From contig OX421967.1 of assembly GCA_949128115.1 (NCBI GenBank), forward strand, positions 59,904,855 to 59,968,854: a DNA stretch of 64,000 nt, in the 5' to 3' direction. Made by a program: the position numbers and the translations under genes. Under the pieces are notes generated by a model, which was not told the DNA's origin, did not search any database, and saw only the letters and a list, made by a program, of their open reading frames with translations. Positions 1 through 64,000 of the stretch are shown here, in pieces (the first letter of the stretch is position 1; the number at the start of each line of letters is the position of its first letter). Source of the DNA: Anaspis maculata. Its lineage: Eukaryota; Arthropoda; Insecta; Coleoptera; Scraptiidae.

Positions 1-270
1 CATTTGTCATTGAAATGGCGCAGGGTGAAGTCGACCCAACTTTCAGCATTGTCCTTGGATATTTGAAATTGTTACAAGATGACATATTCGATCCGCTCGA
101 TTCTGTTCTGACAAGGAACAATCTCAGAATATTCTCGCGACAACTGACGGAAGCTCTGGGGGAGATGACTGTGTCAGACAACACTGGGTCCTTGAGGGAG
201 CTTCTGGAACCCGAGCTGGAACCAGTGCAACGAATTCGGCCTCCGGGTTGTTCCCGAAACCGAAAAAACC

Positions 271-286
271 GGTTCTTTTCAGAACC
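271..286 (+). terminator. Histone-type 3' stem-loop in each unit
   Basis: GGTTCTTTTCAGAACC folds into a 6-bp stem (GGTTCT/AGAACC) with a TTTC loop. Replication-dependent histone mRNAs of animals have the same plan: 6-bp stem with two G-C pairs at the base, a pyrimidine run on the 5' arm, a 4-nt loop usually UUUC, and an A-rich flank. Here it is flanked by AAAAAACC and AAAAAT. It is repeated every 494 bp. Three units carry damaged versions: 4223-4238 and 6693-6708 (TC swapped to CT on the 5' arm, giving a mismatch and a wobble) and 12127-12142 (basal G to T). Confidence 0.75.
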
Positions 287-301
287 AAAAATCATATAAC
301 A

Positions 302-309
302 CAAAGAAA
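302..309 (+). promoter_or_regulatory. Histone downstream element-like purine tract
   Basis: CAAAGAAA begins 16 nt after the stem-loop, where the U7 snRNP-binding histone downstream element (CAAGAAAGA-like) lies in histone genes. It is repeated in every unit, followed by either ATGATCAC or GTGATCAC. Unit 25 has TAAAGAAA. Pairing to the U7 snRNA of this species has not been tested. Confidence 0.5.
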
Positions 310-381
310 ATGATCACAAAACGAATCAATCGAGAGAGAAATCTCGGAATAATGGGAAACTATCGTTTCTAGGAGAAACAC

Positions 382-397
382 GGCCACGTGGATGGCC
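382..397. promoter_or_regulatory. E-box palindrome upstream of each unit promoter
   Basis: GGCCACGTGGATGGCC contains CACGTG (385-390) within an imperfect palindrome, about 110 bp upstream of the predicted start site. It is present in every unit I inspected. An E-box here could bind bHLH factors; that is inference. Confidence 0.4.
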
Positions 398-427
398 AAG
401 TTTCACGTTTGAAGTTTTCAGACAGAT

Positions 428-508
428 CCAATATTTGTCACGCCTCACTGGTCGGACAGACAGGTATAAATACTAGGTCGAGCTGGCCACGATTCATTTG
501 TCATTGAA
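428..508 (+). promoter_or_regulatory. Array-unit Pol II promoter: CCAAT, TATA, Inr, DPE
   Basis: Read in unit 2 and repeated every 494 bp. CCAAT is at 428-432 (about -68), TATAAATA at 465-472, and the initiator TCATTT at 494-499, matching arthropod TCAKTY with A+1 at 496. The first T of the TATA box is at -31. AGTCG at 523-527 lies at +28 to +32 and matches the DPE consensus RGWYV. The ATG is at 509. A few units have TATAAATT instead (for example before ATGs 3967, 4955, 5449, 5943 and 11377). Confidence 0.8.
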
Positions 509-793
509 ATGGCGCAGGGTGAAGTCGACCCAACTTTCAGCATTGTCCTTGGATATTTGAAATTGTTACAAGATGACATATTCGATCCGCTCGATTCTGT
601 TCTGACAAGGAACAATCTCAGAATATTCTCGCGACAACTGACGGAAGCTCTGGAGGAGATGACTGTGTCAGACAACACTGGGTCCTTGAGGGAGCTTCTG
701 GAACCCGAGCTGGAACCAGTGCAACGAATTCGGCCTCCGGGTTGTTCCCGAAACCGAAAAAACCGGTTCTTTTCAGAACCAAAAATCATATAA
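509..793 (+). CDS. 94-aa read-through version of the array ORF (14 copies)
   Basis: In 14 units (ATGs 15, 509, every 494 bp from 2979 to 6437, and from 10389 to 11871) the TGA after codon 78 is TGT. The frame then runs through the 3' hairpin and ends at a TAA about 12 nt beyond it, adding 16 residues that include the hairpin-encoded RFFSEPK. If the transcript were cleaved in histone fashion just after the hairpin, this version would have no in-frame stop. So either these copies are not translated, or 3' ends form elsewhere. The two versions occur in blocks along the array rather than alternating. Confidence 0.4.
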   Translation: MAQGEVDPTFSIVLGYLKLLQDDIFDPLDSVLTRNNLRIFSRQLTEALEEMTVSDNTGSLRELLEPELEPVQRIRPPGCSRNRKNRFFSEPKII

Positions 794-1002
794 CACAAAG
801 AAAGTGATCACAAAACGAATCAATCGAGAGAGAAATCTCGGAATAATGGGAAACTATCGTTTCTAGGAGAAACACGGCCACGTGGATGGCCAAGTTTCAC
901 GTTTGAAGTTTTCAGACAGATCCAATATTTGTCACGCCTCACTGGTCGGACAGACAGGTATAAATACTAGGTCAAGCTGGCCACGATTCATTTGTCATTG
1001 AA

Positions 1003-1239
1003 ATGGCGCAGGGTGAAGTCGACCCAACTTTCAGCATTGTCCTTGAATATTTGAAATTGTTACAAGATGACATATTCGATCCGCTCGATTCTGTTCTGAC
1101 AAGGAACAATCTCAGAATATTCTCGCGACAACTGACGGAAGCTCTGGAGGAGATGACTGAGTCAGACAACACTGGGTCCTTGAGGGAGCTTCTGGAACCC
1201 GAGCTGGAACCAGTACAACGAATTCGGCCTCCGGGTTGA
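1003..1239 (+). CDS. 78-aa acidic ORF of the array (stop-containing type, 20 copies)
   Basis: This represents the 20 units whose ORF ends at a TGA before the 3' hairpin; ATGs are at 1003, 1497, 1991, 2485, 6931, 7425, 7919, 8413, 8907, 9401, 9895 and every 494 bp from 12365 to 16317. The product starts MAQGEVDPTFSIV and is predicted largely helical and acidic, with a Leu/Glu/Pro-rich end near residues 60-71. I recognise no domain and it is not a histone. The ATG lies 13 nt after the predicted start site. Variation among copies is mostly non-synonymous (T9I, G15E, S30F, R42L, E49G, V53E, L60S, E62K, I74T) with few silent changes, so selection on the peptide is not evident. It may be a real short protein, a relic, or incidental to a functional RNA. 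Confidence 0.5.
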   Translation: MAQGEVDPTFSIVLEYLKLLQDDIFDPLDSVLTRNNLRIFSRQLTEALEEMTESDNTGSLRELLEPELEPVQRIRPPG

Positions 1240-4200
1240 TCCCGAAACCGAAAAAACCGGTTCTTTTCAGAACCAAAAATCATATAACACAAAGAAAGTG
1301 ATCACAAAACGAATCAATCGAGAGAGAAATCTCGGAATAATGGGAAACTATCGTTTCTAGGAAAAACACGGCCACGTGGATGGCCAAGTTTAACGTTTGA
1401 AGTTTTCAGACAGATCCAATATTTGTCACGCCTCACTGGTCGGACAGACAGGTATAAATACTAGGTCGAGCTGGCCACGATTCATTTGTCATTGAAATGG
1501 CGCAGGGTGAAGTCGACCCAACTTTCAGCATTGTCCTTGGATATTTGAAATTGTTACAAGATGACATATTCGATCCGCTCGATTTTGTTCTGACAAGGAA
1601 CAATCTCAGAATATTCTCGCGACAACTGACGGAAGCTCTGGAGGAGATGACTGTGTCAGACAACACTGGGTCTTCGAGGGAGCTTCTGGAACCCGAGCTG
1701 GAACCAGTACAACGAACTCGGCCTCCGGGTTGATCCCGAAACCGAAAAAACCGGTTCTTTTCAGAACCAAAAATCATATAACACAAAGAAAATGATCACA
1801 AAACGAATCAATCGAGAGAGAAATCTCGGAATAATGGGAAACAATCGTTTCAAGGAAAAACACGGCCACGTGGATGGCCAAGTTTCACGTTTGAAGTTTT
1901 CAGACAGATCCAATATTTGTCACGCCTCACTGGTCGGACAGACAGGTATAAATACTAGGTCGAGCTGGCCACGATTCATTTGTCATTGAAATGGCGCAGG
2001 GTGAAGTCGACCCAACTTTCAGCATTGTCCTTGGATATTTGAAATTGTTACAAGATGACATATTCGATCCGCTCGATTCTGTTCTGACAAGGAACAATCT
2101 CAGAATATTCTCGCTACAACTGACGGAAGCTCTGGAGGAAATGACTGTGTCAGACAACACTGGGTCTTCGAGGGAGCTTCTGGAACCCGAGCTGGAACCA
2201 GTACAACGAACTCGGCCTCCGGGTTGATCCCGAAACCGAAAAAACCGGTTCTTTTCAGAACCAAAAATCATAAAACACAAAGAAAGTGATCACAAAACGA
2301 ATCAATCGAGAGAGAAATCTCGGAATAATGGGAAACTATCGTTTCTAGGAGAAACACGGCCACGTGGATGGCCAAGTTTCACGTTTGAAGTTTTCAGACA
2401 GATCCAATATTTGTCACGCCTCACTGGTCGGACAGACAGGTATAAATACTAGGTCGAGCTGGCCACGATTCATTTGTCATTGAAATGGCGCAGGGTGAAG
2501 TCGACCCAACTTTCAGCATTGTCCTTGGATATTTGAAATTGTTACAAGATGACATATTCGATCCGCTCGATTCTGTTCTGACAAGGAACAATCTCAGAAT
2601 ATTCTCGCGACAACTGACGGAAGCTCTGGGGGAGATGACTGAGTCAGACAACACTGGGTCCTTGAGGGAGCTTCTGGAACCCGAGCTGGAACCAGTGCAA
2701 CGAATTCGGCCTCCGGGTTGATCCCGAAACCGAAAAAACCGGTTCTTTTCAGAACCAAAAATCATATAACACAAAGAAAGTGATCACAAAACGAATCAAT
2801 CGAGAGAGAAATCTCGGAATAATGGGAAACTATCGTTTCTAGGAGAAACACGGCCACGTGGATGGCCAAGTTTCACGTTTGAAGTTTTCAGACAGATCCA
2901 ATATTTGTCACGCCTCACCGGTCGGACAGACAGGTATAAATACTAGGTCGAGCTGGCCACGATTCATTTGTCATTGAAATGGCGCAGGGTGAAGTCGACC
3001 CAATTTTCAGCATTGTCCTTGAATATTTGAAATTGTTACAAGATGACATATTCGATCCGCTCGATTCTGTTCTGACAAGGAACAATCTCAGAATATTCTC
3101 GCGACAACTGACGGAAGCTCTGGAGGAGATGACTGTGTCAGACAACACTGGGTCCTTGAGGGAGCTTCTGGAACCCGAGCTGGAACCAGTACAACGAATT
3201 CGGCCTCCGGGTTGTTCCCGAAACCGAAAAAACCGGTTCTTTTCAGAACCAAAAATCATATAACACAAAGAAAATGATCACAAAACGAATCAATCGAGAG
3301 AGAAATCTCGGAATAATGGGAAACTATCGTTTCTAGGAGAAACACGGCCACGTGGATGGCCAAGTTTCACGTTTGAAGTTTTCAGACAGATCCAATATTT
3401 GTCACGCCTCACTGGTCGGACAGACAGGTATAAATACTAGGTCAAGCTGGCCACGATTCATTTGTCATTGAAATGGCGCAGGGTGAAGTCGACCCAACTT
3501 TCAGCATTGTCCTTGGATATTTGAAATTGTTACAAGATGACATATTCGATCCGCTCGATTCTGTTCTGACAAGGAACAATCTCAGAATATTCTCGCGACA
3601 ACTGACGGAAGCTCTGGAGGAGATGACTGTGTCAGACAACACTGGGTCCTTGAGGGAGCTTCTGGAACCCGAGCTGGAACCAGTGCAACGAATTCGGCCT
3701 CCGGGTTGTTCCCGAAACCGAAAAAACCGGTTCTTTTCAGAACCAAAAATCATATAACACAAAGAAAATGATCACAAAACGAATCAATCGAGAGAGAAAT
3801 CTCGGAATAATGGGAAACTATCGTTTCTAGGAGAAACACGGCCACGTGGATGGCCAAGTTTCACGTTTGAAGTTTTCAGACAGATCCAATATTTGTCACG
3901 CCTCACCGGTCGGACAGACAGGTATAAATTCTAGGTCGAGCTGGCCACGATTCATTTGTCATTGAAATGGCGCAGGGTGAAGTCGACCCAACTTTCAGCA
4001 TTGTCCTTGGATATTTGAAATTGTTACAAGATGACATATTCGATCCGCTCGATTCTGTTCTGACAAGGAACAATCTCAGAATATTCTCGCGACAACTGAC
4101 GGAAGCTCTGGAGGAGATGACTGTGTCAGACAACACTGGGTCCTTGAGGGAGCTTCTGGAACCCGAGCTGGAACCAGTACAACGAATTCGGCCTCCGGGT

Positions 4201-7200
4201 TGTTCCCGAAACCGAAAAAACCGGTCTTTTTCAGAACCAAAAATCATATAACACAAAGAAAGTGATCACAAAACGAATCAATCGAGAGAGAAATCTCGGA
4301 ATAATGGGAAACTATCGTTTCTAGGAGAAACACGGCCACGTGGATGGCCAAGTTTCACGTTTGAAGTTTTCAGACAGATCCAATATTTGTCACGCCTCAC
4401 TGGTCGGACAGACAGGTATAAATACTAGGTCAAGCTGGCCACGATTCATTTGTCATTGAAATGGCGCAGGGTGAAGTCGACCCAACTTTCAGCATTGTCC
4501 TTGGATATTTGAAATTGTTACAAGATGACATATTCGATCCGCTCGATTCTGTTCTGACAAGGAACAATCTCAGAATATTCTCGCGACAACTGACGGAAGC
4601 TCTGGAGGAGATGACTGTGTCAGACAACACTGGGTCCTTGAGGGAGCTTCTGGAACCCGAGCTGGAACCAGTGCAACGAATTCGGCCTCCGGGTTGTTCC
4701 CGAAACCGAAAAAACCGGTTCTTTTCAGAACCAAAAATCATATAACACAAAGAAAATGATCACAAAACGAATCAATCGAGAGAGAAATCTCGGAATAATG
4801 GGAAACTATCGTTTCTAGGAGAAACACGGCCACGTGGATGGCCAAGTTTCACGTTTGAAGTTTTCAGACAGATCCAATATTTGTCACGCCTCACTGGTCG
4901 GACAGACAGGTATAAATTCTAGGTCGAGCTGGCCACGATTCATTTGTCATTGAAATGGCGCAGGGTGAAGTCGACCCAACTTTCAGCATTGTCCTTGGAT
5001 ATTTGAAATTGTTACAAGATGACATATTCGATCCGCTCGATTCTGTTCTGACAAGGAACAATCTCAGAATATTCTCGCGACAACTGACGGAAGCTCTGGA
5101 GGAGATGACTGTGTCAGACAACACTGGGTCCTTGAGGGAGCTTCTGGAACCCGAGCTGGAACCAGTGCAACGAATTCGGCCTCCGGGTTGTTCCCGAAAC
5201 CGAAAAAACCGGTTCTTTTCAGAACCAAAAATCATATAACACAAAGAAAATGATCACAAAACGAATCAATCGAGAGAGAAATCTCGGAATAATGGGAAAC
5301 AATCGTTTCAAGGAAAAACACGGCCACGTGGATGGCCAAGTTTCACGTTTGAAGTTTTCAGACAGATCCAATATTTGTCACGCCTCACCGGTCGGACAGA
5401 CAGGTATAAATTCTAGGTCGAGCTGGCCACGATTCATTTGTCATTGAAATGGCGCAGGGTGAAGTCGACCCAACTTTCAGCATTGTCCTTGGATATTTGA
5501 AATTGTTACAAGATGACATATTCGATCCGCTCGATTCTGTTCTGACAAGGAACAATCTCAGAATATTCTCGCGACAACTGACGGAAGCTCTGGAGGAGAT
5601 GACTGTGTCAGACAACACTGGGTCCTTGAGGGAGCTTCTGGAACCCGAGCTGGAACCAGTGCAACGAATTCGGCCTCCGGGTTGTTCCCGAAACCGAAAA
5701 AACCGGTTCTTTTCAGAACCAAAAATCATATAACACAAAGAAAATGATCACAAAACGAATCAATCGAGAGAGAAATCTCGGAATAATGGGAAACTATCGT
5801 TTCTAGGAGAAACACGGCCACGTGGATGGCCAAGTTTCACGTTTGAAGTTTTCAGACAGATCCAATATTTGTCACGCCTCACCGGTCGGACAGACAGGTA
5901 TAAATTCTAGGTCGAGCTGGCCACGATTCATTTGTCATTGAAATGGCGCAGGGTGAAGTCGACCCAACTTTCAGCATTGTCCTTGGATATTTGAAATTGT
6001 TACAAGATGACATATTCGATCCGCTCGATTCTGTTCTGACAAGGAACAATCTCAGAATATTCTCGCGACAACTGACGGAAGCTCTGGAGGAGATGACTGT
6101 GTCAGACAACACTGGGTCCTTGAGGGAGCTTCTGGAACCCGAGCTGGAACCAGTGCAACGAATTCGGCCTCCGGGTTGTTCCCGAAACCGAAAAAACCGG
6201 TTCTTTTCAGAACCAAAAATCATATAACACAAAGAAAATGATCACAAAACGAATCAATCGAGAGAGAAATCTCGGAATAATGGGAAACTATCGTTTCTAG
6301 GAGAAACACGGCCACGTGGATGGCCAAGTTTCACGTTTGAAGTTTTCAGACAGATCCAATATTTGTCACGCCTCACTGGTCGGACAGACAGGTATAAATA
6401 CTAGGTCAAGCTGGCCACGATTCATTTGTCATTGAAATGGCGCAGGGTGAAGTCGACCCAACTTTCAGCATTGTCCTTGGATATTTGAAATTGTTACAAG
6501 ATGACATATTCGATCCGCTCGATTCTGTTCTGACAAGGAACAATCTCAGAATATTCTCGCGACAACTGACGGAAGCTCTGGAGGAGATGACTGTGTCAGA
6601 CAACACTGGGTCCTTGAGGGAGCTTCTGGAACCCGAGCTGGAACCAGTACAACGAATTCGGCCTCCGGGTTGTTCCCGAAACCGAAAAAACCGGTCTTTT
6701 TCAGAACCAAAAATCATATAACACAAAGAAAGTGATCACAAAACGAATCAATCGAGAGAGAAATCTCGGAATAATGGGAAACTATCGTTTCTAGGAGAAA
6801 CACGGCCACGTGGATGGCCAAGTTTCACGTTTGAAGTTTTCAGACAGATCCAATATTTGTCACGCCTCACTGGTCGGACAGACAGGTATAAATACTAGGT
6901 CAAGCTGGCCACGATTCATTTGTCATTGAAATGGCGCAGGGTGAAGTCGACCCAACTTTCAGCATTGTCCTTGAATATTTGAAATTGTTACAAGATGACA
7001 TATTCGATCCGCTCGATTCTGTTCTGACAAGGAACAATCTCAGAATATTCTCGCGACAACTGACGGAAGCTCTGGGGGAGATGACTGAGTCAGACAACAC
7101 TGGGTCCTTGAGGGAGCTTCTGGAACCCGAGCTGGAACCAGTACAACGAATTCGGCCTCCGGGTTGATCCCGAAACCGAAAAAACCGGTTCTTTTCAGAA

Positions 7201-10200
7201 CCAAAAATCATATAACACAAAGAAAGTGATCACAAAACGAATCAATCGAGAGAGAAATCTCAGAATAATGGGAAACTATCGTTTCTAGGAAAAACACGGC
7301 CACGTGGATGGCCAAGTTTAACGTTTGAAGTTTTCAGACAGATCCAATATTTGTCACGCCTCACTGGTCGGACAGACAGGTATAAATACTAGGTCGAGCT
7401 GGCCACGATTCATTTGTCATTGAAATGGCGCAGGGTGAAGTCGACCCAACTTTCAGCATTGTCCTTGGATATTTGAAATTGTTACAAGATGACATATTCG
7501 ATCCGCTCGATTTTGTTCTGACAAGGAACAATCTCAGAATATTCTCGCGACAACTGACGGAAGCTCTGGAGGAGATGACTGTGTCAGACAACACTGGGTC
7601 TTCGAGGGAGCTTCTGGAACCCGAGCTGGAACCAGTACAACGAACTCGGCCTCCGGGTTGATCCCGAAACCGAAAAAACCGGTTCTTTTCAGAACCAAAA
7701 ATCATATAACACAAAGAAAATGATCACAAAACGAATCAATCGAGAGAGAAATCTCGGAATAATGGGAAACAATCGTTTCAAGGAAAAACACGGCCACGTG
7801 GATGGCCAAGTTTCACGTTTGAAGTTTTCAGACAGATCCAATATTTGTCACGCCTCACTGGTCGGACAGACAGGTATAAATACTAGGTCGAGCTGGCCAC
7901 GATTCATTTGTCATTGAAATGGCGCAGGGTGAAGTCGACCCAACTTTCAGCATTGTCCTTGGATATTTGAAATTGTTACAAGATGACATATTCGATCCGC
8001 TCGATTCTGTTCTGACAAGGAACAATCTCAGAATATTCTCGCTACAACTGACGGAAGCTCTGGAGGAAATGACTGTGTCAGACAACACTGGGTCTTCGAG
8101 GGAGCTTCTGGAACCCGAGCTGGAACCAGTACAACGAACTCGGCCTCCGGGTTGATCCCGAAACCGAAAAAACCGGTTCTTTTCAGAACCAAAAATCATA
8201 AAACACAAAGAAAGTGATCACAAAACGAATCAATCGAGAGAGAAATCTCGGAATAATGGGAAACTATCGTTTCTAGGAGAAACACGGCCACGTGGATGGC
8301 CAAGTTTCACGTTTGAAGTTTTCAGACAGATCCAATATTTGTCACGCCTCACTGGTCGGACAGACAGGTATAAATACTAGGTCGAGCTGGCCACGATTCA
8401 TTTGTCATTGAAATGGCGCAGGGTGAAGTCGACCCAACTTTCAGCATTGTCCTTGGATATTTGAAATTGTTACAAGATGACATATTCGATCCGCTCGATT
8501 CTGTTCTGACAAGGAACAATCTCAGAATATTCTCGCGACAACTGACGGAAGCTCTGGGGGAGATGACTGAGTCAGACAACACTGGGTCCTTGAGGGAGCT
8601 TCTGGAACCCGAGCTGGAACCAGTACAACGAATTCGGCCTCCGGGTTGATCCCGAAACCGAAAAAACCGGTTCTTTTCAGAACCAAAAATCATATAACAC
8701 AAAGAAAGTGATCACAAAACGAATCAATCGAGAGAGAAATCTCGGAATAATGGGAAACTATCGTTTCTAGGAGAAACACGGCCACGTGGATGGCCAAGTT
8801 TCACGTTTGAAGTTTTCAGACAGATCCAATATTTGTCACGCCTCACTGGTCGGACAGACAGGTATAAATACTAGGTCGAGCTGGCCACGATTCATTTGTC
8901 ATTGAAATGGCGCAGGGTGAAGTCGACCCAATTTTCAGCATTGTCCTTGAATATTTGAAATTGTTACAAGATGACATATTCGATCCGCTCGATTCTGTTC
9001 TGACAAGGAACAATCTCAGAATATTCTCGCGACAACTGACGGAAGCTCTGGGGGAGATGACTGAGTCAGACAACACTGGGTCCTTGAGGGAGCTTCTGGA
9101 ACCCGAGCTGGAACCAGTACAACGAATTCGGCCTCCGGGTTGATCCCGAAACCGAAAAAACCGGTTCTTTTCAGAACCAAAAATCATATAACACAAAGAA
9201 AGTGATCACAAAACGAATCAATCGAGAGAGAAATCTCGGAATAATGGGAAACTATCGTTTCTAGGAGAAACACGGCCACGTGGATGGCCAAGTTTCACGT
9301 TTGAAGTTTTCAGACAGATCCAATATTTGTCACGCCTCACTGGTCGGACAGACAGGTATAAATACTAGGTCGAGCTGGCCACGATTCATTTGTCATTGAA
9401 ATGGCGCAGGGTGAAGTCGACCCAACTTTCAGCATTGTCCTCGGATATTTGAAATTGTTACAAGATGACATATTCGATCCGCTCGATTCTGTTCTGACAA
9501 GGAACAATCTCAGAATATTCTCGCGACAACTGACGGAAGCTCTGGGGGAGATGACTGAGTCAGACAACACTGGGTCCTTGAGGGAGCTTCTGGAACCCGA
9601 GCTGGAACCAGTACAACGAATTCGGCCTCCGGGTTGATCCCGAAACCGAAAAAACCGGTTCTTTTCAGAACCAAAAATCATATAACACAAAGAAAGTGAT
9701 CACAAAACGAATCAATCGAGAGAGAAATCTCGGAATAATGGGAAACTATCGTTTCTAGGAGAAACACGGCCACGTGGATGGCCAAGTTTCACGTTTGAAG
9801 TTTTCAGACAGATCCAATATTTGTCACGCCTCACTGGTCGGACAGACAGGTATAAATACTAGGTCGAGCTGGCCACGATTCATTTGTCATTGAAATGGCG
9901 CAGGGTGAAGTCGACCCAACTTTCAGCATTGTCCTTGGATATTTGAAATTGTTACAAGATGACATATTCGATCCGCTCGATTCTGTTCTGACAAGGAACA
10001 ATCTCAGAATATTCTCGCGACAACTGACGGAAGCTCTGGAGGAGATGACTGTGTCAGACAACACTGGGTCTTCGAGGAAGCTTCTGGAACCCGAGCTGGA
10101 ACCAGTACAACGAACTCGGCCTCCGGGTTGATCCCGAAACCGAAAAAACCGGTTCTTTTCAGAACCAAAAATCATATAACACAAAGAAAATGATCACAAA

Positions 10201-13200
10201 ACGAATCAATCGAGAGAGAAATCTCGGAATAATGGGAAACAATCGTTTCAAGGAAAAACACGGCCACGTGGATGGCCAAGTTTCACGTTTGAAGTTTTCA
10301 GACAGATCCAATATTTGTCACGCCTCACTGGTCGGACAGACAGGTATAAATACTAGGTCGAGCTGGCCACGATTCATTTGTCATTGAAATGGCGCAGGGT
10401 GAAGTCGACCCAACTTTCAGCATTGTCCTTGGATATTTGAAATTGTTACAAGATGACATATTCGATCCGCTCGATTCTGTTCTGACAAGGAACAATCTCA
10501 GAATATTCTCGCGACAACTGACGGAAGCTCTGGAGGAGATGACTGTGTCAGACAACACTGGGTCCTTGAGGGAGCTTCTGGAACCCGAGCTGGAACCAGT
10601 GCAACGAATTCGGCCTCCGGGTTGTTCCCGAAACCGAAAAAACCGGTTCTTTTCAGAACCAAAAATCATATAACACAAAGAAAATGATCACAAAACGAAT
10701 CAATCGAGAGAGAAATCTCGGAATAATGGGAAACTATCGTTTCTAGGAGAAACACGGCCACGTGGATGGCCAAGTTTCACGTTTGAAGTTTTCAGACAGA
10801 TCCAATATTTGTCACGCCTCACTGGTCGGACAGACAGGTATAAATACTAGGTCAAGCTGGCCACGATTCATTTGTCATTGAAATGGCGCAGGGTGAAGTC
10901 GACCCAACTTTCAGCATTGTCCTTGGATATTTGAAATTGTTACAAGATGACATATTCGATCCGCTCGATTCTGTTCTGACAAGGAACAATCTCAGAATAT
11001 TCTCGCGACAACTGACGGAAGCTCTGGAGGAGATGACTGTGTCAGACAACACTGGGTCCTTGAGGGAGCTTCTGGAACCCGAGCTGGAACCAGTGCAACG
11101 AATTCGGCCTCCGGGTTGTTCCCGAAACCGAAAAAACCGGTTCTTTTCAGAACCAAAAATCATATAACACAAAGAAAATGATCACAAAACGAATCAATCG
11201 AGAGAGAAATCTCGGAATAATGGGAAACAATCGTTTCAAGGAAAAACACGGCCACGTGGATGGCCAAGTTTCACGTTTGAAGTTTTCAGACAGATCCAAT
11301 ATTTGTCACGCCTCACCGGTCGGACAGACAGGTATAAATTCTAGGTCGAGCTGGCCACGATTCATTTGTCATTGAAATGGCGCAGGGTGAAGTCGACCCA
11401 ACTTTCAGCATTGTCCTTGGATATTTGAAATTGTTACAAGATGACATATTCGATCCGCTCGATTCTGTTCTGACAAGGAACAATCTCAGAATATTCTCGC
11501 GACAACTGACGGAAGCTCTGGAGGAGATGACTGTGTCAGACAACACTGGGTCCTTGAGGGAGCTTCTGGAACCCGAGCTGGAACCAGTGCAACGAATTCG
11601 GCCTCCGGGTTGTTCCCGAAACCGAAAAAACCGGTTCTTTTCAGAACCAAAAATCATATAACACAAAGAAAATGATCACAAAACGAATCAATCGAGAGAG
11701 AAATCTCGGAATAATGGGAAACTATCGTTTCTAGGAGAAACACGGCCACGTGGATGGCCAAGTTTCACGTTTGAAGTTTTCAGACAGATCCAATATTTGT
11801 CACGCCTCACTGGTCGGACAGACAGGTATAAATACTAGGTCAAGCTGGCCACGATTCATTTGTCATTGAAATGGCGCAGGGTGAAGTCGACCCAACTTTC
11901 AGCATTGTCCTTGGATATTTGAAATTGTTACAAGATGACATATTCGATCCGCTCGATTCTGTTCTGACAAGGAACAATCTCAGAATATTCTCGCGACAAC
12001 TGACGGAAGCTCCGGAGGAGATGACTGTGTCAGACAACACTGGGTTTTTGAGGGAGCTTCTGGAACCCGAGCTGGAACCAGTACAACGAATTCGGCCTCC
12101 GGGTTGTTCCCGAAACCGAAAAAACCTGTTCTTTTCAGAACCAAGAATCATATAACATAAAGAAAATGATCACAAAACGAATCAATCGAGAGAGAAATCT
12201 CGGAATAATGGGAAACTATCGTTTCTAGGAGAAACACGGCCACGTGGATGGCCAAGTTTCACGTTTGAAGTTTTCAGACAGATCCAATATTTGTCACGCC
12301 TCACTGGTCGGACAGACAGGTATAAATACTAGGTCGAGCTGGCCACGATTCATTTGTCATTGAAATGGCGCAGGGTGAAGTCGACCCAACTTTCAGCATT
12401 GTCCTTGGATATTTGAAATTGTTACAAGATGACATATTCGATCCGCTCGATTCTGTTCTGACAAGGAACAATCTCAGAATATTCTCGCGACAACTGACGG
12501 AAGCTCTGGGGGAGATGACTGAGTCAGACAACACTGGGTCCTTGAGGGAGCTTCTGGAACCCGAGCTGGAACCAGTACAACGAATTCGGCCTCCGGGTTG
12601 ATCCCGAAACCGAAAAAACCGGTTCTTTTCAGAACCAAAAATCATATAACACAAAGAAAGTGATCACAAAACGAATCAATCGAGAGAGAAATCTCGGAAT
12701 AATGGGAAACTATCGTTTCTAGGAGAAACACGGCCACGTGGATGGCCAAGTTTCACGTTTGAAGTTTTCAGACAGATCCAATATTTGTCACGCCTCACTG
12801 GTCGGACAGACAGGTATAAATACTAGGTCGAGCTGGCCACGATTCATTTGTCATTGAAATGGCGCAGGGTGAAGTCGACCCAATTTTCAGCATTGTCCTT
12901 GAATATTTGAAATTGTTACAAGATGACATATTTGATCCGCTCGATTCTGTTCTGACAAGGAACAATCTCAGAATATTCTCGCGACAACTGACGGAAGCTC
13001 TGGGGGAGATGACTGAGTCAGACAACACTGGGTCCTTGAGGGAGCTTCTGGAACCCGAGCTGGAACCAGTACAACGAATTCGGCCTCCGGGTTGATCCCG
13101 AAACCGAAAAAACCGGTTCTTTTCAGAACCAAAAATCATATAACACAAAGAAAGTGATCACAAAACGAATCAATCGAGAGAGAAATCTCGGAATAATGGG

Positions 13201-16200
13201 AAACTATCGTTTCTAGGAGAAACACGGCCACGTGGATGGCCAAGTTTCACGTTTGAAGTTTTCAGACAGATCCAATATTTGTCACGCCTCACTGGTCGGA
13301 CAGACAGGTATAAATACTAGGTCGAGCTGGCCACGATTCATTTGTCATTGAAATGGCGCAGGGTGAAGTCGACCCAACTTTCAGCATTGTCCTCGGATAT
13401 TTGAAATTGTTACAAGATGACATATTCGATCCGCTCGATTCTGTTCTGACAAGGAACAATCTCAGAATATTCTCGCGACAACTGACGGAAGCTCTGGGGG
13501 AGATGACTGAGTCAGACAACACTGGGTCCTTGAGGGAGCTTCTGGAACCCGAGCTGGAACCAGTACAACGAATTCGGCCTCCGGGTTGATCCCGAAACCG
13601 AAAAAACCGGTTCTTTTCAGAACCAAAAATCATATAACACAAAGAAAGTGATCACAAAACGAATCAATCGAGAGAGAAATCTCGGAATAATGGGAAACTA
13701 TCGTTTCTAGGAGAAACACGGCCACGTGGATGGCCAAGTTTCACGTTTGAAGTTTTCAGACAGATCCAATATTTGTCACGCCTCACTGGTCGGACAGACA
13801 GGTATAAATACTAGGTCGAGCTGGCCACGATTCATTTGTCATTGAAATGGCGCAGGGTGAAGTCGACCCAACTTTCAGCATTGTCCTTGGATATTTGAAA
13901 TTGTTACAAGATGACATATTCGATCCGCTCGATTCTGTTCTGACAAGGAACAATCTCAGAATATTCTCGCGACAACTGACGGAAGCTCTGGAGGAGATGA
14001 CTGTGTCAGACAACACTGGGTCTTCGAGGAAGCTTCTGGAACCCGAGCTGGAACCAGTACAACGAACTCGGCCTCCGGGTTGATCCCGAAACCGAAAAAA
14101 CCGGTTCTTTTCAGAACCAAAAATCATATAACACAAAGAAAATGATCACAAAACGAATCAATCGAGAGAGAAATCTCGGAATAATGGGAAACAATCGTTT
14201 CAAGGAAAAACACGGCCACGTGGATGGCCAAGTTTCACGTTTGAAGTTTTCAGACAGATCCAATATTTGTCACGCCTCACTGGTCGGACAGACAGGTATA
14301 AATACTAGGTCGAGCTGGCCACGATTCATTTGTCATTGAAATGGCGCAGGGTGAAGTCGACCCAACTTTCAGCATTGTCCTTGGATATTTGAAATTGTTA
14401 CAAGATGACATATTCGATCCGCTCGATTCTGTTCTGACAAGGAACAATCTCAGAATATTCTCGCTACAACTGACGGAAGCTCTGGAGGAAATGACTGTGT
14501 CAGACAACACTGGGTCTTCGAGGGAGCTTCTGGAACCCGAGCTGGAACCAGTACAACGAACTCGGCCTCCGGGTTGATCCCGAAACCGAAAAAACCGGTT
14601 CTTTTCAGAACCAAAAATCATAAAACACAAAGAAAGTGATCACAAAACGAATCAATCGAGAGAGAAATCTCGGAATAATGGGAAACTATCGTTTCTAGGA
14701 GAAACACGGCCACGTGGATGGCCAAGTTTCACGTTTGAAGTTTTCAGACAGATCCAATATTTGTCACGCCTCACTGGTCGGACAGACAGGTATAAATACT
14801 AGGTCGAGCTGGCCACGATTCATTTGTCATTGAAATGGCGCAGGGTGAAGTCGACCCAACTTTCAGCATTGTCCTTGGATATTTGAAATTGTTACAAGAT
14901 GACATATTCGATCCGCTCGATTCTGTTCTGACAAGGAACAATCTCAGAATATTCTCGCGACAACTGACGGAAGCTCTGGAGGAGATGACTGTGTCAGACA
15001 ACACTGGGTCCTTGAGGGAGCTTCTGGAACCCGAGCTGGAACCAGTACAACGAACTCGGCCTCCGGGTTGATCCCGAAACCGAAAAAACCGGTTCTTTTC
15101 AGAACCAAAAATCATAAAACACAAAGAAAGTGATCACAAAACGAATCAATCGAGAGAGAAATCTCGGAATAATGGGAAACAATCGTTTCAAGGAAAAACA
15201 CGGCCACGTGGATGGCCAAGTTTCACGTTTGAAGTTTTCAGACAGATCCAATATTTGTCACGCCTCACTGGTCGGACAGACAGGTATAAATACTAGGTCG
15301 AGCTGGCCACGATTCATTTGTCATTGAAATGGCGCAGGGTGAAGTCGACCCAACTTTCAGCATTGTCCTTGGATATTTGAAATTGTTACAAGATGACATA
15401 TTCGATCCGCTCGATTCTGTTCTGACAAGGAACAATCTCAGAATATTCTCGCTACAACTGACGGAAGCTCTGGAGGAAATGACTGTGTCAGACAACACTG
15501 GGTCTTCGAGGGAGCTTCTGGAACCCGAGCTGGAACCAGTACAACGAACTCGGCCTCCGGGTTGATCCCGAAACCGAAAAAACCGGTTCTTTTCAGAACC
15601 AAAAATCATAAAACACAAAGAAAGTGATCACAAAACGAATCAATCGAGAGAGAAATCTCGGAATAATGGGAAACTATCGTTTCTAGGAGAAACACGGCCA
15701 CGTGGATGGCCAAGTTTCACGTTTGAAGTTTTCAGACAGATCCAATATTTGTCACGCCTCACTGGTCGGACAGACAGGTATAAATACTAGGTCGAGCTGG
15801 CCACGATTCATTTGTCATTGAAATGGCGCAGGGTGAAGTCGACCCAACTTTCAGCATTGTCCTTGGATATTTGAAATTGTTACAAGATGACATATTCGAT
15901 CCGCTCGATTCTGTTCTGACAAGGAACAATCTCAGAATATTCTCGCGACAACTGACGGAAGCTCTGGGGGAGATGACTGAGTCAGACAACACTGGGTCCT
16001 TGAGGGAGCTTCTGGAACCCGAGCTGGAACCAGTACAACGAATTCGGCCTCCGGGTTGATCCCGAAACCGAAAAAACCGGTTCTTTTCAGAACCAAAAAT
16101 CATATAACACAAAGAAAGTGATCACAAAACGAATCAATCGAGAGAGAAATCTCGGAATAATGGGAAACTATCGTTTCTAGGAGAAACACGGCCACGTGGA

Positions 16201-16810
16201 TGGCCAAGTTTCACGTTTGAAGTTTTCAGACAGATCCAATATTTGTCACGCCTCACTGGTCGGACAGACAGGTATAAATACTAGGTCGAGCTGGCCACGA
16301 TTCATTTGTCATTGAAATGGCGCAGGGTGAAGTCGACCCAATTTTCAGCATTGTCCTTGAATATTTGAAATTGTTACAAGATGACATATTTGATCCGCTC
16401 GATTCTGTTCTGACAAGGAACAATCTCAGAATATTCTCGCGACAACTGACGGAAGCTCTGGAGGAGATGACTGTGTCAGACAACACTGGGTCCTTGAGGG
16501 AGCTTCTGGAACCCGAGCTTGAACCAGTACAACGAACTCGGCCTCCGGGTTGATCCCGAAACCGAAAAAACCGGTTCTTTTCAGAACCAAAAATCATATA
16601 ACACAAAGAAAATGGTCACAAAACGAATCAATCGAGAGAGAACTCTCGGAATAATGGGAAACTATCGTTTCTAGGAAAAACACGGCCACGTGGATGGCCA
16701 AGTTTCACGTTTGAAGTTTTCAGACAGATCCAATATTTGTCACGCCTCACTGGTCGGACAGACAGGTATAAATACTAGGTCGAGCTGGCCACGATTCATT
16801 TGTCATTGAA

Positions 16811-16996
16811 ATGGCGCAGGGTGAAGTCGACCCAACTTTCAGCATTGTCCTTGGATATTTGAAATTGTTACAAGATGACATATTCGATCCGCTCGATTCT
16901 GTTCTGACAAGGAACAATCTCAGAATATTACATTATAATACACTACACGTAAATTCAATAATACCATTACACCACTATCGGCTAGGTTGTTGTTGA
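16811..16996 (+). pseudogene. Truncated last array unit
   Basis: Unit 35 keeps the promoter and the first 39 codons, then at 16930 runs into unrelated sequence and reaches a stop at 16996. It has no stem-loop. This marks the right edge of the array. Confidence 0.85.
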
Positions 16997-17208
16997 CATT
17001 TTCAGAACGCGACATTTTTGACATTATGATGATATGATGACAGTCACGTCACCCCATCGCGTGTGCATCGGGTCTTTCGCGGCGCCTTCTTTAAATGTTG
17101 GTATCCCGATTGGCGCCAAATACAAATGGTGTCAGCATTTTAGCATGCATTTTGGCAAAAAATAAAGGCCAATAATGCCAATGCAAATAAAACCCAAGCC
17201 TGGCTCTA
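16930..17208. other. Array-edge spacer, nothing recognised
   Basis: A short stretch between the array and the first copy of the dispersed repeat. I see no ORF, RNA gene or clear repeat in it. Confidence 0.6.
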
Positions 17209-17404
17209 CCACCACATAAACGGTTCTGCCACGATATTTGTGGAATTGTTGATCAGATCAAATCGGAATCAAAAGCGGAAGCATAATTCAAGTCTGGAAT
17301 GAGCTGATTCAACTATGGGTTAATTTTTCTCATTGGTGGGCTCTCGGATGGCACATTTTGCTTGGGCTTGTTTTTTGTCCAAGCTCTGATATATCAGAGT
17401 CATA

Positions 17405-17653
17405 GGCCCGTATTCATATCCCACTTTTAAGCTAAAAGCGCTTTTAGTGCGATGCACATTTAGGGGCATTTCTCATATTACAGTGTTCAAAAATACATTA
17501 TTGCGATTGGGAGCGATTGTATGTACTTAATTGCTATTAATTTGCGCGTTAATTTGTATTTTTGAACACTAAAATATGAGAAATGCCCCTAAACGCGCAT
17601 CGCACTGAAAGCGCTTTTAGCTTAAAAGTATGGGATATGAATAGGTACGGGTC
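17405..17653. mobile_element. Foldback MITE with GGCCCGTATTCAT ends
   Basis: About 100-bp arms (GGCCCGTATTCATATCCC...AGCTAAAAGCGCTTTTAG and its complement near 17590-17640) form one long hairpin round a short centre. There is no coding capacity. Its termini match those of the larger element immediately to the right. Confidence 0.75.
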
Positions 17654-17656
17654 AAA

Positions 17657-19755
17657 GGCCCGTATTCATATCCCACTTTTAAGCCACATTTAGCATGCCT
17701 CTAACAAAAAGCGCTCGGCAACCTGATAAAAGCGGTCGTATTCATAGGCCACCTTTTACCTCCTGTTAGGGCCCATCTAACTAAAAGGGGTGTTGATTTG
17801 GCAACGTTGTGAAATGTACTCAAAACTACCTACCCGAAGGTGAACGCAGGTAGGCAAGAACCCCAAGCCGCTTTCGTTTTGCGCCGGGAGCCGCTCCGGG
17901 TAGATCACTAGATAGAGAAAGTAGATACATACACCAATCACGGCCCAGCTGGATCTGTTTTCTTTGTCTAGTGATTTACCTCGAGCAGCTCCGCCTGGCA
18001 AAACGGAAGTGCTGGCAACTCTTGCTACATTGATGTACTGCGGATTGCATAAAACCCCGCAAAAAACTTTCAGGGAGTTTCTTCCACAGTTTCAAGAATA
18101 GCGGCCTGGATCTGTAAACTTAACAAGTAAACACCTCTTTCGACTGTTTTGTGCAAGTCGTCCCCGCCTTGAGTACAGTAAATATACGTTGTTTCAGAAA
18201 TATTGCTATCCCAGTAGGTCATGAAAATCTAAATGCAGCTTTAGATTTAGTTACAAAAAACGTCAAATCAAAAGTGTAAGTCTCATGGAAACTTCATTAT
18301 TTATTTTCAAGTTATAAGTCAGATCTTTCACTCCTTTCAGTCAGAAAGTATTTCTTCAGTTTTTTATCAAGTATCACGTGCGGAACCCCATTCAAGGTGC
18401 ACTTGAAGAAAGATACATGCAGTTTTGATGTCGAACCGTCTCTGTTTCCGATCTCAGGACTAAAAAAAAATAGGCACCTGGGGAGTCAGCAGATTTCGTT
18501 CTTGCCACAGTCTCAATAAACATTGTGCACATATCACACAGGTAGATAGTGAAGCGTTTGATATTCTGTGGTGAAGCAGTAAAGCTAACTCCATGGCCTT
18601 GAGAGGGATCAGATATCAAGGAAGATCTGCTTCTAAAGCCGAGTTACGCTGTTCTACTTCAACTGAGCCTTTTAGTGGAGACAGAAGCACGAAATCTGGT
18701 AGGATATGGCACAACAGACTGTACTGTACCTACTTTTTTGATTGAGAACGAGCGCCTGGCTGATTTTTTTCTCGACTGGGCTCAGGGATCCACGGCCACT
18801 TTTTGGCTGTAAGTAGTGATAAACCTTGGCTTCTTTTTGCCAGTATGCGTTTGACCGTGCAGTACGTTACTAAAGATCAAAGCAACGCGCTGAATGCTGG
18901 CAGCTGCATTGTTGGAATCTCTGAAGAATTCTTTGCATCAGCGTCAAAGTATTTCACGTTCTCTCGCAGATAAACGAACTGGATCCCCACACATGGCGTG
19001 AAAATTATCAGGTAATCAAAATCAATGAAGGAACAACACAACAGTAGCAGTAGGTATAACGTAACAGGAACAACAGTAACTGTATAAGTAACACGTACAG
19101 ATTCTTAAAACTTGCGTTGATAGGTGCTAATTACGATTTTTTTACCAAAAGCTATCCCAGGTGAACAGAAACATGATAGTTTGGATGACAGTAAAAAACT
19201 TGGCGGCTGATTTTGATTGACATGTCACACTGACTTGGGACTAAAACAATTAACGTTTTAGAACTAGACAAAGCTAAAGCGACTTTTACCATATACTTCC
19301 AATGCCTACTGAGATAGCAATCAATCTGAAACAACGTATAGTAAAGGAGTATGACCGAAAGGGACATCCAGAGCATTGCGCACTTCCTGCATTTCGGCGG
19401 CATGCTTCATTAATTCAATTAAATCAATATTTTTGAAAGAAAATGTGATTTTCGTCACACTTCCCAAGAACACACGGCACAGCTTGTAGGTTAAATGGAC
19501 TCAAAACACGCCTGTTGGCACATTTGGATCCCATCTAACTTGACGCATGCGTGGGACCATCCAAAGTCGCTTAAAGACACGTAAAAGAGACATATGAATA
19601 GACGCGTCTCTAAACATCCCCTTTTAAGACGACTTTAGAGACGCCTGTTTAAAGTGATGATAGAGGCGCGCTAAAACCACGTATGAATACGGAAATGTTA
19701 GAGGCGCATCTTTAAAACCGCTTTTAACACTAAAAGGGGGATATGAATACGGGCC
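17657..19755. mobile_element. 2.1 kb non-autonomous DNA transposon, AAA duplications
   Basis: It starts GGCCCGTATTCATATCCC at 17657 and ends with the complement GATATGAATACGGGCC at 19755, flanked on both sides by AAA (17654-17656 and 19756-19758). The interior has only short ORFs (up to 83 aa) with no recognisable transposase. A 3-bp duplication is compatible with a PIF/Harbinger-type element, but the family is not established. It and the adjacent MITE together interrupt the ~2.5 kb repeat. Confidence 0.6.
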
Positions 19756-19919
19756 AAAGACTTTAAATCTGACACACAGCTGATGCAGTAACCGTGGGTT
19801 CCACAAAACAGATAATACGAGATTAGTTGATTTGCGATTTTTGTTTGTCAATTTGTAGCTAGCTGATCAATGGAAATGCTGGTTTGTCCCTCAATAATGT
19901 AAAGATGATGGGTCTAGTA

Positions 19920-20178
19920 CACTGCCGTGCTAAGCCTAATGCGCGTATCTACATTTTGATAAATTTGATACACTGCAGTTTTATGCCAAGTTTTTATGCC
20001 GTTAAGTTATAGTATAATATGAATGGAGCAGTTATTTGAGAACTCTAATTATTGCGCTATCCATGTATAATCATAACCATATGATCGCGAACATCATAGC
20101 CTCTAAAATATGAGCATGAAAATGCAGTGTATCAAATTTATCAAAGTGTAGATACGCGCATTAGGGTTAGCACGGCAG
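19920..20178. mobile_element. MITE with ~60-bp inverted repeats, TA flanks
   Basis: The left end ACTGCCGTGCTAAGCCTAAT and the right end, its near-exact complement (ending TTAGCACGGCAG), extend inward for about 60 bp to a GATACACTGCA segment. TA flanks both sides (19918-19919 and 20179-20180), as for Tc1/mariner-type insertions. No ORF. Confidence 0.75.
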
Positions 20179-21475
20179 TACAGATTTCAGGCATTTTTTG
20201 TGAGTAATCATCTAGCATTCAGCAGAAAAAAAGTTCAGTTAATCTGCAATCAACCTTGATCGCTGATCATCTTTTTTGTAGAACTGACGGTAAGGGTTCT
20301 AAATCAAGTTAAATCAAGGAACTAGCATTTTTCATTCTTAAGATATTATCACAACAGTTAGCTCATTAGTTCTACTTTTCGAAATATTTCATCACCTTGG
20401 AAACCTAAGAACCTGTCACTTTGATCTGTCGGGCCAACAATGGATGCAGAATAGTCGCATAACGCACAACTCACTGGAACTTTTTCAATCAACTTTTCAA
20501 TCAAATCCCACTTTCCCGAAGGGACACTTCGATCAAAATCATTACTGACATCCCTGGATACCGCCGGGAAAGTTTTGTGTCGCCCCACAACAGATTTTAC
20601 TTTCCCGGCCCCCCACGAACTCGGAGGGAAAGTATTGTAATCGTGCAGAAAAAAAAGTTTTGGGATTACGCCGGATATATCCATTTTGGGGTTTTTCAAG
20701 ACGATTGAGACGATTTCCAGAATAATGTTTGTCCGTGAGTGTGTATGTCTGTGATCTTCCACGATAACTGCCGAAACGTTGATCCGATCGACTTGAAACT
20801 TGGTATGCAGACGGGGTTTCACCCTGGAATGACCGGATTAGTTTTTGGCTGTCATCTGTCAAACAGAAGTGTCACTATCAGAAAATGACAGAAGCTACAT
20901 CTCACGGAACTTGACTTTCGATATGTCATTTGAAAGCCCTTGAAAAACTGTATTCAGAACAGTTTAAAATATTTCCATATCTGTTATCTGTCAAATTATA
21001 AAAAATATCAAAGTCTGAAACTTTGCCATTTAATTATTCAAAATCTATAGGACAGATGTGAACCAAACCCGGCAGGAAGCAACATTACCAAAAAATCAAA
21101 CTAATGCTGAAGTTGGAGTTTCCCACCGTTTTCCGGACAAGCGCTATGAATTTTCAAAGTTTGGCCTAGCCGAATTCAGCCGGGCTTGCCTGTTCCTCGA
21201 TTTTTGGCCTACTCAATTTTTTTAGCAACCAGACCGGTACGTTTTTGTTACATTGACGTATCCATCGTGATCCCTGGTATCTATGTCAAAGTGACAAAAT
21301 AATTATGGATACAGGCAGATCTCGGTGTGTTTCTTTTTATCGTTTAAGACAACAGTGTGCTCCGATCCTTTGTGTCTTCAAGTATCGTTTTGGGGGGCTC
21401 CGTGAACCCCCTTGTGTTTTCTGTAGCTTTAGCAACTCCAGTATGCCCATCCCGTTTTGGCGTATACCTACGTTC

Positions 21476-22540
21476 TGTGATGGATGTTGGGATTAAACCC
21501 CATTCACAATTATGACCTACCTACTGAAAACAAGGGACTCATTTGAATTATCTGAACCAAAGGAATCATTTGAATTGATCTCGCCTTCTGTTGGGCATCG
21601 TGGGTTCGCTTGTCAGGAAAACAAATGGAAACAAAATAAAATATCTATTGAGTAACAAAGAAGAGAAATATACAAAAGGGGTGAATAAAAATAAAGACTA
21701 AAGGCAATTTAGACAAAACTTGGTACTTATGGAAACAATAACAATCATAATAATAATTCTACAAACACCATACGAAGAGACTAATTCAGTTCAATTTTCA
21801 GGTTGAAAGGGTGGAGTGTACAAGTACATACCAGAGTGCGAGATGGTTCGAGGCACATTTTTGGTACTGTCACTACTTGTTCCTACCGCCATAGGCGGCA
21901 GGAACTTTTAGCTTCTATCGGTCTTGCTTGTTGCTGTACTTGCTCTCGATGTCGGTGCTCTACTCTTGATTGTCTACTAGCTATATCCTCTGTCTTGGTT
22001 TTTGGGGGGTTTTTATATCCGCCCAGTTTTTTGGTGGGTGGTCCATCGCGTGAGATTTTTTCTACTGGTGTGCGTCAGAACCATTAAACTTGTCAGTTTG
22101 TATAAACAACTGTCAAGCGGTATTTGATTTATTTAGATTTTTATTTATCGCTCTTTTGCCGCGAAATGTTTCAGTTAACACCTCGCTTGACACTTGTTTA
22201 TATGTGGGTTTGATTTATTATATTTGAATGTTGCGCTTCGCGTCTTTTCTCACGGATTGAGTTTCCTTTGTGTTCGATGGCACGTGCGTCCACTTCAAGT
22301 ATGCGTCATTCTGTTCTTTGGAAAACGTCGCTTCCCTGGTCGCTCTCTATGTCTAATCAGTATAAGTTTTGCGTGGCTTCGTTATAAAAATAATGCTTTT
22401 CTTGACGTCTAAAACCTGAAGGGCTATGTGATAACTTCCAATTGCAACTAAAGCAAATTCTAATAAAGGAAATTATTTAGATAATTTTTGTGACGACTCA
22501 TTAGATTATTAAAAACTATTTTCTCTCCCTGGGCACCACA
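21476..22540 (+). repeat. 5' LTR
   Basis: Runs TGTGATGG...CACCACA with an AATAAA signal near 22460. It differs from the 3' LTR by a small indel near 21530-21560 and a few substitutions. Two ORFs inside it (94 and 72 aa) are identical between the LTRs, but only because the DNA is. Confidence 0.85.
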
Positions 22541-25500
22541 AATACTCCCTTCCCCGTTTCAGAAAAGCAAGCTATGTAGCTTGGTTTTCTGGCTTCTGGT
22601 CAATTGAACTGTCTTGGTCTTGGTTTAGACTTAACTCTAAAGATAATCAAGCGTGCTAGAAAAAGAACTTGAGCTAAAAAAAACTAAATCCGAAAGGTGA
22701 CACAATCTATTATCAACATCATCTCTTGTAGTCATAACATCTATTAGATATGACTACAAATGCGGCTAATACATATACTAACATTTCTCAATTAAAAAAA
22801 AAAACACTAAATACTAGGTATATTATTATAATTGAGATTGAAATCAAGTAACCGTAAAATTCAAAAATATGAGAATTGATAAAAATAAGTCGTGTTCACC
22901 TGACGACGCGTCGTGGTTGGCGTCTTCCGTGAAATTATGACAAAGTGCCATTTGCACTTAGTTGACTTTGTTGCTGGTGGATGTAGTCGTTGAGGTGGAT
23001 TGAGAGAAAAAAAAAACACAAGGTTCTTCAGAAGACAGGGCTTTTTGCAAAAGCTTGCCCGAAGAAAGAACTTTTTCTTGCACAACACATAACTATAGAA
23101 CTTAGTTTCGGAGAGTTTATGTCACTGTTGTTGTTGCTGTTGTTGGTGTTGGTGTTGTTGTTGTTGAGTGTTGAGTGCCCAAGTTTCTAGGTGGTCAGGG
23201 TTGACTGAGTCGATGTAGATTTTGCACTGGGTTAAGTTTTTTGGAAACAGCATGCAATACACTGGTGTGCATTGGAACGATTATTGTGGGTCTGGTAGTT
23301 TGAGTTGTGATGGGAAACACGTTCAACAAACGTCTTTTTCAAGAAGACTGAAGATCGAGGTTTGTTTCATGTTCCACTGGGTTGACGTGAGTTCAGACTA
23401 TGTTGCGTGTGCTTGCTGTGCTGTGATTGTGTTTCAACACAAGTCAAATCTTCGTCTTCACGCTTTAGGTACCTTCATTTTGGATGAACTATGAATAGTC
23501 TTGCATGGTGTTTTTACAATGTTTTTCCCTAACTTTGATTTAAAATTCTTATTCAGTAATCTAACTAAAATAGTCAGACATAAGAGTGAATTAGAATGTG
23601 GAATGTTCTTTCAATAATCATCGTACTTTTGTTTCCATTTATTATTTTTGCATCTTTCAGTGCTGTCTGAGTGTTTTGAAAAATATGATTCCTTTGCTTA
23701 TGTGATCCATTCAATATTCGACTCTACGATAATTCAACTTCATGTTGGCTTGTGATTCTTGAGTTAGTGGTTCCATTTTCTTTCATTATTTGCGTATTAT
23801 CAAGTGCAAAGAGATAAAAACTTATGAGTTAAAAGTAAAAGTGAAGCTTTCATTTCAATTCGAAAATCACGTGAAATCAAAATTCAATTGTGTTATTTGA
23901 CAAGTTGTCATTTGGTAATTCGATGTTTTATTATGCGGTCGAGTATAATTCATTAAAAATTCAAACTCTTTTAATGTTTTCAAGGAATTTGATTGGATTA
24001 CCATCAAGTTATTCAATTAGTTCAGGTGATGTGAATATCAATATTTTATTTGCTAAAAAAAACATTAGTGCAATATTTGCAAAATTGGAAAATCAAGTTT
24101 GTTGAAAAGTAGTCTCACAAGAGTGAGAATAAGCAACAAAGAAGTATTCAATGTGTTTGTCCAGAAAAAAAAATCATCAAGTGAAAAAAAAGTAAAAAAT
24201 GTTTTTCCTATTATTTTGAAACTTGGATAGTTTCCAAGAATTAAAACAGAAGTATACAGTTCCATAATAAAAATCGTATTAAAATTCATTCAGCAAAATT
24301 AAAAGCGTTATCAAAAGGTTTTTGAAAATTGTCTGGAAATTATTGTTAATTTGATATTAAAATTCCGATCGTACAATCCATAGGATTCATCTTATTACAA
24401 GCATAATTCAACGTGCATTATTCCACTTTAAAAGAAAAATTAAGAAGGTCTGTAAAAAAAATTCAAGTGTTTTTAAACGTTTATAAATATTTTTAAAATA
24501 CGCTAGAATGTGAGCGTAGTCGCGTACACATATTTAGATATCTGATTTTTAAGTTGACATTGTCATGTAAAGAGTTGAGTAATGAGAAAATGATGGGAAA
24601 TTATCAAAATTACTTGTGAACCAATAAATAATCATTTAAGCAAATTCTATAGTAAGTAGACACTAAATTCATCAATCAGAAAGATCAATTGTTGAGATGA
24701 TGTTTGGTTCTGAATAAAGGAATGTAAATTTTTTTTTTCTTCTTTAGGTAATTATAAGTACTTGATCTCGATTAAGCATTTTTGCGTTAATTTTGTCAAT
24801 GTCTGAATTATTAATCCTTCCTGAAAGTGCTTCCATGGTTGAAACAATGATTTGACTAGTATTATTTGTGTGTTACTAAATTTTCAATCGAAATTAGTGC
24901 AATTATCGGAAGTTTGATTAGTATATTTCTTCTCATTGATTCTTATCGTCTTCTACTACTGGTACTTCAAGTTCTTGCAGGTGACATCGCCTATTTGTTT
25001 GATTTTTTTTTCTTTTATTTTCGCTGATCTGTTACCAGGTGTACAAGGGGGTTTCTAGAGTTCCTCTTTCCACATGAAGAGCTTCGTATCACCTCCTGGA
25101 TTCAAAGATTTGTGAGATATTCGATGCCCGCTGTTCCTTCGGGGCAGGCGTCGCCTACTTAACCTTTCCTCGTTTTGGATAATGATCTCTCAAAACTGAA
25201 CTCGATTCCTTAGTTACAAGAGGCCATTATCTTTTGGTTATTTCGCCCGTCACGGGTTGATTACAATTCTTCGTCTCTATTTTTCTGCTGAAAAGGACAG
25301 CAACAACAGGGTTGCCCCAGACAATAAGTGATCAGACCACTACTTTACGCTCATTTGTTCGTAAGGCAATACTATAATTTTTTTTTCTACTGGAATTCCT
25401 TTTATACCGAGGCTTTTCCTCGAGGTATTTTTGCTTTCCTTTTTCTTGCTTTAGGGATATGTAGTTTATTTTTTCTGAGTCTCTTTTTCTCTTTGATGCA

Positions 25501-28189
25501 AGCTTTTCCTTTTGCTATCAGATCACAGGGAAAATCGCTTGCGATTTCCTATGTTCTTGATGAAGCTGTGCGTCTTTAAATCCTATTCTTTTCTTGACGT
25601 CATTCAGCCTCTCCCGGTGGCTTCTTTCCATGGACATCAGCTGCTGTGATTTGTTTGCCCGTTTCTTCTTGAAGAACAAGACCTTGGCCGTTTCTGGGCA
25701 TCACTGGCTGCGTTGATGATGGTATAACTTCGCCATCATGTTTAATTGACACGTTTTGACACGTATTAGACAGACGGCTCTGGAGCTGGGTACGAGATTG
25801 AAATCGGATGCTTGCAAGGTGTGGTGGGGTCTCCCAAGTCCCATCACGATGCTGCAAGGTGTAGTGGGGTCTCCCAAGTCCCACTTTCTTATCCTGTGTT
25901 CCTTTTTGTCGTCCCATTTACTCTCGGTTGTCCGTTTTGCCTTTTGTCATTTGAACTTTTTGAATCATAAGTTAATTTTTCAACGTCCTTCATAGATTTT
26001 TTTTTTAAACTCTACGTCGAGTCACAATTAATCTATCGGCAGGTGCTCTGACGGCTCCTTTTCTCCTTGATTTTTCCAACTCGCTTCAAGTTTTTTTTTT
26101 TCAAAATATTTCCTTCTCCCTAAATTTATTAGTGGGACGTCCCCAATTGAAAAATTCACGACTTTAGTTCCATTTAATAAAAATCATCCCCGTTCTCGGT
26201 CACGCGACTCCCAAAAAATATTTTGATTACGACCAGCAATTGCGAGAACTGGTATTTTCAACGTGGTATGGTCGTTGCCTAATTTTCTTGCGTTAATCTC
26301 TTCCTTAGTGTCTTTTGGGTCCACTCTGTTGCGTGTCGTCCTTTCAACTTTCCTCTTAGATCTCAAGAATTTCTCAAATTAATAGTTTCTCTGAATCGGC
26401 TCGGTATCGACTTTCTTCCGAAGTGGCTAAACCCAGAGGGCTTAACGATACTTCAGCAGCTCCCATGGCTGATTCCTTTGATTTAGCGAAGCGAGTGTCA
26501 ACTCTGGTTCGTAAGTAAATTGGATTTAATACATTAGTCATGTTTCTACAAAAACTTCGGTATGGTACCACTTCAAGAGTGTAAAAATCAATAATAATGA
26601 CACCGGAATCGTTATTGTTAATCCGCCAATATCGGTGTTTTATTTTTCGACAAATTACTCTACTTGGTCTACGAATTTTCATTCCAAATAATTCCATCAT
26701 ATCTGAGCTAGCATCTCTTCAATCTTAGCGTGTAGTGTTTTTTCTCCTGTTATTTGGCACTTTAGAGGGGTGCTTTGCTTTTGACAGCACCTCTTTGGTA
26801 ATTGAGTAGTTCGACATTTTACCTTATTTATGCATGTCAATTTCTGGATTTGCAATCTGAAAGGAACGCTTGATTTTCTGATTAAGTTCTTTCAATGACG
26901 TAAATTTGATCAAAAAGTTTTCCACACTGTGCAAATAAGCTAGGATGAATTCAAAAATTTTTTTTTTCTTTTTATTATCTTCATTTGAACCTATCAATTT
27001 AAAATTACAATTGTAAATCGGTGAAGATTATGCTATTTTCCAAATTATATTCTTGTTCTTTTTCTGATTTTACGCGGTTTTATATTCTTGACACAAATCC
27101 CGCTATCACATGTTCAAATAGCGGCTGTGCCGGTCATATTCCGGATGACTGGAACAAGAACAAGAGCTATTTTGTTTAAAACCAAAATGCAGTAAACCGA
27201 TCAGCTCGACTTTCCGTGATTTCATGAACTCTAACTTCCTGCAGGCACTTGTTTAAATAGCAGATGAGCGGTCCAGGAGCGACTGTGGACTATCCAACTG
27301 CTATTATGTTTAAAAGATGACATTGTGATTCATGATATTTTAGTTTTCCTTTCGAAAAAAAAAATGTAAAGAAAAAGTAAAGTGCTGTGAAAAAGCGTTA
27401 CTTTTGATGAAAATTAGCTCCATAATATAAATGAGCAGAAATGGGACGCGGTCTGTAAAGATTTTAGTTCGAAATTTTTTTTAGATCAAAGTTGAGAAAA
27501 AGGATCAATTCCAATTGCGCGATTGGCAATAATTAATAATTAATTCGATTTGAGTTGAATACGCGGAAAAAATTCAACCGATTGCGCGAAAAATTCTCCC
27601 GGGCCAGGCCTGGTGTTTTATTATGCGGCTGAAACGGACGAATAGTGTACTTGAGCTTTTGCACGCATTTGCCTGCATATCCACTGAAAGTTTTCTCGAG
27701 CCTCGAACTCGCTGTCGGCGTCGCGTCGCGGCGCGGGGTAATTATCGTAGTTGTTGGAAGGTGACCTGGCTTTGTTTGTGCGCATCGGTCTGTTATCATA
27801 GCAATTCCTTTTTCATGCCTGAGGATTTAATTGATGCATAGGTATATATATATAAAAAAAATTGGTTCCTTGTGATTGTAAATTTTGAAATTATTATTAA
27901 GCAATAAGAGAAAACAAGCAGGGAAAAAATACAAACCTAGATTGAATTGGAATTTCTGAAAGAATGTGGGAACACTAAAATTTGTCCCGTAAGCAAAAAA
28001 AAAAATTTGGCTCAGGTTCTGACAACCAGTTGGAATAGAATTTATCCCGAAAAAAAAATTCGCGAACTTCTGACAACCATTATGTAATGGAAGTTATCCC
28101 GGAAAAAAAAAATCCCAAACTTCTGACAACCAATGTGATGGGAGGTGTCCCGAAAAAAAAAAAATCCCAAACTTCTGAGCACCCAATTA
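22541..28189. other. Non-coding interior of the LTR element
   Basis: A 5.65 kb AT-rich interior with no recognisable gene on either strand. The longest ORF (25600-25917, minus, 105 aa) overlaps a local ~45-bp direct duplication at about 25810-25880 and shows no known motif. At about 27968-28189 a degenerate ~55-bp repeat (CTTCTGACAACCA ... ATCCCGAAAAAAA) leads straight into the 3' LTR, whose first bases continue the same pattern. Confidence 0.6.
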
Positions 28190-29231
28190 TGTGATGGGGC
28201 CGGGATTGAACCCCATTCACAATTATGACCTACCTACTGAACTTAAACCAAGGGAATCATTTGAATTGATCTGGCCTTCTGTTGGGCATCGTGGGTTCGC
28301 TTGTCAGGAAAACCAATGGAAACAAAATAAAATATCTATTGAGTAACAAAGAAGAGAAATATACAAAAGGGGTGAATAAAAATAAAGACTAAAGGCAATT
28401 TAGACAAAACTTGGTACTTATGGAAACAATAACAATCATAATAATAATTCTACAAACACCATACGAAGAGACTAATTCAGTTCAATTTTCAGGTTGAAAG
28501 GGTGGAGTGTACAAGTACATACCAGAGTGCGAGATGGTTCGAGGCACATTTTCGGTACTGTCACTACTTGTTCCTACCGCCATAGGCGGCAGGAACTTTT
28601 AGCTTCTATCGGTCTTGCTTGTTGCTGTACTTGCTCTCGATGTCGGTGCTCTACTCTTGATTGTCTACTAGCTATATCCTCTGTCTTGGTTTTTGGGGGG
28701 TTTTTATATCCGCCCAGTTTTTTGGTGGGTGGTCCATCGCGTGAGATTTTCTCTACTGGTGTGCGTCAGAACCATTAAACTTGTCAGTTTGTATAAACAA
28801 CTGTCAAGCGGTATTTGATTTATTTAGATTTTTATTTATCGCTCTTTTGCCGCGAAATGTTTCAGTTAACACCTCGCTTGACACTTGTTTATATGTGGGT
28901 TTGATTTATTATATTTGAATGTTGCGCTTCGCGTCTTTTCTCACGGATTGAGTTTCCTTTGTGTTCGATGGCACGTGCGTCCACTTCAAGTATGCGTCAT
29001 TCTGTTCTTTGGAAAACGTCGCTTCCCTGGTCGCTCTCTATGTCTAATCAGTATAAGTTTTGCGTGGCTTCGTTATAAAAATAATGCTTTTCTTGACGTC
29101 TAAAACCTGAAGGGCTATGTGATAACTTCCAATTGCAACTAAAGCAAATTCTAATAAAGGAAATTATTTAGATAATTTTTGTGACGACTCATTAGATTAT
29201 TAAAAACTATTTTCTCTCCCTGGGCACCACA
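28190..29231 (+). repeat. 3' LTR
   Basis: Second copy of the LTR, ending CACCACA at 29231 and followed directly by the GTTC target duplication and resumed repeat sequence. Confidence 0.85.
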
Positions 29232-32200
29232 GTTCAATCTCGAATGTGTCCAGTTCCCTTGTATGATTCGGTACCAGGGCCCCATGTTTTCTTACTACCG
29301 TTCAAAGCCCTGATGGGGCCCCCACTTGTGATAATCAGATTTTGCCGTTCCAGGCCAAGCGACGCCGTTATGTCTTCTTGGGTTGGTTGAAGCTCTATGG
29401 TGTCTACGGGTGTCTCATGGAGTCCCACTGAGCTCCTCTCTCGTCTTTTCAGTCTTGAGAACTATTGTGCCGTCAGGTGTGTTCCGGACCTGCTCTTTTT
29501 AAGGGCTCGAAGCCTCATTCCACATGTCGTTTGGGGCCCTGAAGTTCAAATAATAAGAACTCCCGCCAGGTATTCTATACCCGTGAACCGATTTTCACCA
29601 AATATTTTTTTAACAATCGGTAATTGGTTCTTGGATATTCTCCAACCATTTTTCGTCCAATCTTCTGAATTATTTTGGTTGAAAAACAACCGTCTCTCTA
29701 TGGAACTAAATGTTCTGATGGATGAGGTTCTACAGCGCCTTGAACCTTGAACCGCAGTGCTTTATTGTGATGTGTGTATCCGAGTTAGTTTTCCTGGATG
29801 GTTGCTGGACTGGATCGATTTTTTCTTCAGTTTCACAATCATTTGATATGTAATCGTGCAGATTGAACTGTTCTGCCAACAACTGTCCAACAATGATTGC
29901 AGAATGCCGTCGCTCGGCTTGTATACCCAAGCTCTAAATTAAAGATATAGGGTTGAAATTTGACACAATGATGCGATGCAGTAAAAGTCCTTATCAAGTT
30001 TGTGTAATTTTATCATCATATCTGAAGTAGAAACAAAAATTTTAATACGAGACTAGCATTGCAATCTTGAGATATCATACAACAGTGAACTACCTAGTTC
30101 TGCCTTTGGATTAAGTATTTCATCACCTTGGACCTAACCTGTCATTTGTTCTGCCCGCTTAACAATGGATGCAGGTTGCTTGCTAAACGCTCAACTCAAT
30201 AGAATTTTTTCACAATTTCCAAATCGATTCCTCTCCCTCCCGAAGGGACACTTCGATCAAAATCATTACTGACGTCTCTGGATACCGCCGGGAAAGTTTT
30301 GTGTCGCCCCACATACTTAATATACGATCGCGCAAAATGAACGGTTCTGCCACGATATCTGTGTAATTGTTGGTCCGATCAAATCGGAATCAGGAACGGA
30401 AGCATAATTCAAGTCTGGAATGAGCTGATTGAACTATGGGTAAATATTTCTTACTGGAAAGCCCTCAGGTGGCACATTGGGCTTGGACTTGTCTGCCTAA
30501 GCTCTAAATTGAAGATATAGACTTGAAATCTGACACACAGATGCAGTAAGGGTCCTAAATCAAATTTGCCTAAGTTGATCACGATGTCTGAACTGGAAAC
30601 AAAAATTTAATAAGGAACCAGCAATGCTTTCTTGAGATAAGCAACAATTAGCTTCCTAGTTCTACCTTTCAAAATATTTCATCACCTTGGAAACCTAACA
30701 ACCTGTTACTTGTTCTGCAGGCCCGACAATGGATGCAGGATGCTTGCTCAACGCCTAACTCAATAAAAAAATTCCATAGATTTCCAAATAGAATTCTCCC
30801 CCTCCCGAAGGGACACTTCGATCAAAATCATTACTGACGTCCCTAGATACCGCCGTGAAAGTTTTGTGTCGCCCCACAACAGATTTTACTTTCCCGGCCC
30901 CCGACGAACTCGGAGGGAAAGTATTGTAATCGTGCAGGAAAAAAGTTTCGGGATTACGCCGGATATATCCATTTTGAGGTTTTTCAAGACGATTTAGACA
31001 ATTTCCAGAATGATGTCTGTCCGTATGTCTGTATGTCTGTGATCTTTCACGATAACTGCCGAACCGTTGATCCGATCGATTTGAAATTGCGTATGCAGAC
31101 GTAGTTTTACCCTGGAATGACCGGATTAGTTTTTGGCTGTCATCTGTCAAACAGAAGTGTCACTATCAGAAAATGACAGAAGCTACATCTCACGGAACTT
31201 GACTTGAAATATGTCATTCGAAAGCCCTTGAGAAACTCTATCCAGAACAAATAAAAATATTTCCCTATCTGTTATCTGTCAAATTATAAAAAATGCCAAA
31301 GTCTGAAACTTTACCATTTAATTATTCAAAATCTATACGACAGATGTGAACCAAACTCGGCAGGAAGCAACATTACCAGCGATTCAAACTAATGCTGAAG
31401 TTGGAGTTTCCCACCGTTCTCCGAACAAGCGCAATAGATTTTTAAAAATTTTCCCAGCCGATTCCAGCCTCGCTTGCCTGTTCTTCGATTTTTGGCCTAT
31501 TCAATTTTTTTAGCAACATAGCAACCAAACCGGTAGGTAACTACGTTTTTGTTACGAATCGTATCAATGTCAAAGTGACAACATGAACGCTGTTCTCGGC
31601 AGGTTCTCGGTGTTTTCTTTTGTATCTTCTTGCATCATTTGAGGCAACAGTGCGAACCGATCCTTTGTTTTGTTTGGGGCCCCGTAAATCCCCTAGTGTT
31701 TTCTGTAGCTTTAGCAACTTCAGGATGCCTATTCCATTGACGTATATGTACAAACTGTAAATGTGTGCAGTTCCCTTATTTGATTCGGTACCAGGGCCCC
31801 ATCCCCATGGTGTCTGCCGTTCAAGGCCCTGAGGGGGCCCCCTTCTGTGTCTATCAGATTTTGCCGATTCAGGCCAAAACTGCGGCCTTGTGTCTTCTTG
31901 GGTTCGTTGAGGCCCTTTAGGCTCCTGATGTCTACGGGTGTCTCTTGAAGCCCCACTTAGCCCTCCTCTTTTTTTTTAGTTTTCTGAACGATCGTGCCGT
32001 CAGGTGTGGTTCGGACCTAACTTCTTGATGGGCTCGAAGTCTCATTTCACAGGTCACTACTTGGGGGCCCTAATTTGCAATTAATTAGAACTCTGCCCCA
32101 GATTTTCAATCCACGAACTGATTTTCACCAGATTTTTTTCAAACTCTAATTTAGGTTGCATCATTAAAGGCAACAGTGCGCCCCGATTAATTGTGTCTTC

Positions 32201-32670
32201 AAGTGTTGTTGGGGCTGCGTAAACCCCCTTGTGTGAAACTAGCATTGCATTCTTGAGATATCACAACAGTTAACTACCTCTAGTTCTATCTTTAGAATTA
32301 TATCGTCATCTTGTACCTACTTCATAATGCGATCGCGCAAATTAAACGGTTCTGCCACGATGACTACCAAATTGTTGATCGGATTGAATCGAAATTAGGT
32401 ACGAAAGCATAAGTTCAGCCTGGAGTGACCTAATTAGACTTTGGGTAGATGATTTAGTTTGGAAGCCCTCAGATGGCACAATGGGTCTAGGCTTGTCTGC
32501 CCAAGCTCTAAATTGAAGATATAGAGTTGAAATTTGACACACAGATGCAGAAAGTTCTCAGTCAAGTTTGTGTAATCTCATCATCATGTCTAAAGTAGGA
32601 ACAAAAATTTTAATATGGAACTAGCATTGCATTCTTGAGATATCACAACAGTTAGCTTCCTAGTTCTACC
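29232..32670 (+). repeat. ~2.5 kb repeat: copy 1 remainder, copy 2, start of copy 3
   Basis: After the LTR element the repeat resumes with TTCGGTACCAGGGCCCCATG, then GGCCCTGATGGGGCC and a TGTCTTCTTGGGTT segment, to about 29930. A full second copy follows from about 29930-30340 to 32330, then the third begins (GGTTCTGCCACGAT at 32346). Minus-strand ORFs at 30755-31150 and similar places are the recurring non-coding frames of this repeat. No gene is recognised here. Confidence 0.7.
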
Positions 32671-32672
32671 TT

Positions 32673-33814
32673 CCCACTCAGCATAGCATGTCATGTTTCA
32701 TAAATGAGATGATCTCAATCATGTCACAAAATAACATCACAATGAACGTTACTCCCACATCTATGAGATGTTCATCCGCGATGTTATACGATGTAATGTC
32801 TGAGAGATGTTTCGGAATGAACTTAAATTGAACATCACACATGAGACATCTACTGGACGTAACATTGTTACTTCTTCCAACTGATCGAAGTGTAACATCT
32901 CACTGACGTCAATGAGACGTAGTCACAGAGATTTTTCAAATTTCGCGGGCTGTCATCGCTGAGCTTCGTGTGTCGGAAAATATTTAATTGATAGTTTTGC
33001 CCCCTATTCCATGTGTGTGATGCCAGAACAGCCTTTATGTGTTCTTGGAAAGCCTACTGGGCCCTCTTGCATTTTGTCGGGCTTTCGCACCTCTGGTGAA
33101 CTCTTGTGTCTGCTCTTGTGTTATTTGAAGCCCCAAAATGGGCCCATTTTGTCTTATTGTGCTTTCGAATACTTTGATGACTCCCGTTCATGTCTTATTG
33201 TAGCGTCCGGGGCCCCAACGGAGCCCCTTGTGTCTTGCTGTAACGTTTCGAGCCCCAGCCAGGCTCTTTGGGCTCGGTGTATCGTTTGGAGTCCTAATGA
33301 AATATCACGAGAAATAACCCTGAACATCAAGCACGCTGTTTAAATATACTGTATTAGACAAGTTGGTAGCTTAGACGAATCGGCAGCAGTGTCTCTAACT
33401 ATCACCTGTGGAGATCCAGGTTTGAATCCTCCGGAGTACGCCAATAGAAGAACAACTTTTCTTAGAGAAAAAACGTGCTGTATAGATTGTAAAAATTAGT
33501 AGAAATAGGTGCGGAACCTCCTATGACATAAAACTATGTTGAAAAGTGGTGAAAAATAATTTTAATTTAAAAGTAGACATCCAAAATGCGACGTTATATG
33601 TACGTCAAAAAGTGATATCTACGAGATGTGGAATAGCGATGTAGATAGTATGTCACATTTGGACATCTTTGAGATATCTCACTCATGTTCTCATTACACG
33701 GACATAAGAGGTAACAGAGATGTCTACTTAACATCGCAGAGACTTTTTTTGTTAACATCAGTTGTGATTTCAACATCTAAGTGATGTTACAGAGATGTTT
33801 TTTTGCTGAGTGGG
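32673..33814. mobile_element. CCCACTCAGCA-ended DNA transposon, TT duplication
   Basis: CCCACTCAGCA at 32673 and TGCTGAGTGGG ending at 33814 form 11-bp inverted termini. The flanking repeat resumes exactly (TTCTACC|TTTCGAAATATTTC compared with the uninterrupted copies), with an apparent 2-bp TT duplication. Short TIRs plus a 2-bp duplication resemble ISL2EU-type elements, but no transposase is present. The interior has GT-rich ATGTT motifs at both ends and a tRNA-like box pair. Confidence 0.6.
33364..33429 (+). ncRNA. tRNA-like Pol III boxes (possible SINE relic)
   Basis: TGGTAGCTTAGACGAATCGG (33364-33383) resembles a tRNA A box with D arm, and GGTTTGAATCC (33419-33429) resembles a B box at tRNA-like spacing. 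A full cloverleaf with an anticodon stem was not evident, so this is a degenerate tRNA or tRNA-derived SINE at best. Confidence 0.35.
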
Positions 33815-35394
33815 TTTCGAAATATTTCATCACCGTGAAAACCTAAGAGCCTGTCACTTGTTCTGTCGGCCCGACAATGGATGCAGGATGCTCGCTAAAC
33901 GCTCAACTCACTAGAACTTTTTCAATCAACTTCTCCATCAAGTCCCACTTTCCCGAAAGGACGCTTAGCCCAAAATCATTACTGAGGTCTCTGGATACTG
34001 CCGGGAAAGTTTTGTGTCGCCCCACAACAGATTTTACTTTCCCGGCCCCCCCACGAACTCGGAGGGAAAGTATTGGAATCGTGCAGAAAAAAAGTTTTGG
34101 GATTACGCCGGATATATCCATTTTGAGGTTTTTCAAGACGATTGAGACAATTTCCAGAATGATGTCTGTCCGTTAGTCTGTATGTCTGTAATCTTCCACG
34201 ATAACTGCCGAAACGTTGATCCGATCGACTTGAAACTTGGTATGCAGACGGGGTTTCACCCTGGAATGACCGGATCAGTTTTTGGCTGTCATCTGTTGAA
34301 CAGAAATGTCACTATCAGAAAATGACAGAAGCTACATCTCACGGAACTTGACTTGCAATATGTCATTCGAAAGCCCTTGAAAAACTGTATTCAGAACAGT
34401 TGAAAATATTTCCCTATCTGTTATCTGTCAAATTATAAAAAATGTCAAAGTCTGGAACTTTGCCATTCAATTATTCAAAATCTATACGACAGATGTGAAC
34501 CAAACACGGCAGGAAGCAACATTACTAAAGAATCAAACTAATGCTGAAGTTGGAGTTTCCCACCGTTTTCGGGACAAGCGCTATGGATTTTCAAAAATTT
34601 TCCTAGCCGATTCCAGCCTCGCTTGCCTGTTCCTCGATTTTTGGCCTATTTAATTTTTTTAGCAACATAGCAACCAAACCGGTAGGTAACTACGTTTTTG
34701 TTACGAATCGTATCAATGTCAAAGTGACAACATGAACGCTGTTCTCGGCAGGTTCTCGGTGTTTTCTTTTGTATCTTCTTGCATCATTTGGGGCAACAGT
34801 GCGAACCGATCCTTTGTTTGGGGCTCCGTAAACCCCCTTGTGTTTTCTGTGGTTTTAGCAACTTCAGTATGCCCATTCCATTGACGTATATGTACAAACT
34901 GTAATGTGTGCAGTTCCCTTATTTGATTCGGTACCAGGGCCCCATCCCCATGGTGTCTGCCGTTCAAGGCCCTGATGGCGCCCCCATCTGTGTCTATCAG
35001 ATTTTGCCGTTTCAGGCCAAAACTGCGGCCTTGTGTCTTCTTGGGTTCGTTGAAGCCCTCTAGGCTCCTGGTGTCTACGGGTGTCTCTTGAAGCCCCACT
35101 GAGCCCCCCTTTTTTTTAGTTTTCAGAACTATCGTGCCTTCAGGTGTGGTTCGGACCTAACTTCTTGATGGGCTCGAAGTCTCATTTCAGAGGTCACCAC
35201 TTGGGGGCCCTGAATTGCACTCAATTAGAACTCTGCCCCAGGTTTTCATTCCGCGACTGATTTTCACCGGTTATTTTTCAAACAATAGTTTAGGTTGCAT
35301 CATTAAAGGCAACAGTGCGCCCCGATTAATTGTGTCTTCAGGTGTTGTTTGGGGCTGCGTAAACCCCTTTGTGTGGAACTAGCATTGCATTCTT
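33815..35394 (+). repeat. ~2.5 kb repeat, copy 3 remainder
   Basis: It resumes at TTTCGAAATATTTCATCACC and carries the same ordered landmarks through GGTACCAGGGCCCC to CTAGCATTGCATTCTT, where a retrotransposon fragment is inserted. No gene is recognised. Confidence 0.7.
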
Positions 35395-36621
35395 AATAAT
35401 CCAGAGTATACCCTTAAATTTTGAAACGCGGATATAACATCGGTTCCCAGCACTAAATTCTTAGGAATTGTGGTTGACCATAGATTGGACTGGAAGAGTC
35501 ATGTTGAGAGCGTCGCTGGGGGCTTGGCGAGCTGCTGTTATGCCTTGGGAACACTGACTAGGTTGGTGAGCACCGAGGCGGCACTAGCGTCTTATCATGC
35601 CTATATTCAGTCGCGAATAAGATACGGACTTATTTTTTGGGGCAACTCATCGGATTCTGCAAGGGTTTTCAGGCTTCAAAAGAGAGCATTGAGAAATATT
35701 TTCAAATTAAAAATTAGAGACAGCTGCAAGCAGTACTTTATCAAGTACAAGATATTTACGCTGACGTCGCTTTACATCTATGAGGCCACAATTTTCATTT
35801 TGAGTAACTCAGATCTATTCCGGAGTAGTAAGTTCGATCACACCTATACCACACGAAATAAAGACCACCTTACGGCGCCAAGACTGCATTATGCTTATCT
35901 GCAGAGGAACATTCCACACTCCGCTCTGAAGGTTTTTAACAGACTACCTCCTCCACTCAGAAAATTACCAATAGCGCGAATCAAAAGCTTGCTGAAGAGG
36001 TTTCTCTTCAAGAAATCCTACTATTCAATGCAGGAATTCATTGATGACACGAAGGTCGATCAAATCATGGATCAGGGGTACTAATGTTAATGGATAACTT
36101 AGCATGAATTTATCTGTGATATTCACTCGGATATTCGAGAACTGAGATTTTCAGCTGTACATACTTGATTTTCATCAGTACATTGTTATCATAAATTGTC
36201 TTTGTCCACCTATTTTATTTATTTACCGTGGGTTCCACCAAAATATTTAACCAGCTGATAGCTAACTCGAGATTTCTTTTGATGAATTTTGGCCAAATGA
36301 TCAATGTAAATTCAGGTTTCATGCTAAGTAACTCACGAAAAGGTAGTATACTTGCGATTTAACGTATTTCCCATAATGAATCTACCAGCATTGACCAGAA
36401 AAAAATCTGTTTAAACTCGGTTTAGCTTAAACCGCTCATAAATTTTTTGGTGGGACCCGAGGTTATTTGTTTATTTATTATTCAATTGTTTGTTATTGTG
36501 TTATGTTGTAAATACATTGTATATATGCATGCTGTACCCACGCGTGCCCACGTTTTACGTTGACAGTTCTACAACCTGTAAATGGTTTTATGGAAGACAA
36601 TAAATGTATCTATCTATCTAT
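35395..36621 (+). mobile_element. 5'-truncated non-LTR retrotransposon insertion
   Basis: This 1.2 kb segment interrupts the ~2.5 kb repeat: CATTCTT at 35388-35394 is duplicated at 36622-36628, and the uninterrupted form (GCATTCTTGAGATATC) is seen at about 32255. It ends with AATAAA followed by a (TATC)n tail, as in CR1/Jockey-like elements that end in microsatellites. It contains the C-terminal part of a reverse transcriptase ORF and about 540 bp of 3' UTR. Confidence 0.85.
35425..36084 (+). pseudogene. Reverse transcriptase C-terminal fragment
   Basis: The reading frame opens after a TGA at 35422 and ends at 36084. It contains the FLGIVVD motif found just after the catalytic palm of non-LTR reverse transcriptases, followed by thumb and connection-like sequence (YGLIFWGNS, LQKRALRNI) and a Lys/Phe-rich end. 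The catalytic YADD region and everything upstream are missing, so the fragment is dead. Insertion by 5'-truncated target-primed reverse transcription explains this. Confidence 0.75.
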
Positions 36622-38539
36622 CATTCTTGAGATATCACAACAGTTAACTACCTCTTGCTCCAATCAAATCGAAATCAGGTACAAAAACATAAGGTCAGCC
36701 TGGAATGACCTGATTAGTTTTTGGATAGATGATTTCGATCGGGAGTCCTCAAGGGACACATTGGGTCTGGGCTTGTCTGGATACAGCATTGCATTCTCCA
36801 AATTCGCAACAATTGTCTTCCTAGTTCTACCTTTCGAAGTATTTTATCACTATGGAAACCTAAGAACCTGTCACTTATTTTGTAGGCCCAACAATGGATG
36901 CAGAATGATCGCATAACGCACAACTCACTAGAACTTTTTCAATCAACTTTTCAATTAAATCCAACTTCCCCGAAGGGACGCTTGAATCAAACTCATTACT
37001 GACGTCCCTGAATACCGCCGGGAAAGTTTTGTGTCGCCCCACAACATACTTAAAAAGTAATATACGATCGCGCAAAATGAACGGTTCTGCCACGATATCT
37101 GTGTAATTGTTGGTCCGATCAAATCGGAATCAGGAACGGAAGCATAATTCAAGTCTGGAATGAGCTGATTGAACTATGGGTAAATAATTCTCACTGGACG
37201 GCCCGCAGATGGCACATTGGGCTTGGACCTGTCTTCCCAAGCCCTAAATTGAAGATATAGACTTGAAATCTAACACACAGATGCAGTGAGGGTCCTGAAT
37301 CAAGTTTGCCTAATTTGATCACGATGTCTGAACTAGAAACAAAAATTTAATAAGGAACCAGCAATGCTTTCTTGAGATTCAGCAACAATTAGCTTCCTAG
37401 TTCTACCCTTCAGAATATTTCATCACCTTGGAAACCTAACAACCTGTTACTTGTTTTGTAGGCCCGACAATGGATGCAGGATGCTTGCTCAACGTCCAAC
37501 TCAATAAAGAAATTCCATAGATTCCCAAATAGAATTCTCCCCCTCCCGAAGGGACACTTCGATCAAAATCATTACTGACGTCCCTGGATACCGCCGGGAA
37601 AGTTTTGTGTCGCCGCACAACAGATTTTACTTTCCCGGCCCCCCACGAACTCGGAGGGAAAGTATTGGAATCGTGCAGAAAAAAAGTTTTGGGATTACGC
37701 CGGATATATCCATTTTGAGGTTTTTCAAGACGATTGAGACAATTTCCAGAATGATGTCTGTCCGTTAGTCTGTATGTCTGTAATCTTCCACGATAACTGC
37801 CGAAACGTTGATCCGATCGACTTGAAACTTGGTATGCAGACGGGGTTTCACCCTGGAATGACCGGATTAGTTTTTGGCTGTCATCTGTCGAACAGAAATG
37901 TCACTATCAGAAAATGACAGAAGCTACATCTCACGGAACTTGACTTGCAATAAGTCATTCGAAAGCCCTTGAAAAACTTTATTCAGAACAGTTGAAAATA
38001 TTTCCCTATCTGTTATCTGTCAAATTATAAAAAATGCCGAAGTCTGGAGCTTTGTCATTTAATTATTCAAAATTCATACGGCAGATTTGAATCAAACTCG
38101 GCAGGAAGCAACATTACCAAAGAATCAAGCTAATGCTGAAGTTGGAGTTTCCCATCATTCACCAGCCGAGCGCTATGAATTTTCAAAGTTTGGCCTGGCC
38201 GAATTCAGTCGGGCTTGCCTGTTGCTCGACTTTTGGCCTATTCAATTTTCTTAGCAACCTAACCGGTACGTTTCTGTTACATTGACGTATCCATCGTGAT
38301 CCCTGGTATATATGTCAAAGTGACAGAATGATTATGGATGCAGGCAGATCTCGGTGTTTTCTTTTATCATTTAAGACAACAGTGCGCTCCGATCCTTTGT
38401 GTCTTCAAGTATCGTTTTGGGGGGCTCCGTGAACCCCCTTGTGTTTTCTGTAGCTTTAGCAACTCCAGTATGCCCATCCCGTTTTGGCGTATACGTACGT
38501 TCAATCTCTAATGTGTTCAGTTCCCTTGTATGATTCGGT
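36622..38539 (+). repeat. ~2.5 kb repeat, copy 4 (left part)
   Basis: It resumes at CATTCTTGAGATATC after the non-LTR insertion and continues through the usual landmarks to CTTGTATGATTCGGT, where the minisatellite-ended element sits. The copy contains an internal partial duplication (GGTTCTGCCACG at about 37081). No gene is recognised. Confidence 0.7.
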
Positions 38540-38550
38540 GGGATACGGAC

Positions 38551-39016
38551 ATTTCACCGACAACCAACTCACCGACAGGACATTTCACCGACACCCAACT
38601 CACCGAATCGCCGATTCACCGACAGGACATTTCACCGACTCGCCGTTTCGCCGACAGGACATCTCACCGACACGCCGATTCACCGACAGGACAATTCACC
38701 GACAGGACATTTCACCGACACGCCGATTCACCGACAGGACAATTTACCGACTCGCCGATTCACCGACTCGCCATTTCACCGACAGGACATTTCACCGAAT
38801 CGCCGATTCACCGACAGGACATTTCACCGACACGCCATTTCACCGACAGGACATTTCACCGACACGCCATTTCACCGACAGGACATTTCACCGACACGCC
38901 ATTTCACCGACAGGACCTTTCACCGACACGCCATTTCACCGACGGGACATTTCACCGACGGGACATTTCACCGACACGCCATTTCGCCGACAGGACATTT
39001 CACCGACAGGACTGTA
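38551..39016. repeat. 16-bp minisatellite, left inverted terminus
   Basis: About 29 units alternate between ATTTCACCGACAGGAC and ATTTCACCGACACGCC. Because 16 is not a multiple of 3 and the unit has no stop in any of these frames, two overlapping long ORFs appear (177 and 167 aa); they are artefacts. Confidence 0.9.
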
Positions 39017-39740
39017 GCGTTTTGAGTTTTTGAGCAAAATCTATGAGCGAAAGTGACCTACATTTGAAAGATTGATATGCTTGATTCCCTACTCTTGGCG
39101 CCATTTGACGGCGCGTTTCCGAACACCATGGTTGCTGGTCAGCGCCAGTCAGCGCCAAAAGTGAGGGATGGGTTGACACCTACGGTCTTTTTTTTTCTGG
39201 CCATTTTTGGCAAAAAAGTCGAGGAAAATTGTTTTTACGACAAAGGCAAGTTTCCCTTGGGTGCACCATGCATTTGAGTCAGTTGAAATTTGGAATTTTC
39301 CATTTGATAAAGTAGACATCTGGAATAAATTCTCCACGTAAGCGGTAGAAGCCATGAAGGCAAAAGGTCATCTCATGAGGCACAAGTCTAAGAAAAAGAT
39401 CAGAAATAAAGAATAAAGGCGCGTGTAGATGTATCAGGGGTGACTAGGAAGTCAAATCAGCTTGGTTCTGGAACAAGATCCACAAACTTCCAAATACCTA
39501 CACTTGAAATCAATTTCTAATGAATTGTTAGTATTTCTTTGGTGATCAGAAATTATATGAATTTACCACAGTTTTTCCAGATCTTATTTCACCAACACAT
39601 TGTGTGAATTATATATTTATTATTGATCACATACACAAATATTTTGTCTGGTTTTCAACGTTATGTGTGATTTTGGTTATTGGACCATTCACCGACACGC
39701 TGATTCTGACAAGACATTTCACGAACTGATTGTCGACTCA
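39017..39740. other. Unique interior segment of the foldback-like element
   Basis: About 720 bp between the left minisatellite and the inner repeat field. ORFs are short (up to 68 aa) and not recognisable. No other structure seen. Confidence 0.5.
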
Positions 39741-41190
39741 AGTAACATCCTTCTTTTCAGACTCTATCAAACTCCTTTCTAGACTCACCGGATAAGAATC
39801 CGATTTTCAACTCGAGTTCATCCTTCTTTTCAGACCCACACAAGTAAAAAACCAGATGAGAGTTTAATTTTTGCTCAAGTATCGTCCTTCTTCCCAGACC
39901 CACCTAATGAGTTATTGATTCTCGGCTTATCTTCCTTTTTTCTTAGACCTGCCAGTTTAGGAGTTTATTTTTGACCCGAATATCATCCTTCTTTTTGGAC
40001 CTGCGAGATACACAGTCAATTTCTAAATTTTTGACTCGAGCATCTTCCTTCTTTTCAGACCCATGAAAAAATTTTATTTTTAACTCAAGTATAATAATCT
40101 CAATAATAATTATCATTATTCTCGGACTCAACAGATGAGTAATTGATTTTTGATCAAGTATCATCCTTCTTTTCAGACCAACCAAATAAGAAGTTCATCC
40201 AAGTTTATCCTATTGAATAGTGCACGCATTATCACGCGCATATATGCCTGCATTTTTCAATAAGACTGGATAAAGCATAGTATTCTACTCGCGGGTAATG
40301 GCTATTACTCATTCGGATGCTTTACGACTATTACGACACTCGTCAACTGCATCCTCATGAGTAAGAAGCAATCAATTCCCGTTTGTTGAATACGAGGTTG
40401 AATAATATACTATTATTTTCAACTCAAGTATAATTTTTTTCGGACTTATCAGATAAAAAATTGATTTTTGACTCAAGTATCATCCTTCTTTTGAAACTCA
40501 CCAGATAAGGAATTGATTTTAGATTCAAGTAGGTACCATATTTCTTTTCAAACTCACGACAGGGATCGATGGAGTCTATTTTTGATCCAAACATTCTTGT
40601 TTTCTTCACCTGCTAGCTCAAAAGTTCATTTTTGATCGAGCATCATCCTTTTTTTTAGACTCACCAGATACCGAGCTTATATTTGAATGTTTAATTCAAG
40701 CATCCTTTTCCTTTTCAGACTCGCCAGATAAGAAGCTCATTTTTATTCAAGTATCATCCTTCTTTTTAGACTCGCAAGATAACCAATCAATTTTCTAGTC
40801 AAGTATTGTTCTTAATTCTAGACCTACTGTAAGTTTTTTTTTAATTAAGTATCCTCAGGCATATCAGATAAGGAGTTTATTTTCGATCCAAGTATCATCC
40901 TTCTTCTCACACTCACCACCGACAAGATAAGTACTGATTTATCCACTCAAGTATCGTCCTGCTTTCCAGACCCACCTCATGATTTTTGGCTTAAGTATCA
41001 TTCTTTTTTCCGGACTCACTACATAGCTGAAGTCTATTTTTGACTCAAGCAATCTTCCTTCTTCAGACATGCCAGTTGAGGAGTTTATGTTTGACTCGAG
41101 TATCCTTTTTTTTCAGACTTACCAGATACACAGTCCATTTACGAATTTTTTACTCTAGCAGTCTGGCATCCTCTTTCTTTCCAGGCTTGT
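39741..41190. repeat. Degenerate ~55-75 bp tandem repeat field
   Basis: Around twenty diverged units share CTCAAGTATCATCCTTCTTTT followed by a CAGACTCACCAGATAAG-like segment and an A/T-rich tail. Unit length varies. No coding potential is seen. Confidence 0.7.
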
Positions 41191-41261
41191 CATATAATAA
41201 ATCCATTCTTCACTTAAGGACGGCATTTCCTAGCATAAAAAATTGCTAAAGCAGACTACAG

Positions 41262-43330
41262 CAAACATAGAGTTTTTTTTTCCGCATTCGCCAACATCAA
41301 ACACGATATGGTTACGTTGCGGCATTTTCCGGAAACTCATTTATACGCGAAAATGCAAAATTTGAGGGGGTACTCACTCATGAAGGAAATGGAATTTTTT
41401 TTCGAAATTTGAATTTTTCCAACAAAAATTAAATAACCACTTCAGTGAATTCATTTTGAACGATCGCATATCATTGGTTCGTTTCTTGGATTCTCCGCGG
41501 TAAATGTAGAAATTCAGTTTTTCACAATTTCCCACTTTTTTTCCTAATTGACCGCGAGTAAGACGTAGAAAACAACGAGTTATGACGAAAACCATTTAAG
41601 TGAATTTCCCAACGTTTTTCGGTGAATAACGGTGAATTTTCTCGAATCCATAGGAAAAATCCGGGATGTTTGGAGATCCAAGACACGGAAAAACTTGTAA
41701 CTCGGTAACCGTACGTCCGAATCCAGATTGGTTGGTGTCTTAAAATTGATGATAAATTTTTGTATTTTATCATACCAGTTTCATTTTTCTTGAATTTTCC
41801 GGAAAAAAGATACAGGCAAGAATTTCTTTTCCACGTTTGAGCTTCTAGCAATGTACAGGGTCAGTGTAGAAACATGAAACCTACACCAAAACATAGAGTA
41901 TTTTTTTCCGCATTCGCCAACATCAAACACGATATGGTTACGTTGCGGTATTTTCCGGAAACTCATTTATACGCGAAAATGCAAAATTTGAGGGGGTACT
42001 CACTCATGAAGGAAATGGGAAATTTTTTCGAAATTTGGATTTTTCCAACAAAAATGAAATAACCACTTCAGTGAATTCATTTCGAACGATACCATATCAT
42101 TGGTTCGTTTCTTGGATTTTCCGCGGGAAATGTGGAAATTCAGTTTTTCACAATTTTCCACTTTTTTTCCTAACTGACCGCGAATAAGACGTAGAAAACA
42201 ACGGTTAATGACCAAAACCATTTACGTGAATTTCCCAACGTTGTTCGGTGACGGTGCATTTTCTCGAATCCATAGGAAATCCGGGATGTTTGGAGATCCA
42301 AGACACGGAAAAACTTGTAACTCGGTAACCGTACGTCCGAATCCAGATTAGTTGATGTCTTAGAATTGATGATAAATTTTTGTATTTTATCATACCAGTT
42401 TCATTCTTCCTAAATTTTTCAGAAAAAAGATACAGGCAAGAATTTGTTTTCCACGTTTGAGCTTATGTACGCAATAATGTACAGGGTCAGTTTGTAAAAA
42501 CATGGAACCTACACCAAAACATAGAGTATTTTTTTCCGCATTCGCCAACACCAAACACGATATGGTTACGTTGCGGCATTTCCCGGAAACTCATTTTTAC
42601 GCGAAAATGCAAAAGTGCAGGTATAGGATTTCTACATGATTCTAGTCGGCTGCGATTTAGGCCGCGATCGGCCGATGACGACCAGAAACACAGCCCACTA
42701 GACTCATGTAGAAATCAGACAGCCTATACTCACTTGTGAAGGAAATTTGTGAAAAAGTTTTTTCAAAATTTGGATTTCCCCAACAAAAATAAAAATGACC
42801 ACTTCAGTAATTTCATCGCTAACGATCCTATATCATTATGGCTTCTTGGATTTTTCGCGGGAAAAGTGGAAATTTAATTTTCAAGAACTTTATTTTTGAT
42901 TGACCCTGAACAAGACCTAGAAAACAGCGGTTAACGACGATAACCATTTACGTAAATGTTCAACGTAGTTCAGTGAATTACGGTGAATTTTCATTGATCC
43001 ATAAGAAATTCCTAATGTTTGGTGACCCCAGACACTGAAAATTTTGTAACTTGGTAAACGTACTTCTGAATCGAGATTGGTTGTTGTCTTAGAACTGATG
43101 ATCAACTTTTGCATTTTGTCATACCATATTTTTTTGCCTCGAATTTCCCAGGAAAAAGATACAGGCAAGAATCTCCTTTCCTCGTTTGAGCTTTTAGCAA
43201 TGTACAGTATACAGGGTCAATGTGGAAACATGAAACCTACACAAAAAAGTTTTTATCCCGCATTCGCCAATACCAAACATGATATGGTGACATTTTGCAG
43301 CATTTTCCGAAAACTCATTCCGAAGCAAAG
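41262..43330. repeat. ~630-bp tandem repeat, three copies plus a fragment
   Basis: Copies start near 41262, 41890 and 42520 with ACATAGAGT then TTTTTTTCCGCATTCGCCAA, and a fourth partial copy begins near 43250. The third copy is longer because of a ~115-bp insertion at about 42615-42735. Confidence 0.8.
42617..42732. mobile_element. Small MITE inside the third 630-bp copy
   Basis: Absent from the other two copies of the 630-bp repeat. Ends are inverted repeats: TATAGGATTTCTACATGA on the left, and TCATGTAGAAATCAGACAG then CCTATA on the right. No ORF. Confidence 0.6.
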
Positions 43331-43334
43331 TTTC

Positions 43335-43820
43335 CTAAATCGGCGAGTCGGTGGAATTTTCCGTCGGTGAATTGTCTTGTCGGTGAATCGGCGTGCCGGT
43401 GAAATGTCCTGTCGGTGAAATGACGTGTCGGTGAAATGGCGTGTCGGTGAAATGTCCTGTCGGTAAATCGGCGTGTCGGTGAAATGTCCTGTCGGTGAGA
43501 TGGCGTGTCGGTGAAATGTCCTGTCGGTGAAATGTCCTGTCGGTGAAAGGGCGTGTCGGTGAAATGTCCTGTCGGTGAAATGGCGTGTCGGCGAAGTGTC
43601 CTGTCGGTGAAATGTCCTGTCGGTGAATCGGCGTGTCGGTTGAATGTCTTGTCGGCGAAATGGCGAGTCGGCGAATTGTCTTGTCGGTGAAATGTCCTGT
43701 CGGTGAATCGGCGAGTCGGTGAAATGTCCTGTCGGCGAAACGGCGTGTCGGTGAAATGTCCGTTCGGTGAAATGGTTGTCGGTGAAATGTCCTGTCGGTG
43801 AGTTGGTTGTCGGTGAAATG
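43335..43820. repeat. 16-bp minisatellite, right inverted terminus
   Basis: The same 16-bp repeat as at 38551-39016 but in reverse orientation (GTCGGTGAAATGTCCT and variants). The first ~50 bp of the two termini match most closely, including ACATTTCACCGACAACC. Confidence 0.9.
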
Positions 43821-43830
43821 TACCAAACCC

Positions 43831-44190
43831 GATTCGGTACCAGGGCCCCATGTTTTCCTACTGCCGTTCAAAGCCCCGATGGGGCCATCACTAACTTGTG
43901 ACTATCAGATTTTGCCGTTTCAGGCCAAGCGACGCCGTTGTGTCTTCTTGGGTTGGTTGAAGACCTATGGCTCCCTGGTGTCTACGAGTGTCTCTTGGAG
44001 TCCCACTGAGCCCCCCTCTCCGTCTTTTCAGTCTTCAGAACTATTGTGCTGTCAGGTGTATTCCGGACCTGCTCTCTTTAGGGGCTCGAAGCCTCATTCC
44101 ACATGTCGTTTGGGGCCCTGAAGTGCAAATAATAAGAACTCCCGCCAGGTATTCTACCCGTGAACCGATTTCCACCAAATGACGTTCTAA
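43831..44190 (+). repeat. ~2.5 kb repeat, copy 4 (right part)
   Basis: Resumes at GATTCGGTACCAGGGCCCC after the foldback-like element and fades near 44190. ORFs here are the recurrent frames of the repeat, not genes. Confidence 0.7.
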
Positions 44191-44925
44191 AATAGCGTTG
44201 TTAATTCCCATTTGATTTGGCATGGGTATATTCATACCTACTTTCTATACAATATGTACCTACTCTAAATACCAATACCTAAAAATTCAGCTCCAAAAAT
44301 TTAGTGGCGCCGATTTGATTGCACACAAAATAACTTGTTCATTCTATAATTATTTGAAACAAGCACTTCTAAGTATTTTAGAAATGTGAATATTCAATTT
44401 TATACAAAAAAAATCTCTTCGATGGAGAGCAACGGCTCAAATAAATACAAATACTTTTGTACACAGAAACTGTACCTGAACATTGTAAAATGGCAACAGA
44501 TCCTTATCAAATGAGGGCAAGAAAACGTCGCTAGCTTTAGACCGGTAGATTCTGTGCCGGTAGGTAGGTGAAAATCAAGAACGTAAGAGAAAAATGACGA
44601 CTGAATTGAAAATTTTTGACATTGCATAAACACCGATCGTTGCGTTGGCGTTGTTGAGTTTGAATGCGATTCATCATATTCTGATCGATTGTGTGTTACG
44701 CTGAGCTTTGAGTTTCTTTTCTTTCGTTGTGGTTCCTCAAAAGTGAGTACCTTATCTCTCATATTATTAATGTACTTCCAAGATCATTGTATTACATACT
44801 TCAAATGTTTTATAACTCTTAACATACCTACACAAGACATAGCCTGATAGAGTCCTTACATAGGTATAGTACACGTACAGCCACCGTGAGGACAGCTGGC
44901 CAGCAGCCAAACCTTTTATTCTATT
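44191..44925. other. Intergenic, nothing recognised
   Basis: AT-rich sequence. A minus-strand ORF of 120 aa (44400-44762) has no recognisable motif or supporting promoter, and I do not call it a gene. Confidence 0.5.
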
Positions 44926-45076
44926 AGGGCCAAATTTCATGTCTGAGTTGCAACCCGCGCATCGTGGCGCAAGAAGTCACGTGATCCAATAATGGCATGC
45001 TCATTGGCACAGAGGGATCACGTGACTACTTGCGCCACGCTGCGCGGGTTGCAACTTGGAATTGAAATTTAGCCCT
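44926..45076. mobile_element. Palindromic MITE (TTAGGGC ends)
   Basis: Near-perfect inverted repeats of about 64 bp, from TTAGGGCCAAATTTCATGTC on the left to its complement ending TTTAGCCCTAA on the right, surround a short centre. Arms include GTTGCAACCCGCGCA and GTCACGTGATCC. Confidence 0.75.
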
Positions 45077-45272
45077 AAAGGGCCTGCCACACGCACATAT
45101 TATACTTCGCTCTTACTTGTGCAAACTGGCATGTATCGGGAAGCCCGTGCGTGTGGACGACAAAACGGTAGCACGTGCAAGCCACTTAAGTGTTCCGTAT
45201 TATTTGCGCAAATTATACCGTACAAGTAAGCGCGAGGTAAAGCTTGTGCGTGTGGCAGGCCCTTTAGGCCAT
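45073..45272. mobile_element. Palindromic MITE (CCTAAAGGGCCTGCC ends)
   Basis: CCTAAAGGGCCTGCCACACG on the left is exactly complemented on the right (ending GGCAGGCCCTTTAGG). Inner arms diverge. It abuts the previous MITE. Confidence 0.75.
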
Positions 45273-46249
45273 AATAATTACAATAAATCAAGACTTTGTC
45301 GCATTTTTTTTTTGAAGCTAGACGAGTATTTTGATGCATGTAATATTGCGCTCGTGGCGGTAGGTACCTAGCTACCTAGTGGTTTATTGCATTTTTATGG
45401 AGGACGATTTTCCAAATGTGATATCAAGGTGAAAAATATACCGATTTGAAAAAAGATGCTACCTCCATTCCGGCGTTCTTCAACACTGTAAAACTTCAAG
45501 GCAGGTAGCGTAGGTAGGTACGTGTTTCCTAACATAAAGTGGTTAGTTTTTAAGTGTGTGTAACTTTTGCCAAAAGAGTCGTAAAGCTGCTAGTCTTGAT
45601 GAATAATAATTATGATGATTGAATTAGAATCTTGTCGGAATGACCTGCAAAACACTCGAACAATCACTGCAACAATCGTTTTGTAACTTAGGTTGCAGAA
45701 ATTCTCAGGTGAGCCCCAGGCACTCTTTTTTTTCCGAACACATGCTATCGAGTTTCAGATTCAACAGCGCTAATCTTTGATTTATCGAAGTACAGAAACA
45801 TCATAAAATGTTCAGATATTGCATAGGTCTTTTCAAGAGACGTTTATTGGATTCATATACCATTTTTTCTCGAACTATAATTTAGAGTTGTCTCGCATTG
45901 CAGTCACATATCAGATTTTTGTTGCGCTCCTCACTTTAAAATTACATGATAGGTCAATTTTGATCCTTAAACATTAATTCTTGTCTGAGGTCATAGCTTG
46001 AATATGAGCCCGATTATTTTGGATATTGATCAACAATAAAAAAGTCATAGGCCGAGTCAAGCACAAGACAAAAGATATGTGATATCACCCTGTAATTAGG
46101 CGAGATAGGAGATAGGTGATAATTTGTAAGACCGTTTCATGGTAGGTATCGCTACGATGCGATGTCATAACTGATGTCTCTCCTGAAAAATGTGTAAATT
46201 TCTTTTTCGTGAATTGGAAGCTGGTCGATTTTTTAGATGTTGACACCAC
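45273..46249. other. Intergenic, nothing recognised
   Basis: AT-rich stretch with TAGGTAGGTACC-like tracts and only short ORFs. I see no gene, RNA or element boundary here. Confidence 0.5.
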
Positions 46250-47521
46250 CTATAGTCCAGTCAAATTAAGCAAAAATCTGGCCAAACCGGAAATAAATTC
46301 GTAAGTTGACAAAATTTGGTGGATCAATGCAGAAATCAACGTAGAATAACATACTGAAATTCCTGAAAATTCCTAGGCTTGGATTTTTTTTAGAACAAAT
46401 AAAAGAGCGCCATCCTTGAAAAATTTTGATTTTTTTTTAATAATTTGTAAACTATTACCTTTAGAACACTAATACCTGCAAAGCAAATGTAGCCCGTTAA
46501 ATTCTCAAAAGGTCAGTACTAAACTCATTACTTTGTGGTCAATAGTCTCTGAGCTACAGCGTCTGCAAGAACGCAGTGAGAATGACTCAAAATTTATTTC
46601 CGAATTTTACGTAACAATTTGCATAGTGTCAGTTCAGGGGCTGTAACGTGGAAAGAAAATGTGCGGATTTCAAAGTGTTTCACATTTTTGAAAAGCCAAT
46701 TCAACATTCGGTATCACACTTTTGTCTAGAGGTCGCCAACTTCAGAATGGAACTTTTCCTCGACCTTTACTGAAATCGATACTTGAAGTCCCGAAGAATC
46801 CCCAAAAATCGATTATTTTCATACCATGCCATTTGCCTAATTTTTCAAGTAGAGCGAAATCATCCAGGAAATATGTGAAGAATTGAATACCAAAAAAATT
46901 GGGTGTTTCAGAATGTTTTTCCAAGCGATGGTTCCTGAGTTAAGAGTATATGGGTTGAAAGACTACAACGACCTATTTGGAGAAAAAGATAGGTAGTCCG
47001 GACACTAACTGCTGAATACTGTATGGACCTTGCATTTGATGATACAAAATGCCACTTAGCAGACGTAGTGAATATACTTTATGTACTTTCCACGTCTGTC
47101 AAGTGGCATCTTACACCTGGAATGAAAGTCCGTACAGTATTCAGCAGTTATTGTCCGAACCACCAGTCTTTTTTCCAAATACGTCGTTTCAGTCTTTCAA
47201 CTCATATATCTCAGGAACCATTACTAGAAAAAAAAATTGTGAAACATGTTAATTTTTTGGTATTCAATCCTTCACATATTATTCTCTAGATGGTTTTTCC
47301 ATACTTGGAAAATGAAGCAAATGGCATGGTATGAAAATAATTGATTTTTGGGGATTCCTCGGGACTTCAAGTATAGATTTCAAAGGTCGAGGTTTAAAAG
47401 TACTATTTATAAGTTGGCGACTTCTAGACAAAAGTGTGATACCGGCTGTTGAATTGGCTTTTCAAAAATGTAAAACACACTGAAATCCGCACATTTGCTG
47501 TCCACGTTACAACCCCTGAAC

Positions 47522-49767
47522 CAGTGGCGGACTAAGGGAATTGGGGGCCCGGGGCGGAATTGTGAGATGGGGCCCCTAAGGTGTGAAAGTTGAGAATATG
47601 AAGGGGGGCCGGCAGACTTTTTGGCCCGCCCTGCCCGGCCGTAATTGAGCAAAAGCCTAAGAAACCAAAAATAAGTTGGTTACTTGACTACATATAAAAA
47701 ACACAGTAGCGCAGTCAGAATTTGAGGGCGGAGAGGGCAAAGGCAACGGCGGCGGCGAGGGTGTAAGTCAGGGAAAAGTAGCGCCACAGGCGAAATTTTT
47801 TGGGCATAGTAATAATGATGCTGATGACAATCGGTATATTGCATGCCTCCTGTTACGATTTCGGTTTTTGACGTTTTCACCAAAATTACTTGACAATCAA
47901 ACTTCTTTTCAGAAAACTTTTGCGCTTCTTGAAAATTTTCGCCAGAATTTTTTTCTGTATCGGTTTATAATAATAATAATAATACTTTATTTTCATCGTA
48001 CACAAGATACAGAAAACATCCAACAGGTAAATAACCCAGTTAAAGGATGAAAACAATATAAAAACAAGTTGATACAACAGAACAAAGCAAAAGACAGCCA
48101 CAAATAAACAAACATCTAAAATACATTCAATATGTCCTGCCTGCTACAACAAAACAAATCGAGCCTATCTTCAACTTCACTATAGCGAGAATACATTTTA
48201 TACAATGGTGCTGATAAAAGTATATTTGTCCTTGCAGTAGGCATGTTAAAAATATTATTACGTCGAGACGAGATGCGTGGAACCCTATACTCCACCCGAT
48301 CCGTCAACGAAGAGCAGTCAATATTACCATTTAAAATCTTAAACAAAAACAACACAGCACCAGCATCTCTCCGACTTCTGAGCAATTTCATATTAAAGCG
48401 GTTAAGTAAAAGTTCTTGGGGAAATCCCCGAGGAGGATAGAAACCGTCCATAAGGCGAGAGGCTGCCTTCAGAAAGCGCCGCTGTATATTTTCAAGATCA
48501 GAAATATACACCCTATAAATAGGATCCCAGACAAGGGAGGCATACTCTAATCGTGATCTGACGAATGCATTGTACAACACACGCAAGGTTTCAAAATTTC
48601 TGAAGCCAGCCCCGTTCCGCAAAACAAAGCCCAGACCCCGAAAGGCAGAGGCCGTCACCAATTCAACGTGCTTTGCGAAAGTGAGCCTGGAGTCGAAGGT
48701 AACGCCCAGATCTTTGACATGTTCAGGTCTCTGCAAGACAATGTCACCCAGAGTGTAATCGTACAGTATAATGTCACTTTTGCGAGTAAAAGTCATCACA
48801 TTACACTTAGAAGCATTCAGACACAGCCCATTCTCTCCACACCACTCACGAACAACCACCAAATCGCGCTGCAAAGCAAGGCAATCCTCGACCGTCTTCA
48901 CTTCACGAAACAACTTAAGGTCGTCCGCATAAAGAAGCGACTCCATCGAGATCTTGGCAAGGATATCATTAATGAAGATGTTAAAAAACATCGGGCCCAA
49001 CACGGATCCTTGAGGAACACCGGATGGCTGGTGATAATACGAGGATCTGAAACCATTATGTTGGACAAACTGTAGTCTATCCTGGAGATATGATTTAACA
49101 AGTTCAACAAGAGTTTAGTGTGGGATGAAGTGCCGCGGGCGCTTGGGAGGTGGAGGGGTGGGGTCATTCGCCCACTTTCGCCCCACTTGGCTATGCCACT
49201 GACCCAGTACCTACAACAAGTTTTCGGTTCCAACTTTGGATGTTGGATTGGATTTGGACTGTTGACTTATTGCTAGAACTTACTCGTATATATAAAATTC
49301 GGAATAATATGAATTTCTACTACCTGCAGCGCGCAGACAAGAAAATTTTGTTGTTTTGTCTTTCCCCTCTTTTGAAAAGAAATAAAAATACAAAATTTCA
49401 AAAGTCTTGAGGCCCCTGGCACTGTGATATCTTGGGCCGGAGCCCCTAAAGCGTAAAATGAAAATGATTCGCAGAGATTCAGTGATACAGACACACCTAT
49501 ATTGCCTCTGTGTAGGCCCCCAGGCCTGTTGTCATGGGGCCTGCCAAGGTAACTTTAAAATGGAAAAAATAGGAAAACAATGTTTCTCACCGAAGTAATA
49601 TGCGAAAAAAATGATCATCGAGGGAAAAAATTGAAATTTTTGGATTTTATCCCAATTTTTTTGCAGTATTTTTTACAAACAAGAGGAATTGGGGGCCCCA
49701 TTAGATGATTGAGGCCCCGAGGCCCGGGGCGGACCGCCCCCACCGCCCCCCCCTTAGTCCGCCACTG
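47522..49767. mobile_element. hAT-type non-autonomous element, 8-bp duplication
   Basis: CAGTGGCGGACTAAGGG at 47522 and its complement ending at 49767 are 17-bp inverted termini with the CAGTGGCGG start typical of hAT elements. CCCTGAAC flanks both ends (47514-47521 and 49768-49775). No hAT transposase is present. The interior contains G/C-rich subterminal tracts and a nested reverse transcriptase fragment. A second hAT-like terminus (CTATGCCACTG, 49190-49201) lies inside. Confidence 0.85.
48116..49116 (-). pseudogene. 5'-truncated non-LTR retrotransposon reverse transcriptase
   Basis: The minus-strand frame runs from about 49116 to a stop at 48116. It includes the RT fingers/palm motif GVPQGSVLGP, the catalytic YADD box (LLYADDLKLF) and the DLGVTFD segment, followed by the thumb-like C-terminus. 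The N-terminal RT and the endonuclease are missing. Its 3' side ends in AATAAAG followed by an (ATT)n tract (about 47968-47985), the usual target-primed insertion tail. The frame is otherwise intact, so the insertion is probably not old. It cannot be autonomous. Confidence 0.8.
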
Positions 49768-50157
49768 CCCTGAACTGACACTATGCAAATTGTTACGTAA
49801 AATCCAGAAATAAATTTTGAGGCATTTTCACTGCGTTCTAGCAGACGCTGTCTCTCAGAGACTATTGACCACAAAGTGATGAATTTAATACTGATCTCTT
49901 GGGACTTTGACGGGCTACATTTGGTTCGCTGGTTTTTGTGTTCTAAACGTGATAGTTCACAAGTTATTCAGAAAAAATCGAAAATTTACAAGGATGACGC
50001 TCTTTTATTGGTCCTAGAAAAAAAGCCAAACCTTGAAATTTTCGGGAATTTCAGTATGTTATCCCACATTAAATTCTTCATCAATCCATCAAATTTCGTC
50101 AACTTCCGAATTTATTTCCGGTTAAAACCTATTTTGACTGAACTACTAATGATATAG

Positions 50158-50570
50158 CCCTGTGTGGGACAAGGTATGACTAATGGAAACATCTGCACAA
50201 AAAATTATTAATGGCGTGTTGTAAACCAAGAAGCCAGCTATTTATGTAGAAAAGTATGAGTCAAAATAACCCACAACTTCAGAAAGTATGGCACTTGAGG
50301 TGCACTGAAATTTTGAGCTAGGCCGATTAATATGGCGAGCACTTTAGTAGGGGAACTGTGAAGGTAAACCGATAGTCCTGAAATGCTTTCTCAAAAAGAT
50401 ACGGGGTGTTGAAGAAAACTTTTGAACCGTTCAAGCGATTTCGATCAAATTTCAACCAAATTTCACAGAAAAAAAAACACGTGTAACCAAGCATTTTTAT
50501 GAATTGAGGGTGCTTTCTTACCTTCTCTTTCTTAGATAATTTTTGGGCGTGCAACGGTGGTGGGGGGACA
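50158..50570. other. Spacer left of the Polinton genes
   Basis: No gene or repeat recognised. The left end of the Polinton probably lies in or after this stretch, but its inverted repeat cannot be located without the right end, which is outside the window. Confidence 0.4.
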
Positions 50571-50573
50571 ACC

Positions 50574-50858
50574 TTGACAGGTCATTGACCCCTGACTTTG
50601 ACCGGTCATTGACCCCTGACCTTGACCTTGACCTCGAATTTGACCTTAACCTTGAATTTGACCTTGACCTTGAATTTGACCTTGACCTTGACCTTGAATT
50701 TGACCTTGACCTTGAATTTGACCTTGACCTTGAAAGGTCGTTGACCCCTGACCTTGACCTCGAATTTGACCTTGACCTTGAATTTGACCTTGACCTTGAA
50801 TTTGACCTTGACCTTGAAAGTTCATTGACCCTTGACCTTGACCTTGAAAGATCATTGA
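50574..50858. repeat. TGACCTTGA minisatellite (nuclear-receptor-type sites)
   Basis: A compact array built from TGACCT half-sites, with about twenty copies of TGACCTTGA, the complement of TCAAGGTCA. That 9-mer is the monomer site of FTZ-F1, Hr39 and ERR type receptors. The array lies about 200 bp upstream of the first Polinton gene. Long ORFs on both strands (Asp-Leu/Glu-Phe and Arg-Ser repeats) are products of the repeat. Confidence 0.8.
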
Positions 50859-51019
50859 CTTCAATCGCATGGAGTGGAGGGAGCAACCTTGAAGAAACAT
50901 GTCTAGACTTGTCTGAACGGATCAGGTGTAGGAGTGGGAGGAGCGGTATAGTTATAAGCTTGATTTCTAATATCATCATCAATCTCCACCAAAAGCAATG
51001 GAAATTGGTGGGGGTATTG

Positions 51020-51066
51020 TACATATATATTACAGATTGTCGCCGGTTAGGTTTAGTCGTCAGCAT
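51020..51066 (+). promoter_or_regulatory. Promoter of the first Polinton gene
   Basis: TATATATT near 51022 lies about 31 bp before a TCAGCA initiator-like site. The start region TAGGTTTAGTCGTCAGCAT (about 51048-51066) matches TAGGTTTAGTTCTCATCAT before the gene at 56432, suggesting a shared initiation motif. Confidence 0.5.
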
Positions 51067-51081
51067 AGATTCAATAACAAC

Positions 51082-51422
51082 ATGTCAACCGAAACGAACA
51101 AAGTTTCTACTCCAGTGTCGGATCCTATCCCACAACACTCTGGAGGAACAATAGATGAAACACCAAAAAAGCTAACTGCGCGAAAAATGACTCATCATCA
51201 TTTGAATTTTGATTCCGATGCGGAAGGTAAGCTAAATGTAATTTTGAAGGAAGCATAATTTGATATTGTTGTATTTTCCAAGAACAATCTGGTGATGAAG
51301 AATGCTGGGGCGAGGACAGCTTTGACACCTACACCCCACAACCAAATTTGCGGATAATCCGTAAAATTCCTCCCAGGATTGCAAAGAAGCAGAAGCTGAG
51401 TTACAACCAAATTTGCGGATAA
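51082..51422 (+). pseudogene. Small spliced Polinton gene, frameshifted by a 65-bp duplication
   Basis: Exon 1 starts at ATG 51082 and ends at 51226. A 56-bp intron (51227-51282) has GTAAGC at its donor and a pyrimidine-rich stretch ending CAAG at its acceptor, and splicing keeps an acidic frame open. In exon 2 a 65-bp segment (51338-51402) is repeated at once (51403-51467). Because 65 is not a multiple of 3, the frame meets TAA at 51420, giving a predicted product of 94 residues. The original downstream frame, Lys/Glu/Leu-rich and probably helical, continues to about 51560 with an AATAAA nearby. I recognise no domain. Splicing is inferred, not demonstrated. Confidence 0.55.
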
Positions 51423-51673
51423 TCCGTAAAATTCCTCCCAGGATTGCAAAGAAGCAGAAGCTGAGGAAACTCTTCCAAGAAGAGCAGATGGCTCTTCACC
51501 GTCTATTTCTGGAGCTCGATAAGTTGCTTTCAGTAAAAATACGTCAAGCATTGGAATGAATTGTTAAAAAATAAAATAACTATTCGGAATCTGTCTTTTT
51601 ATATACACCTTATTTCAACCTGAAAATCACATATAAATATAAAAAATACCAAGGATTTCACTTAGTTGAGAAT

Positions 51674-52366
51674 ATGAAACTGGAAAAGCAAAATCACACA
51701 CTGCCTGTTACAAACTATGATGAGGTTGTTTCAGATATGCAAAATTTCTACACGCACGGTGCGTTATTGGGAGGTTGCAAACGGGGTTTGATAGTTGGCG
51801 GAAGCGGTTGCGGCAAAACAAATTTGATGTTAAGTTTGTTAGAGCACCCGAACGGCTTGCGATTTCGAAATATTTATTTATACTGCAAAACCCTTCTCCA
51901 ACCAAAATATTTACACTTGAAAAAAATTCTAAAACCAATCAAAGAAATCGGATTTTTTGAATTTCAAGATGGAGCAGACGTCATACCACCAAATCAAGCA
52001 AATGAGAATTCAGTTATAATTTTTGACGATGTTATATCATGCAATCAAAATATTATCAGAGACTACTTTAGTTTTGGCAGACATAGAAATATTGATTGTT
52101 TCTATTTAGCACAAACATATTCCTCAATACCAAAGCAATTGGTGAGAGACAATGCAAATTTTCTAATCCTTTTCAAACAGGACACATTGAATTTGGAGCA
52201 CATATTGAACAATCATGTCGCACCGGACATGAGCAGAGAACAATTCAGAGATATTTGTGCACAGTGTTGGCGGGAACCTCACGGCTTTTTAACGATAGAC
52301 AAAGATTCACCTATAAATAACGGGAGATACCGCAGAGGACTTGATTGTTTTATAACAGACATCTAA
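51674..52366 (+). CDS. A32-like DNA-packaging ATPase (FtsK/HerA type)
   Basis: This 230-residue protein is the genome-packaging motor of Polintons and related double-jelly-roll viruses, which pumps DNA into the preformed capsid at the cost of ATP. Walker A is GGSGCGKT (residues 42-49) in a LIVGGSGCGKTN context. Walker B is VIIFDDV, with acidic residues near 118-119. A sensor-like segment (YLAQTYSSIPK, around 145-155) follows. Length is normal for the family. TATAAATA lies about 40 bp upstream of the ATG, and the next gene starts 18 bp after the stop, so the two are probably co-transcribed. The frame is intact. Confidence 0.9.
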   Translation: MKLEKQNHTLPVTNYDEVVSDMQNFYTHGALLGGCKRGLIVGGSGCGKTNLMLSLLEHPNGLRFRNIYLYCKTLLQPKYLHLKKILKPIKEIGFFEFQDGADVIPPNQANENSVIIFDDVISCNQNIIRDYFSFGRHRNIDCFYLAQTYSSIPKQLVRDNANFLILFKQDTLNLEHILNNHVAPDMSREQFRDICAQCWREPHGFLTIDKDSPINNGRYRRGLDCFITDI

Positions 52367-52384
52367 GAAGCAAGATCATTACCA

Positions 52385-53395
52385 ATGAATGAACGGATAG
52401 CACGACAGTTGATTAAGAGCCGAGCGGCTGTCAGAAAGAAACTTGAAGGTTTACGCTCTGATATAACCCGTATGAGTTTTGAACGTGGAAAAAATTTGGC
52501 ACCTATCACAAAACCGTTGAAGGATTTATTGAGTAATATTAAATCAGAAGTGAAAACCCCTCCAACCCCCATAAAAAATGAAATAAAAAATGAAATAAAA
52601 AATGAAATTAGTTACAAAGAAAAGTTCCCCGGTCGCAAAAGTGCTCCTTCATTCTCGGAAGATGTTTTTACCAACGATGATGATGATGATGCTGTTGGCA
52701 GCGATATGGAAACTCAGGAAGATGATCAATATGTGTCATTGCATGAAATATCCAAACATGAAGAAGTAATGAATGAATATTTAGAGCAGTATAGTGGTTT
52801 AGCTAAAGAATATATCAGGAATATGATTGGAGATACTGAAAATCAATTTGATCATCAATATGGAATTCGACTAGATCGCTCTACAGAAAAATTCTCTATT
52901 GGTAACAAAATAGTACAGTTTATTGGTGATGATGTTAAAATTGATGGTGTGACATATAAAGGAACACCCGGTCTGTATGAGTTCCTCTTTAAGAAGGAAC
53001 CTGGAGACTATACACTCGAAGACGAAAGAAATTATAAAGCAATTATGGAACTCTCTAGTGCGGCAAGACAACACTATGATCCTACACATCGCCTAGCCGG
53101 AAACGGTGGAAGAAAGTATTCCATAGTAAAACGAATTTTATCTCAACCAGACATGACACCACGACGTTTCACAACACCCACATCTCTAAACAAACGCTCA
53201 CGTACCAAGTCAGGTGCAGGAGCATTTCTTCATTTGAATAATAAAGAAGTAGAATTCATCCCATGGAAAAACCCGAATAAATTGGTCAACAGATTGAGAT
53301 TGCTGATTGCTGCACAGCATGCTGGTAATACAGCAGTGGATAATGAAATATTACATATAATTCAAGAACTCAAACAATCACGCATTATAAAATGA
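52385..53395 (+). CDS. Conserved Polinton protein (DUF8207-like)
   Basis: A 336-residue protein next to the ATPase. The N-terminal third is basic and probably helical, with a short KNEI repeat around residues 62-73 encoded by a tandem AAAAATGAAAT run. An acidic patch (DDDDD) lies near 100. The conserved core around 155-235 has the pattern FDHQYGIRLD...FSIGN...DGVTYKGTPGLYEFLF, typical of a protein found next to packaging ATPases in many insect Polintons; I believe this is the DUF8207 family, but the name is from memory. The C-terminal part is basic. The function is unknown; a virion or packaging role is a guess from position. Confidence 0.7.
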   Translation: MNERIARQLIKSRAAVRKKLEGLRSDITRMSFERGKNLAPITKPLKDLLSNIKSEVKTPPTPIKNEIKNEIKNEISYKEKFPGRKSAPSFSEDVFTNDDDDDAVGSDMETQEDDQYVSLHEISKHEEVMNEYLEQYSGLAKEYIRNMIGDTENQFDHQYGIRLDRSTEKFSIGNKIVQFIGDDVKIDGVTYKGTPGLYEFLFKKEPGDYTLEDERNYKAIMELSSAARQHYDPTHRLAGNGGRKYSIVKRILSQPDMTPRRFTTPTSLNKRSRTKSGAGAFLHLNNKEVEFIPWKNPNKLVNRLRLLIAAQHAGNTAVDNEILHIIQELKQSRIIK

Positions 53396-53502
53396 AGTGA
53401 AAGCTCAATCAACACGCAGTCATATCAGAGACAGTTAACATGATTGACAAGTTTGGCAGATCACTGGTGCATATAGTGCGGGCGCTAAGAGCCAAAATTG
53501 GG

Positions 53503-54887
53503 ATGAACCTTGCAAATGGTGATGAAAGCATGAAATTCGGTACACGTACTCAGAATGAGCCCCTCTTCCAGATAAGAGGTGGAGCCACGCCGAATTTCCA
53601 CCGGAAGGGGGCTCGGGGGGCTCCTGAAAGTTGAAGGTGCTAGGACTCCCACTAAACGGCTTATCAGTTCGTTTTGACAATTAAAAAAGAAACTTATGAA
53701 TATATTGTAAATATTGACGGCGTTTATCGTATTATACCGGGAATTTTTCATTATGAAAAAAAATAAGTTCTTCGGCAGAACACACAAATTGGTTTTATTT
53801 TATTTTCACCTACAAATAATTAATAAGAAGATGTGCAACACGTTGAGTCCCACAAATTCGTATCCTCTGAATTCGTTTGTGGAGTCAAAATTTTGATGGT
53901 GTATGTTCTTGAAGAGGGGCATTCCAAAGAGTAAGCTATTTTCAACACTAAGTTTAAACAGAATTTTTTCAATGTTCTGAATCGAAATTACTGAATTCCT
54001 TCCAGCAATGCATACCCTGAACCCTTCTTTGGAAGTGCCGCGTGCGATTGAACGTGGAGTAAGTCCTGAAACACTATCAGAATTTTTCTTCTGTGATGCT
54101 ACTATCCACTCTCGACCGGGGCAATTAGGTTCCTACACAGCATGCGCGGAGTGTATACACGATACAGGGTATTTTCTCGGCTCAGTCAAATTTTTCATGA
54201 TAGAAATTGTGTCATAATATTGAAATAACGTGTATACACTCCGCGCATGCTGTGTAGGAACCTAATTGCCCCGGTCGAGAGTGGATAGTAGCATCACAGA
54301 AGAAAAATTCTGATAGTGTTTCAGGACTCACTCCACGTTCAATCGCACGCGGCACTTCCAAAGAAGGGTTCAGGGTATGCATTGCTGGAAGGAATTCAGT
54401 AATTTCGATTCAGAACATTGAAAAAATTCTGTTTAAACTTAGTGTTGAAAATAGCTTACTCTTTGGAATGCCCCTCTTCAAGAACATACACCATCAAAAT
54501 TTTGACTCCACAAACGAATTCAGAGGATACGAATTTGTGAGACTCAACGTGTTGCACATCTTCTTATTAATTCTTTGTAGGTGAAAATAAAATAAAACCA
54601 ATTTGTGTGTTCTGCCGAAGAACTTATTTTTTTTCATAATGAAAAATTCCCGGTATAATACGATAAACGCCGTCAATGTTTACAATATATTCATGAGTTT
54701 CCTTTTTAATTGATGAAACAAACTGGTAAGCGGTTTGGTGGGAGCCCTAGCACCTTCAACTTTCAGGAGCCCCCCGAGCCCCCTTCCGGTGAAAATTCGG
54801 CGTGGCTCCACCTCTTATCTAAGAGAGGTGCTCATTCTGAGTATGTGTACCGAATTTCATGCTTTCATCACCATTTGCAAGGTTCAT
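53503..54887. repeat. 659-bp inverted repeat inside the Polinton
   Basis: Two arms of equal length (53503-54161 and 54229-54887), starting ATGAACCTTGCAAATGGTG, surround a 67-bp loop. The arms differ at scattered positions but have no net length difference. It separates two rightward genes and includes no conserved gene. It could be an inserted foldback element or a duplicated intergenic control region. The small ORFs within it occur in both arms. Confidence 0.85.
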
Positions 54888-54938
54888 TCACCTAGTGCCC
54901 CCACTAATAAGAAAAAGAGTGATGACTCGGAAAAAGCA

Positions 54939-55310
54939 ATGAAAAACTTAGAACAAAAGATATCACATCACCAAACTACTACAGATCAATATTTTTATGT
55001 AACACTGAATTTTTTCAGTAATACCCTAGGATTTTCAGATCCAAACAAAAAATACTTTTTATATAAATTATACAATATTCCTGGTTTCAACCATTATGAA
55101 ATTCCTTTTGAAGTGGTTGAGCTCGTTGACGCAAGCATAACTGCAAAGGTAGGAGTTGCAACGCTCAATCCAATAACCAACACAATAACTTTTTACGAAG
55201 ATATCAAAAAGGTTCCGTACGAAAGACGATTAAAATTTTCATTCTATTCTAATAGTGTTAAAAGTCCACCAACGTTAGTTGCAACTCTTGTATTTAAATG
55301 TAAAAAATAA
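54939..55310 (+). CDS. Small unknown Polinton protein
   Basis: From ATG 54939 the frame gives 123 residues. The open frame begins further upstream, at 54735, but that part lies in the right arm of the inverted repeat and includes no conserved-looking sequence, so I prefer the internal start. The protein starts with a charged helix (MKNLEQKI), then appears rich in beta strands, with hydrophobic/aromatic alternation and a Lys-rich end. No family is recognised. Its TAA overlaps the ATG of the integrase by one base (TAATG), so translation of the two may be coupled. Confidence 0.6.
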   Translation: MKNLEQKISHHQTTTDQYFYVTLNFFSNTLGFSDPNKKYFLYKLYNIPGFNHYEIPFEVVELVDASITAKVGVATLNPITNTITFYEDIKKVPYERRLKFSFYSNSVKSPPTLVATLVFKCKK

Positions 55311-56227
55311 TGTCGGTGAAAAAAGACATTGTTGATGATTTGCATAGACCAGCTCGAAAAAACTTTAAACGCAGACGAGTGATAGTGAAGGGATTAAGTG
55401 ATTTACTACAATGCGATCTCGTGGAAATGATACCGTATGCAAGAGTCAACAAGGGTTATAGATATATACTCGTTGCAATCAATGTGTTCTCTAAATATGT
55501 GTGGGCTATACCTGTTAAACGGAAAAGAGGTGAAGATATCTCTGAAGCGTTGAAAACAATTTTTAAGAGATTCATCCCACAAAATTTACATACAGATATG
55601 GGGAAAGAATTCTACAATCAAAGTGTAAAAGAGTTAATTAAAAAACACGGTATCAATCATTACAACACCTATTCAACAATGAAAGCTTCCGTTGTGGAAA
55701 GGGTGAATAGGACCCTCAAGAGCCTTATGTGGAAACAGTTCAGTTTACAAGGCAATTACAAGTGGCTTGATCTATTACCGAAAGTTGTTAAAAAATATAA
55801 TGAAACGAAACATAGAACAACTGGCTTCAAACCAAAGGATGTCAATAAAAGCAACGAGAAGAAAATTTTGAATGATTCATATAGTTTCATAAAGACTGTG
55901 GATGTTAGAAAACCTAAGTTTCGAGTTGGAGATAAAGTACGAATAAGCAAGCATAGGGAAGCCTTTTCTAAAGGATATCGTCCAAACTGGTCTAATGAAA
56001 TATTCACTGTTGTTAAGATTAAGAAGACTAACCCCCGACACTATATGTTGAAAGACGAGAAGGATGAAGAAATATTAGGAGGATTTTACTCATCAGAACT
56101 TCAATTAGTGAAACATCCAGACGCATATTTAGTTGAACGCATCCTCCATCGCAAAGGTCCTAATATTTTTGTAAAGTGGCTAGGAATCAAACAACCCAGC
56201 TGGATTGATGAAAAAAACCTTGTATAG
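55310..56227 (+). CDS. Retroviral-type integrase with chromodomain
   Basis: This 305-residue enzyme inserts the element into host DNA by strand transfer. The RNase H-fold catalytic core carries the DDE triad: D36 (LQCDLVEM), D96 (LHTDMGKEFY) and E130 (KASVVERVNR), with 33 residues between the last two. An SH3-like C-terminal segment (FRVGDKVRISK, about 210) and a chromodomain (YLVERILHRKGPNIFVKWLG, about 275-305) follow; the latter is common in Polinton integrases and can guide insertion into marked chromatin. No N-terminal zinc finger is visible, as is usual for these elements. The start overlaps the preceding stop as TAATG. AATAAA follows the stop at once. Confidence 0.92.
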   Translation: MSVKKDIVDDLHRPARKNFKRRRVIVKGLSDLLQCDLVEMIPYARVNKGYRYILVAINVFSKYVWAIPVKRKRGEDISEALKTIFKRFIPQNLHTDMGKEFYNQSVKELIKKHGINHYNTYSTMKASVVERVNRTLKSLMWKQFSLQGNYKWLDLLPKVVKKYNETKHRTTGFKPKDVNKSNEKKILNDSYSFIKTVDVRKPKFRVGDKVRISKHREAFSKGYRPNWSNEIFTVVKIKKTNPRHYMLKDEKDEEILGGFYSSELQLVKHPDAYLVERILHRKGPNIFVKWLGIKQPSWIDEKNLV

Positions 56228-56431
56228 TTGAATAAATATTTTTTTTTAACAAAGCTGTTTTAATTGAAATAAGGAAAGAGAGTTCACTAAACTTGTATGA
56301 TTACCTTGAAAATGTGGGAGGGAGGGGGGAGCAAACTTGACCTTGAGCTATAACAAGTTCTCAAATAGGGAGGTATGGTGGGGGAAAGTCGATATAATGG
56401 AGAATGGGATTAGATAGGTTTAGTTCTCATC

Positions 56432-57043
56432 ATGGCACAGTCCGGTAATAACAAACCTCTGGGTTATTTACCTCTGTTGAATGAAACAACACATTTTTTG
56501 ACTAAAACAAAACAAAAGTATATCTGCGTTGGTTTAAGCATCCAACATGAATTTGTGCCGTTAGTGAGATTGTGCAGCAGCAGTCAGCATATCGATTTTG
56601 AACCGGAAGATTGGATTGAATTCTTGGAAATTTTCGATATACTTATCGATTATCTACAAACCACATCAAATAAACCGATACCTCTACATCTGAAAAACTG
56701 CAGTATTCACTTCAGTGAAATCAAAACAGTTCGAGTTATACAAATTATCAAGGACCATCAACATGTGTTTTTGGGGAGAGAAACTGCTGAAGAATGGCGT
56801 GCCCTATGTGACATCATCGATAATAATCGTCTGAACATCCTCAAACATCAGGAGTTTAGAAATTTTTACTTTGACTTGTTAAGAGGCATGCGAAAGCTAA
56901 GTGGCGATTTAATTTCAAATGTATACTGCGTGTTGACTCCATTGCTGCAGACTCATTCTGAAAACGCAAATTGTTTGTTGTTCATGCTACATCACTGTCC
57001 AGTTATAGTACGTATGGATTATGAAAACCTTAAATTTCAATAG
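56432..57043 (+). CDS. Unknown Polinton protein, possible PC4-like repeats
   Basis: A 203-residue protein with no firm family. Two segments have the same layout, strands followed by an acidic-Trp helix: EPEDWIEFLEIFD (around 69-81) and AEEWRALCDIID (around 117-128). This recalls PC4/p15-like single-strand DNA-binding modules seen in other Polintons, but the match is only by eye. The C-terminal third is helical and hydrophobic. TATAATG lies near 56393 and the ATG is inside the TAGGTTTAGT...TCATCATGG start-site motif. Its end overlaps the next gene by 23 bp in another frame. Confidence 0.6.
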   Translation: MAQSGNNKPLGYLPLLNETTHFLTKTKQKYICVGLSIQHEFVPLVRLCSSSQHIDFEPEDWIEFLEIFDILIDYLQTTSNKPIPLHLKNCSIHFSEIKTVRVIQIIKDHQHVFLGRETAEEWRALCDIIDNNRLNILKHQEFRNFYFDLLRGMRKLSGDLISNVYCVLTPLLQTHSENANCLLFMLHHCPVIVRMDYENLKFQ

Positions 57044-57317
57044 TTTGAATGATGTAAAAAGAATTGTTATCGAGATAAGCGAAGAATGCGAATATCTGTT
57101 ATTCGACGCATCTCACAGCATCAACAAACAGAATGAAATAATAGTTTATACTCTAGCTTATAACTTGTGTTTAGCTTATCTTAAATCTAGAATAGGAATA
57201 GAATATCTTTGTGAGCAGTTCAACTGCGATAGTTATAGGAAATATTTATACAAGTTGAAACCATATCTATCTTGTAATCTAATTTTACTTTATAAGTTGT
57301 ATCAATACTTGAAATAA
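57021..57317 (+). CDS. Small helical protein, paralogue of the 61.5-62.2 kb pair
   Basis: A 98-residue protein that starts inside the preceding gene. The segment NLCLAYLKSRIGIEYLCEQF (around 59-78) aligns without gaps to the matching helices of the proteins at 61523 and 61908. Its N-terminal half shares only general helical character. The function is unknown. The stop codon sits inside an AATAAA signal (TTGAAATAAATT), so the 3' end of the transcript is very close. Confidence 0.6.
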   Translation: MKTLNFNSLNDVKRIVIEISEECEYLLFDASHSINKQNEIIVYTLAYNLCLAYLKSRIGIEYLCEQFNCDSYRKYLYKLKPYLSCNLILLYKLYQYLK

Positions 57318-57412
57318 ATTAATTGAAAAAAAATCTTTATTTGTTTCTTTACACAAAGTTTCCCGCAATGAGTAAATAAATCCTTATATTATTGTAAACT
57401 AGGAACAGTGCA

Positions 57413-57829
57413 ATGTTGAGCGTTGCAGGAGCTGGTTTGGTGAACGGTATAATAAACCGTTTACCATTTGAACTACACGTCCCAGGATATCAATATCTTG
57501 GACCTGGCACCAAGTTACATGAACGGTTGCAACGTGGGGATTCCGGTATAAACAAATTGGATCAGGCTGCTAGGGAACATGATGAAGCCTACTCGAAATC
57601 AAAAAATCTAAGCTCTCGTCATATAGCGGATAAGATTCTAGAGAATCGGGCTTGGGAAAGAGTAAAAGCGAAAGATGCGTCACTCGGTGAGAAAACAACT
57701 GCATGGTTCGTCACCAACATCATGAAAGCCAAACGCAAATTGGGTATGGGGTTGGAAAAGATACGAAGCGAGAAGAAAAAGAAGAAGAAAAAGAGGAAGA
57801 AAAAGAGGGAGATGAAAAAACGACGCTGA
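57413..57829 (+). CDS. Parvovirus-type phospholipase A2-like protein
   Basis: This 138-residue protein carries the secreted-PLA2-like domain known from the parvovirus VP1 unique region and some adintoviruses, where it acts on endosomal membrane during entry. The calcium-binding loop is YLGPGT (residues 28-33). The catalytic segment LDQAAREHDEAY (49-60) has the His56-Asp57 pair and Tyr60. The N-terminus is hydrophobic and Gly-rich (SVAGAGLVNGI), which fits a virion-associated peptide. After about residue 111 the protein ends in a Lys/Arg-rich tail from an AAG/AGA-rich tract, possibly a nuclear localisation or DNA-binding tail. All key residues appear present. The start ATG follows TATATTA by about 30 bp. 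Confidence 0.85.
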   Translation: MLSVAGAGLVNGIINRLPFELHVPGYQYLGPGTKLHERLQRGDSGINKLDQAAREHDEAYSKSKNLSSRHIADKILENRAWERVKAKDASLGEKTTAWFVTNIMKAKRKLGMGLEKIRSEKKKKKKKRKKKREMKKRR

Positions 57830-57830
57830 A

Positions 57831-57992
57831 GATTCTAGTAGACCCTCTAAAATAACGCATAGAGCGCCAGAATTAATAGAGATTATTGAACTTCTAGAAA
57901 GTGTATTATTTGAAATAAAAAACAAAAATTTTTCAAAAAAGTATATTTATTCAACATTATTCAGTGGTTACACAGTATTTTCTTCTGCAAAC
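57831..57992 (+). other. Convergent intergenic region with possible gene relic and 3' signals
   Basis: This is the gap between the convergent PLA2 and major capsid genes. An ATG-less frame here encodes PELIEIIELLESVLFEIK, which resembles the start of the helical protein at 61908; it may be the relic of a further paralogue. The minus strand carries AATAAA at about 57946-57951 for the capsid transcript. Confidence 0.35.
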
Positions 57993-59186
57993 TTAAATTT
58001 GCTTGATTTGTTTCGTAAACGCGTTGTAGGTAAATCTTCGATCATGTAGAATTAGAGCATAAGCTGCTGTATTTGCTGGAACTGCGTCTTTGGTCTCGAA
58101 TTCTATCCGAAGAACTACGGAATTGGAAAGACTTTCTCTCTGATTCGAAAAATCAATGACGACCATGGGAGCATCCTTGAATTCATCGGTATCCAGGGCA
58201 GGGTGTGATGATTCGTGATAATAATAGGACTTTTGGAAATTTAGATATAATTGATACAATGCAGCATAACACTGGTTTGCAAAATCAATGTTCAGATTTG
58301 AGTACGGTTTGCGTTGCGAATTCAAATAAACTCGTATATTTTGGAAAGTTATATGATCAAATTTACTCATATCCTTATCAAACTTTTTTTCGCGGTCTGT
58401 TTGGAATATTAAGATAACGTATCTGGGAGCTTCGCTTGCAGTGGTTGTTTTGATAGGCCATGTATGACTTCTGGTTGTGGGCACTGATGGTAAATAGTGT
58501 AATTCCCATGAACGGAAAGCAACTGAGGTGTCAACATTTTTACCGATGTATTTTGTCAGGGCTAATTCTCGAGCAAGATTAGGTATGATGTGGGGCACAT
58601 TCCAGTAAATTTTATTGAATACAATCCTAGGCTCAGCATTATTGGTCACATTTAAAACTGCATCATGATCAGTATTGCTCCTTATTAGTACGAGTTCCTG
58701 CCTCACATTTAACATAATTTTCTTGTAATCCTCTGCAAATCCCAGCAATGTATTGAGTGGTATGCAAACATTGAACTTTCCATGGAATTTATCAGTAAAC
58801 GATTTACCCCACCCCGCATTTTCTAATCCCTTGATATCATTTCCCGAAAATGAGCAGTATCCTTTAATAGTCGACGCCAGTCCTGGTTTTATAGTGGAGT
58901 CCACTGGTATACCGTTAACCTCATAACGAATTTCACTTAAACAGTGTGCGAAAAAGTTATCCACCAATTTAGTAGTCTTACTAACACTGCCATCTTTATC
59001 TTGGACACTACCTTCTACGTAAATAAAGCTTTGAGACGGTAAAGTGCATAAGTCTTCGGGAATTGGAATTCGTATTTCATCATTATTGTTAAATTTTTGG
59101 GTGTACGGTTGATGCTCATGATAATCCCATGAAATAATGGAATCATCGTAAGCCACTTTTTCTGTTATGTCTAGTACATCAACCAT
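57993..59186 (-). CDS. Major capsid protein, double jelly-roll (hexon-like)
   Basis: At 397 residues this is the largest structural protein of the element and the presumed capsomer, assembling as trimers of double jelly-rolls. The N-terminal region (to about 100) includes FAHCLSEIRYEVNGIPVD, typical of the Polinton/adintovirus capsid proteins of insects, followed by a GYCSFS...NAGW segment. The C-terminal half is strand-rich, ending in a conserved-looking YALILHDRRF segment. The gene heads a leftward cluster with the minor capsid, protease and core protein. The ATG follows a TCAGTC initiator-like site. The assignment rests on motif memory and position; structure prediction would settle it. 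Confidence 0.78.
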   Translation of the reverse strand: MVDVLDITEKVAYDDSIISWDYHEHQPYTQKFNNNDEIRIPIPEDLCTLPSQSFIYVEGSVQDKDGSVSKTTKLVDNFFAHCLSEIRYEVNGIPVDSTIKPGLASTIKGYCSFSGNDIKGLENAGWGKSFTDKFHGKFNVCIPLNTLLGFAEDYKKIMLNVRQELVLIRSNTDHDAVLNVTNNAEPRIVFNKIYWNVPHIIPNLARELALTKYIGKNVDTSVAFRSWELHYLPSVPTTRSHTWPIKTTTASEAPRYVILIFQTDREKKFDKDMSKFDHITFQNIRVYLNSQRKPYSNLNIDFANQCYAALYQLYLNFQKSYYYHESSHPALDTDEFKDAPMVVIDFSNQRESLSNSVVLRIEFETKDAVPANTAAYALILHDRRFTYNAFTKQIKQI

Positions 59187-59331
59187 TTTGCTCGACTGAC
59201 TGTATCCAACTAACGTTATTCACGATTTATTCTATATTAATACTACATATCCTAAAGATCTTAAAAATCTACGATTCACTTGTGTTAAAGTATGCGTTTG
59301 AAAACACTGTTTAGGTCGGCGTGAAATTGTC

Positions 59332-60036
59332 TTAAAAATTATACCCATCACGTTTTAGGTGTAGTCCTACACTAACGACTTCCTTTCCAAAACTGACCAG
59401 ATCACCATCTTGATCTAATATTTTAATAGATATTTCATTAATTATGTTGGTTGTGATTGGTAAATAAATGATATTCTTTGGCACTTCGATTATTTTATAT
59501 CCCGGAGGAACTCGAGGGAAAAATTGGTGAATGTAGTGAACAACTTGACCGTTATGATAGGAGCCTGTGGCAATGTTGCAATCTACACATAAGGAATTAA
59601 TCTTCAAAATATTGCTTTGATGTGGTGATTGATGACTAATGTTGGATTGATCAAGTTTTTCACGATTAAACCCCAAGAGAGGCGCAATGGAGTTTTCCAC
59701 GTTAAAATCTACGGTTTCCGAGCATTGCAAATGTGTTTTCATCGTATTGTTGTTACCGACTAATTCAAAATGAGGATCAACAAATTTCTTCTCCCTCATA
59801 CTGCTATTCACAAAATCTGATATAGCGCTTATTTCGTATGCTCCAATGGGTATGGTAATTCTTTCCTTGCCAATTTTAATAACATTATTGTTTGCGGTAA
59901 CGTTAGCGATAGAATTAAAAGACTCAAAATCAGTTAAACCTATTACATATGTCACGTTTTTCGGTAATACGATGGGCGGGGTGAACTTTGAAGTCAAAAT
60001 GGAACTTTTCCCAGACAGAGTAAAAAATGATGACAT
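59332..60036 (-). CDS. Minor capsid protein, single jelly-roll (penton-like)
   Basis: It forms the fivefold vertices in Polinton virions. The frame is open from 60063, but the first ATG is at 60034-60036, giving 234 residues. Family-like features are a start with SSFFTLSGKSSILTSKF, the FTPPIVLP segment, GLTDFESFNSI, SIAPLLGFN around the centre, and VPPGYKIIEVPKNIIYLP toward the end. The promoter is close to ideal: TATATTT on the minus strand near 60089, with TCAGTT initiator 31 bp downstream. It lies 37 bp before the protease stop and about 145 bp from the major capsid start, in the same direction. Confidence 0.82.
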   Translation of the reverse strand: MSSFFTLSGKSSILTSKFTPPIVLPKNVTYVIGLTDFESFNSIANVTANNNVIKIGKERITIPIGAYEISAISDFVNSSMREKKFVDPHFELVGNNNTMKTHLQCSETVDFNVENSIAPLLGFNREKLDQSNISHQSPHQSNILKINSLCVDCNIATGSYHNGQVVHYIHQFFPRVPPGYKIIEVPKNIIYLPITTNIINEISIKILDQDGDLVSFGKEVVSVGLHLKRDGYNF

Positions 60037-60073
60037 TTTGTTCACACCAGAGCTAGCACTCAACTGACAAGAT

Positions 60074-60418
60074 TCACTGATGTGAATTCAAATATAAAAT
60101 TTTTAGACACAAATGACCACATTCATAGGAGTTGAAATTTTGGTATCTGTTATAGTTATAAATTATGTTAGGGCTACCAACACTCCGAAAATATTTTATC
60201 ACCTCCAAGGGAGGTTTCAAATTGCCCATACTATCGAAATATTTGATGCTTTTCCCGTTTATGACAAAGGCTGTCCAATGCGTACCAGGATTATTTTTAT
60301 CATCCAAATTGAGGATCGCACACTCGTTTTCAAATGGTTTTGATGGAAGATTGTTGCGCATGTAGACACCACGGAAATGGGGAATTTTTAGTATTTTTGC
60401 ATAATATTTCAAGTCCAC
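60074..60418 (-). CDS. Adenain-like cysteine protease (no ATG start)
   Basis: Family C5/C48-like maturation protease, expected to cleave capsid and core precursors in the virion. Numbered from the GTG at 60418, the catalytic residues are His47 (GTHWTAF), Asp62 (YFDSMGN), Gln93 (RYQNFNSYECG) and Cys100. The conserved FRGVYMRNNLP segment lies at 15-25. There is no ATG before that segment: the open frame starts after a stop near 60455 and contains family-like N-terminal sequence. The -1 frame of the upstream core gene leads directly into it through an A AAA AAC heptamer, so it is probably made by ribosomal frameshifting (see findings). Its coding frame is therefore best taken as about 60074-60455. 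Confidence 0.88.
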   Translation of the reverse strand: MDLKYYAKILKIPHFRGVYMRNNLPSKPFENECAILNLDDKNNPGTHWTAFVINGKSIKYFDSMGNLKPPLEVIKYFRSVGSPNIIYNYNRYQNFNSYECGHLCLKILYLNSHQ

Positions 60419-60444
60419 ATCTGTTAGAGCACGTGTTGGTAGCT

Positions 60445-60918
60445 TTATTGGTAGTTTTTTTTATATGGCGCAAGGTATAGTCCTAACCCTTTCTGATGTG
60501 CTTTCAAACGGAAACCTTTCCCCAGCGCTATAGACTCCATGGTTTGATTATGTCTGTGGGATTCTTTGAGTTGCTCGGCAGCACTTTTCGCATCGTTGAC
60601 TGCCTTGGCAATTCCTGCAGCTCCACCACTTAAAGCTCCCAAGGCAGATAATGCAGCAAAAATTGGAATGAGTGGGAGGAAGCCGCCAACTTTTGGTATA
60701 GGGATGATGCGTTGCGTTGGGTGTAAGACTTGTTTGTTTTTTATAGAACGCAGTGCGTCTTGAATTGAACCTTGCAAATTAGGGTTTGGTTTTCCTCGGA
60801 GACGTTTCCGAATTGCAGCAATAGCTTTCTTGAAGCTAAAAACACCACCAATACGTTTTTTTCCATGGTGTTTTCTCCGTCTTGGTTTAGATCTGCTACT
60901 AATCCTTACAGTTCCCAT
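60445..60918 (-). CDS. Adenovirus core/pVI-like virion protein (PX)
   Basis: A 157-residue protein of the type found next to the protease in Polintons and adintoviruses. The N-terminus is strongly basic (SRSKPRRRKHHGKKRIGG, 8-25), suiting DNA binding. A hydrophobic Gly/Ala-rich segment (GGFLPLIPIFAALSALGALSGG, about 78-99) may interact with membrane and is followed by an amphipathic helix and GKGFRL. In adenoviruses comparable proteins are protease substrates; that is inference here. TATAAAAGG on the minus strand (60969-60977) marks its promoter. The last codons contain the slippery heptamer that links it to the protease frame. Confidence 0.75.
   Translation of the reverse strand: MGTVRISSRSKPRRRKHHGKKRIGGVFSFKKAIAAIRKRLRGKPNPNLQGSIQDALRSIKNKQVLHPTQRIIPIPKVGGFLPLIPIFAALSALGALSGGAAGIAKAVNDAKSAAEQLKESHRHNQTMESIALGKGFRLKAHQKGLGLYLAPYKKNYQ
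60449..60460 (-). promoter_or_regulatory. Putative -1 frameshift slippery site A AAA AAC
   Basis: Read on the minus strand, eight A residues followed by C give A AAA AAC in the frame of the core-protein gene, three codons before its TAA. Slipping back one base moves translation into the protease frame, which is then open without interruption. Confidence 0.55.
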
Positions 60919-61079
60919 CTCGGCAAATCAGCAACGTAACAATTTGTGTGAATAAGATGCGTTCGATACCTTTTATACTTTTTTGAAATGTGAGAGTTAT
61001 GTGGTATGTGTGAGCGGGAGATGACTGTAACACCATCTCCTGTGAGAAAGTAAAACCAACATAAACCATGCACATGTCT

Positions 61080-61340
61080 TTATTGCAACTTTTTCTTCAT
61101 AGCCACAACAAATTTACAATCTTTAGAGTATTTTTCATGCTCCTTCAGAGGTGAGTCATCATGCCTCCACTTGAATACTTCAATTCGACAGAAAGGACAA
61201 GCCACCATATCTCCCCATTTTGTGTAAAAGAATCCCGCAAACGCCAACGATTCAGGTGTTAGCACTCCTTGCCAGTTGTTGAAGGTTTTCAGGCGATTGC
61301 GGTATGAATACAGCTCAGTAGTGTGGTCTTCAAGACACAT
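61080..61340 (-). CDS. Single-BIR protein (inhibitor-of-apoptosis type)
   Basis: An 86-residue protein consisting almost entirely of one BIR zinc domain. Conserved features are Arg/Phe-Trp near the start (RLKTFNNW), LAFAGFFYT, and the zinc ligands Cys48-x2-Cys51-x16-His68-x6-Cys75, which is the canonical spacing. There is no RING finger and no second BIR. Viral and host BIR proteins can restrain caspases or their activators, or act in cytokinesis; which applies here is unknown. TATAAAAG on the minus strand (61382-61389) lies about 45 bp before the ATG. It is divergently arranged with the gene at 61523. Confidence 0.88.
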   Translation of the reverse strand: MCLEDHTTELYSYRNRLKTFNNWQGVLTPESLAFAGFFYTKWGDMVACPFCRIEVFKWRHDDSPLKEHEKYSKDCKFVVAMKKKLQ

Positions 61341-61381
61341 GGTAGATAAAGTGATGCCTCTATGGAAATGACTTTGTTGTA

Positions 61382-61492
61382 CTTTTATACATGCTCCAAC
61401 ATGTTTCTATTAAACCGGTTACCTTCACTCGTGGCCTTGGAGTGGGTAGTAGGGATTTTTTTGAATTAGAGTGGGGATAGGATGATATAAAG
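61382..61492. promoter_or_regulatory. Divergent promoter pair between BIR and helical-protein genes
   Basis: TATAAAAG on the minus strand (61382-61389) serves the BIR gene, and TATAAAG on the plus strand (61486-61492), 31 bp before the start of the + strand gene, serves the helical-protein pair. Confidence 0.6.
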
Positions 61493-61522
61493 CTACAAGT
61501 ACTCTGCTGTTTAAAAGACATC

Positions 61523-61918
61523 ATGTGTGAGGTAGAGTGGAAGATTGTGAGAGAGTGTGTGAAAGCTGCACGTTCCCTGCTGTATGACCTGCGGTTACAA
61601 TTTCTGGAGGATGCCCTTATTAGATACTGCGACGTTGATGACCAGCAACTATATTTCGATGAATGCATAAAACATCGACAAGGAGAAGAGTACTGCACCC
61701 AATATCTTGCAAATGAGATATCTATTCGGCGTTTACACAGATTGCTGTCTGGAATAAAGTTATCATCATTTTTGAAGCAAGTGGAACCGTTCATACTTGA
61801 AGACTACGACGAGGAAGAAGAAGAAGAAGAAGAAGAAGAAGAAGAAGAAGAAGAAGAAGAAGAAGAAGAAGAAGAAGAAGAAGAAGAAGAAGAGGAAGGA
61901 GCAGAAGATGACTCCTAA
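61523..61918 (+). CDS. Small helical protein with poly-Glu tail
   Basis: A 131-residue protein. Residues 1-90 are helical and Cys-containing (CVKAARSLLYDLRLQFLEDA, YCTQYLANEISIRRLHRLL). From about 94 the sequence is almost pure glutamate, encoded by a long GAA/GAG run (61809-61900), ending GAEDDS. The helical part aligns over about 80 residues with only one or two single-residue gaps to the next gene product, including a 35-residue ungapped block, so they are tandem paralogues. No known family is recognised. The repeat tract is likely to vary in length between copies. Confidence 0.65.
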   Translation: MCEVEWKIVRECVKAARSLLYDLRLQFLEDALIRYCDVDDQQLYFDECIKHRQGEEYCTQYLANEISIRRLHRLLSGIKLSSFLKQVEPFILEDYDEEEEEEEEEEEEEEEEEEEEEEEEEEEEEGAEDDS

Positions 61919-62213
61919 ACCGCAAGAAACCGCAACCTCATCAACCTGCGAAGAACTATTGAAACTTATTGAAAGTGTACATTCAGAATTGGTACATATG
62001 GAACTAAATTATATGCATGAAGCCGTTTATAGGATGGATGAAGTGAATTCTCACTATTATTATGAACAAGCCCTCACGTTCGGAAGAGCAGCAAAATTGT
62101 GTGAATTATATATTGATAATCAGATATGTTTGATTTGTTTATATGAACAAATGCGTATACTTGACTTGGTAGAATATTTACCACAAAATGTATTACCTGA
62201 TAATAATTCTTGA
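61908..62213 (+). CDS. Second small helical protein (paralogue)
   Basis: From ATG 61908 this gives 101 residues and overlaps the end of the previous gene by 11 bp in another frame. The same frame is open through the GAA run upstream (as poly-Lys), but that part is a by-product of the repeat. Features shared with its neighbour are CEELLKLIESVHSELVHMEL and KLCELYIDNQICLICLYEQM. AATAAA lies at about 62220. The function is unknown. Confidence 0.65.
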   Translation: MTPKPQETATSSTCEELLKLIESVHSELVHMELNYMHEAVYRMDEVNSHYYYEQALTFGRAAKLCELYIDNQICLICLYEQMRILDLVEYLPQNVLPDNNS

Positions 62214-62250
62214 TACCAGAAATAAAAAACCTGTATGAATATTATTTCTT

Positions 62251-62694
62251 TTATTCCATTTTAAAATAATCATGTAAAAAAAATACATTTGCCAAGGCGC
62301 AAACGGACGGCGTACTTGTGTGATAGAAACAAGCAGGTTCACAAGCTGTGATGTTTGGTTGTTCAGGTAGTTGTACAATTGGGGTTGACGTATACTTTTG
62401 CAAATATCCAGCCTTCTCCTGCCCTTTCACATACACTGCTTCTTCAAGCTGTGTGAGTTTTTTCACTATCTCTCCAAAGCGATGCATAGGTGTGTGACCT
62501 TCAACCCAGTCGATTGTGTGATGGTTGCTCATTACCCAGCGAGCTTCTTTCTGTTGCGCTGATGGTAGATGATCCATCGGAAAAGGTGCTTTGAAGACAA
62601 AGTGTGCAATTTTTGTTCCATCATACGCTGCCATCTCTTTAGCAATTAAATTATTTTTATCACCTTTAAAGCATTGAACATCCAGAACTAACAT
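62251..62694 (-). CDS. Conserved Polinton-type protein, exonuclease-like by eye
   Basis: From ATG 62692-62694 the product is 147 residues (the frame is open a little further upstream but without ATG). Pattern MLVLDVQCFKG, KEMAAYDG, FKAPFP, NHHTIDWVEG, VYVKGQEKAGYL and a C-terminal Cys/His segment (ACEPACFYHT, CALANVFFL) are familiar from proteins of insect Polintons and related viruses. The order of acidic, Lys and Cys-His elements recalls an RNase H-like nuclease fold, but a full DEDD set is not visible, so activity is not claimed. It lies between the helical-protein pair and PolB. Confidence 0.6.
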   Translation of the reverse strand: MLVLDVQCFKGDKNNLIAKEMAAYDGTKIAHFVFKAPFPMDHLPSAQQKEARWVMSNHHTIDWVEGHTPMHRFGEIVKKLTQLEEAVYVKGQEKAGYLQKYTSTPIVQLPEQPNITACEPACFYHTSTPSVCALANVFFLHDYFKME

Positions 62695-63008
62695 TTTTTT
62701 TGATTTCTGATGGATATAATGCTCGTTCAACACAGTATCAACAACTAATGAGTGATACTTATGACCGTTTGAATTTATACTCCACTGTGATGGGTAATTA
62801 ATAGACAGTTTCGATCTAGAATATTTATTACAAAATCATATCTTCACACATATCAAAGTAAATCAAACATATGTAACAGGTTATTACCTAGCAATAACAA
62901 CAATTATCAGTAACATTAAACAACCTATTTACATAAGTTTTCACAATATACACATTTTATTCGCTTACTGTACAAACAGTTGATAAACAGTGGATGACTT
63001 ATAAATAA
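62695..63008. other. Intergenic region upstream of the 62.2 kb gene
   Basis: About 310 bp of AT-rich sequence separating two leftward genes. It probably contains the promoter of the gene at 62251-62694 and the 3' end of PolB. Nothing more specific is seen. Confidence 0.5.
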
Positions 63009-64000
63009 TTAGCGTAGTTCTTCACACATGCGTAGCAATAAATCTAAATTTCGATCTACTACACTATCACAATGTCCCAGTGCATATGTTTTCATGGAAT
63101 TGTACCTTTTTATACGTTTATTATCACTAGTACTTAGAGCCAGCTTATACTGTAATTGGGTATACACAGTATGTAATTTTGATTTGAAAGTAACAGCTTC
63201 ACAAAATTTTGGAATTTCTTCAAACACTGCATTTTGATAATCTTGCAGCGTGATTTGTTTTTTTACAGCGGCATAAGGAACCCCTTTTGCTTTTTTCTTG
63301 AATTTATCTTTCAACTTTAAATCTCCATCTACCACTATCATATATGTCTTTGCACAAAGACCTAAGAACTGTTTAATATACTTATTAGCATACTCGTCTT
63401 TCATCAAGCCGATTGTCGGTGGTGAAATTGGAATACCGTGAGGGTTATCTGGACGTAAATTGCTTGTGTCAAATTTATCACAGTATTTTTTGATATCCTG
63501 GTATACGTCAGGAGTGAAAATTTCCAAAATCAAGCTGTCGGTGTCAGTATATAAAAGCTCAACATTGTCTTTGTACAAAGGTTTTATAAAATCATATAGA
63601 AAACTGTATATAATTGATTTTGCGATTTCTAAAATGCAGAATCCTACATAAAGCGGACGATTATAAAAAACTTTTGTTTTCTTCATCTTGATGGCGCACA
63701 ACGTTTCAGAGAAAATTGTCGCACTTTCAAAACTAGGTTTTGCTATCAAACTACCAGCCCTATATCGTTTGCGTTGGTTCTCCCAATGAGTAATAAGGTG
63801 AATTAGAACTCTTTTATCCAAATTTTCTAGAAATTTTCCAAAAATACTATTTATCATGAGCTTGAAAAAATTCTTTTCGAAAGCAGTCAAAGCTGCATTC
63901 CGAAGTTTAGTGTTCAAATCCACGTATGTTTTCAGCCATGACGATTGATCAAACATCAAAACTCTATGAACCTTTTTCAAAACCAGTCCGTGTAACAGAG
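63009..64000 (-). CDS. Protein-primed DNA polymerase B, C-terminal part
   Basis: Replicates the element from protein-linked termini. Only the C-terminal ~330 residues are in the window; the frame stays open to position 64000, so the exonuclease domain and N-terminus are outside. Counting from codon 63980, motif B is KLMINSIFGK (40-49) and motif C is YTDTDS (144-149) with both catalytic aspartates, so the palm is intact. FDQSSWLKTYVDLNT and YVGFCILEIAKSI are typical of Polinton polymerases. The C-terminus ends at a TAA at 63009-63011. No internal stops or frameshifts are seen. Confidence 0.93.
   Translation of the reverse strand, partial: LLHGLVLKKVHRVLMFDQSSWLKTYVDLNTKLRNAALTAFEKNFFKLMINSIFGKFLENLDKRVLIHLITHWENQRKRYRAGSLIAKPSFESATIFSETLCAIKMKKTKVFYNRPLYVGFCILEIAKSIIYSFLYDFIKPLYKDNVELLYTDTDSLILEIFTPDVYQDIKKYCDKFDTSNLRPDNPHGIPISPPTIGLMKDEYANKYIKQFLGLCAKTYMIVVDGDLKLKDKFKKKAKGVPYAAVKKQITLQDYQNAVFEEIPKFCEAVTFKSKLHTVYTQLQYKLALSTSDNKRIKRYNSMKTYALGHCDSVVDRNLDLLLRMCEELR

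Follow-up and report, generated by a model that had tools for sequence, protein, structure and literature searches.

Drosophila has large tandem arrays of the Stellate type, which repeat a short protein-coding gene that may be selfish; we know of none that carries a histone stem-loop. The array that we describe here, from the beetle Anaspis maculata, is likewise a large tandem array of a short and possibly selfish protein-coding gene, but its protein is, as far as we are aware, unrelated to theirs. With satellite DNA it shares hundreds of near-identical head-to-tail units and local homogenisation, but its unit differs from a satellite unit in having a promoter-like region, an open reading frame (ORF) and a processing signal. 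This signal has the form of the 3' end of histone mRNAs. A 2009 paper (PMC2781718) treats the stem-loop end as exclusive to histone mRNAs and sees no evidence that SLBP acts on any other genes, and the titles and opening lines of abstracts in the open-licence literature yielded no report of non-histone stem-loop genes. The sequences presented below suggest that this histone-only mRNA ending may not be histone-only. If so, the presence in one genome of two non-histone arrays that are unrelated and carry the full signal would break the histone-only rule. It would also offer natural tests of what couples an mRNA to replication, and of the ability of selfish genes to exploit the histone pathway.

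The stretch of DNA that was analysed (the window) comprises 64,000 nucleotides, C7:59904855-59968854 (C7 being contig OX421967.1), of a genome of 757.8 Mb in 50 contigs. An initial annotation, made from the letters of the window alone, had proposed a 494-bp tandem array at positions 1..16929. This was confirmed on the forward strand, with a period of 494 bp, 34.3 copies and 98% matches. The window holds the right end of the array, and its left extent was sampled by 80-base pieces. The array was found in seven of seven probes placed at 40-kb steps from C7:59745000 to 59505000 and in all three finer probes from C7:59490000 to 59500000; it was absent from four of four finer probes from C7:59470000 to 59485000, from nine of nine probes from C7:59465000 to 59145000, and from all six pieces taken elsewhere on C7. 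The left continuation ends between C7:59485080 and C7:59490000 (about C7:59.487 Mb), which gives a length of about 435 kb and roughly 880 units, if the array is continuous between probes.

The part from C7:59785000 to the array edge (window position 16929) was read continuously and contains 273 unit starts. Counts over 267 given below refer to full units, in which the next start lies exactly 494 bp further on. The sole large break in the part read continuously lies at C7:59837005-59839237, where a DNA transposon of about 2.2 kb with inverted ends is inserted inside the ORF of one unit. The array is large and homogenised and its variants show local clusters; the 17 sites of a rare TATA variant that was used to map units are all located within C7:59.866-59.917 Mb.

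A typical unit consists, in this order, of the TATA box TATAAATA, the initiator-like motif TCATTT, placed at the proper distance from it, 13 nt, ATG, 78 codons, TGA, 19 bases, a hairpin, 15 bases and the element CAAAGAAA. The features are listed here in window coordinates.

385..390, no strand assigned: E-box-like CACGTG of the first unit, kept in 260 of 267 full units
428..432, forward strand: CCAAT-like motif, kept in 236 of 267 full units
465..472, forward strand: TATA box TATAAATA, present in 249 of 267 full units, with TATAAATT in 17 and TATGAATA in 1
494..499, forward strand: initiator-like TCATTT, with its A 31 bases downstream of the first base of the TATA box
509..793, forward strand: ORF of 94 codons in a unit whose codon 79 is TGT, running through the stem-loop to TAA
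1003..1239, forward strand: ORF of 78 aa in a unit whose codon 79 is TGA, stopping 19 bases before the stem-loop
1259..1274, forward strand: histone-type stem-loop GGTTCTTTTCAGAACC, given as an example, the first copy being at 271-286
1290..1297, forward strand: candidate histone downstream element CAAAGAAA, 15 bases after the stem, the first copy being at 302-309
16797..16929, forward strand: last unit, truncated to 133 bases, with the array edge inside the ORF

The start site predicted from this arrangement would leave a 5' untranslated region of 13 nt. The unit shows the traits of a histone-type mRNA gene in its uninterrupted short ORF and its TATA promoter, and neither AATAAA nor ATTAAA occurs in the first unit, which was searched for them. 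The ORF had been described at the outset as acidic and non-histone, and both properties were upheld: the product of the 78 codons has a pI of 4.3 and a mass of 8.8 kDa, and a Pfam search returned no family at E up to 10, so that no histone is encoded. No homologue was found in a protein library of 5.8 billion proteins, and in viral contigs none of the 14 stretches that fitted the word pattern was confirmed. The library covers insects, since a search with H1 of this genome returned beetle proteins (Tenebrio, Leptinotarsa) first among the named hits (best 120 of 2897). Judged from these searches, the array ORF looks like an orphan. Single-sequence structure prediction of its product gave three helices with a mean pLDDT of 59, which is too weak for a fold search.

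The initial annotation had further read the hairpin as a histone-type stem-loop present in the array units, followed 16 nt later by an element at the position of the U7-binding site, and both observations hold. The hairpin has a 6-bp stem of the form GGYYYU/ARRRCC and a 4-nt loop. It occurs at 34 places in the window with at most two mismatches (31 of them exact), compared with 0.07 expected from shuffles, and CAAAGAAA starts on the 16th base after the stem, with 15 bases between. Across the 267 full units, the stem-loop is exact in 199, fully paired in 214 and mismatched in 53. The Rfam model RF00032, applied to window positions 1-1500, detected three stem-loops at 30.8, 30.1 and 30.1 bits (E 1.7e-6 to 3.1e-6), which are below the curated cut-off of 34 bits; at the gathering threshold, nothing is reported in the window. 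A search of the genome with this model, in which 75 of 144960 candidates were scored, gave 13 sites over the cut-off (34.0-37.2 bits), all of them in the histone region on contig C4, and one more C4 site at 31.0 bits, while the best array copy among the matches listed scored 32.9 bits.

The histone region (C4:14.54-14.95 Mb) contains H1, H2A and H3 genes, identified by eye from their translations, with the hairpins GGCCCTTCTAAGGGCC, GGCCCTTCTCAGGGCC and GGTTCTTTTCAGAACC, respectively. A comparison with this species' own histone stem-loops had been proposed as a check, and it showed the same hairpin as in H3, to which the array hairpin is identical letter for letter, the same kind of element and the same spacing. 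The element is purine-rich and is located at the distance used by the histone genes of this species, the offset of CAAAGA from the stem being 15 in the array, in H3, in H2A and at two further C4 sites, 16 in H1 and 14 at another C4 site. The histone genes and the array are thus alike in their short intronless ORF, the H3 stem-loop, the kind and distance of the element and the presence of several copies together. They differ in that the array encodes neither a histone nor a Pfam domain, has a single gene in each unit and far more copies, and lies on a different chromosome.

We aligned ten stem-loops, taken from the array, the RING and RAG1-like genes described below, a gag-like neighbour and six sites of the C4 histone region. 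All 60 of 60 cells in this alignment pair, and two of the six pairs show changes on both sides. Three of five measures, including the number of paired cells and the covariation score, exceed the values of all 500 shuffles. As many pairs with changes on both sides were reached in 250 of the 500 shuffles, and as many further pair types in all 500. Because the alignment has related rows, its support goes to the class of hairpin rather more than to the array.

The occurrence of the combined pattern across the whole genome was examined by a scan that used the reverse complement of the hairpin plus element. There were 1232 matches (134 forward and 1098 reverse), and the reversed control gave 0 and 0. 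The matches include the histone region, the C7 array, an array of RING genes on contig C5, four RAG1-like copies and one Tc1-like remnant. In 26 matches GTGG is found beside the stem; 21 of these lie in the C4 histone region, four belong to the RAG1-like copies and one is on C1. Subtraction of the GTGG matches leaves 119 forward and 1087 reverse matches. The 119 forward matches agree with the C5 RING array. Since approximately 880 C7 units cannot give 1087 reverse matches, at least about 200 matches lie outside the places accounted for here, and the rare TATA variant used for mapping did not place this surplus.

The array on C5 is a second tandem array, which extends on the minus strand from C5:84802908 to about 84.92-84.93 Mb and accounts by subtraction for about 119 pattern matches. 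Probes were positive at four of four positions from 84890000 to 84920000 and negative at three of three from 84930000. Its 1054-bp unit encodes a RING-finger protein of 158 aa, which is acidic (pI 4.8). We read 32 units: the 158-aa ORF is found in 30, one has an ORF of 126 aa, and one, at the array edge, has an ORF of 113 aa and lacks the hairpin. A G-U pair replaces G-C in three of 31 hairpins. Searches of Pfam and PDB with the RING protein matched the RING domain alone, no homologue was found at E 1e-5 in the protein library (22 candidates), and three stretches of viral contigs were matched, of which none was confirmed. The two arrays are alike in consisting of a tandem non-histone gene with a histone-type 3' end and an acidic product. 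The C5 array differs in the length of its unit, its strand, its 158-aa RING protein and its hairpin, GGCCCTTCTAAGGGCC; it also has AATAAA further downstream, and no sequence similarity to the C7 array was noticed. On its sequence, it is a second, independent case of a putative histone-style end on a non-histone gene, and the same style in a second non-histone array makes a one-off coincidence very unlikely.

The remaining carriers are dispersed. A RAG1-like gene with an ORF of 473 aa is present in four copies on C1, C4 and C9 (two), which are 98.8-99.9% identical over about 2 kb and each have the hairpin and the element 3' of the ORF. The ORF matches PF12940 at E 5e-5 and 22.1 bits, under the family cut-off of 25 bits. 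At C1:90250974, the stem-loop and element directly follow the remnant of a Tc1-like transposase, recognised by eye, whose frame is broken by stops. A gag-like ORF also precedes a hairpin inside the C4 region, and this hairpin may simply belong to an interrupted H1 gene.

The genome encodes SLBP. Its RNA-binding domain (PF15247) is found over the cut-off on contig C3 in two adjoining pieces of 44.8 and 42.5 bits, covering profile positions 1-39 and 31-70, and the two stop codons in the first stretch are compatible with the edge of an exon. For U7 snRNA (RF00066), the genome gave no match over the cut-off, the best reaching 26 bits against 34, and weak matches of such a score were also found in 12 of 14 prokaryote control genomes. 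The 5' part of this weak 26-bit candidate resembles U7; its pairing with the array element (-3.3 kcal/mol) is the worst among the seven elements tried, and that with the H3 element is the best (-10.3 kcal/mol). A U7 pattern was located at 17 places, compared with eight for a control pattern, and none of the five places inspected is clearly U7.

Variation among the units was analysed for signs of selection. The ATG is retained in all 267 full units, of which 266 also have a frame that stays open over 78 codons or more. Coding variants comprise 43 non-synonymous and 18 synonymous changes, with 42.4 non-synonymous changes expected from a simulation without selection (P(N<=43)=0.63). Second codon positions are the most variable, and a codon-position test of selection showed no excess at third positions. 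One premature stop was seen against 2.5 expected, which is not significantly few (P(<=1)=0.26). Variable columns make up 57 of 234 in the ORF vs 90 of 260 outside it (p=0.014), and all four of the small length variants that were examined spare the ORF, one of them lying in the hairpin. The hairpin is not conserved above its surroundings: eight of its 16 columns are variable, a larger share than in the rest of the unit. In 76 of the 267 units the stop is replaced by TGT, and the frame stays open through the hairpin up to a TAA beginning 11 bases after the stem. The usual cleavage point is 4-5 nt after the stem. The TAA is beyond this expected site, and the TGT units, if cut after the stem-loop, would therefore yield an mRNA without a stop codon. 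Either these units ride along, tolerated because the array is so redundant, or histone-type processing does not apply to the array.

As a sequence feature, the histone-type 3' end is real and is present on two unrelated non-histone arrays of this genome; that it would work as such an end is the best reading of the evidence. We put the probability at about 0.6 that the C7 array consists of non-histone genes processed in the histone style by SLBP and U7, which have been amplified beyond need and are in part decaying. The open frames, the lower variability of the ORF columns and the lack of a poly(A) signal in the first unit favour this reading; the neutral ratio of coding changes, the mismatched stems, the lost stops, the unit interrupted by a transposon, the failure to find a homologue and the poor pairing of the best U7 candidate with the array element count against it. 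Transcription, processing, S-phase timing and a protein function, which we infer, might then be connected as follows. Each unit would be a minimal histone-style gene with a non-histone cargo, in which Pol II would start at the TATA box and initiator and transcribe the short intronless ORF. SLBP and the U7 snRNP, the latter reading the CAAAGAAAATGATC element, would cleave the pre-mRNA 4-5 nt past the stem-loop, releasing a non-polyadenylated mRNA of about 290 nt. This mRNA would be produced in large amounts and coupled to S phase. Expression in oogenesis or in cleavage-stage embryos would suit the copy number. The encoded acidic protein of 78 aa is probably helical and may be lineage-specific. 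Unequal exchange would keep the copy number up, as a consequence of which part of the array would have decayed through broken stems and lost stops. The proposal of the initial annotation, a histone-type cassette carrying other cargo, is in part sustained by the H3 hairpin, the element, the spacing, the SLBP gene and the second array; as to function, variation within the array gives no clear sign of selection on the protein or on the hairpin. The odds appear to us roughly even that the SLBP/U7 pathway serves a whole class of non-histone mRNAs, comprising two large unrelated arrays and probably mobile genes, with poly(A)-free, replication-coupled expression.

The neutral ratio of non-synonymous to synonymous changes, the stems broken in 53 and the stop lost in 76 of the 267 units, the homogenisation of an array some 435 kb long, its local clusters of variants and the result that no homologue of the ORF was found are consistent with satellite DNA, that is, with a gene with a histone-type 3' end that was once amplified and whose array is now mostly or wholly silent, drifting neutrally under unequal exchange. 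We consider this rather unlikely, although it deserves serious weight: 266 of 267 frames remain open for at least 78 codons, no small indel was seen in the ORF, the ORF columns are less variable, TATAAATA is kept in 249 of 267 units, and the unrelated second array retains its ORF, hairpin and element. It is also conceivable that a selfish gene, such as a Stellate-like driver acting in meiosis or in the embryo, took the histone 3' end for expression in S phase or in the oocyte without a poly(A) tail. The four RAG1-like copies, near-identical (98.8-99.9%) on three chromosomes and with the hairpin and element 3' of the ORF, the Tc1-like remnant (by eye) with the same end, the very high copy number and the absence of known homologues point in this direction, and the dispersed carriers suggest repeated use of this end by mobile or selfish genes, but there is no sign of positive selection, and we regard such an origin as improbable.

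The Rfam score of the hairpin, below the curated cut-off, would fit a chance inverted repeat or another element unrelated to histone 3' ends. We rejected a chance hairpin on the grounds of the exact identity to the H3 hairpin together with the spacing, the excess over shuffles in the window and the 0 control matches in 757.8 Mb, which make any such explanation highly implausible.

Several other features were observed in the window to the right of the array. Two minisatellites, at positions 38547-39012 and 43337-43821, have a common TGTCGGTGAAAT-type unit and lie on opposite strands, and a reverse transcriptase fragment (PF00078) is located at 48116-49114. Positions 51575-60927 hold genes of a Maverick/Polinton- or adintovirus-like element, namely those for an A32-like ATPase, an rve integrase, a protein with a phospholipase A2-like domain, a double-jelly-roll capsid protein and a C48-type protease.
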